This document shows positions 1-38,513 of a DNA stretch of 38,513 bases, one piece after another. Where the stretch lies: NCBI GenBank assembly GCA_944327135.1, contig CALVGQ010000074.1, positions 1-38,513 on the forward strand. Reading direction: 5' to 3'. Every line of letters begins with the position of its first letter. Position 1 is the stretch's first letter. Source of the DNA: an uncultured Erysipelotrichaceae bacterium (GTDB taxonomy: Bacteria; Bacillota_I; Bacilli_A; Erysipelotrichales; Erysipelotrichaceae). Below the pieces are notes generated by a model that saw only the letters and a list, made by a program, of their open reading frames with translations, made no database searches and was not told the origin of the DNA. The translations under genes and the position numbers were made by a program.

Positions 1-160
1 CCTTTCCGGCAGCAGTCAGACAAGAAAAGTGTAAGACTAAAAGCAACAACAGGGAAAGAGGAAATAAGTGAAAGACTAAAATCTACTTCTTACTATTTAA
101 AGTGGAAATAAACTTTTCACTTCACAAAGGAGTTAAAGCGACAAAAACTTGAAAAACCGC
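1..160. other. Intergenic DNA upstream of the str promoter
   Basis: No gene is supported here. The stretch is A-rich and contains an imperfect direct repeat (AAGTGTAAGACTAAAA at 27-42 and AAGTGAAAGACTAAAA at 66-81, one mismatch) and an inverted repeat (AAGTGGAAA 100-108 / TTTTCACTT 114-122, one G-T wobble, 5-nt loop). The hairpin has no T-run after it, so it is not a convincing terminator. The A-rich tract may act as an UP element for the promoter just downstream. The usual upstream neighbours of rpsL (rpoC or an L7Ae-like gene) are not visible. Confidence 0.5.
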
Positions 161-189
161 TTGACAGCGTGCTTGGAGTAGTTTAATAT
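161..189 (+). promoter_or_regulatory. str operon promoter
   Basis: The -35 box TTGACA (161-166) is a perfect consensus, the spacer is 17 bp and the -10 box is TAATAT (184-189). Transcription would start near 196, giving a leader of about 105 nt before rpsL. This is a sigma-A type promoter, as expected for a highly expressed ribosomal operon. Confidence 0.85.
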
Positions 190-198
190 GGTACTTGC

Positions 199-269
199 TT
201 AGCGACTAAGGGGTTTCCATGCGTGGAAACCATTTATTAGGCTAAAGTATGACACACTTGGAACTGTGT
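199..269 (+). promoter_or_regulatory. Structured leader RNA of the str operon
   Basis: The untranslated leader can fold into a long composite stem-loop: TTAGC (199-203) pairs with GCTAA (241-245), CTAA (206-209) with TTAG (237-240), and GGTTTCCA (212-219) with TGGAAACC (224-231) around a TGCG tetraloop. That is 17 paired bases broken only by a 2-nt bulge and one internal loop. A second small hairpin follows (ACACA 252-256 / TGTGT 265-269). Neither is followed by a T-run, so attenuation by simple termination is unlikely. By analogy with other ribosomal operons it may be an autoregulatory site for an encoded protein such as S7 or S12. The fold is read from the sequence; the regulatory role is inference. 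Confidence 0.5.
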
Positions 270-301
270 GCATAAATAAGAGGTTTGAAAGGAGAAAAAA
301 C

Positions 302-721
302 ATGCCAACCATTAACCAGTTAGTTCGTAAAGGCCGTACCAACAAAGTTTGGAAATCGAAATCGCCGGCTTTGAACCGTGGCTTCAACTCATTGCAGCGG
401 AAGGCTACTGCAATTGCATCCCCACAAAAAAGAGGTGTCTGCACCCGTGTCGGTACAATGACCCCGAAAAAACCAAACTCTGCTCTTCGTAAGTATGCTC
501 GTGTACGCTTGAGCAACAACATGGAAGTCACTGCCTATATTCCGGGAATCGGTCACAACCTGCAGGAACACAGTGTTGTTTTGATTCGTGGCGGTCGTGT
601 AAAGGACTTGCCAGGTGTGCGTTATCATATTATCCGTGGAACATTGGATTGCGCCGGTGTGAATGAACGGAAACAGTCTCGCTCGCTGTATGGAGCGAAG
701 AAGCCGAAGGCTAGTAAGTAA
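302..721 (+). CDS. rpsL: 30S ribosomal protein S12
   Basis: 139-residue S12, first gene of the str operon, located at the decoding centre of the small subunit. The start begins [12 protein letters not shown], the family N-terminus, 6 nt after GAAAGGAG; an in-frame ATG 36 nt upstream lies in the leader hairpin and gives a non-family extension, so it was not used. The conserved segment with [11 protein letters not shown], which contains the lysine linked to streptomycin resistance, is intact, as is the [10 protein letters not shown] loop. The C-terminus KKPKASK is of normal length. rpsG follows after 17 nt with its own AGGAGG. Confidence 0.97.
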
Positions 722-738
722 TTTAGGAGGAAAGAACA

Positions 739-1209
739 ATGCCAAGAAAAGGTTATATTGCAAAAAGAGACGTTTTGCAGGATCCAATCTACAATTCTAA
801 ATTGGTTACTCGCTTAATCAATAAGATCATGCTGGATGGAAAACGCGGTGTTGCCCAGAGCATCCTGTATAACGCATTTGATATCGTTGAAAAGAAGACT
901 GGCCGGGAGCCGATGGAAGTGTTTGAGCAGGCATTAGAAAATATCATGCCGTTGCTGGAGCTGAAGGTTCGTCGTGTTGGCGGTGCAAACTATCAGGTAC
1001 CAGTAGAAGTCAGCAGCGAACGCCGTTTGACTTTAGGACTGCGCTGGTTGGTCAATTACAGCCGTCTGCGTCATGAAAAGACGATGGAACAGCGTCTGGC
1101 TGCAGAAATCATTGATGCTGCCAATGGAACTGGAGCTTCAGTAAAGAAGAAGGATGATACCCATAAGATGGCAGAAGCCAACAAGGCATTTGCTCATTAC
1201 CGCTGGTAA
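739..1209 (+). CDS. rpsG: 30S ribosomal protein S7
   Basis: 156-residue S7, the primary assembly protein of the 16S 3' domain and part of the E site. Starts [12 protein letters not shown] after TTAGGAGG. Conserved blocks such as [34 protein letters not shown] (split here by family description only in part) and the C-terminal HYRW are present and full length. It sits between rpsL and fusA in the canonical order. In enterobacteria S7 is the translational repressor of the str operon; whether that holds here is unknown, but the unusual leader at 199-269 is a candidate target. Confidence 0.97.
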
Positions 1210-1227
1210 GAAAGGAGACCTTCGATT

Positions 1228-3306
1228 ATGCCTCGTGAATATTCACTAGCAAAAACTAGAAATATCGGAATCATGGCGCACATTGATGCCGGTAAAACCA
1301 CAACGACCGAACGGATCCTTTACTACACAGGAGTGACACATAAAATTGGTGAAACGCATGATGGAGCTTCCCAGATGGACTGGATGGCGCAGGAGCAGGA
1401 ACGTGGAATTACGATCACTTCTGCAGCGACGACCGCTCACTGGAAAGAACATCGGATCAACATCATCGATACTCCGGGACACGTGGACTTTACAGTTGAA
1501 GTGGAACGTTCCCTGCGTGTTTTGGACGGTGCGGTGACAGTGCTGGATGCCAAAGCGGGAGTAGAACCGCAGACAGAAACGGTTTGGCGTCAGGCTACCA
1601 GCTATGGTGTACCGCGAATCGTCTTCTGCAACAAGATGGATGCAACGGGCGCGGATTTCATGATGTCAGTTCGTTCGATTGGCGACCGCCTGGGGGCAAA
1701 GGCTGCACCGATTCAGCTGCCAATTGGCGCTGAGAATACATTCAGAGCGATCATCGATATCATTGAGAGAAAGTGCTATACCTATAAGAACGATATGGGA
1801 ACAGACATTGAGGTCAGTGAAGTTCCGGCAGAATACGTGGACGAAATGGAAACTCTGCGGGCCGATCTGATTGAAAAGGTTGCCGATTATGATGATGATC
1901 TGATGATGAAAGTATTGGAAGGAGAAGATCCGACCATTGAGGAAATCAAAGGAGCGATTCGTAAGGGCGTTTGTTCGGCAGATTTCTTCCCGGTTCTGTG
2001 TGGATCGGCTTATAAAAATAAGGGAGTTCAGCTGATGCTGGATGCTGTTATTGATTATCTTCCTTCACCGCTGGATATTCCGGCTATTAAGGGACATCTG
2101 GAAGATGGAACAGAAGAAGCTCGTCATGCAGATGACAACGAACCGTTCTCTGCTTTGGCTTTCAAAGTAGCGACCGACCCATTCGTAGGCCGTCTGACTT
2201 ATTTCCGGGTTTATTCAGGTACAGCGACATCGGGAAGCTATGTTTTGAATGCAACCAAAGATCAGCGTGAACGGTTTGGACGTATCGTTCAGATGCATGC
2301 GAACCATCGTGCAGAAATCACAGAAGTTTATTCCGGTGATATCGCTGCAGCGGTAGGATTGAAAGTGACCACGACCGGAGATACCTTGTGTGATGAAAAA
2401 GCACCGATCATTCTGGAATCCATGGTCTTCCCGGAACCAGTTATTCAGATGTCAGTGGAGCCAAAGACCAAAGCGGATTCTGATAAGATGGGCATTGCGC
2501 TGGGAAAACTGGCTGAAGAAGATCCGACCTTCAAGACTTATACGGATGAAGAAACCGGTCAGACGATCATTGCTGGTATGGGTGAGCTGCATTTGGATAT
2601 CATCGTAGACCGGATGCGCCGTGAATTCAAGGTAGAATGCAACGTAGGAGCACCGCAGGTTGCTTACCGTGAAACGATTCGCAGCAGTGCGGATTGCGAA
2701 GGTAAATTCGTTCGTCAGTCTGGTGGACGCGGACAGTACGGTCATGTTTGGATCAAGTTTGAACCAAATGAAGAGGGCAAAGGTTTCGAATTTATCGATG
2801 CAGTTGTTGGCGGAACGGTTCCTCGTGAATACATCAAACCAACTCAGGAAGGTTTGACAGCAGCATTAGAAAACGGATTGGTTTATGGATATCCGGTTGT
2901 CGATATCAAGGCGACATTGTTCGATGGTTCTTACCATGAGGTCGACTCTTCCGAAATGGCGTTTAAGATTGCTGCCAGCATGGCTTTGAAAGAAGCAGCA
3001 AAGAAATGTAAACCGGTTCTTTTGGAGCCAATCATGAGCGTGGATGTCACTGCTCCGGCGGATTATCTGGGTTCGGTCATGGGGGATATCACCAAGCGCC
3101 GTGGACAGATCCGGGAGCAGGAAGAAAAGCACAATGCGATTACAGTTAAAGCGTTTGTTCCGCTTTCTGAAATGTTTGGTTATGCGACCGATCTGCGTTC
3201 CTTTACTCAGGGCCGCGGAAACTACATCATGCAGATGGACCACTATTCTGAAGTTCCAAAGAGCATTGCTGAAAAAGTAGCCAAGAAAAACGCTAACGAA
3301 GAATAA
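1228..3306 (+). CDS. fusA: Elongation factor G
   Basis: 692-residue translational GTPase that drives translocation and, with RRF, ribosome recycling. The GTPase motifs are clear: AHIDAGKTT at residues 17-25 (P loop), a GITITSA switch I segment, DTPGH near residues 82-86 (G3) and NKMD near 136-139 (G4). Domains II to V follow, including the domain [11 protein letters not shown] segment. Length is standard. RBS AAGGAG lies shortly upstream and the gene is 18 nt after rpsG, so it is part of the str transcript. A 71-nt gap with a possible internal promoter separates it from tuf. Confidence 0.97.
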
Positions 3307-3311
3307 TCAGC

Positions 3312-3340
3312 TTGATTTCTTCTAGGGTTTATCTTAAAAT
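3312..3340 (+). promoter_or_regulatory. Possible internal promoter for tuf
   Basis: In the fusA-tuf gap, TTGATT (3312-3317) and TAAAAT (3335-3340) are separated by exactly 17 bp. A separate tuf promoter is common because EF-Tu is needed in excess over EF-G. Each box deviates by one or two positions from consensus, so the call is tentative. Confidence 0.45.
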
Positions 3341-3377
3341 AAATATGGCTTAATTAAAAAATTAGGAGGAATTTGCA

Positions 3378-4562
3378 ATGGCAAAAGAGAAGTTTGACAG
3401 ATCGAAAGCGCATGTTAACATTGGTACCATTGGACACGTTGACCATGGAAAGACCACATTGACTGCGGCTATTACTAACCACCTGGCTAAGACCGGTATG
3501 GCAGAAGCTAAAGCCTATGACCAGATCGACGGAGCTCCTGAAGAAAAAGCTCGTGGTATCACGATTAACACAGCTCACGTTGAATATCAGACAGCAACGC
3601 GTCACTATGCTCACGTTGACTGCCCGGGACATGCTGACTATGTTAAGAACATGATCACCGGTGCTGCTCAGATGGATGGAGCGATCCTGGTTGTTGCTGC
3701 TACTGATGGACCAATGCCACAGACTCGTGAACACATCCTGCTGGCTCGTCAGGTAGGCGTTCCTAGCATGGTTGTTTTCCTGAACAAGTGCGATATGGTT
3801 GACGATGAAGAACTGATTGATCTGGTTGAGATGGAAGTTCGTGATCTGTTGTCTGAATATGGATTCGATGGAGAAAATACTCCAATCATCCGTGGTTCTG
3901 CCCTGAAGGCTCTGGAAGGAGATCCGACTTGGGAAGCAAAGATTGACGAATTGATGGAAGCTGTTGATACTTGGATCAAAGAACCAGCCCGTGAAACTGA
4001 CAAGCCATTCCTGATGGCAGTAGAAGACGTCTTCACGATTACTGGACGTGGAACTGTAGCAACCGGACGTGTTGAACGTGGTATGCTGAAGCTGGGCGAA
4101 GAAGTTGAAATCGTTGGTATCAAACCGACCAAGAAGACTGTTGTTACCGGTATCGAAATGTTCCGTAAGCTGCTGGACTTTGCTGAAGCTGGAGATAACA
4201 TCGGTGCGCTGCTGCGTGGTGTAAACCGTGATGAAGTTGAACGTGGACAGGTTCTTGCTAAACCGGGAAGCGTTACTCCGCATACTCAGTTCAAAGCTCA
4301 GGTTTATATCCTGACTAAAGAAGAAGGCGGACGTCATACGCCATTTGTTTCGAACTATCGTCCTCAGTTCTATTTCCGTACAACGGACGTAACAGGAGTT
4401 ATTCAGCTGCCAGAAGGAACAGAAATGGTTATGCCAGGCGACAACATTGAAATGACGGTTGAGCTGATCGCTCCAATCGCGGTTGAACAGAATACCAAGT
4501 TCTCTATCCGTGAAGGCGGACGGACAGTTGGTTCTGGAAACGTTACTGAGATCATTAAATAA
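3378..4562 (+). CDS. tuf: Elongation factor Tu
   Basis: 394-residue GTPase that delivers aminoacyl-tRNA to the ribosomal A site. GHVDHGKTT at residues 19-27, the [11 protein letters not shown] switch I segment, DCPGH near 81-85 and NKCD near 136-139 are all intact, followed by the two beta-barrel domains. It starts after TTAGGAGG with 9 nt spacing. It is the last gene of the str operon, closed by a strong terminator. In Bacillus tuf is close to rpsJ; here 16 kb of unrelated genes separate them. Confidence 0.98.
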
Positions 4563-4572
4563 ATTTCAAAGT

Positions 4573-4602
4573 AGAGACGCATTCACGCGTCTCTTTTTTT
4601 TT
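4573..4602 (+). terminator. Terminator of the str operon
   Basis: Perfect 8-bp stem AGAGACGC (4573-4580) / GCGTCTCT (4587-4594), 6-nt loop, then nine T residues to 4602. Rho-independent terminator of textbook quality directly after tuf. Confidence 0.95.
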
Positions 4603-4617
4603 ACATTGAAGTTGAGC

Positions 4618-4645
4618 TTGCGGTTAGCGGACAATCAGGTATAAT
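4618..4645 (+). promoter_or_regulatory. Promoter of the MATE gene
   Basis: TATAAT at 4640-4645 with TTGCGG at 4618-4623 and a 16-bp spacer. The inferred start is only about 14 nt before the ATG at 4666, so the Shine-Dalgarno sequence is at the very 5' end of the message. Confidence 0.6.
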
Positions 4646-4665
4646 GACATAGAGGAGTGGGCGCG

Positions 4666-6057
4666 ATGGAAAAAAGGGGACTAACGACAAAAATCGATAT
4701 GGTTAACGGACCGCTGCTGAAAAATATTTTTCTGTTTTCGGTTCCGCTGATGTTTACGAATTTTTTGCAGATGCTGTTCAATACGGCGGATACGGTGGTC
4801 GTTGGCAAGTTTGCAGGCGAGGTTGCCTTGGCGGCAGTGGGAGCGACAGGATCAATCGTATTTTTGATTACATCCATTTTTAATGGGTTAGGGATCGGGG
4901 CCAATGTCGTTATTGCGCGGTTAATAGGAAGGCAAGATGAGGAACTGGTCAGCAAAGCTGTGCATACTTCCATGATGATGGCCATCGTAAGCGGAATCTT
5001 GCTATCTGTTGCGGGGATCGTTTTTGCGAAGAGCCTGCTGATGATGGTTTCGACTCCTAGTGATATATTGGATCTGAGCGGTCTTTATATGAAGATCTAT
5101 TTTTCCGGAGCGCTTTTTCTTTTGATCTACAACTTGGGTTCTGCGGTTTTGCGCTCCAAAGGAGATACGCAGCGTCCGTTGATTTTTTTGTGTGTCAGCG
5201 GCGGATTGAATATTGTGCTGAATTTGTTCTTTGTGATTGTCTTTCAATGGAGTGTGGCCGGGGTCGCCTTGGCGACGGTCATTTCGGAAGGGGTGGCTGC
5301 CTTTCTGGTTGTTCGAACTCTTTGCCGGGAAAATGATGCAACCCGATTGACCTTGAATCAGCTGAAATTGGATCGTCATCTGACCTGGGAGATCCTTCGA
5401 ATCGGGCTTCCGGCGGGAATCCAGGGAATGGTTTTTTCACTTAGCAATGTGGTGATCCAGTCGAGCATCAATTCTTTTAATTCTTCCACGATCGTCGCGG
5501 CCAACAGTGCCGCATCCAATCTGGAGAACTTTGTTTATATAGGAACGATGGCATTCAATCAGGCAACGGTGACCTTTACCAGTCAAAATCTTGGGGCCAA
5601 CAAAAAAGAAGCCATTTTTAAGATCATGGGAATCACCCTGATTCTTACCGCGATCTCCGCTTTTGGGATTGGAGCGGGTTTGGCTTATTTTGGGCCGGTT
5701 TTGTTGGGGTTTTATACCAACGAGGCGGCAGTCATCGAAACAGGGATGCTCCGGCTGACGATTGTAACGCTGTGGCTTGGCATGAATGGGATCCTCGATG
5801 TGTTTGTCAGCTCCATGCGGGGCATGGGGTATTCGACTGTTCCGACAGTGGTTATGCTGGTGGGAATCTGCGGGGTGCGCTTGCTTTGGCTGGCGATGGT
5901 GTTTGCACAGCTTCGTACATTGGAATCCATTTATTTGTGTTTCCCAATCAGCTGGCTGGTTACGGGATTTGTTCAGGCGGGATTGTGGATTAAAATTTAC
6001 CGTTCTATGATGAAAAAAAAGAGAAGGAATTTTTTGAATCGTGAAATAATCATCTGA
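4666..6057 (+). CDS. MATE family multidrug/Na+ antiporter
   Basis: 463-residue integral membrane protein with about 12 hydrophobic segments in two six-helix halves, the MATE fold. The opening NGPLLKNIFLFSVPLMFTNF and the segment NTADTVVVGKFAGEVALAAVG near residues 40-60 are characteristic, as is SAVLRSKGDTQRP in the loop before helix 5. These proteins export cationic drugs or metabolites in exchange for Na+ or H+; the substrate cannot be read from sequence. AGAGGAG at 4651-4657 fits an ATG at 4666; a GTG at 4657 overlaps that RBS and was rejected. The lysine/arginine-rich tail (KKKRRN) is cytoplasmic. It is probably monocistronic: its own promoter precedes it and a separate promoter serves the next gene. 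Confidence 0.88.
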   Translation: MEKRGLTTKIDMVNGPLLKNIFLFSVPLMFTNFLQMLFNTADTVVVGKFAGEVALAAVGATGSIVFLITSIFNGLGIGANVVIARLIGRQDEELVSKAVHTSMMMAIVSGILLSVAGIVFAKSLLMMVSTPSDILDLSGLYMKIYFSGALFLLIYNLGSAVLRSKGDTQRPLIFLCVSGGLNIVLNLFFVIVFQWSVAGVALATVISEGVAAFLVVRTLCRENDATRLTLNQLKLDRHLTWEILRIGLPAGIQGMVFSLSNVVIQSSINSFNSSTIVAANSAASNLENFVYIGTMAFNQATVTFTSQNLGANKKEAIFKIMGITLILTAISAFGIGAGLAYFGPVLLGFYTNEAAVIETGMLRLTIVTLWLGMNGILDVFVSSMRGMGYSTVPTVVMLVGICGVRLLWLAMVFAQLRTLESIYLCFPISWLVTGFVQAGLWIKIYRSMMKKKRRNFLNREIII

Positions 6058-6114
6058 ATATTAGAGACCTGAAAGATTTTTTTAACAAAAAGAAGATGAA
6101 GCTCCGTGGGACAA

Positions 6115-6156
6115 TTAAGAAGCAAGAAAAAGCAGACAGCTTCGCAGGCTTCTTAA
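6115..6156. repeat. Perfect 9-bp inverted repeat with nested hairpin
   Basis: TTAAGAAGC (6115-6123) and GCTTCTTAA (6148-6156) are exact reverse complements, and the 24-nt interval holds a second small stem (AAGC 6130-6133 / GCTT 6139-6142). No T-run follows, so it is not an obvious terminator for the MATE gene. It ends 4 bp before the -35 box of the next gene and could be an operator or an RNA 3' end. Confidence 0.4.
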
Positions 6157-6160
6157 AGCC

Positions 6161-6189
6161 TTTACACGGTTTAAGAACTATGATAAAAT
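6161..6189 (+). promoter_or_regulatory. Promoter of the DUF1622 gene
   Basis: TTTACA (6161-6166), 17-bp spacer, TAAAAT (6184-6189). The -10 box ends 26 nt before the ATG at 6215, matching the short-leader pattern of other genes in this block. Confidence 0.55.
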
Positions 6190-6214
6190 AATAAAGTAAG
6201 AATTGAGGATGAGT

Positions 6215-6625
6215 ATGCAGATTTTACAGGAAATTATTTTTCAGGGCGGGGAAATTGCAGTTCTTTTGTTTGAACTGCTGGCGCTGATCATGGTCGTTTT
6301 TGCGGGATGCAAGGGAATCTTGTCTTTGTTTCATCATGATGAAGACAATGTTGCTTTAGCACTTTTGAAAGGATTTTCGATTGGACTTTCTTTTCTTCTG
6401 GGAGCGGAGATTTTAAAGACAATCGTTCTTCAGGAGGTCAGTGAATTGCTGATGGTGGGCGGCGTCATTATTATGCGCGTGGCCTTATCGGTTTTGATTC
6501 ACTGGGAAATGAAACAGGAACAAAAAGAGCGGGAACTGGAAGAACATTCACGTAAGATCGAACTGGCGAACCAGGTGATCGATCATCATCAGAAAAAAAT
6601 GAGTCAACAAGGAGAGGAGGATTAA
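6215..6625 (+). CDS. DUF1622-type small membrane protein
   Basis: 136 residues. Three hydrophobic stretches (roughly residues 9-32, 47-65 and 73-92) are followed by a charged, probably coiled-coil C-terminal tail rich in Glu, Lys and Gln with a His-His-Gln end. The overall plan, including the central LLKGFSIGLSFLLGAEILKTI block, fits the uncharacterised DUF1622 family of inner-membrane proteins. Function is unknown. The start was placed at 6215 because GAGG (6205-6208) is 6 nt away; an ATG at 6209 touches that RBS. The terminator at 6615-6639 overlaps its stop codon, so it looks monocistronic. Confidence 0.7.
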   Translation: MQILQEIIFQGGEIAVLLFELLALIMVVFAGCKGILSLFHHDEDNVALALLKGFSIGLSFLLGAEILKTIVLQEVSELLMVGGVIIMRVALSVLIHWEMKQEQKERELEEHSRKIELANQVIDHHQKKMSQQGEED

Positions 6626-6639
6626 TTCCCCTCCTTTTT
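6615..6639 (+). terminator. Terminator overlapping the DUF1622 stop codon
   Basis: AGGAGG (6615-6620) pairs with CCTCCT (6630-6635) across a 9-nt loop, followed by a T-run to 6639. The stop codon TAA (6623-6625) lies in the loop, so the last codons double as the terminator stem. Confidence 0.6.
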
Positions 6640-6652
6640 CTATGGATTTCTG

Positions 6653-6661
6653 TGATATAAT
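6653..6661 (+). promoter_or_regulatory. Extended -10 promoter of the DUF975/ATP-grasp unit
   Basis: TATAAT at 6656-6661 preceded by TGA (6653-6655), an extended -10 element that can compensate for the lack of a recognisable -35. The box ends 25 nt before the ATG at 6686. Confidence 0.6.
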
Positions 6662-6685
6662 CATAGAAAAGAAGGAGGCTCTAAG

Positions 6686-7384
6686 ATGGATCGCATTCAG
6701 CTAAAAAATCAGGCTAAAAAAAGAATGGGGACTGCGCTGGGATTTTTTCTGATCATGGCTTTCTTAGGGTATCTTGTCAGCCTTTCTTTTCTTCAGTATT
6801 CTGTTGATCTTGAAAGCTGGCAGGTAACGATTCTGCTGGCTCAGATTCCGGTTAAGGTTCTTACTTCAGCCGAAGCGCAATGGGCCCTGCAGAAAATAGG
6901 ACTTTTTGTGATTGTTTATACGATCTTGATTGGTTATCCTTTTGAGTATGGCTTTAAAAACTGCTTTTTAGCGGCATGCCGGGGAGAATTTCATCTGAAC
7001 AGGCTGTTGGATGGATTCAAAGAAGGCTATTCTCGTGTCATGACGGTATTTGTTTTCCGCGATTTATCTATTTTCCTGTGGAGCTGTCTTTTTCTGCTTC
7101 CTGGGTTGATGAAGGCTTATAGCTATCGGTTTGTTCCTTATTTGGCGAAGGAACACCCGGAATTGTCGCCGATGGCGATCCTGCGGCTTTCTTCTTCGAT
7201 GACTGCAGGGCTTCGATGGCAGATCTTTGTTTTGGATCTTTCTTTTTTGGGGTGGAAAATTCTGGAGAATTTGACTTATGGAATGAGCCGATTGTACTCA
7301 GGGCCCTATTACCAGCTGACGGATGCGGGGTTGTATCAGCAAATTCATCAGCAATGGATCTTAGAAAACGGGGAAATGGATTAA
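6686..7384 (+). CDS. DUF975-type integral membrane protein
   Basis: 232 residues with about five hydrophobic segments. The N-terminal amphipathic start (residues 1-14, QLKNQAKKRMG), the central FKNCFLAACRGE segment, the RDLSIFLWSCLFLLPGLMKAYSY helix (quoted here only to mark residues about 129-152) and the C-terminal LDLSFLGWKILENLT match the DUF975 family of Firmicutes membrane proteins. Function is unknown. AGGAGG lies about 8 nt upstream. There is no terminator between it and the ATP-grasp gene 32 nt downstream, so the two are probably co-transcribed, which makes a link to the ligase/esterase genes possible but unproven. Confidence 0.72.
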   Translation: MDRIQLKNQAKKRMGTALGFFLIMAFLGYLVSLSFLQYSVDLESWQVTILLAQIPVKVLTSAEAQWALQKIGLFVIVYTILIGYPFEYGFKNCFLAACRGEFHLNRLLDGFKEGYSRVMTVFVFRDLSIFLWSCLFLLPGLMKAYSYRFVPYLAKEHPELSPMAILRLSSSMTAGLRWQIFVLDLSFLGWKILENLTYGMSRLYSGPYYQLTDAGLYQQIHQQWILENGEMD

Positions 7385-7416
7385 AAAGAAATGCTATTAT
7401 AAAGGGGGATTAGCGC

Positions 7417-8610
7417 ATGAATTTTATTTTTTTGTCACCGAACTTTCCAGAAAACTATTGGAATTTTTGCCGTGGTCTTAAAAACAATGGCATTCGAACA
7501 CTTGGAATCGGAGATGCCGCTTATGACGAGCTTCGTCCGGAGCTAAAAGAAGCGTTGGATGAGTACTATCAGGTGGGCAGCCTGGAAAATTATGATGAAG
7601 TGTATCGTGGGTGTGCGTTCTTTGCTTACAAATACGGAAAGATCGACTGGCTGGAGTCCAACAATGAATACTGGTTGGAGCGGGATGCCCAGCTGCGCGA
7701 AGATTTTAATGTGCGGACCGGAGTGCATCCGCAGCAGATTCGCACGATTCGCTATAAAAGCGGTATGAAAGCATTTTACGAAAAAGCCGGAGTGAAAACC
7801 GCCCGCTATCATTTGACGTCCACTTTCGAGGAAGGAAAAAAATTTATTGAGCAGGTGGGCTATCCAGTAGTGGTAAAACCGGATAATGGCATGGGAGCGG
7901 CAAAAACCTATAAGATCAACAACGAACAGGAGCTCACACAGTTTTATTCGATTCAGCACGAAACCCAGATGATCATGGAGGAGTTCATTACCGGGCTGTT
8001 GGTTTCCTATGACGGCATTGCCAATCGTGAGAAGCAGATCGTTTATGAGACCAGCCATGTATTTCCAACTCCGATCATGGATATTGTCAATGATCAGCGG
8101 GATGTCTACTTTTATTCATTGAAAGAAGTGCCCGAGGATCTTCGCCAGATCGGACGGCGTGTCGTAGAGGCCTTTGATACCAATAGCCGGTTCTTTCATT
8201 GCGAATATTTTCGCCTGACCCAGGCAAAGGAGGGCTTAGGGGAAGTGGGCGATATTGTGGGCCTTGAGGTCAATATGCGTCCGCCAGGAGGCAATACTCC
8301 AGATATGATGAATTATGCTCGGAATATCAATGTTTATCAGATTTGGGCCAACATGGTCGCTTATAATGACGGCTATTATGATTTTTCAACGCCAAGTACG
8401 TTTTGTGTATATGCATCCCGTCGTGATGAGCATCAGTACCGCACGCCTTTGAATGAGGTTGCGGATCGATATCAGGCTCACTTGGTAATGAATCAGCGGG
8501 TTCCGCAGGCGCTTTCTTTGGCGATGGGCAACAGCATGCTGGTGGCACGCTTTGACAGCATGGAAGAGGCAGAACGTTTTATTTCAGATGTGGTGGAAGA
8601 TCATCGCTAG
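7417..8610 (+). CDS. ATP-grasp carboxylate ligase, uncharacterised
   Basis: 397 residues. The N-terminal part (1-110) looks like a Rossmann-type pre-ATP-grasp domain starting MNFIFLSPNFPENYW. The ATP-grasp core is marked by YPVVVKPDNGMGA with Lys154, the MEEF segment near residues 187-190, HCEYF with Glu263 and GLEVNMRPPGG with Glu284 and Asn286, the usual nucleotide and Mg2+ ligands. Such enzymes activate a carboxylate as acyl phosphate and join it to an amine, thiol or other nucleophile. The substrate is not predictable. AAAGGGGG at 7401-7408 precedes the ATG. The next gene starts 8 nt after its stop, indicating tight coupling with the esterase. Database products for this type are often vague (carbamoyl-phosphate-synthase-like or biotin-carboxylase-like); I would not assign either role. 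Confidence 0.75.
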   Translation: MNFIFLSPNFPENYWNFCRGLKNNGIRTLGIGDAAYDELRPELKEALDEYYQVGSLENYDEVYRGCAFFAYKYGKIDWLESNNEYWLERDAQLREDFNVRTGVHPQQIRTIRYKSGMKAFYEKAGVKTARYHLTSTFEEGKKFIEQVGYPVVVKPDNGMGAAKTYKINNEQELTQFYSIQHETQMIMEEFITGLLVSYDGIANREKQIVYETSHVFPTPIMDIVNDQRDVYFYSLKEVPEDLRQIGRRVVEAFDTNSRFFHCEYFRLTQAKEGLGEVGDIVGLEVNMRPPGGNTPDMMNYARNINVYQIWANMVAYNDGYYDFSTPSTFCVYASRRDEHQYRTPLNEVADRYQAHLVMNQRVPQALSLAMGNSMLVARFDSMEEAERFISDVVEDHR

Positions 8611-8618
8611 GAGAAATC

Positions 8619-9374
8619 ATGAATATTCGCTATTATAAAGAATACAGCTATGAACTGGGACGTGAAATGGAGTTCAAGGTTTTTGGCCATGCCGGAAAAC
8701 CATGCTTGGTATTTCCGGCGCAGAATGGCCGGTTTTATGATTTTGAAAATTTTAAGATGGTGGATTCGGTGCATCAGGAACTGGAAGAAGGACGTCTTCA
8801 GCTTTTTTGTGTGGATACGGTCGATCCGGAGACCTGGAGCAGTGATGCCGATCAGTCTTGGCGTATTGGGATCTATGAAGCGTATGTGCGATACATTGTT
8901 CATGAGCTGATGGGAAGAATTTATCAAATCCATAATGAAACTGCGCAGGAAGACTATCATGGGAAAGTATTGACAACAGGGTGCAGCATGGGAGCGACCC
9001 ATGCCTTGAATTTTTTTCTGCGTTTTCCAGATCTTTTTGATGGTGTGATTGCCTTGAGCGGCGTTTATCATGCTGGTTATTTCTTTCCCAATTATACAGA
9101 TGGCCGGATCTATGAAAATTCATCTTTGGATACTTTGCAAAACATTCCTTGGGATCATCCGTATCTGGAAAAATATCGCCGCAGTCAGATCATTGTCTGC
9201 GTGGGTCAAGGACGCTGGGAAGCGGAATGTCTGGAAGACACGCGCTTGCTTCAGCAGCAGCTGGAACGGCTGCAGGTACCTGCTTGGATTGATTATTGGG
9301 GATGGGATTGTGATCATGACTGGCCTTGGTGGCGCAAGCAATTTCCGTATTTTATCCGATTTGTCATCGGTTAG
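8619..9374 (+). CDS. Alpha/beta-hydrolase fold esterase (first of pair)
   Basis: 251 residues, cytoplasmic (no signal peptide). GCSMGA places the nucleophile at Ser123, and His233 in the DCDHDWPWW segment is the likely catalytic His; the acid is less clear. The family is the putative-esterase (esterase D-like) group of alpha/beta hydrolases. It starts 8 nt after the ATP-grasp gene with AGGAG inside the upstream stop region, and its stop is 11 nt before the next esterase, so the three genes form one unit. The aromatic-rich C-terminus (several Trp around residues 222-238) suggests a bulky or aromatic acyl group, but that is inference. Confidence 0.75.
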   Translation: MNIRYYKEYSYELGREMEFKVFGHAGKPCLVFPAQNGRFYDFENFKMVDSVHQELEEGRLQLFCVDTVDPETWSSDADQSWRIGIYEAYVRYIVHELMGRIYQIHNETAQEDYHGKVLTTGCSMGATHALNFFLRFPDLFDGVIALSGVYHAGYFFPNYTDGRIYENSSLDTLQNIPWDHPYLEKYRRSQIIVCVGQGRWEAECLEDTRLLQQQLERLQVPAWIDYWGWDCDHDWPWWRKQFPYFIRFVIG

Positions 9375-9385
9375 AAAGAGGCACT

Positions 9386-10153
9386 ATGGTTATTAAAGAA
9401 ACAATACGAATGTCGATTTATGACAACACCGAGCGAATGCTGCATATCTATGTTCCGGATCATCTGGAAAAGGAACAGCGCTGTGGGGTGCTGTATATGT
9501 TTGACGGACACAATTTGTTTTATGATGAAGATGCGACTTATGGAAAATCATGGGGACTTCGAGAATATCTGGATCGAACCGGCCTGCCGCTGATCGTGGT
9601 GGGACTGGAGTGCAATCACGAGGGCAATATGCGGCTTTGTGAATTTAGCCCTTATGATTTTCAGGATCGTCATTGGGGTACGGTCAAGGCGAGCGGGAAA
9701 CAACTGATCCGCTGGATGATCGAAGAGCTAAAACCGCAAATCGATGCGTTTTTTCCAACCTTGCCGGATCGTGAACATACTGCTTTGGGAGGCAGCTCGA
9801 TGGGGGGGCTGATGGCTTTGTATGGAACGGCGTGCGCCTCGAAAACCTTTTCACGCGGAGCTTGTCTTTCGCCGTTTCATTCGCATATCATGGGACCGCT
9901 GATTCGTGACTTAAAAAGAAAAATTGAGCCTGATACAAGGTTTTATCTGAGCTGGGGAGGCAATGAATGCTTCAGCAAAAAAGCTTTGGCGACTTATACA
10001 GAAGCGAATCTGAAGATCGCTCGTACACTGATGCCACAGGCAGAGGTGTATTTGCATTTATATCCGAATCAGGATCACAGCGAAGCCTCTTGGGAAAAAG
10101 AGACGCCGATCTGGATGAAGGAATTGGGGCTGATTAAAAAGGAGAATTTCTAA
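9386..10153 (+). CDS. Alpha/beta-hydrolase fold esterase (second of pair)
   Basis: 255 residues, no signal peptide. The nucleophile elbow GGSSMGG gives Ser138, and NQDHSEASW gives the catalytic His231, typical of the esterase D / enterochelin-esterase-like family. The N-terminal half carries YVPDHLEKE and VLYMFDGHNLF, the usual oxyanion-side strand of this group. The start at 9386 follows AAGAGG by 4 nt; an in-frame ATG 60 nt upstream lies inside the preceding gene and was rejected. It is the last gene of the unit; the terminator stem begins within its final codons. It is related in fold to its neighbour but clearly not a recent duplicate. Confidence 0.78.
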   Translation: MVIKETIRMSIYDNTERMLHIYVPDHLEKEQRCGVLYMFDGHNLFYDEDATYGKSWGLREYLDRTGLPLIVVGLECNHEGNMRLCEFSPYDFQDRHWGTVKASGKQLIRWMIEELKPQIDAFFPTLPDREHTALGGSSMGGLMALYGTACASKTFSRGACLSPFHSHIMGPLIRDLKRKIEPDTRFYLSWGGNECFSKKALATYTEANLKIARTLMPQAEVYLHLYPNQDHSEASWEKETPIWMKELGLIKKENF

Positions 10154-10182
10154 AGAAAAATTTAGGAATTCTTCTTTTTTTT
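10141..10182 (+). terminator. Terminator of the ATP-grasp/esterase unit
   Basis: Fourteen-bp stem (10141-10154 with 10161-10174, two wobble pairs) enclosing a GAAAAA loop, followed by eight T residues. The stem contains the esterase stop codon (10151-10153), so transcription ends immediately after the gene. Confidence 0.9.
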
Positions 10183-10209
10183 ATGGCGTAAAATTTCAAC
10201 TCCGTTCGT

Positions 10210-10215
10210 TATACT
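10210..10215 (+). promoter_or_regulatory. Possible -10 box for the VTT gene
   Basis: TATACT at 10210-10215 lies 25 nt before the preferred TTG start, the same spacing as in neighbouring genes. No good -35 box is visible, so the call is weak. Confidence 0.4.
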
Positions 10216-10239
10216 GGGGGCAAACAGGGAGGGATGGGG

Positions 10240-10935
10240 TTGAAGATTATCAAAGAGAATTGGAAAGGAATCCTGGGAATCCTATGCTTTCTTTTAGGAC
10301 TTGGAGCGCTTTGCTTGATTTTGGCTGGACCTTTGTCCTTGATGCTGAAGGATCTGGCAGGAATGAAAGATCAGCTGCAGTGTTGGGGATGGCTGAAGAA
10401 AGCAGGACTGGTTGCGTTGATGAACCTGCAAGTTATCTTTGCTTTTCTTCCAGGAGAGCTGATCGAAATCTTAGCAGGCGGAATGTATGGTTCCATTGAG
10501 GGAATGCTGCTTTGTCTGATTGGAGCAGCTTTGGGGTCGGCTTTGATTTATGGCTTTGTTGCTTGCTTTAGAAAGCATTTTTTGAAGTGGATTGGTTCAA
10601 AGAAAAAAATAAAAAGTTTGACATTTTTGCAGTCGAACAAACAATTATCCTTTCTGGTGTTTGTGTTATTTTTTATCCCGGGCACACCCAAAGATCTGAT
10701 GACCTATGTCATGCCTTTGACGTCGATGAAGCTGCCGCAGTTTCTGATAATTAGCAGCTTTGCCCGGATTCCATCGGTTATTACTTCCACATTGGCAGGA
10801 GAGCGTTTGATGCAGCGGGACATAGGGACATCGGCCTTGATTTTTGGGATGACAGCAGCAGTGAGCCTAATTGGGATCTTCTTATACCAAATGATCGTAA
10901 AAAGGATGAATGAAAAGGGGGGTCAGCAGGGATGA
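10240..10935 (+). CDS. VTT (TVP38/TMEM64, DedA-related) membrane protein
   Basis: 231 residues with about six hydrophobic segments. The FFIPGTPKDLMTYV segment near residues 145-158 and the earlier FLPGELIEILAGGMYG segment are the two re-entrant-loop motifs of the VTT/SNARE-associated family. Members of this superfamily have been linked to lipid scrambling or flippase activity and membrane homeostasis. AGGGAGGG ends at 10233, directly against an ATG at 10234; the in-frame TTG at 10240 has a normal 6-nt spacing and is preferred, so the start codon is probably TTG. The last four bases overlap the glycosyltransferase start (ATGA), implying translational coupling and a joint role at the envelope. 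Confidence 0.78.
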   Translation: MKIIKENWKGILGILCFLLGLGALCLILAGPLSLMLKDLAGMKDQLQCWGWLKKAGLVALMNLQVIFAFLPGELIEILAGGMYGSIEGMLLCLIGAALGSALIYGFVACFRKHFLKWIGSKKKIKSLTFLQSNKQLSFLVFVLFFIPGTPKDLMTYVMPLTSMKLPQFLIISSFARIPSVITSTLAGERLMQRDIGTSALIFGMTAAVSLIGIFLYQMIVKRMNEKGGQQG

Positions 10936-11816
10936 AGGAGAAAGTAAGTATTTTAATTTGTGCGTATAATGCGGAAAAAACGCTGTGGTCCAGCGTACGA
11001 AGCGCAGCCATGCAGAATTATCGGCCGATTGAAATCATCGTGATCGATGATGGCTCTAACGATCAAACGGGATTTTTGATTCAGCGTCTTTGCGAACGTT
11101 ATCCGGAAGTCCGAGGCGTCCGTATGGTGCATCAGGGTATTGGCGCAGCCCGTAATCAGGCGTTAAAAGAAGCTTCGGGAGAATGGATCCTGTTTTTGGA
11201 CAGCGATGATCAGATGGCTTTAGGGGCGGTGGATACCATGGTATCCCAGGCACATCAGGCTCAGGTCGATCTGGTTGTAGGAGCGCATGAGGTTCGTTAT
11301 CACGGATTGCATTGGAAAGTTGGGGTTCATCATCTGACGCTGGCGCATGATAATCAGCTTCTTGAATTGCTGTTGAAAGACCGTCAGGTCAAGAATTACA
11401 GCTGGGGAAAACTGATGCGGCGCAGCTTGCTAGAGGGAATTATTTTTCCGAAGGGAAAATGCTTTGAAGATATCATGATCATGGGAAATCTGTTTTTGCG
11501 GGCAAAATCGGCTCTTATCCTTCCAGAGATCGTTTATTATTATACGGTTGGAGAAACCGGCAGCATCTCCTGTGGTCTAAGACCTGCAGTGCTGCTTGAC
11601 ATGCTGGAGGCGGCACGGTATCAAGGACAAAGCATCGCCAGAGCAAGGCCTTCTTTACAAAAGGCCTGTCAGCGGATGTGGCGAAGGAATTGCTGGCTGG
11701 CTTGGGGAAGCTTGCTGATCCATCGTGAATGGAATAGCCCGCTGGCTAGAACAATTCTTCAGGAAATTCGTACCCCGATGTTTAAGAGGGCAGTAACGGA
11801 TCCCATCCATCTTTAG
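10932..11816 (+). CDS. Family 2 glycosyltransferase
   Basis: 294-residue GT-A fold enzyme, cytoplasmic, no membrane segment evident. VSILICAYNAEKTL at the N-terminus, Asp39-Asp40-Gly at the end of the second strand and the DxD-type metal site Asp90-Ser-Asp92 are clear. An FEDIMIMGNLF block near residue 178 supplies the ED that usually acts near the catalytic base. These enzymes transfer a sugar from a nucleotide donor; donor and acceptor are unknown. The start overlaps the VTT-gene stop by 4 bp. Together they may build or move an envelope glycolipid or glycopolymer, which is inference. No clear terminator follows before the response regulator. Confidence 0.82.
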   Translation: MKEKVSILICAYNAEKTLWSSVRSAAMQNYRPIEIIVIDDGSNDQTGFLIQRLCERYPEVRGVRMVHQGIGAARNQALKEASGEWILFLDSDDQMALGAVDTMVSQAHQAQVDLVVGAHEVRYHGLHWKVGVHHLTLAHDNQLLELLLKDRQVKNYSWGKLMRRSLLEGIIFPKGKCFEDIMIMGNLFLRAKSALILPEIVYYYTVGETGSISCGLRPAVLLDMLEAARYQGQSIARARPSLQKACQRMWRRNCWLAWGSLLIHREWNSPLARTILQEIRTPMFKRAVTDPIHL

Positions 11817-11860
11817 AAAATCTTTTGAAAAGAAACATGGGAATCTGAGATCATCCCGCT

Positions 11861-11866
11861 TATAAT
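11861..11866 (+). promoter_or_regulatory. -10 box of the two-component operon
   Basis: Perfect TATAAT at 11861-11866, 25 nt before the ATG at 11891. The -35 region is not recognisable, suggesting activator dependence, possibly by the response regulator itself. Confidence 0.5.
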
Positions 11867-11890
11867 GGAAGAGTAAAGGGGTTGGATAAC

Positions 11891-12598
11891 ATGGAACAAT
11901 ATAACATCTTGGTGGTTGAAGATGAAGTGGAGATTGCCAAAGCGATTGAAATTTATTTAAAAAGTCAGGGCTATTATGTCTTTGTGGCTCATCATGGAAA
12001 GGAAGGCCTGGAAATGATCGAGAAAGAAAAGATTCATCTGGCAATTGTGGATATCATGATGCCGGTCATGGATGGCATTCAAATGACGATGAAGGTTCGT
12101 GAAAAGTATGATTTCCCGATTCTTTTTCTGTCGGCTAAATCTGAGGATCTTGACAAGATTACCGGCTTGAATATCGGGGCTGATGATTATATTACGAAGC
12201 CGTTTGTTCCGATGGAGCTGTTAGCGCGGGTGGCTTCTCAGCTGCGGCGTTATTCGAAATACCTGGCAATGCTGCAGGGACAGCTGCGGACGTTTAATGG
12301 GTACACCGTAGGCGGACTAGAACTGAATCTGGATTCGCGGGAGGTGACGGTGGATGGAAAGCCGATCAAGGTTACGCCGATCGAGTTTAAAATTTTGGAA
12401 TTGCTGATGGAAAATGCCGGGATTGTTTTTTCGGCAGAACAGATTTATGAAAGCGTCTGGAAAGAAGAGGCCATCAGTACTGAAACAGTGATGGTCCATA
12501 TCCGTAATCTACGGGAAAAAATGGAGATCGATCCCAAAAATCCACGCTATATCAAAGTTGTTTGGGGCGTTGGATATAAAATTGATAAACAAGGATAA
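11891..12598 (+). CDS. OmpR/PhoB-family response regulator
   Basis: 235 residues. The receiver domain has the acidic pocket Glu10-Asp11, phospho-acceptor Asp54 in VDIMMPVMDG, switch Ser81 and Lys103 in the KPF motif. A winged-helix DNA-binding domain (residues about 135-234) carries the ETVMVHIRNLREK recognition helix and the VVWGVGYKI wing. AAAGGGG (11875-11881) fits the ATG at 11891; a TTG at 11882 abuts the RBS. It is 11 nt upstream of the kinase and must be its partner. Targets are unknown; the adjacent envelope genes are reasonable candidates. Confidence 0.92.
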   Translation: MEQYNILVVEDEVEIAKAIEIYLKSQGYYVFVAHHGKEGLEMIEKEKIHLAIVDIMMPVMDGIQMTMKVREKYDFPILFLSAKSEDLDKITGLNIGADDYITKPFVPMELLARVASQLRRYSKYLAMLQGQLRTFNGYTVGGLELNLDSREVTVDGKPIKVTPIEFKILELLMENAGIVFSAEQIYESVWKEEAISTETVMVHIRNLREKMEIDPKNPRYIKVVWGVGYKIDKQG

Positions 12599-12609
12599 GG
12601 AGGGGCTTC

Positions 12610-14829
12610 ATGCCTAAAAAAAGAATTGCGGCACTGGCTGCAGCACTTATTGTTCTGCTTAGTGCCACAGGCATGTTTAACTGTTACGATAAGCTGGAAA
12701 CGATTGCGCATCAGGAGAATGGAACCAACGCTTCTTCCTATGCGATCCTTTATTTATATAATGAGGCTAATTTGGAAACGACGGTCTATGCCTTGAAAAA
12801 TCGGCTTCAGAATAGTGAGAACCTTTCTGCATCAGAAAGTCTGTTGATGATTTCTGGCAGCGAGGAGTTTAAAAACATAGCTCAGCAGGTATTCGATGAT
12901 GAATATTTCTGGCGATGGAACGAGCATGTTAATGAAGATGTCAACCTGCATTACTATGCTTTGGATCACGAATCACAAAGAGCTTTGTGGAATGATGAGA
13001 GTTTGAAAAATCTGAACTTTGATGAGCTGAATGGATATCAGTTCGCAATAAGAGTGACGTTTGATGCTGTTGGCAGCGTGGCGGTTGATTGCCGGCCGGA
13101 AAGCAGTTATGATTGGCAATCATTGTTTGATGATAGTACAAAAGCGCGGATCGAATCGTATATTTTCCAAGACAGCAAGGTTCAATGGAAAGAACTGCAG
13201 AATCAAAGCAGTTCTTACGCGCAGGATTCAGAAGCAGAGAAGAACGCAATTGAGCTTAAGCCGATTACCAACATGACGTTTATATTTGCGATTCCAGCCA
13301 AGCTGCAGAAGGCGGATGCCTTGTACTGGAACAGCAACTGGATGCTGGAAAATTCGTATCAAACCAATGCGCTGGTGTTTGCCTTGGCTTTTGGTGTGCT
13401 GGTATTTGTGATCTCTTTGTTTTTTCCGATTCGGGTAGTTCGGGAGTGGAATTGGTTTCGTTCCTGTTCTAAAATTAAGTTTGAGTTTTTGCTGATCGGC
13501 TTGTCATTGGCATTCAGTTTGCTTGCAGCGGCCGGGATTTCCCTGGTCATGGTGACCCAGGAAGGGATCCTGGCACAGGGAATCGATCATTTTCAGCTAA
13601 CGGACTATGTGGGAATATTGATTTTGGTGATCAATATGACGGTCTGGATCAGTTATTTTTCCCTGATTTTGTTTTGTGGGATGATGTTTCGGCATATACT
13701 GAACAAAGGTCTGTTTCATTATTTATTGGAAGATACCTGTCTGGCTTGGATCATTCAGCATCTGGCTGCAGCAGGGCGCGGGATGGGACGCCTTTTGAAT
13801 CGCATCTTTAGCTATGATTTTAAGGATCCGATCCATCAGATTCTTTTGAAGCTGGTTTTTGTGAATTTCTTAGTAGTTTGCGGACTTTGCTGCTTCTTTG
13901 TTTTTGGCTGGCTGCTGGCCATTTTATATTCGCTGCTGCTGTTTTTCTGGCTGCATAAAAAGCTTGGAAAAATTCAGAATGATTATCAGATTCTGCTGCA
14001 TGCTGCGCATCAGATTTCCAACGGAAATTTCAATGTGACCATCGATCAGGAAGTAGAAAGCTTCGGTTCTTTACGGGATGCTTTTGCGGAATTGAAAACA
14101 GGGTTTGAAAAAGCGGTCAATGAAGAAGTGAAAAGTCAGCGGCTGAAGACGGAGTTGATCTCCAATGTTTCTCATGATTTGAAAACTCCGCTGACTTCCA
14201 TTATTACGTATGTAGATTTATTGAAAAAAAAGGGTGTTTCTGAAGAGGATCGTAATCATTATCTTGCGACGATCGATCGCAATGCTCAGCGACTGAAAAA
14301 TCTGATTTCGGATCTGTTTGAGATTTCCAAAGCCAACAGCGGCAATGTCAGTCTGCATTTGGTGGATGTGGAGCTGATTAGCCTGATTCGCCAGGTGGAA
14401 CTGGAATGTCAGGAAAAAATAGAAGATGCTCATCTGGAATTTAGAATGAATGCTTCGAGTGAAAAGGTGATTTTACAGTTGGACAGCTTGAAAGCTTATC
14501 GGATCTTTGAAAACCTGATCATTAATATCTGTAAATATGCGATGCCGTATACTCGAGTCTATGTGGAAATCACGGAAAAAGAAAAAATTGTGCAGATCGT
14601 GTTTAAAAATATTTCTGCAGAGGAGATCGCAGTAGATCCTTCAGAAATTACGGAGCGATTTGTTCAGGGAGACCGCTCGCGTAATACAGAAGGATCCGGA
14701 CTTGGGCTGGCCATCGTAAAAAGTTTTACGCAGCTTCATCAGGGCAGCTTCCATGTGGAAGTGGATGGCGATCTGTTTAAAGCGATACTAGTGTTTCCAC
14801 GGTGTTTGGTTCAGAAAGACAAGGATTAA
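12610..14829 (+). CDS. Large multi-pass sensor histidine kinase
   Basis: 739 residues. A signal-anchor helix (about 5-22) is followed by a sensor region of some 230 residues outside the membrane, then hydrophobic segments near 252-275, 292-314, 332-357 and 413-447, a HAMP-like/coiled linker, the phospho-acceptor helix SNVSHDLKTPL with His522, and an ATPase domain with N box Asn635/Asn639/Lys642 and GSGLGL near 695-700. The DxGxG (G1) box is not recognisable; KNIS in its place is familiar in VanS-like Firmicutes kinases, so activity is expected. The external domain has no family I can name. It follows TAAGGAGGGG and is co-transcribed with the regulator. Confidence 0.9.
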   Translation: MPKKRIAALAAALIVLLSATGMFNCYDKLETIAHQENGTNASSYAILYLYNEANLETTVYALKNRLQNSENLSASESLLMISGSEEFKNIAQQVFDDEYFWRWNEHVNEDVNLHYYALDHESQRALWNDESLKNLNFDELNGYQFAIRVTFDAVGSVAVDCRPESSYDWQSLFDDSTKARIESYIFQDSKVQWKELQNQSSSYAQDSEAEKNAIELKPITNMTFIFAIPAKLQKADALYWNSNWMLENSYQTNALVFALAFGVLVFVISLFFPIRVVREWNWFRSCSKIKFEFLLIGLSLAFSLLAAAGISLVMVTQEGILAQGIDHFQLTDYVGILILVINMTVWISYFSLILFCGMMFRHILNKGLFHYLLEDTCLAWIIQHLAAAGRGMGRLLNRIFSYDFKDPIHQILLKLVFVNFLVVCGLCCFFVFGWLLAILYSLLLFFWLHKKLGKIQNDYQILLHAAHQISNGNFNVTIDQEVESFGSLRDAFAELKTGFEKAVNEEVKSQRLKTELISNVSHDLKTPLTSIITYVDLLKKKGVSEEDRNHYLATIDRNAQRLKNLISDLFEISKANSGNVSLHLVDVELISLIRQVELECQEKIEDAHLEFRMNASSEKVILQLDSLKAYRIFENLIINICKYAMPYTRVYVEITEKEKIVQIVFKNISAEEIAVDPSEITERFVQGDRSRNTEGSGLGLAIVKSFTQLHQGSFHVEVDGDLFKAILVFPRCLVQKDKD

Positions 14830-14856
14830 AAAAAGCAGGGTGATCTGCTTTTTTTT
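14828..14856 (+). terminator. Terminator of the two-component operon
   Basis: GCAG (14835-14838) / CTGC (14845-14848) core extended by A-T pairs on both sides (A-run 14828-14834, T-run 14849-14856). It starts at the kinase stop codon. Confidence 0.8.
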
Positions 14857-14864
14857 GGTTTAAT

Positions 14865-14909
14865 ACTTGATTAAGTCAAGAAAAAGGAATAAACTTGACT
14901 TAGTCAAGT
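14865..14909 (+). promoter_or_regulatory. bilQ promoter with two MarR-type operators
   Basis: Two near-identical 17-bp palindromes flank the promoter: ACTTGATTAAGTCAAGA (14865-14881) and ACTTGACTTAGTCAAGT (14893-14909). The second is a perfect inverted repeat around one central base, and the copies are offset by 28 bp. A -35 TTGATT (14867-14872) sits in operator 1, and a -10 TAAACT (14890-14895) after a 17-bp spacer runs into operator 2. Binding at either site would block RNA polymerase. This is the layout of MarR autorepression; the ligand is inferred, not seen. Confidence 0.82.
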
Positions 14910-14924
14910 AAAGGAGGAACATAA

Positions 14925-15350
14925 ATGGAAAAAACAATATCCTATTATGCTACTGTTCTTTATAAAGAATTTAATGCCTATACTGCACGGCGGCTGCAAA
15001 AATGGGGATTGAATTTTGGATCGGTCTTTTTTGTGATTTATGTAGGGAAGCATCCCGGATGTACTCCTGCTGAGCTGACAGCGGCCCTGCATCTGGATTG
15101 GGGGTATTCCCAGCGCAGCGTGACCCGGCTGATTGAAAATGGTTTGCTGGAGAAGGTCCGTTCGATGAAGGATGGACGTTCTTCTCATTTGAATCTAACT
15201 GAGAAAGGACAGCAGGCTTTTTTGGAAAGTCATCAGGTTTTTCGGGATTGGGACCAGGAAAAACTGGGGAGCTTGAGCGCGAAGGAGAAAACACAGCTGC
15301 AGCAGCTGCTGCAGAAAGTCGTTGAAAGAAAGGGAGACGTCAATGTTTGA
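14925..15350 (+). CDS. bilQ: MarR-family regulator of the bilirubin reductase operon
   Basis: 141 residues, a winged-helix MarR protein: dimerisation helix at the N-terminus, HPGCTPAELTAALHLDWGYSQ as the helix-turn-helix (about 45-66), and the wing with KDGRSSHLNLTEKG (about 85-98). AAGGAGG ends 7 nt before the ATG. Its own promoter carries two palindromic operators. The stop codon lies 8 nt inside the bilR reading frame, so the two genes are translationally coupled. In the published bilirubin reductase operon a MarR-type gene named bilQ accompanies bilR and bilS; the symbol is assigned from that context. Induction by bilirubin or another tetrapyrrole is plausible but unshown. Confidence 0.8.
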   Translation: MEKTISYYATVLYKEFNAYTARRLQKWGLNFGSVFFVIYVGKHPGCTPAELTAALHLDWGYSQRSVTRLIENGLLEKVRSMKDGRSSHLNLTEKGQQAFLESHQVFRDWDQEKLGSLSAKEKTQLQQLLQKVVERKGDVNV

Positions 15351-16455
15351 GACAATGGGAAGTCCGATTCAGTTAGGCACCGTTACTTTAAAAAACCGGA
15401 TCATTTTTGCGCCGACGACCTTTGGAATGCGTTTGGAAGAACTTCAGGAAGAAATCCGGCGGATCGCGCAAGGAGGCTGCGCAATGATCATTCTGGGTGA
15501 TGTTCCGGTTTTGAAAAGTCGATTTGGCTGGTCTTTGGATACGACTAAGGGATTTTCTTATTATCGCTCTTTGGTAGAAATTGCTCATCAAGAGGGCTGT
15601 TTGATTGCCGCTCAGCTGCACCAATCGGATACTTCCTTCAAGGAGGTTCTTCGTTTTATCCCGGATCTGATGATGAAAAAGATGGACCCTAAGGATTTGC
15701 GGAAAAAGATCAATGATGCAGCAGGCCCTTATATTACGGCTTTGCCGACTGCTAAGGTCGAAAAGATTACCCATGCTTTTGCAAAGGCGGCGGTGTTGGC
15801 TGAGCGGGCTGGCTTTGATATGATCCAGGTTCATGGGGATCGCATGTGCGGCAGTTTCAGCTCTTCTTTGTTGAATCGACGCGAAGATCGCTATGGAGGA
15901 AGCGTAAGAAACCGAGCTCGTTTTGCGGTTGAAGCGGTTTCTGCGATTCGTCAGCAGCTGCCTAAAATGCCAATTGATTATAAATTGGCTGTTCGTCAGG
16001 AAAATCCGAATTATGGCCGGGCCGGTGTTTTGGAAGAAGAGCTGTCGGTTTTTGTTCCTTTGCTGGAGCAGGCTGGAGTAACCAGCTTTCATGTTACCTT
16101 AGCTAACCATGGCGCTTTGGAGGATACGATCCCTCCAGCAAATCATCCTTATTTTCATGAGGAAGGATGTTTTCTGAAATATTGTGATCAGGTTCGAAAG
16201 CGGACAGCTTTGCCGATTTGCGGAGTAGGCGGCCTGAGTCATCCGGCGTTTGTTGAAGAACAGCTGGTCTCAGGAAGGATTGATTGTGCGGCCATGAGCC
16301 GACAGCTGATTGCGGATCCAATGTGGGTCAGGAAAGCGCTGAGCAATCAGCCGGAAACGATTCATACTTGCATTCGCTGCAACCAGCGTTGTTTACGGGG
16401 ATTGCAGGAACATCGAGGAGTTCATTGTATTTATGAAGGAGGAAAAGAAAAATGA
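15343..16455 (+). CDS. bilR: Bilirubin reductase, Old Yellow Enzyme family
   Basis: 370-residue TIM-barrel flavin reductase of the OYE/2,4-dienoyl-CoA reductase family, short form lacking the C-terminal FAD/NAD domain. His164-Gly-Asp166-Arg167 occupies the site where most relatives have a Tyr-containing motif; Asp166/Arg167 are the residues reported as conserved and important in BilR, which reduces bilirubin to urobilinogen. SLLNRREDRYGGS follows, as in the family. Cys343, Cys346, Cys350 and Cys362 (C-x2-C-x3-C-x11-C) should hold a 4Fe-4S cluster. The ATG at 15343 follows AAAGGGAGA and gives this numbering; upstream in-frame starts would extend into bilQ. It overlaps bilQ by 8 nt and bilS by 4 nt. 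Activity is inferred from motif and synteny, and another enone substrate remains possible. Confidence 0.85.
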   Translation: MFETMGSPIQLGTVTLKNRIIFAPTTFGMRLEELQEEIRRIAQGGCAMIILGDVPVLKSRFGWSLDTTKGFSYYRSLVEIAHQEGCLIAAQLHQSDTSFKEVLRFIPDLMMKKMDPKDLRKKINDAAGPYITALPTAKVEKITHAFAKAAVLAERAGFDMIQVHGDRMCGSFSSSLLNRREDRYGGSVRNRARFAVEAVSAIRQQLPKMPIDYKLAVRQENPNYGRAGVLEEELSVFVPLLEQAGVTSFHVTLANHGALEDTIPPANHPYFHEEGCFLKYCDQVRKRTALPICGVGGLSHPAFVEEQLVSGRIDCAAMSRQLIADPMWVRKALSNQPETIHTCIRCNQRCLRGLQEHRGVHCIYEGGKEK

Positions 16456-16955
16456 AAACAGCCATTGTCTTCAGCAGTAAAACCGGAAATACCGCGTTGT
16501 TAGCGGAAACCTTGCGGCAGTGCGTGCCTGCATCAGAGTGCTTATATTTTGGAAAACCGTGTGAAGAAGCCCTGCAGGCAGAGCGTTTGCTGATCGGCTT
16601 TTGGACCGATAAAGGTCAATGTGATGAAAAAATAGAGAACTTTTTAAAAAAGCTTCAAAATAAAGAGATCTTTTTGTTTGGAACCGCTGGTTTTGGGCAG
16701 GCTCCAGCTTACTTTGAAAGCATTTTGAAACGAGTTCAGCAATGGATCAGTGACGATAATCGAATCATGGGATCCTTTATGTGTCAGGGAAAGATGCCGC
16801 TTTCCGTTCGTCAACGCTATGTTCAAATGCTGGAATCACCAAATACAGCGATGAATGCCAAGAAAATGATCGAAAACTTTGATCAGGCTTTGAGCCATCC
16901 GGATGACGCAGATCTGAAGCGGCTGGTTCAGACGTTTCAAAATTCAGCTGTCTAA
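16452..16955 (+). CDS. bilS: Flavodoxin-like partner of bilirubin reductase
   Basis: 167 residues, flavodoxin fold. The FMN phosphate loop SSKTGNT is at residues 8-14, and two glycine-containing loops (GFWTDKG near 49-55 and GTAGFGQAP near 76-84) form the rest of the flavin pocket. Its ATG overlaps the bilR stop (ATGA), so equal synthesis of both is likely. In the known bilRS operon the flavodoxin-like BilS accompanies the short BilR, which has no electron-input domain of its own; an electron-transfer role is the natural inference. A bidirectional terminator follows. Confidence 0.83.
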   Translation: MKTAIVFSSKTGNTALLAETLRQCVPASECLYFGKPCEEALQAERLLIGFWTDKGQCDEKIENFLKKLQNKEIFLFGTAGFGQAPAYFESILKRVQQWISDDNRIMGSFMCQGKMPLSVRQRYVQMLESPNTAMNAKKMIENFDQALSHPDDADLKRLVQTFQNSAV

Positions 16956-16964
16956 TCAAAGAAT

Positions 16965-16997
16965 AAAAAGCTCCTTCTCTATGAAAAGGAGCTTTTT
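16965..16997. terminator. Bidirectional terminator between bilS and the VIT gene
   Basis: AAAAAGCTCCTT (16965-16976) and AAGGAGCTTTTT (16986-16997) are exact reverse complements around a 9-nt loop. Because A5 and T5 flank the GC core symmetrically, it can stop transcription from both convergent genes. Confidence 0.9.
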
Positions 16998-17021
16998 GTG
17001 ATTTAAAGAGGGCGTTGCAAT

Positions 17022-17903
17022 TTAAATATCAATGCCTAGCCAGGCTTTTACCAAAAGGCCGACTATAAAGGAAAGGACTGCGACCGAGCCGGAAATGATC
17101 AGCATTTCTAAAAAACGCTGCCGGAAATGGTAATTTTTGGCTACGGAAATATAATAATTGAAAATCAAAATGATCAGCAACACAATCATCAGCAGTACTG
17201 CCAGAGCCGGCAAGTAGGCTTTTGGCGGCAGCAGCAGAAAAGGCAGGCTCATCAAAGCGACCGTGATCAGATACATGATGCCGGTATAGGCGCTGGATTT
17301 GAGTGCTTGCGGATCGTTTTCACTTTTAGCAGAAAGATAGGCAGAGGCGGTCATTGAAAATGTAGCAGAAATACCGGTAATCAAACCCGACAAAGCGACC
17401 AGGCGATTGTTTTGCAAAGCAAAGGTCAGACCGGCCAGGGTTCCGGTCAGCTCGACCAGGGCATCATTCATTCCTAAGACCATCGAGCCGACAAACTGTA
17501 AACGCTCTTCATCCAGCATTGCTAGCAGGGCCTGCTCGTGGCGTTCTTCATCTTCTGAAATTTTCTGTGCCTCAGGAATTTCTGCGATCAAGGCAGCATA
17601 GGCTTTATCGGCTTTGTCCTCGCCGTTTTCCATCATCTTTAAAGCAAACGTATATCCAAATATTTTCGCTAACAGAACGGTCTTGAATACCTTGAATTTT
17701 CGTGGCTTTGGCTGATTGCCGGTATATTGTTCCCATAGCTTGGCGTGGATTTCTTCTTCCTTTGCAATCTGTAGCAGGATCTTGCGGTCTTCTTCGCTTT
17801 TCAGATTAGCGGCGATCTGCTGGTAGATCTGCATTTCATCGATCTCATTTTGCTGCATTCGCTGCAGTGTTTGCAAAGCCTTTTGCGAGCAGGATTTGGT
17901 CAT
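17022..17903 (-). CDS. Ferritin-like/VIT1 fusion, Fe2+ or Mn2+ transporter
   Basis: 293 residues in two parts. Residues 1-130 form a ferritin/rubrerythrin-like helical domain with candidate metal ligands Glu20, Glu23, Glu50/Glu51, His53 and the EDEERHE cluster near 117-123. Residues 136-293 are a VIT1/CCC1 membrane domain with about five helices, opening with the GMNDALVELTGTLAG segment. This matches the erythrin-VIT (MbfA-type) arrangement, which moves iron or manganese across the membrane, often as an iron-detoxifying exporter. The start follows a GGGGG-containing RBS with 7 nt spacing. It is monocistronic between the shared terminator and its own promoter and converges on bilS. Confidence 0.87.
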   Translation of the reverse strand: MTKSCSQKALQTLQRMQQNEIDEMQIYQQIAANLKSEEDRKILLQIAKEEEIHAKLWEQYTGNQPKPRKFKVFKTVLLAKIFGYTFALKMMENGEDKADKAYAALIAEIPEAQKISEDEERHEQALLAMLDEERLQFVGSMVLGMNDALVELTGTLAGLTFALQNNRLVALSGLITGISATFSMTASAYLSAKSENDPQALKSSAYTGIMYLITVALMSLPFLLLPPKAYLPALAVLLMIVLLIILIFNYYISVAKNYHFRQRFLEMLIISGSVAVLSFIVGLLVKAWLGIDI

Positions 17904-17926
17904 GTTGATTCCCCCTTAACGGATTC

Positions 17927-17955
17927 AGTATACCTCTTTTTGTGCTGGAATACAA
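17927..17955 (-). promoter_or_regulatory. Promoter of the VIT1-type gene
   Basis: On the minus strand TTGTAT (17955-17950), 17-bp spacer and TATACT (17932-17927). The -10 box ends 24 nt before the start codon. No clear iron-box palindrome is visible. Confidence 0.65.
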
Positions 17956-17968
17956 AGAAACAAAAGAA

Positions 17969-17988
17969 AAACGGGTCTTTGCCCGTTT
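17969..17988 (-). terminator. Terminator of the alpha/beta hydrolase gene
   Basis: Read on the minus strand, AAACGGG and CCCGTTT form a 7-bp stem around a 6-nt loop, followed by TTCTTTTG. It lies 10 nt after the hydrolase stop and just upstream of the VIT promoter. Confidence 0.65.
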
Positions 17989-17997
17989 CCAATCCGG

Positions 17998-18687
17998 CTA
18001 TAAGCGATTTTCAATCAGCGCCCGTGAAGTTTCAAGAATGATCCCGCGATGCAGCTCATCATCCAAAAGATGATGACCAGCTTCATATAAAAGGATCAAA
18101 GCGCGATGAGAGTGGGATACCTTATGAATGATCCGGCGGGAGCTGGAGCAGGGAATTGTTTCATCCTCCGTTCCATGAAAAATAAGAATCGGACAGCGAA
18201 CCTGACTAAGACTGTCTTTATGATGATCCACAACGGATCGAAAGGCAGCAGTAAAAGAGGCTGGAAGAGCCGGATTTCCTTGGGCGTCTGGAAGCGGATC
18301 ATCACTTTGAAACAGCCGGGTTACGGTACTGGTGACATTGCCTAATGTCAGATAAGAAAAAGCTGGAGCTAAAAGGATCAATTTGCTGACTGGCAAAATA
18401 GAAGCGAGATAAGAGGCGATGACACCACCCATGGAAAAGCCGAATAAAATAACGGTTCTTTGTTCTGAGAGGGCTTGTTCTACCGCATTTTGAGCGCGCT
18501 GGATCCATTGTTCTCCTTGACAGTCACGCTCATCACGGCTATCGAAAAGGATTGGACAGCGAACCTCATATCCAGCATTTTCAAAGTAGGTTTTTAGCGG
18601 AATCAGCTGATCCGTCCGACGTTTGCCGAAACCGTGAATGGCAATAATAATAGGCTTTTTATCCGGTTTTTTAAAAAAATTGAACAT
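17998..18687 (-). CDS. Alpha/beta-hydrolase (carboxylesterase / monoacylglycerol lipase-like)
   Basis: 229 residues, no signal peptide; a Lys-rich start (MFNFFKKPDKK) precedes the first strand PIIIAIHGFGKRR, which holds the oxyanion-hole HG. GFSMGG gives Ser85, HGTEDETIP gives Asp175 and EAGHHLLDD gives His205, a complete catalytic triad. The layout resembles Est30-like carboxylesterases and monoacylglycerol lipases. Substrate unknown. It is transcribed divergently from the LtaS-like gene, with 109 bp between the two start codons, so membrane-lipid turnover linked to polyglycerol-phosphate synthesis is possible but inferred. Confidence 0.82.
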   Translation of the reverse strand: MFNFFKKPDKKPIIIAIHGFGKRRTDQLIPLKTYFENAGYEVRCPILFDSRDERDCQGEQWIQRAQNAVEQALSEQRTVILFGFSMGGVIASYLASILPVSKLILLAPAFSYLTLGNVTSTVTRLFQSDDPLPDAQGNPALPASFTAAFRSVVDHHKDSLSQVRCPILIFHGTEDETIPCSSSRRIIHKVSHSHRALILLYEAGHHLLDDELHRGIILETSRALIENRL

Positions 18688-18709
18688 TGTATCCCTTCTT
18701 CCTACTTCT

Positions 18710-18739
18710 AGTATAATCGAAAGAATGGTTTTAGGTCAT
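18710..18739 (-). promoter_or_regulatory. Promoter of the alpha/beta hydrolase gene
   Basis: Minus-strand TATACT (18715-18710), 18-bp spacer and ATGACC (18739-18734), a four-of-six -35 match. The -10 box ends 23 nt before the start codon. Confidence 0.5.
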
Positions 18740-18767
18740 GTTTTCTTCTTTTTTATTGAATCTTGTT

Positions 18768-18773
18768 TATAAT
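18768..18773 (+). promoter_or_regulatory. -10 box of the LtaS-like gene
   Basis: Perfect TATAAT at 18768-18773, 24 nt before the ATG, with no convincing -35. The inferred start is about 17 nt before the gene. Confidence 0.5.
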
Positions 18774-18796
18774 AATAAAAAAGGGGAGACAAAGGG

Positions 18797-20779
18797 ATGC
18801 GTACGTTGATCGATAAGCATTATCATTTTTTTAGTTATTTTGTATGGACTTTTTTATGCCTTTTTTTTATTGATCTGCTGTTTTATGGATTTGCGTTTAA
18901 GACTCAGGACATGCTGATCTTTGTACGTTTGTTTCTTTTTGATTATGCCGTGGCGCTTTTGGCGGCGCTGCTGCTGGAATGGATCCCCAAGAAAATTGGA
19001 AGCTGTCTTTTGATAGCCGGGCTGCTGTTTTTTGCGGTTTATGCTATTGTTCAGCTAGGATTTCAGCATTTTATGGGAAATTACATGTCCTTTCAGGCCG
19101 CACAGGACGGTTTGGGCAGAGTGGCAAGGAATATCCCGGAATTTATTTTGGCGCTGCGTCCGCTGACTTTGGTTTTGCTTCTTCCTTGGATTGCGACAGC
19201 TATTGCAATAAGCCAAAAGAAAATGCGGATAAAAAAAAGTCATCCTTGTTTTCGATTCAGTGCTGTCATTTTAGGATTGACTGTGCTGATTCATCTGGCC
19301 GGTCTGCTTACGCTTTCTTTGCAGCAGCAGGCTGCTTTGAAGAAGGCTCAACAGCTGTACCGTTCTCCTTACCCGCAGGAATTGGCGCTGAGCGAACTGG
19401 GAGTGAATCGCTTTGCCTGGCGAGATTTGCTTGCTTCTGGTAAAGAAGAGCCGGTCTTAGTTCAGGAAGTGATCAGGACTGAAACGGAAATACCACAAAG
19501 TCTGCCTTTGGAGGAACATCATCGAAGCATAGAAGACAGCCTTTGGAAAGAACAAAGCGAAGCAGAAACCGATCCTTCGATTCAAGAGATCGATGCTTAT
19601 CTGATGAATCGGCCGATTTCAGACTTGAATGAGCTTACAGGCTATTTTGCGGGAAAGAATTTGATTTATATTATGGTGGAAGCGTTTGATTTTATGGCTG
19701 TGGATCCGGCTCTTACCCCGACTTTGTACCAGATGAAAGAGAAGGGCTGGGATTTTACGCATTATTATACGCCAAAATACAGCTGTACGACGGCCGAGAG
19801 TGAAATGATCGCTTTGACTTCCCTAGTGCCTGCCAGCAATGTGTGCACGCCCAATGTGTATCGCAATAATCTGTTTAGTCAGTCGCTGTTTTTCTTATTT
19901 CGGCGGGCAGGCTATACGGCAACTTCTTATCATAACTGGAACGATCAGTTCTATGAACGGAAAACCTATCATCTCAACATGGGATCACAGGCCTTTTATT
20001 CCATTGATGATATGGACTTTCCGATCATTCAGGGCTGGCAAAGTGATGTTGAGCTGATAAAAGAAACGCTGGAACGCTGTGCCGATGAATCTCCCTTCTT
20101 TGCGTTTGTGATCACCTCTTCTACGCATTTTCCTTATGATCAGTCCAGTACTCTTGGCGATCGGTATCTCAGTGCGGTCAACGCGGTTTATCCGCAGGCT
20201 CCGCTGACGATCCAACGCTATCTTTCTAAAGCAATTGAATTGGATAAAGCCATGGAGACCTTGTTGGAAGGGCTGCAGCAGCGCAACCTGCTAGAAGATA
20301 CCGTAATCGCGGTTTTTGCCGATCATCATCCGCTGAAGACCAGCTTGCAGGAAATTGCCAGCCAGAATCAGCCGATCGATCGGATGGCAGGCTTGAATAT
20401 GGATCGGACGCCTTTCTTTATTTATGCAAAGGGAATACCATCAAAGAAAATAGAAAAATTGGGGAGCACTTACGATCTGCTGCCAACCATAGCCAATCTA
20501 TTTGATCTGAATTTTGATCCGCGCTTTTATGTTGGCGTAGATCTGTTTAGCGATCTGCCTTCGCTGGTGTTATTTAATAATGGCGACTGGATCAGCGAAG
20601 AGGGGGTGTATTATGCCAGAAAGAAAAGCTTTGAGGCGTTTGATCCCTCACAAAGCGTGGATGAGGCATGGCTTCAAAATCAAAACAATCGCGTCAGCAA
20701 TTTGTTTTCCATCAGCTTAAAGATTTATCAGACCGATTATTTTAGAAAGAGGGATTTTGAAGTCAGGATGAGGGAATAG
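18797..20779 (+). CDS. LtaS-like polyglycerol-phosphate synthase / phosphoglycerol transferase
   Basis: 660 residues: about five N-terminal membrane helices (up to residue 175), a linker, and an extracellular sulfatase-fold domain from about 285. Candidate metal ligands are Glu295 (MVEAF) and Asp509-His510 (FADHHP); the nucleophile is Thr331 or Thr332 in the SCTTAESE segment, where LtaS has its catalytic Thr; His444 in STHFPY aligns with the substrate-binding His. LtaS polymerises glycerol phosphate from phosphatidylglycerol to make lipoteichoic acid; related enzymes only prime or modify. AAGGGGAG lies upstream of the ATG. It is monocistronic, ending at a strong terminator. Which activity applies is not decided by sequence alone. 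Confidence 0.82.
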   Translation: MRTLIDKHYHFFSYFVWTFLCLFFIDLLFYGFAFKTQDMLIFVRLFLFDYAVALLAALLLEWIPKKIGSCLLIAGLLFFAVYAIVQLGFQHFMGNYMSFQAAQDGLGRVARNIPEFILALRPLTLVLLLPWIATAIAISQKKMRIKKSHPCFRFSAVILGLTVLIHLAGLLTLSLQQQAALKKAQQLYRSPYPQELALSELGVNRFAWRDLLASGKEEPVLVQEVIRTETEIPQSLPLEEHHRSIEDSLWKEQSEAETDPSIQEIDAYLMNRPISDLNELTGYFAGKNLIYIMVEAFDFMAVDPALTPTLYQMKEKGWDFTHYYTPKYSCTTAESEMIALTSLVPASNVCTPNVYRNNLFSQSLFFLFRRAGYTATSYHNWNDQFYERKTYHLNMGSQAFYSIDDMDFPIIQGWQSDVELIKETLERCADESPFFAFVITSSTHFPYDQSSTLGDRYLSAVNAVYPQAPLTIQRYLSKAIELDKAMETLLEGLQQRNLLEDTVIAVFADHHPLKTSLQEIASQNQPIDRMAGLNMDRTPFFIYAKGIPSKKIEKLGSTYDLLPTIANLFDLNFDPRFYVGVDLFSDLPSLVLFNNGDWISEEGVYYARKKSFEAFDPSQSVDEAWLQNQNNRVSNLFSISLKIYQTDYFRKRDFEVRMRE

Positions 20780-20791
20780 CTGAAGCAGCAG

Positions 20792-20816
20792 GACGGCTCA
20801 AGCCGTCTTTTTTTTT
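20792..20816 (+). terminator. Terminator of the LtaS-like gene
   Basis: GACGGC (20792-20797) / GCCGTC (20802-20807) with a TCAA loop followed by nine T residues. It isolates the accessory block from the S10 operon. Confidence 0.95.
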
Positions 20817-20875
20817 CGAAAAAAAGAAGAAAAGGAAGGGGGGAAAAATGAGAAGCTAAAATTAAAAAAAAGTAA

Positions 20876-20913
20876 AAAAAGCTCTTGCATCAGGCTTTTT
20901 GCGATGATATACT
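20876..20913 (+). promoter_or_regulatory. S10 operon promoter
   Basis: TTGCAT (20885-20890), 17-bp spacer, TATACT (20908-20913) preceded by TGA, an extended -10. The sequence upstream (20817-20880) is nearly all A and G and may be an UP element. The -35 box lies in the loop of an inverted repeat, AAAAAGC (20876-20882) / GCTTTTT (20894-20900), which looks like a terminator stem embedded in the promoter. Start of transcription would be near 20920. Confidence 0.8.
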
Positions 20914-20919
20914 ATTGGA

Positions 20920-21041
20920 GCACTCGCATAGACGTGGGAGGTTGCTGGCACACTGAGAGACGTTGTCACAAGGTGCGAACCAGGGAATTCTCAAAGAGCG
21001 GGTCTGCCATGTGCAGAGATGAAATGAAGGAGGAAGATTTC
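20920..21041 (+). promoter_or_regulatory. Structured leader of the S10 operon
   Basis: About 120 nt are untranslated. GGTT-C-GCAC (within 20940-20951) can pair with GTGCGAACC (20973-20981) with two small bulges, enclosing GAC/GTC (20959-20961 / 20965-20967). A second hairpin TCTGC (21003-21007) / GCAGA (21013-21017) sits just before the rpsJ RBS. An alternative pairing TCGCA (20924-20928) / TGCGA (20974-20978) competes with the first. In enterobacteria L4 represses the S10 operon through such a leader; an equivalent role here is inference. The frame running through this region is not coding. Confidence 0.5.
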
Positions 21042-21353
21042 ATGGCAAAAAACAGCGTAAAAATTCGCTTAAAAGCTTACGAGCACCGGATTCTGGATGC
21101 TGCATCTGAGAAGATCGTAGCAGCCGCCAATGCTCATGGAGCAAAAAAAGTGGTTGGTCCAGTACCCCTGCCAACTGAAAAACAGGTGGTCACTGTATTG
21201 CGTGCGGTACATAAGTACAAGGATTCACGTGAACAGTTTGAAATTAGAACACACAAACGGTTGATTGAGATTGTTGGCCCGACTAGCGAAACGATCGATT
21301 CCTTGAGTCGTCTGGAACTGCCTAGCGGTGTTGATATCGAAATCAAGCTGTAA
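21042..21353 (+). CDS. rpsJ: 30S ribosomal protein S10
   Basis: 103 residues, first gene of the S10 operon; also NusE, the antitermination partner of NusB. The start [19 protein letters not shown] follows AAGGAGG by 8 nt; longer in-frame versions extend into the leader and lack family similarity. VPLPTEK, the [15 protein letters not shown] block and the C-terminal [10 protein letters not shown] are all present. Length is normal. rplC follows after 19 nt. Confidence 0.97.
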
Positions 21354-21372
21354 GCAAGTGGAGGTGGACATC

Positions 21373-22125
21373 ATGAAAGGAATCTTAGGAAGAAAACTTG
21401 GTATGACTCAGGTCTTCACGATTGACGGCGATCTGATCCCGGTTACGGTTGTGGAAGTTGAGCCGAACGTAGTCATGCAGAAGAAAACAGTTGAAACAGA
21501 TGGCTATGAAGCAGTCCAGCTGGGTTATGAAAACGTAACTGAAAAAAGAAGCAACAAACCGGAAGTAGGACATGCTGCAAAGGCCAATACTGCTCCAAAA
21601 CGGTTCATCAGAGAGATTCGTTCGGAAGAAATGATGAATCTGGAAGTTGGATCTGAAGTCAAGGCTGATCTCTTTTCCGCTGGTGATCTTGTAGACGTTA
21701 CTGGAATCAGCAAAGGAAAAGGCTACAGCGGAACGATCGTGCGCAACAACGCAACGATGGGTCCGAAAAGCCATGGCGGATCCAAAAACATTCGCCACAT
21801 TGGTTCTTTGGCAACAACCGGAAGAAACAATGGCCGAATCGAAAAAGGAACGGCCGGTGCTGGTCAGGAAGGCGGATACACCACAACGAATCAAAATCTG
21901 GAAGTAATCAAGGTAGATGCTGAAAAGAACTACATGCTGATCAAGGGAAATGTTCCAGGACCGCGCCGCGGACTGGTTGTGATCAAAACAACAGTTAAGA
22001 GAATTAAAAATGTTGCCGCGAAGGAATTGCTGAGCTATGCCGGTGTTTCGGTAGAGGAAGAACTGGCGAAGGTTGCAGAAGTCATTAATGAAGAAGCGGC
22101 AGCTGAAGCAAAAGTGGAGGAATAA
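21373..22125 (+). CDS. rplC: 50S ribosomal protein L3, with C-terminal extension
   Basis: 250 residues, versus about 209 in most Firmicutes. The core ([15 protein letters not shown] to about residue 209) is recognisable; from about 210 to 250 an acidic, Glu/Ala-rich tail is added. The central finger that reaches toward the peptidyl-transferase centre also reads differently from the usual HRxPGSxG type: here [18 protein letters not shown], and [10 protein letters not shown] where KKMxGxMG is common. The start at 21373 follows GGAGGTGG. The gene is otherwise in its canonical place after rpsJ, so this is the functional L3. Confidence 0.95.
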
Positions 22126-22128
22126 GAC

Positions 22129-22758
22129 ATGCCAAAGTTTGATGTATATAGTCAGGAAGCACAAAAACTGAAAACGATCGATCTTGCTGACGCTGTATTT
22201 GGCATCGAGCCGAATCAGCAGGCCATCTTCGATGCGGTGGTCATGCAGCAGGCCAGTCTTCGTCAGGGAACGCATAAAACCAAAACCCGGATGGAGGTTA
22301 GCGGCGGAGGAAAGAAACCTTGGCGTCAGAAAGGAACCGGACGGGCCAGACAGGGTTCGACACGGGCTCCGCAGTGGAGAGGCGGCGGAATCGCCTTCGG
22401 ACCTACTCCGCGTTCCTATGCAACGAAGCTGAATCGGAAAGTTCGCCGGCTGGCACTGAGATCGGCGCTGTCTGAGAAGGCTGCTCAGGAAAAGATGATC
22501 GTAGTGGATGCTTTGAAATTTGAAGCAATCAAGACGAAGGAATTTGTGAAGATCATGGATGCTTTCAAGCTGGATAGCAAGACTTTGTTTGTTGTGGATA
22601 TCGAAGAGGATTTTGACAACGCATTCTTGTCCATGAGAAACATCCCGAATGCAATGATGCTGACGGTGGAAGGCTTGAATGTATTTGATATCGCCAATGC
22701 GGACAAGCTGGTGATGACTGAGGCTGCTGCTGTAAAAGCAGGGGAGGTATGGGCCTAA
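22129..22758 (+). CDS. rplD: 50S ribosomal protein L4
   Basis: 209 residues. The conserved internal loop with [16 protein letters not shown] and RSP-type [10 protein letters not shown] that lines the exit tunnel is intact (residues about 60-95). L4 is an assembly protein and, in E. coli, the autogenous regulator of this operon. It begins 3 nt after rplC and its stop overlaps the rplW start (TAATG), so translation is coupled. Length is typical. Confidence 0.96.
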
Positions 22759-23039
22759 TGAGTAATGCAAGAGATATTATCATTCGTCCAATCGTCACGG
22801 AAAAAACGATGGCGATGATGGATGCGGATAACAAGGTCACATTCGAAGTAGCGAAGGGGGCTAACAAGACCCAGGTTCGCATGGCAGTGGAAGAAATTTT
22901 CAATGTCAAGGTCGAAAAAGTAAATATTTTGAACTGCCGTCCGAAAACGAAACGGATGGGAAAATATGTCGGCAAGACCAGCGCGGTTCGCAAAGCAATC
23001 GTGAAGTTGCCGGAAGGACAGGACATTAAGCTGTTCTAA
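22758..23039 (+). CDS. rplW: 50S ribosomal protein L23
   Basis: 93 residues at the tunnel exit, docking site for trigger factor and SRP. Start [17 protein letters not shown]: the ATG at 22758 shares its A with the rplD stop and is 10 nt after GGGGAGG; an ATG at 22749 touches that RBS and was rejected. The [14 protein letters not shown] and [13 protein letters not shown] segments are typical. Confidence 0.95.
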
Positions 23040-23052
23040 TTGAATTCAATAT

Positions 23053-23074
23053 CGGAAGAAGTACGCTATTTCCG
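23053..23074 (+). other. Small hairpin in the rplW-rplB gap
   Basis: CGGAA (23053-23057) / TTCCG (23070-23074) with a 12-nt loop lies in the largest gap of the S10 operon (63 nt), 29 nt before the rplB ATG. It may affect rplB translation; there is no T-run. Confidence 0.3.
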
Positions 23075-23102
23075 GATAAATGCGTAAGGAGGAAACAATC
23101 CA

Positions 23103-23936
23103 ATGGCTATTAAGACATATAAACCGACGACTCCGGGTCGCCGTGGAATGACCGGGCTGACATTTGATGAAATCACTGCCAGCAAACCGGAAAAATCGTT
23201 GACCACGTCGATCAGCAAGAGCGGCGGACGCAACAACAACGGACGCATCACGACCCGTCATCATGGCGGAGGTCACAAGCGTCTGTATCGTATCATTGAT
23301 TTCAAACGGAATAAAGATGAGATCCCTGCTAAGGTTGCGACGATCGAATATGATCCGAACCGTTCGGCAAACATTGCTTTGCTGAACTATGCGGATGGTG
23401 AAAAACGGTACATCCTGGCTCCGAAGGGATTGGAAGTAGGAATGACGGTGGTTTCTGGACCGGCTGCGGACATCAAGGTAGGGAATGCTTTGGAAATGAG
23501 AAACATGCCGGAAGGTACCTTCATTCATAACGTTGAACTGAAACCGGGCAAAGGCGGACAGCTGGCAAGAAGCGCAGGAGTTTCCGCACAGATTTTGGGT
23601 ATCGAAGAAAAGTATGTTACCGTTCGTCTGGCTTCCGGAGAAGTTAGAAAGATTCTGGGAAACTGCCGGGCTACGGTAGGAATCGTAGGTAATGAAGATT
23701 ACAGCCTGGTCAATCTGGGTAAAGCCGGACGCTCTCGCTGGTTAGGCATTCGCCCGACCGTTCGTGGATCGGTTATGAACCCGAACGATCACCCGCATGG
23801 CGGTGGTGAAGGCCGCACTCCGATCGGACGGAAATCACCAATGACTCCATGGGGCAAGAAAGCAATGGGAGTTAAGACTCGTAAGACCAAGAAGGCGTCT
23901 GATAAACTGATCGTACGCCGCCGCAATGGAAAGTAA
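23103..23936 (+). CDS. rplB: 50S ribosomal protein L2
   Basis: 277 residues, a primary 23S-binding protein needed for subunit association and the peptidyl-transferase site. [15 protein letters not shown] starts after [26 protein letters not shown], the SH3-like and OB-like domains, and the C-terminal [13 protein letters not shown] with the conserved His near residue 229 are complete. Normal length. Confidence 0.97.
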
Positions 23937-23957
23937 GACGAAAGGAAGGAAATAAGC

Positions 23958-24227
23958 ATGAGTCGTAGTTTGAAAAAAGGTCCATTCTGTGACGACCATC
24001 TGATGAAGAAAGTCGTTGCGTTGAATGAGGCCAACCGCAAAGAAGTAATTAAAACCTGGTCTCGTCGTTCAACCATTTTCCCTGATTTCGTTGAACATAC
24101 ATTTGCAGTTTACAATGGTAAGGAACATGTTCCGGTTTATGTTACCGAGGATATGGTTGGACATAAATTAGGTGAATTCGTCCCGACCCGCAAATTCGGT
24201 GGTCATGGCGACGATAAGAAAGCGTAA
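23958..24227 (+). CDS. rpsS: 30S ribosomal protein S19
   Basis: 89 residues of the small-subunit head, contacting S13 and the A-site finger. [15 protein letters not shown], the [13 protein letters not shown] block and [13 protein letters not shown] are canonical. It lies 21 nt after rplB with AAGGAAGG as RBS. Confidence 0.96.
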
Positions 24228-24240
24228 GGAGGAGAGAGAA

Positions 24241-24573
24241 ATGGAAGTAAAAGCGACTGCAAAGACCGTTCGTATCGCTCCTCGTAAAGTCCGTCTGGTA
24301 CTGGATTTGATTCGCGGTAAGGATGTAAAAGAGGCTTCTGCAATTCTGCAGTTTACGCCAAACCATGCAGCTGAAACAGTCAGCAAAGTGCTGAAATCGG
24401 CTGTTGCCAATGCAACCAACAACCATCAGCTGAATGAGGAAAAGCTGTTTGTAAAGGCATGTTATGCCAACGAAGGGATCACGATGAAGCGTTTTATGCC
24501 GCGTGCGAAAGGAAATGCTTCACAGATCCTGAAACGGACCAGCCACATTACTGTTGTGGTTGAAGAACGCTAG
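24241..24573 (+). CDS. rplV: 50S ribosomal protein L22
   Basis: 110 residues. Start [20 protein letters not shown] after GGAGGAG; a longer in-frame reading starting in rpsS was rejected. L22 contacts all 23S domains and its beta-hairpin (residues about 80-100, [12 protein letters not shown]) lines the exit tunnel. Length normal. Confidence 0.96.
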
Positions 24574-24588
24574 GAAGGGAGAAAGACA

Positions 24589-25380
24589 ATGGGTCAGAAA
24601 GTTAGTCCAATTGGAATGCGTATCGGTGTTATCCGCGATTGGGAATCCCGCTGGTATGCAGAAAAAGAATATGGAGCCCTGCTTCTTGAAGATAACAAGA
24701 TCCGTCAGTATCTGAATAAAGAGCTGAAGGCAGCATACATCTCCAGAGTAGAAATCGAACGTTCCAAGAACCGGGTGGATGTCATCGTCCGGGCTGCTCG
24801 TCCTGGTGTGATTATTGGTCAAAATGGTGAGAATGCCGCTAAGATCAAAGCTGCTTTGGAAAAAATGTGCGGCGGTAAGACAGTCAATGTCAAAGTGCTG
24901 GAAGTAGCCAATCCGGATCTGGATGCTCATCTGGTTGCTCGCAAGATTGCAGAACAGCTGGAACAGCGTGCTTCTTTCAGAACGGCACAGAAAAAAGCGA
25001 TTCAGCAGACCATGCGTTCGGGTGCTAAAGGAATCCGCACTTTGGTTTCTGGTCGTTTGGGCGGTGCTGATATTGCGCGAAGTGAAGGCTATTCTGAGGG
25101 AGTCGTTCCTCTGCATACGCTGCGTTCAGATATTGACTATGCGGTGGTTGAAGCGATGACCACTTATGGTAAATTGGGTGTTAAGGTCTGGATCTGCCGT
25201 GGAGAAGTTCTTCCAGGACAGATGGTTCAGGAGCCAGAAGCACCGAAAAATCCAGCCGGACGGGATCGTCGTCGCCGCAATGATCGCAGACAGCCTCGTC
25301 AGGCTCGCGACAATGCTGCACAGGCAAAGCCGCAGACTGTGGCTGCTGCCGATAAGGATGCAACTGAAGGAGGTAATTAA
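24589..25380 (+). CDS. rpsC: 30S ribosomal protein S3, with basic C-terminal extension
   Basis: 263 residues versus about 218 in typical Firmicutes. N-terminal [13 protein letters not shown], the KH domain loop IIGQNGE near residue 75, and the C-terminal S3 domain up to about 212 are standard. The added tail of about 50 residues is Arg- then Ala/Gln-rich ([21 protein letters not shown]). S3 sits at the mRNA entry channel and acts in its helicase activity, so the basic tail could contact incoming mRNA; that is inference. It ends with AAGGAGG that serves rplP. Confidence 0.95.
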
Positions 25381-25382
25381 TT

Positions 25383-25799
25383 ATGTTAATGCCTAATAGA
25401 ACAAAATACAGAAGACCTCATCGTTTAAGCTATGAAGGTCGTGCGAAAGCTGGCCGGACCGTTGCTTTTGGCGAATATGGACTGGTTGCTGAATCTGGTG
25501 CATATGTATCTAACCGTCAGATTGAAGCTGCGCGTGTTGCGATGACTCGTTATATGAGACGTGGCGGCAGCGTGTGGATTAAGATTTTCCCTCATCTGGC
25601 CATCACCAAGAAACCGTTGGAAGTTCGTATGGGATCTGGTAAAGGTGCTCCAGAAGGATGGGTTGCCGTTGTTCAGCCAGGACGTGTCCTGTTTGAAGTT
25701 GGCGGTGTCAGCGAAGAAATCGCCCGTGAAGCTCTGCGCCTTGCTGCTCATAAGCTTCCTGTTAAAACTCGATTTGTAAGAAAAGGCGAGGAGGAGTAA
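25383..25799 (+). CDS. rplP: 50S ribosomal protein L16
   Basis: 138 residues near the A-site tRNA elbow. [14 protein letters not shown] is the family start; the ATG at 25383 lies 9 nt after AAGGAGG, better than the next ATG at 25389. The [22 protein letters not shown] segment (residues about 70-90) is intact. Confidence 0.96.
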
Positions 25800-25802
25800 G
25801 AA

Positions 25803-26003
25803 ATGAACATTAAAGAAATCAGAGAAAAGAGCAATACAGAACTGCTCAAAGATATCGAATCTTTAAAAGAAGAATTATTCAACTTACGCTTCCAGCAGGC
25901 AACTGGACAGCTTGAGAACCCTTCTCGCATGAAGGAAATCAAGAAGACCATTGCTCGTATTAAAACAGTGATCACCGAGCGTGAGCTCAGTGAAGCTAAG
26001 TAA
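25803..26003 (+). CDS. rpmC: 50S ribosomal protein L29
   Basis: 66 residues, two helices, located at the tunnel exit beside L23. [14 protein letters not shown] start and [19 protein letters not shown] motif are canonical. It lies 3 nt after rplP. Confidence 0.95.
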
Positions 26004-26015
26004 GGAGGAGCAGGT

Positions 26016-26276
26016 ATGGAAAGATCAAAACGGAAAGTATTGCGCGGAACGGTCGTTTCTGACAAGATGGATAAAACCATTACGGTTCAGGTATCCACCC
26101 AGAAATCCCATCCGCTGTATTCAAAACGGGTAAAATACTCAAAGAAATTCAAAGCTCATGACGAAATGAATGAGGCGAAAATTGGGGATGTTGTTGAAAT
26201 CATGGAAACTCGTCCGCTGTCTGCAACAAAGCGCTATCGCCTGGTCAGAATCGTTGAAAAAGCAGTTATTCTTTAG
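26016..26276 (+). CDS. rpsQ: 30S ribosomal protein S17
   Basis: 86 residues, an OB-fold 16S-binding protein. [20 protein letters not shown] and the C-terminal [15 protein letters not shown] are typical. AAGGAGG upstream, 12 nt after rpmC. Confidence 0.95.
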
Positions 26277-26294
26277 AACTAGGAGGGTGAAATT

Positions 26295-26663
26295 ATGATC
26301 CAGAATGAAACTCGATTAAATGTCGCTGACAACACCGGTGCTAAAGAATTGCTGGTGATCCGCTGCTTGGGCGGTTCCAAAAGAAAAACTGCCAGAATTG
26401 GGGACATCGTTGTATGTTCAGTGAAAGAAGCTGCTCCGGGAGGAACGGTCAAGAAAGGGGATGTCGTTAAAGCGGTTGTAGTTCGTACCAAATATCCGGT
26501 ACGCCGTGAAAATGGTTCTTACATTCGTTTTGATGACAATGCCGGCGTCATCATCAAAGATGACAATACGCCAAGAGGGACTCGTATTTTCGGTCCTGTG
26601 GCAAGAGAACTGCGTGACAAGGATTTCATGAAGATCGTTTCCTTGGCACCAGAGGTACTTTAG
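26295..26663 (+). CDS. rplN: 50S ribosomal protein L14
   Basis: 122 residues, at the intersubunit bridge and the docking site of Rsf[19 protein letters not shown], the [11 protein letters not shown] region and the C-terminal [16 protein letters not shown]-like end (here [16 protein letters not shown]) are standard. First gene of the spc segment, after AGGAGG. Confidence 0.97.
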
Positions 26664-26680
26664 AAAGGTGGCTTAACGTT

Positions 26681-27016
26681 ATGAAGATCAAAAAAGGCGA
26701 TACAGTTAAAGTCATCACAGGACATTACAAAGGAACGATTGCTGAAGTGATTCAGGTCCTTCCTAAAGAGGAGAAGGTCGTTGTTGAAGGCGTTAACCTG
26801 GTTAAGAAGCACCTGAAACCGACGCAGGCCAATCCTGATGGTGGCATTATTGAAAAAGAAGCTCCGATCCATGTCTCCAACGTTATGGCTTATGATTCTA
26901 AAGCAAAAACTGCAAGCCGCGTTGGGTATAAAACGGTGACAGATAAAAAGGGCGTAACGACTAAAGTTCGCGTCTATAAGAAATCCGGGTCTGAAGTTAA
27001 AGGAGGTAAGAAATAA
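26681..27016 (+). CDS. rplX: 50S ribosomal protein L24
   Basis: 111 residues, assembly initiator with a KOW motif: [22 protein letters not shown] at the start and [11 protein letters not shown] near 74. RBS is AAAGGTGG. Its stop overlaps the rplE ATG by one base (TAATG), and its last codons contain the rplE Shine-Dalgarno. Confidence 0.96.
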
Positions 27017-27555
27017 TGAACCGCCTGCAAGCTAAATACAAGGATACGGTTGTATCCAAACTGATGACTCAGTTCAACTACTCTTCAATCATGGAATGTC
27101 CGAAAATTGAAAAAGTAGTGATTAATATGGGAATTGGTGATGCGATTGCCAATCCGAAAGCACTGGATGAAGCTGTCAATGAACTGACTCAGATTTCTGG
27201 TCAGAAACCGGTGATTACCAAAGCGAAGAAATCCATTGCGAACTTCAAACTGCGTGAAGGCATGCCAATTGGCTGCAAAGTTACGCTGCGTTCTGAGAAA
27301 ATGTATGATTTCTTGGATAAGCTGTTCAACATTTCTTTGCCTCGGGTTCGTGATTTCCATGGTGTTAGTACGACTGCGTTCGATGGCCGCGGAAACTATA
27401 CGCTGGGTGTGAAGGAACAGATCATTTTCCCAGAAATCAACTTCGATAAGGTCAATAGAGTTCGTGGTATGGACATTGTCATTGTTACTACGGCAAAGAC
27501 CAATGAAGAAGCCAAAGCGCTGCTCACTGAAATGGGCATGCCGTTTGCGAAATAA
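27016..27555 (+). CDS. rplE: 50S ribosomal protein L5
   Basis: 179 residues, binds 5S rRNA in the central protuberance. [36 protein letters not shown] and [18 protein letters not shown] are conserved. Coupled to rplX by overlapping stop and start. Confidence 0.97.
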
Positions 27556-27566
27556 GGAGGACAATC

Positions 27567-27752
27567 ATGGCTAAGACTTCAATGAAAATTAAACAGCAGC
27601 GTCCTCAAAAATTCAAAGTGCGGGAGTATACTCGCTGTGAAATCTGCGGACGTCCGCACTCAGTACTGCGCAAGTACAAAGTATGCCGTATCTGCTTCAG
27701 AGAGCTGGCTTACAAAGGTCAGATCCCGGGCGTTAAAAAGGCAAGCTGGTAA
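27567..27752 (+). CDS. rpsZ: 30S ribosomal protein S14, zinc-binding type
   Basis: 61-residue short form with two CxxC pairs (CEIC at residues 24-27 and CRIC at 40-43), the zinc-ribbon C+ version, as opposed to the longer zinc-free paralogue used under zinc limitation. [19 protein letters not shown] is the start after AAGGAGG. C-terminal GVKKASW is canonical. Confidence 0.96.
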
Positions 27753-27766
27753 GGAGGAATAATGCA

Positions 27767-28171
27767 ATGATGAATATGACAGATCCAATTGCAGATATGC
27801 TGACACGGATTCGTAATGGTGTTCAGGCACGTCATGAATCAGTAGAGGTTCCTGCTAGCAAGGAAAAAATTGCGATTGCTAAGATCCTGAAGGAAGAAGG
27901 CTATATCCTGAACTACAAGGTTGAAGGAGAAAAGGTTTCTGAAAAGAAGATCACGATCACATTAAAATATGGACCGAACAATGAAAAGGTCATCAGCGGA
28001 CTCAAACGAATTTCTAAACCGGGACTTCGTGTTTACGCAAAAAGCAATGCGATCCCACGCGTGTTAAATGGTTTGGGTGTTGCGATCATTTCTACTTCCA
28101 AAGGGGTCATGACGGACCGGGAAGCAAGAAAACAGCACGCAGGCGGTGAAGTCATCGCTTACGTATGGTAA
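27767..28171 (+). CDS. rpsH: 30S ribosomal protein S8
   Basis: 134 residues, 16S central-domain binder and, in E. coli, the autogenous repressor of the spc operon. Core [15 protein letters not shown]. Three clustered ATGs (27767, 27770, 27776) are possible; 27767 has the best distance (9 nt) to AAGGAGG. The C-terminal [22 protein letters not shown] is standard in type (quoted only in its last part here: GGEVIAYVW). Confidence 0.95.
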
Positions 28172-28198
28172 GAGAATAACTGAAAGGAAATTAGAGAA

Positions 28199-28744
28199 AT
28201 GTCACGTATCGGAAATAAAACGATTACCATTCCTGCTGGTGTGGAGGTTTCCATTGCACAAGGGAATGAGGTGACTGTAAAAGGTCCTAAAGGAACTTTG
28301 ACACGTCAGTTTAATCAAGATTTAGGAATTACAGTAGAAGACGGGATTTTGAAGGTTACCCGTCCAAATGAAGAAAAGCATACCAAACAGCTGCATGGAA
28401 CAACACGGGCTTTGATCAACAACATGGTCGAGGGCGTTCATGAAGGATTCAAGCGTGAGCTGGAAATCGTCGGTATCGGTTATCGTGCAGCCGTTGCAGG
28501 AAACAAACTGACTTTGAATATCGGCTTCTCTCATCCGATTGAGTTCACTGCTGAGGAAGGACTGACGATCACCTGTCCAACGCCGACAACAGTCGTTGTT
28601 GAGGGGATCGATAAGCAGCGGGTTGGAGAACTGGCTGCCAATATTCGGGCAGCGAGAAAGCCGGAACCTTATAAAGGAAAAGGAATCCGCTACAAGGGAG
28701 AACATATTCGCCGTAAAGAAGGTAAAACGGCTGCGAAGAAATAG
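28199..28744 (+). CDS. rplF: 50S ribosomal protein L6
   Basis: 181 residues, two tandem similar domains, located near the GTPase-associated centre. [17 protein letters not shown] start and the C-terminal [21 protein letters not shown] signature are intact. RBS is GAAAGGA. Confidence 0.97.
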
Positions 28745-28765
28745 TGGGAAAGGAGAAAATGAACA

Positions 28766-29122
28766 ATGCTTAAGAAAGTTAGTAGAAATGATGAAAGACT
28801 TCGTCGTCATGCACGTGTTCGCACTAAAATTAGTGGAACTCCGGAATGCCCACGTCTTTGCGTGTTCCGTTCAAACAGTCATATTCACGCTCAGATCATT
28901 GACGATGTCCATGGGCGGACGCTGGTTGCGGCCAGTTCGGTGGATATGAAGCTGGCTAATGGCGGAAATATCGAAGCTGCAAAATCAGTGGGTGCTGAGA
29001 TCGCGAAACGCGCTCAAGCAGCTAATATCACCAATGTAGTGTTTGACCGTGGCGGATATATTTATCACGGACGTGTCCAGGCGCTTGCTGAAGCGGCAAG
29101 AGAAGCCGGACTGAAATTCTAG
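28766..29122 (+). CDS. rplR: 50S ribosomal protein L18
   Basis: 118 residues, 5S rRNA-binding. [21 protein letters not shown], the central DD-containing AQIIDDV and the C-terminal [24 protein letters not shown] are present. Normal length, AAAGGAG upstream. Confidence 0.96.
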
Positions 29123-29133
29123 GAGGATCGCTA

Positions 29134-29646
29134 ATGGAACGCAAACCAAGAAGAGTAGAACGCGAAAAAGAATTTGAAGAACGCGTTGTTGTCATCAACC
29201 GGGTTACCAAGGTTGTAAAGGGCGGACGCCGTATGCGTTTCTCCGCTTTAGTTGTCATCGGTGACAAAAAGGGCCGGGTCGGATTTGGAACAGGAAAAGC
29301 TAATGAAGTTCCTGATGCAATCAAGAAGGCTTGTGAGGATGCCAAGAAGAATGTTTTCAGAGTTCCTCTGATCAACAACAATTCCACAATTCCGCATGAA
29401 GTAACTGGTCGTTACGGCGCTGGCGAGGTCTTCTTAAGACCAGCTGCTGAAGGTACTGGAGTTATTGCGGGCGGACCGGTTCGGGCAGTGCTTGAGCTGG
29501 CTGGTATCTCGGATGTTTTGTCGAAATGTATCGGATCACGCACCCCAATCAATGCGGTTCGGGCTACGATTACTGGCTTGAAACAATTGAAGACGGTCAA
29601 TGGTGTAGCGAAAATGCGTGAGAAGAAAGTGGAAGAAATCCGCTAA
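29134..29646 (+). CDS. rpsE: 30S ribosomal protein S5
   Basis: 170 residues, S5 with double-stranded RNA-binding-like N-terminal domain. [22 protein letters not shown] and [15 protein letters not shown] are canonical. In most Firmicutes rpmD follows directly; here only 20 nt separate it from rplO, so L30 is missing from the operon. Confidence 0.97.
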
Positions 29647-29666
29647 GAACAAGGAGGAGAACCGAT

Positions 29667-30107
29667 ATGAATTTAAATGAATTGAAGTATACAGAGGGTG
29701 CTCGTCGTGATCGGAAACGGATTGGCCGCGGTCATGGTTCCGGAAACGGCAAAACAGCCGGAAAAGGAAACAAAGGACAGAATGCCCGTAGCGGCGGTGG
29801 TGTTGCTTTAGGCTTTGAAGGTGGACAGACCCCGTTGTACAGACGGCTGCCAAAGCGCGGATTCACCAATTACACCCGGAAAGAATTTGCAGTAGTTAAT
29901 GTAGAATCATTGAATAAGTTTGAAGATGGAACCACGGTCACTCCGGAAATGTTGATTGCGACCAAGCTGGCTCGCAAGGAACTGGACGGAATTAAAATTC
30001 TGGGAAGTGGCGAACTGACTAAGAAATTGACGGTTCAGGCCAATAAATTCTCAAAATCAGCTCAGGAAGCAATTGAAAAAGCAGGCGGAAAAGTCGAGGT
30101 GATCTAA
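29667..30107 (+). CDS. rplO: 50S ribosomal protein L15
   Basis: 146 residues, late assembly protein. [22 protein letters not shown], the [18 protein letters not shown] segment and the C-terminal domain are complete. Its last codons contain the GAGGTGAT that serves secY, whose ATG directly follows the stop. Confidence 0.97.
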
Positions 30108-31412
30108 ATGATCCAAACTTGTATCAACTTGTTTAAAAACAAGGAAATACGGAATAAGATCTTTTTCACCCTGGCAATGCTGTTTATTTATCGGCTTGGA
30201 TCGGCCATTCCGGCACCGCGGGTCAATGCTTCATTGATTACCTCGGCGATTGCGGATAATTCGATCCTGAGCATGATGAACCTGTTGGGTGGAGGTGCTT
30301 TGGAAAAGCTCTCCATCTTTGCGCTTGGTGTGGGACCGTATATCACTGCGTCGATTATTATTCAGCTGCTTTCCATGGATGTCATCCCGGCGTTGACCGA
30401 AATGGCCAAATCGGGACAGACTGGACGGATGAAACTGGACAAAATCACTCGTTATCTGGCAGTTGTTCTGGCCTTTATTCAAAGCGGAACGATGATCTGG
30501 GCTTTTGATAACGGGGCATTCAATGGAGTCTCTGGAATCATCGAGGGAGGAAATCTGGCTGTCTATCTCTATGTAGCGACGGTGCTGACGGCAGGAACGA
30601 TGTTTCTGCTGTGGATCGGTGATCGGATTTCGCAAAAGGGAATCGGCAACGGCGTTTCCATCATCATCTTCGCAGGAATTGTTGCGAATATTCCATTCAC
30701 CTTTAGTCAGGTTTATACGACGTTGGTGGATACTTCCAGCAACACCGCAATGTTTAATGGTCTTCTGACTTTTGCGATGTATGTCATTATGTATCTTCTG
30801 ATTATTGTTCTGGTTGTCTTTATGCAGCTGGCGGTTCGGAAAATCCCGATTCAATATACTTCCAGCAGCATGCAAAGAGGCCGTCAGGAATTGAATTATT
30901 TGCCGCTGAAGATCAATTCTGCCAGTGTGATCCCAGTTATTTTTGCAGGTGCGATTATGACTGCGCCTATTACAGTGGCTAGCTTTTTCCCGGCAAATGA
31001 ATTTACCACATTTTTAAATAATGTTCTAAGCCTGCAAAAGCCGGTTGGACTTTGTATCTACGGTGTTCTGATTGTCTTATTTACGTTCTTTTATACGAAT
31101 CTGCAGGTCGATCCATCTAAGATTGCAGAAAATTTAGGAAAAAGCGGAACGTATATTCCTGGAATTCGGCCGGGAAATGAGACGAAAGAATATGTCTCCA
31201 AGGTATTAAATCGGATTACTGTGCTGGGAGCGGCATTCTTGCTGTTTATTGCATTATTGCCTTATGTGCTTCCGATGGTGACGTCACTGCCTTCTAGTAT
31301 TTCGGTGGGCGGTACCGGAATTATCATCGTAGTTGGTGTGGCAATGGAAACGATGAGCAGTTTAAAAGGACAGCTGACGCAGAAGCAGTATCGTGGCTTT
31401 ATTCATAAATAG
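30108..31412 (+). CDS. secY: Preprotein translocase subunit SecY
   Basis: 434 residues, the channel of the Sec translocon in the cytoplasmic membrane. About ten membrane helices are visible. IFFTLAMLFIYRLGSAIPAPRVN forms the first helix and plug side, GGALEKLSIFALGVGPYI(T) the second, and the cytoplasmic RGRQELNYLPLKIN and PGNETKEYV loops contact SecA and ribosome. Starts on the base after rplO stop, so strictly coupled to it. Confidence 0.97.
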   Translation: MIQTCINLFKNKEIRNKIFFTLAMLFIYRLGSAIPAPRVNASLITSAIADNSILSMMNLLGGGALEKLSIFALGVGPYITASIIIQLLSMDVIPALTEMAKSGQTGRMKLDKITRYLAVVLAFIQSGTMIWAFDNGAFNGVSGIIEGGNLAVYLYVATVLTAGTMFLLWIGDRISQKGIGNGVSIIIFAGIVANIPFTFSQVYTTLVDTSSNTAMFNGLLTFAMYVIMYLLIIVLVVFMQLAVRKIPIQYTSSSMQRGRQELNYLPLKINSASVIPVIFAGAIMTAPITVASFFPANEFTTFLNNVLSLQKPVGLCIYGVLIVLFTFFYTNLQVDPSKIAENLGKSGTYIPGIRPGNETKEYVSKVLNRITVLGAAFLLFIALLPYVLPMVTSLPSSISVGGTGIIIVVGVAMETMSSLKGQLTQKQYRGFIHK

Positions 31413-31424
31413 AGGTGGTCTGCT

Positions 31425-32075
31425 TTGAATATTTTGATAATGGGTCCTGCAGGAAGCGGAAAGGGAACGATGTCCAGCAAAATTGTGGAGGCCTATGATA
31501 TTCCGCATATCTCAACAGGGGATATGTTTCGTGCAGCGATCAAGGAAGGTACTGAACTAGGCATGACGGCAAAGAAGTATATGGATGAAGGACTGCTTGT
31601 TCCGGATGAAATTACGATTGCCATGATTCGGGAGCGATTGGCCCAGCCGGATTGCCAGAAAGGATATTTGATGGATGGCTATCCCCGGACTCTGAATCAG
31701 GCGCATGTTTTTGAAGAGATTGCGGCTGAATTAAAGAAACCGGTAGAAGCAGTGCTGAATCTGACCGTCGATTTTGAAGAATTAGCGAATCGGGTAACCG
31801 GTCGCAGGCTTTGCAAGAATTGTGGAGCAATTTATCACATTACCAATTTCCCGCCAAAACAAGAGGGAATCTGTGATCATTGTGGCGCTTTGCTGGTTCA
31901 GCGTAGTGATGATACAGTAGAGCAGCTGCGGGTTCGTCTTGATGAACACCATAAAAACACAGAACCGGTGCTGGCCTATTATGCCGCTCAGGGATTGGTA
32001 AAAGAAGTCAATGCCAGCCGAACAATTGAAGAAGTTTGGGCTGACATCCGTGCGATTTTGGAGGATCTTCAATGA
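31425..32075 (+). CDS. adk: Adenylate kinase, zinc-binding lid type
   Basis: 216 residues, ATP + AMP = 2 ADP. P loop GPAGSGKGT at residues 7-15, AMP-binding STGDMFR, DGYPRT near 84 and a lid domain with four cysteines (CKNC and CDHC, residues about 130 and 150), the zinc-ribbon lid of Gram-positive enzymes. The start codon is TTG at 31425, 6 nt after GAGGTGG. The stop overlaps the map start by 4 bp. Confidence 0.96.
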   Translation: MNILIMGPAGSGKGTMSSKIVEAYDIPHISTGDMFRAAIKEGTELGMTAKKYMDEGLLVPDEITIAMIRERLAQPDCQKGYLMDGYPRTLNQAHVFEEIAAELKKPVEAVLNLTVDFEELANRVTGRRLCKNCGAIYHITNFPPKQEGICDHCGALLVQRSDDTVEQLRVRLDEHHKNTEPVLAYYAAQGLVKEVNASRTIEEVWADIRAILEDLQ

Positions 32076-32851
32076 TCACGACCAAATCCCCACGGGAAAT
32101 TGAAGCGATGAGACAGGCCGGAAAAATCACCTCGATGGCGATTGCAGCCGTTGCGGCAGCAATCCGGCCCGGAGTCTCGCTGCGTCAGTTGGATGCGATT
32201 GCGGAAAAGACAATCGTCAAGATGGGAGCGGTTCCGTCCTTTAAAGGATATGGCGGCTTTCCAGCATCAATATGTACCTCGGTCAATGATTGCCTTGTTC
32301 ATGGAATTCCAGATGATACAACATTGAAAGAGGGAGACATCATTTCAATCGATTGCGGTGCCTGTTATAAAGGCTATCATGGAGATTCAGCTTGGACCTT
32401 TGCGGTGGGCGAGGTTTCAGAAGAAGCCCGGCATTTGATGAAGGTTACTAAAGAATCTCTGTTTCTAGGTTTAAAACAGGTAAAAGCTGGGAATCGTTTA
32501 GGTGACGTATGTCACGCGATTGGCGAATATGTAGAAAGTCAAGGCTGTTCGGTACCGGTAGATTATACTGGCCACGGTATTGGTACTCAACTGCATGAAG
32601 AACCAGCTATCCCTAATTTTGGTCAGGCCGGCCACGGCGTTGTTTTAAAAGAAGGAATGACGTTGGCTATTGAACCGATGGTTCATGCCGGCAAACCTCA
32701 AACGCGGGTATTGTCGGATGACTGGACCGTTGTAAGTAAAGACGGCAGTTTGGCAGCCCACTATGAACACACCGTTTTAGTGACGAAGGATGGATATGAG
32801 ATCCTGACGATCGATCATGATGTAAAGGAGGAGGACTCAATTTATGGGTAA
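32072..32851 (+). CDS. map: Methionine aminopeptidase, type I
   Basis: 259 residues, removes N-terminal Met from nascent proteins. Metal ligands: Asp in SIDCGA (residue about 93), Asp in [10 protein letters not shown] (about 104), His in GHGIG (about 168), Glu in IEPM (about 202) and Glu in EHTVLVT (about 233), plus the HG at [11 protein letters not shown]. It is coupled to adk by ATGA and overlaps the infA start by 8 nt, with the infA RBS AAAGGAGGAGG inside its last codons. Confidence 0.97.
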
Positions 32852-33062
32852 GCAAGACGTAATCGAAATTGAAGGAATTGTAGAAGATACACTTCCTGAT
32901 GCGAAATTTAAAGTGAAACTTGAAAACGGACACGTGATTTTGGCTCACGTTTCTGGTAAAATCCGTATGCACTACATTCGCATTTTACCAGGGGATCGTG
33001 TCACAGTAGAGATTTCGCCGTATGATTTAACACGTGGGCGCATTACATTCAGACATAAATAA
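32844..33062 (+). CDS. infA: Translation initiation factor IF-1
   Basis: 72-residue OB-fold protein that binds the A site during initiation. [22 protein letters not shown] and [13 protein letters not shown] are conserved. Start ATG 32844 lies inside the end of map. Confidence 0.97.
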
Positions 33063-33081
33063 GTCTTAGGAGGGAAATGGC

Positions 33082-33195
33082 ATGAAAGTAAGACCATCAG
33101 TCAAACCAATCTGCGATAAGTGCCGCATCATCAAGCGCAAAGGCCGCGTTATGGTTATTTGTGAAAACCCTAAACACAAACAGCGTCAAGGATAA
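33082..33195 (+). CDS. rpmJ: 50S ribosomal protein L36
   Basis: 37 residues, the smallest ribosomal protein. [15 protein letters not shown] gives the first zinc pair (C11, C14), and [15 protein letters not shown] the Cys27 and His32; zinc-binding C+ form. RBS AGGAGGG, 7 nt before the ATG. It sits between infA and rpsM as in other Firmicutes. Confidence 0.96.
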
Positions 33196-33214
33196 TTAGG
33201 AGGACAGACAGGAT

Positions 33215-33580
33215 ATGGCTCGTATTGCTGGTATTGATATCCCACGTGACAAGCGTGTGGTTGTATCATTAACTTATATCTACGGAATCGGAAGAAGCAC
33301 AGCTTCCTCTGTATTAGCAAAATGCAACATCAGTGAAGATATCCGTGTTAAGGATCTGACTGAGGAACAGGTTACGGCGATTCGTAAGGAAATCGACGGA
33401 ATCAAGGTAGAAGGCGATCTGCGTCGGGAAACTTCTTTGAATATCAAACGGTTGATGGAAATTGGATGCTATCGCGGAATCCGTCATCGTCGTGGTTTGC
33501 CAGTTCGCGGACAGCGGACCAAAACCAATGCGCGTACACGCAAAGGACCACGCCGTACTGTAGCGAACAAGAAGAAATAA
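33215..33580 (+). CDS. rpsM: 30S ribosomal protein S13
   Basis: 121 residues of the small-subunit head, contacting the P-site tRNA and L5. [15 protein letters not shown], a helix-two-turn-helix [10 protein letters not shown], and the C-terminal [20 protein letters not shown] are standard. TTAGGAGG upstream. Confidence 0.97.
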
Positions 33581-33599
33581 GCGATAGGAGGAGAAGAAC

Positions 33600-33992
33600 A
33601 TGGCAAAAGTTAAAACTACTGGGCGTAAAAGACGGGCCCGTAAGAATGTAGCTAAGGGTATTGCCCACATTCATTCAACATTCAACAACACTATCGTTAC
33701 GATTACAGACGAACATGGAAATGCCATCGCCTGGTCCAGCGCCGGTGCTTTGGGATTCAAAGGTTCACGTAAATCCACTCCGTTTGCTGCTCAGATGGCT
33801 GGCGAAGCCGCTGGAAAGGCTGCTGTGGATAACGGAATGAAGACGGTTGAGGTCAATGTAAAAGGACCTGGACCGGGCCGTGAAGCTGCCGTTCGTTCTT
33901 TGCAGACAGCAGGTCTGGAAATTACCGTCATTAATGATGTAACTCCAATTCCGCATAACGGTTGTCGTCCACCGAAACGGCCACGCGGTTAA
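33600..33992 (+). CDS. rpsK: 30S ribosomal protein S11
   Basis: 130 residues of the 30S platform near the mRNA exit. [38 protein letters not shown] and the C-terminal [15 protein letters not shown] are canonical. The NG in the last motif is the site that often forms isoaspartate. Confidence 0.97.
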
Positions 33993-34020
33993 TCAAGATC
34001 CAACGAGGAGGGATTAGGTA

Positions 34021-34980
34021 ATGCAAAAATTTGAACGCGCCAATTTTGAAGTAAAAGAATATGTCGAATCGGAACATTATGGGAAGTTCGTTATAGAGCC
34101 TCTTGAAAGGGGATTCGGAACTACAATTGGGAATGCACTAAGACGTGTTTTACTCTCCTCTTTACCAGGAGCTGCGGTTTACTCAATCAAGATTGATGGA
34201 GTTTATCATGAGTTCACCTCGATTCCAGGCGTGGAAGAAGATGTGACGATGATGATCTTAAATATCAAGAAGCTCATCATGAAAATTGAAAATGATGATG
34301 TTTTCACCTTGAGAATTTCTGCGAAAGGACCTATGACGGTTACGGCAGGAGATATTATCTGTCCGACCGGTGTGGAAGTTTTAAATACCGATCTGGAAAT
34401 TGCGCACCTGGAAGAAGGCGCAACTCTGGAAATGGAGCTGAAAGCCCGCAATGGCCGTGGTTATGTCAGCGCCGATCGCAACAAAGCACTTTATCAGGGA
34501 GCATCTCAGGGAATCGGAACGATCTATACCGATTCGATTTATACCCCGATCGATCGTATTTCCTACGAGGTTGAACCGGCTCGTGTTGGGCAAGACGCTC
34601 GTTATGATCGACTGATTTTCGAAATCTGGACCAACGGTTCGATTACACCGCAGATGTCACTGGCCCTGGGATCTAAAATTTTGATTGATCATTTGGATCT
34701 TCTGACGACAGTTCATGAGGCAGTCACGGATATGGAATCCTGCATGAAGGATGCCAACGGAGAAGTTGTCAACAAAGGCTTGGTCATGATGATCGAAGAT
34801 CTGGATCTGTCGGTTCGCTCTTATAACTGTTTGAAACGTGCAGGAATTCAAACCGTAGAAGAGCTGACTCAGAAGACTGAAGATGAAATGATGCGTGTTC
34901 GCAATTTGGGTAAGAAATCTTTGAAGGAAGTCAAAGATAAGATCTATGAATTGGGACTCAGCTTCAAATCATTTGAATAA
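34021..34980 (+). CDS. rpoA: RNA polymerase alpha subunit
   Basis: 319 residues. N-terminal dimerisation and assembly domain with [22 protein letters not shown], linker, and C-terminal domain (from about 250) with ARTVEELTQ-type helices ([23 protein letters not shown]) and the [14 protein letters not shown]-binding determinant for UP elements. GGAGGG precedes the ATG. Alpha operon layout rpsM-rpsK-rpoA-rplQ is canonical. Confidence 0.97.
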
Positions 34981-35000
34981 AAGGTAAGGAGGAACCACCT

Positions 35001-35363
35001 ATGTGGAATCGTAAATTAGGACGCACTGCGGAACATCGTAAGGCAATGCTGCGGAATATGGCGACCAGTGTTATTTTACACGGCAAAATTGAAACAACTG
35101 AAATGAAAGCCAAAGAGCTTCGTTCGGTTGTGGATGAACTGATCACGCTGGGAAAACGTGGAGATTTGCATGCGCGCCGTCAGGCTGCAGCTTACATCCG
35201 GAACGTTGTGGCTGATGAAGCAACTCAGAAAACAGTTTTACAGAAATTGTTTGATGAAATTGCTCCAAAGTATGCGGATCGCAATGGCGGATATACTCGC
35301 GTTGTTAAAACCGGGATCCGTCGCGGCGATAGCGCACCGATGGCGATCATTGAATTGGTTTAA
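35001..35363 (+). CDS. rplQ: 50S ribosomal protein L17
   Basis: 120 residues, near the tunnel exit. [20 protein letters not shown] start and the C-terminal [25 protein letters not shown] (last part [11 protein letters not shown]) are typical. Last gene of the S10-spc-alpha supercluster. Downstream one would expect ecf transporter genes in Bacillus; here lipoprotein genes follow. Confidence 0.97.
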
Positions 35364-35368
35364 AATAG

Positions 35369-35400
35369 AAAAGGCTGGAGATTCCGGCCTTTTTTGTTTT
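35369..35400 (+). terminator. Terminator of the ribosomal supercluster
   Basis: AAAAGGCTGG (35369-35378) / CCGGCCTTTT (35384-35393) with one U-G pair, an AGATT loop and a T-run to 35395, then more T after one G. Confidence 0.92.
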
Positions 35401-35404
35401 AAGC

Positions 35405-35433
35405 TTGTCATTTGAGAAAGGCTGGATTATAGT
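35405..35433 (+). promoter_or_regulatory. Promoter of the small lipoprotein gene
   Basis: TTGTCA (35405-35410), 17-bp spacer, TATAGT (35428-35433). The -10 box ends 27 nt before the ATG, again a short leader. Confidence 0.72.
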
Positions 35434-35459
35434 AAAAGGGAAAGATAGGGGCTATTTCA

Positions 35460-36212
35460 ATGAAAAAAAGAGTCATCCAGGCAATTGCATGCCTGCTGTT
35501 GATAGCAGGGTGTTCCACTTCACAGAAGGCACTGAATTTAGAAGAAATGAGTGCTGAAGAACAATTTCAGAAGGCGACCGAAGTCATGCAGGAAGTGACT
35601 AGCATGGAAGCATCCATGGTCATGGAGCTCGAATTGAGTTATTTGAATGAGACAATTCATCAGGAAACGGAAATGTCCATGAAATTGAAAGATTTTCGAG
35701 ATCCCCAGACGATGGAAGCGCAAATAAAAATCAAGACCCTTCAAATGGAAGCAGTGATGTATATCCGGGAAGGATTGGTTTATTTGGAAACGATGGGAAT
35801 GAAAATGAAGACCACACTTTCTGACGAAGAAATGGCGGCTTATATTGATCAGGTGCAGCTAATCAGTTATGATGCTTCAGCGTTTCAGCAGCTCCAATCG
35901 AAAAAGGTGAAAGAAGACTACTGTTTGAGCTATACAATGGATGAAGAGGCAATCAATCACTATTTAGGAAGCGCTTTGGCTTCTCTTCAGAATCAGTTAA
36001 GTGAAGCCAAGGTGACCCTTAAAGAAAGTAAAGGAACGATGACGATTGATTCCAATGCGCAGGTGAAACAAGTCACAGCAGAAATCGTTATGGATTTTAC
36101 TTTGGAAGAAGAAACCATGAGCACGGTCATGACAATGATCGTGGATTATGACCGGATCAATGAAACAGAAGTTTCTTTTCCGGAAAATCTGGAGGAGTAT
36201 ACGGAATATTGA
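35460..36212 (+). CDS. Small surface lipoprotein, LppX/DUF6612-like
   Basis: 250 residues. Lipoprotein signal peptide with LIAGC lipobox, Cys18 being the lipidated residue, followed by a Ser/Thr linker. The mature part has alternating strands rich in Met/Glu/Thr (VMELELSYLNE, EMSMKLKDF, TMTIDSNAQV, EIVMDFTLEE), the pattern of the LppX/LolA-like half-barrel proteins found in DUF6612 family members. Function unknown; such folds often bind lipids or small hydrophobic ligands. Own promoter and terminator, so monocistronic. Confidence 0.72.
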   Translation: MKKRVIQAIACLLLIAGCSTSQKALNLEEMSAEEQFQKATEVMQEVTSMEASMVMELELSYLNETIHQETEMSMKLKDFRDPQTMEAQIKIKTLQMEAVMYIREGLVYLETMGMKMKTTLSDEEMAAYIDQVQLISYDASAFQQLQSKKVKEDYCLSYTMDEEAINHYLGSALASLQNQLSEAKVTLKESKGTMTIDSNAQVKQVTAEIVMDFTLEEETMSTVMTMIVDYDRINETEVSFPENLEEYTEY

Positions 36213-36234
36213 AAAAGAGCTTGGCTCTTTTTTT
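36212..36234 (+). terminator. Terminator of the small lipoprotein gene
   Basis: AAAAAGAGC (36212-36220) / GCTCTTTTT (36224-36232) with a 3-nt TTG loop and a T-run to 36234. The first base overlaps the stop codon. Confidence 0.85.
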
Positions 36235-36292
36235 ATCAAATTAATAAACTGCGGCTGCTTGAAGCAATTTTGATCTGTAAGTTTTAGAATGC

Positions 36293-36365
36293 TTGTTTCT
36301 GTAGTAGTATGAGTACGATAAAAGGCTCAGCAGTTATTGATTTTCTTTTCTGGGATGAAAAGAAA
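36293..36365 (+). promoter_or_regulatory. Possible promoter and hairpin upstream of the WG-repeat gene
   Basis: TTGTTT (36293-36298) with GATAAA (36317-36322), 18-bp spacer, is a tentative promoter. TTTCTTTTC (36342-36350) and GAAAAGAAA (36357-36365) form an exact 9-bp stem ending 1 nt before the GAAAAGGAG Shine-Dalgarno, so it might modulate initiation. Confidence 0.35.
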
Positions 36366-36382
36366 CGAAAAGGAGAAAAATT

Positions 36383-38215
36383 ATGAAAAGAACCTTCATT
36401 ACGCTCCTTCTTGCAATCCTTTGTGCAGGATGTTCTTTTGTAGAACAAAGTTTGCAGCAGAAGGACTCTGTTCAGCAAAGCTTATCTTTAGAGCCTGTAA
36501 TTTTACCGCAATATGATGCAGTGGGACCTTTCTGTGAAGGACTAGCACGTGTGGGAAAAATGACGGAGACTGGGATGAAATATCACTTTATTAATGAACA
36601 GGGCGAATCGATTGGAAAAGAATATGATCTGGCCTTGGATTTTAGTGAAGGACTGGCCTTGGTGGGAACCCGTGAGGGGGATTTTTATCGGTGCGGTTAT
36701 ATCGATCAAACTGGGCAGGAAGTGATTCCGCTGCAGTGGCTGGGAGATGAAACAGAGCATTGTCTTTCTTTTCAGGATGGATTGGCTGTGATCCAGCAGA
36801 TTATTGATGGTGAAGTCTGGTACAATTTGATCGATCGAAACGGAAATTATGTTTTTGAAAAAAGCTTCATTAGTGAGAGTGGTGATAGCTTTGCAGCGCT
36901 TCAAGACCCGCGGCTTCTGCAGTGGGTTCGACTTGAGAAAAATACTGTTGATACGGTGGGCAAAAATGTGATTCAAGCTGCCCGTGCAGGGCTGCGAAGT
37001 TTCCCTGTTATCGTCTATGATGGGGGAAAGACCTGTTGGATTGATGAGAATCTGACGATTGTTCAAAGCATCGAAGGTCATGTAACGCTCTTAGAAGAGG
37101 GATGGAGCCTTGTTTATGATCAGAACTGGAAAAACGGTGTTTTGATGAATGACGAGCAAGAAATGGTTTTCAATGGGGTGAGTTCGGTTTTAGAGGGATG
37201 GAATGATGAGCTGATTCTCTGCCTTGATCTGGAAGAGGAAGATCAGTTTGAGTATCATATCTATTCAAAAAGTGAAGGAATTCAAAAAGGACCGAAGATG
37301 AGTCATTGCAGCAAGGCTTATGACGGATATGTGATGCGGATGGAGGACCCGTTAATCACCAGAGCGGAAGATGGAAGCCTGAATCGCTTATGGACCTATC
37401 AGATCGTGGATCAGGATCTGAATGTTTTGAGTGAAGTACAGGCAGAAAATCTGTACGGGCAGGCCCGATATCTTTACGATTTCCAAGAAGAAGAATATCG
37501 TGTAGAATATGCTCCATTTTACTGGAAGACTGTAAACTGCGGCGAAATAAGCAAAACGGAGCTGATTGATGCTTCCGGAAAGACGATTGTTGAGTATCAG
37601 GAGGGGTCGATCTTGAGTGTATTGAATTCTTGCTGGATCGTGCGATATGCCCCAAACAAACAAAGGGCAGAGGTTTACGATTCAAAAGGAAACAGCCGGC
37701 TTACCATAGAAGCGATAGAGAACCTCAGCATTACCTATATTGATGGACAAGAAGCGCTTTGTTTTTCAAAAGAAGGAAAAAATAAAGCGATGATCATTAG
37801 CGGAACTTTCAATGACATGAAAATTTACGAGGATGAAGTGTATACCGATCCCCTGAGCCATCAGAGTCGGCTGGTTAATAGTGAAAAAACGACGCTGCTG
37901 AAGCAGCAAGAGGCTTCTGTGGTTGGAACTTCGATATTTACCGATCCGGTTTATTTGCAGGTGAATGGGGAGAAGATCGATTCAGCGGCGGCACTTTCCT
38001 TACCGTACAAAAACATTTATTTGTGCGCTAAACAGGTGGATCTGAATCAGACGGAAGACGGTGTTGAGAATGCTGGGGCGATTGGAATGTCATTGAAGTC
38101 CATCGATGGAAACTGGCAAAGCGATGTTTATGAAAAACTGGGAATCTTGAGCGAAGGGTATCTGGCCTATTGTGAAGGCGGCCAGTGGGGATATTTGAAA
38201 GTAAAAGAAGACTGA
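36383..38215 (+). CDS. WG-repeat lipoprotein
   Basis: 610 residues. Signal peptide with lipobox LCAGC, Cys17 lipidated, so membrane-anchored on the outside. The mature protein contains degenerate WG (KWG) repeats: FCEGLARVGK near residue 50, FSEGLALVGT near 87, FQDGLAVIQ near 130, and a final SEGYLAYCEGGQWGYLKV at the C-terminus, each followed by a strand and an INEQGE or IDQTGQ turn. WG repeats form propeller-like binding platforms of unknown ligand. The middle part (about 250-540) is more divergent. Two-lipoprotein neighbourhood suggests a surface function, not known. Confidence 0.75.
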   Translation: MKRTFITLLLAILCAGCSFVEQSLQQKDSVQQSLSLEPVILPQYDAVGPFCEGLARVGKMTETGMKYHFINEQGESIGKEYDLALDFSEGLALVGTREGDFYRCGYIDQTGQEVIPLQWLGDETEHCLSFQDGLAVIQQIIDGEVWYNLIDRNGNYVFEKSFISESGDSFAALQDPRLLQWVRLEKNTVDTVGKNVIQAARAGLRSFPVIVYDGGKTCWIDENLTIVQSIEGHVTLLEEGWSLVYDQNWKNGVLMNDEQEMVFNGVSSVLEGWNDELILCLDLEEEDQFEYHIYSKSEGIQKGPKMSHCSKAYDGYVMRMEDPLITRAEDGSLNRLWTYQIVDQDLNVLSEVQAENLYGQARYLYDFQEEEYRVEYAPFYWKTVNCGEISKTELIDASGKTIVEYQEGSILSVLNSCWIVRYAPNKQRAEVYDSKGNSRLTIEAIENLSITYIDGQEALCFSKEGKNKAMIISGTFNDMKIYEDEVYTDPLSHQSRLVNSEKTTLLKQQEASVVGTSIFTDPVYLQVNGEKIDSAAALSLPYKNIYLCAKQVDLNQTEDGVENAGAIGMSLKSIDGNWQSDVYEKLGILSEGYLAYCEGGQWGYLKVKED

Positions 38216-38411
38216 GCTTTCATTTTTTTAAAATCAGAAAAAGCGAGAAGTTCAGGATTGTTTTTCTAAATTAGCCCTTAACAGAAAAAACTGGTGTAAA
38301 AAAGCAGCTGTTATTTCCAAATCCAGGATCACTAAAGAAAGAGGGGAACTGATTAAAATTTTCTTTCTTTGAAGGTAATTTTACATAAAGAAAAAAAGGG
38401 AAAAAAAGATA
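38216..38411. other. Intergenic region upstream of the rRNA promoter
   Basis: No gene is supported. A weak inverted repeat, TTTTTCT / AGAAAAA within about 38260-38290, may terminate transcription of the lipoprotein gene, but there is no strong T-run hairpin. The last part (38355-38410) is A/T-rich with phased A-tracts, fitting an UP element for the strong promoter that follows. Confidence 0.45.
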
Positions 38412-38440
38412 TTGACAGAGGGGAGGGGATTTGGTATTAT
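38412..38440 (+). promoter_or_regulatory. Ribosomal RNA operon promoter
   Basis: Perfect TTGACA (38412-38417), 17-bp spacer and TATTAT (38435-38440). The predicted first nucleotide is G at 38447; Firmicutes rrn promoters that start with G respond to GTP level, which would give growth-rate control. Confidence 0.85.
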
Positions 38441-38446
38441 AAGTAA

Positions 38447-38513
38447 GCACTCGGCGAGAGAGACTCGCAGGGGGCGATCGATCTTTGAAAACTAAACAGA
38501 ACAAACTTACAAA
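38447..38513 (+). ncRNA. Start of rRNA operon leader (partial)
   Basis: After the predicted start, GCGAG (38454-38458) / CTCGC (38464-38468) forms a hairpin, and ATCTTTGAAAACT (from 38481) is the conserved Firmicutes leader motif that acts as a boxA-like antitermination/processing site ahead of 16S rRNA. The 16S gene itself should begin beyond the window edge; a tRNA-led operon is a less likely alternative. Confidence 0.75.

Follow-up and report, generated by a model that had tools for sequence, protein, structure and literature searches.

The question raised by this locus is whether three overlapping genes of an uncultured Erysipelotrichaceae bacterium form a bilirubin-reducing operon and, if so, which product they would yield and how they would be controlled. 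The reduction of bilirubin by bacteria in the gut has a bearing on the risk of jaundice, and work is now under way to establish which bacteria perform it and how far they carry it. The window, namely the whole 38,513-nucleotide stretch analysed, comprises the following features around the three genes:

14866..14880, no strand assigned: palindrome 1, CTTGATTAAGTCAAG, exact match; proposed half of a BilQ operator; includes the -35-like TTGATT (14867-14872)
14890..14895, plus strand: -10-like TAAACT, 17 nt after TTGATT; weak, 8/12 to consensus; read from the sequence
14894..14908, no strand assigned: palindrome 2, CTTGACTTAGTCAAG, 28 bp from palindrome 1; proposed half of a BilQ operator
14925..15350, plus strand: bilQ, MarR-family regulator, 141 aa; NF045593, 169.9 bits (cut-off 125)
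15343..16455, plus strand: bilR, short bilirubin reductase, 370 aa; HGDR 164-167; Cys343/346/350/362; NF045592 (bilirubin reductase domain), 531.5 bits (cut-off 425)
16452..16955, plus strand: bilS, flavodoxin-like protein, 167 aa; NF045594, 231 bits (cut-off 155)
16965..16997: terminator-like hairpin 3' of bilS, listed by the scan on the minus strand; plus strand AAAAGGAGCTTTTTGTG read from the sequence

The family assignment relies on the NCBIfam equivalog models, one of which exists for each of BilQ, BilR, and BilS. All three proteins exceed their cut-offs, with scores far beyond chance and with BilQ and BilS both adjoining bilR, which bears out the identities proposed in an earlier note on this DNA. 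Pfam matches comprise (i) MarR in BilQ, (ii) Oxidored_FMN (PF00724) in BilR, and (iii) Flavodoxin_3 (PF12641) in BilS. PF00724 is the only Pfam domain in BilR, as expected for the short form, and the model for the long/insertion form (NF045599), a form marked by flavin and NAD(P)H domains at the C-terminus, gives this 370-residue protein 298.6 bits against a cut-off of 750.

With the ATG at 15343 taken as residue 1, the start methionine shared by most homologues, the active-site HGDR motif begins at His164; the Asp166/Arg167 numbering given earlier is therefore correct and matches that in PMC10769871. Near the end of the barrel, Cys343, 346, 350, and 362 form a C-x2-C-x3-C-x11-C pattern. Every HGDR protein examined, whether short or long, displays C-x2-C-x3-C-x10-13-C, a pattern absent from all BilV rows and all other OYE rows examined. 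The structure model of BilR (pLDDT 87.4, with the last ten residues, Cys362 included, at low confidence) finds its best PDB fold match in 1ps9. This best solved-structure relative has in common with BilR the OYE barrel and the Fe-S cysteine motif, the first three motif cysteines aligning with those of the 1ps9-type protein, but it lacks HGDR and contains its own FAD/NADPH domains, unlike the window enzyme. BilR has been termed an Fe-S flavoenzyme (PMC11574389).

The placement of BilR within its clade, set as a check in the earlier note, was addressed with a tree of 47 rows, the C. difficile sequence being left out. The window BilR lies inside a 20-row short clade that includes C. symbiosum, with support 100/100, whereas the long HGDR proteins (100/99) and BilV (100/99) form groups apart from it. 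The short HGDR rows are not one clade, since a distant Tissierellia row falls with the long forms; a tree that keeps all short rows together is not rejected by the AU test (p 0.096). The root region of the tree is unsure because the nearby OYE rows are long-branched, and the position of the window BilR inside the short clade is unaffected by this. The bilQRS operons of C. symbiosum and C. difficile, for which bench results on bilRS are available together with a DR-to-AA mutant of R. gnavus BilR (PMC10769871), display the same three genes, HGDR at 164-167 and a short single-domain BilR. Compared with C. symbiosum ATCC 14940, the window BilR is about 59% identical and its host belongs to the Erysipelotrichaceae.

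Such divergence leaves room for a different substrate. OYE-family enzymes often accept many substrates, and with a long terminal branch (0.42) and 59-66% identity to its relatives, the window BilR might have drifted to another dienone or tetrapyrrole, as a flavin and Fe-S ene-reductase keeping BilQ and BilS. This is very unlikely, considering that the HGDR motif, the cysteines, and the entire operon are retained and that the protein is nested deep within a clade that includes a tested member.

A second issue concerns how a Clostridia-like enzyme relates to its host. RpsC of the host is 77-78% identical to that of Holdemania versus 51-59% to Clostridia, and groups with Holdemania with support 100/100; the host is therefore a member of the Erysipelotrichaceae, as the guess of an Erysipelotrichia host had it. 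The window BilR is 55-56% identical to Holdemania and up to 66% to Clostridia; in the tree it groups with Clostridia, separate from the Holdemania branch (96/94), its exact nearest neighbour not being fixed. This discordance suggests horizontal transfer of the bilQRS operon as the simplest reading of the sequences. Transfer possibly occurred more than once within the family, because three other Erysipelotrichaceae genomes carry a short BilR on different branches. A search for traces of mobile elements in the window, covering composition and tRNA genes, disclosed an even GC content and no tRNA gene, so that the transfer, if real, would be old or traceless.

Among the relatives searched, BilR exceeds the cut-off in 32 of 146. 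One BilR match (L017, 5001-6093) falls into two pieces in different frames, perhaps due to a frameshift or an assembly error. bilQRS is present in Holdemania filiformis and in another Holdemania, and Erysipelotrichales is the order with the highest published bilR prevalence, 15.5% (PMC13252198). The expectation that this host would add a lineage to the bilirubin reducers consequently fails, and the locus is one more species with an already described operon type. H. filiformis DSM 12042, of the same family, carries the same operon, but its BilR is about 55% and its BilQ 35% identical to the window proteins, and its BilR branches off elsewhere within the short clade. Other Erysipelotrichales (for example L066, L067, L073) encode a long/insertion BilR, an HGDR reductase of the same superclade. 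These proteins measure about 640-700 aa, have additional domains at the C-terminus, and are encoded beside a gene for BilV (AHAH motif); the window has neither.

The lack of a BilV hit in the genome bears on the product, on which the literature disagrees. The 2024 study concluded that BilR alone is sufficient to make urobilinogen (PMC10769871), whereas according to a 2026 preprint (PMC13252198) BilR reduces only the methine bridges, yielding divinyl-urobilinogen and also using biliverdin, and the vinyl groups are reduced by BilV, an enzyme with an AHAH motif needed for full urobilinogen. A query of the genome, an assembly 96.36% complete in 117 contigs, for BilV (OYE with AHAH) returned nothing convincing, the best match being 34% identical. 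This is in line with the bilR-short pattern of the preprint, in which only 0.4% of the species with bilR-short also have BilV. Since no BilV was found, the pathway is expected to stop at divinyl-urobilinogen, and full urobilinogen is probably not formed. Of the earlier claim of reduction to urobilinogen, the reductase genes thus stand, whereas the full product calls for qualification. The locus accordingly adds to the known list one species with a likely partial (divinyl) product.

A 766-aa OYE-like protein on another contig (C3, ~19.9-22.3 kb) was considered as BilV and rejected, having no AHAH and only a partial 34% identity. Its start is twin-arginine-like and lipoprotein-like (SRRTFLKG...LPGC), and it is perhaps an exported reductase.

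The same result raises the possibility that the enzyme naturally acts on biliverdin instead of bilirubin. To find BilR-short but no BilV is the usual situation in bird guts, whose lumen receives biliverdin; according to PMC13252198, bilR-short is the dominant form in avian microbiomes, and biliverdin is reduced by the BilRS of C. difficile. Human gut species, C. symbiosum and Holdemania among them, carry BilR-short too, and biliverdin as the natural substrate appears possible but doubtful.

Taken as a bilQRS operon of the BilR-short type, the locus very probably operates as follows, as far as sequence allows. BilQ, a MarR-type protein, would occupy the two palindromes over the -35 and -10 regions and so keep the operon repressed, presumably until a bile pigment releases it. 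BilS, the flavodoxin, would pass electrons to a predicted [4Fe-4S] cluster in BilR, which would in turn reduce the FMN of BilR. In bilirubin (or biliverdin), the methine bridges at C5 and C15 would then accept hydride from the FMN and a proton from the Asp/Arg pair of HGDR, and without BilV the reaction would end at divinyl-urobilinogen. We infer the activity of BilR, the electron path, and the repression and its inducer from the identities, motifs, and clade described above and from the promoter. Against this reading count the only ~59% identity to the C. symbiosum protein, the incomplete assembly, the conflict between the two studies on the product of BilR alone, the weak promoter boxes, and three BilQ loci that have no palindromes (L104-L106, below).

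The genes are arranged as the earlier note had read them, a complete bilQ-bilR-bilS set in that order, the open reading frames overlapping by 8 nt (bilQ/bilR) and 4 nt (bilR/bilS). Terminator-like sequence flanks the set on either side, at 14829-14857, 3' of the upstream kinase gene (by sequence reading), and at 16965-16997, so that the operon appears to be its own transcription unit, in line with the single unit read in the earlier note. The downstream hairpin has a 15-pair stem, is T-rich on both strands, and may serve both converging units. Upstream of bilQ, the -10-like TAAACT falls under the threshold of the promoter scan of the window and is unlisted there; relatives display TTGACN-17-TATACT-like boxes at the same place.

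Over these boxes lie the paired palindromes, which the earlier note had passed over. CTTGAYNNARTCAAG occurs as exact copies in the 2.05 Mb genome only at 14866-14880 and 14894-14908; with one mismatch allowed, further sites are scattered at about the control rate. Palindrome pairs with 27-28 bp spacing are present in 13 of 26 other loci examined, while several relatives have only one copy. The pair precedes bilQ or, in two cases, a bil gene separated from bilQ, (i) bilR alone (L069, genome G024) and (ii) bilS-bilR (L011), the latter contig showing no bilQ. The L011 genes (4266-6084, on an Erysipelotrichia contig) stand in an order opposite to that of most loci. When the full 268 kb were resampled ten times under a Markov model, no palindrome pair appeared. 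The pattern was picked after viewing these promoters and was relaxed from ARTCAAG to RTCAAG between scans; hence the resampling indicates that chance does not explain the pairs, without amounting to an independent test, and better evidence comes from the unplanned cases, L069 and L011.

The palindromes might instead bind a factor other than BilQ or serve as promoter elements only. Their overlap with the -35 and -10 boxes makes some conservation expected, and three loci with BilQ above the cut-off (L104, L105, L106, in G111, G099, and G113) have no palindromes. Dyad symmetry and a 27-28 bp spacing, however, are not promoter features; G024 carries bilR (L069) and bilQ-bilS (L099) on separate contigs, each with its own pair; and the MarR loci below the cut-off (L108-L113) lack the pair. 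This alternative is accordingly unlikely, and a BilQ operator is the best reading of the promoter sequences. The three palindrome-free loci are bilQ-bilS pairs without adjacent bilR, a long bilR residing elsewhere in these genomes.

Two further loci (L102, 2222-2794, G089; L107, 1923-2477, G039) combine BilQ above the cut-off and a palindrome pair with a following protein of ~190 aa that is neither BilR nor BilS. Of the Pfam families, CpeT/CpcT (bilin lyases) alone gives it a plausible match, which stays below the cut-off (E 0.0062 and 0.089). The CpeT-like protein adjoins BilQ in two of nine genomes; the other seven (same order) have no BilQ in the stretch examined. This lead yielded only marginal Pfam scores below the cut-off (E 0.002-0.09), no PDB match, and no copy in the window genome, and was set aside.

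A broader proposal, that the two CTTGAYNNNRTCAAG palindromes, spaced 28 bp over -35/-10, are a BilQ operator marking a bile-pigment regulon traceable across Bacillota, including the bilR moved from bilQ in G024 and the two genomes with BilQ before a marginal CpeT/CpcT-like protein, is favoured with some reserve. A literature search on bilQ with bilS or bilR, subscription journals being outside its coverage, matched only the 2024 paper and gave no description of a BilQ operator. If true, the conserved operator would offer a simple handle on when bil genes switch on, a subject not addressed in the literature covered by that search.

Regarding genomic location, the operon had been placed between two ribosomal-protein operons. 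This applies loosely, since the str operon (tuf ending at 4562) and the S10 operon (rpsJ beginning near 21042) flank it at a distance; directly beside it are a two-component system (11882-14829) and a gene at 17022-17903 on the opposite strand. Where a relative has tuf and rpsJ on the same contig, the distance between them ranges from ~0.26 kb to >100 kb; the location of bilQRS therefore carries little meaning, and a link to the ribosomal operons was rejected. In the window, positions 4657-20779 comprise 16 kb of unrelated genes, including a transporter, sugar and lipid enzymes, the two-component system, bilQRS, and an LTA-synthase-like gene.
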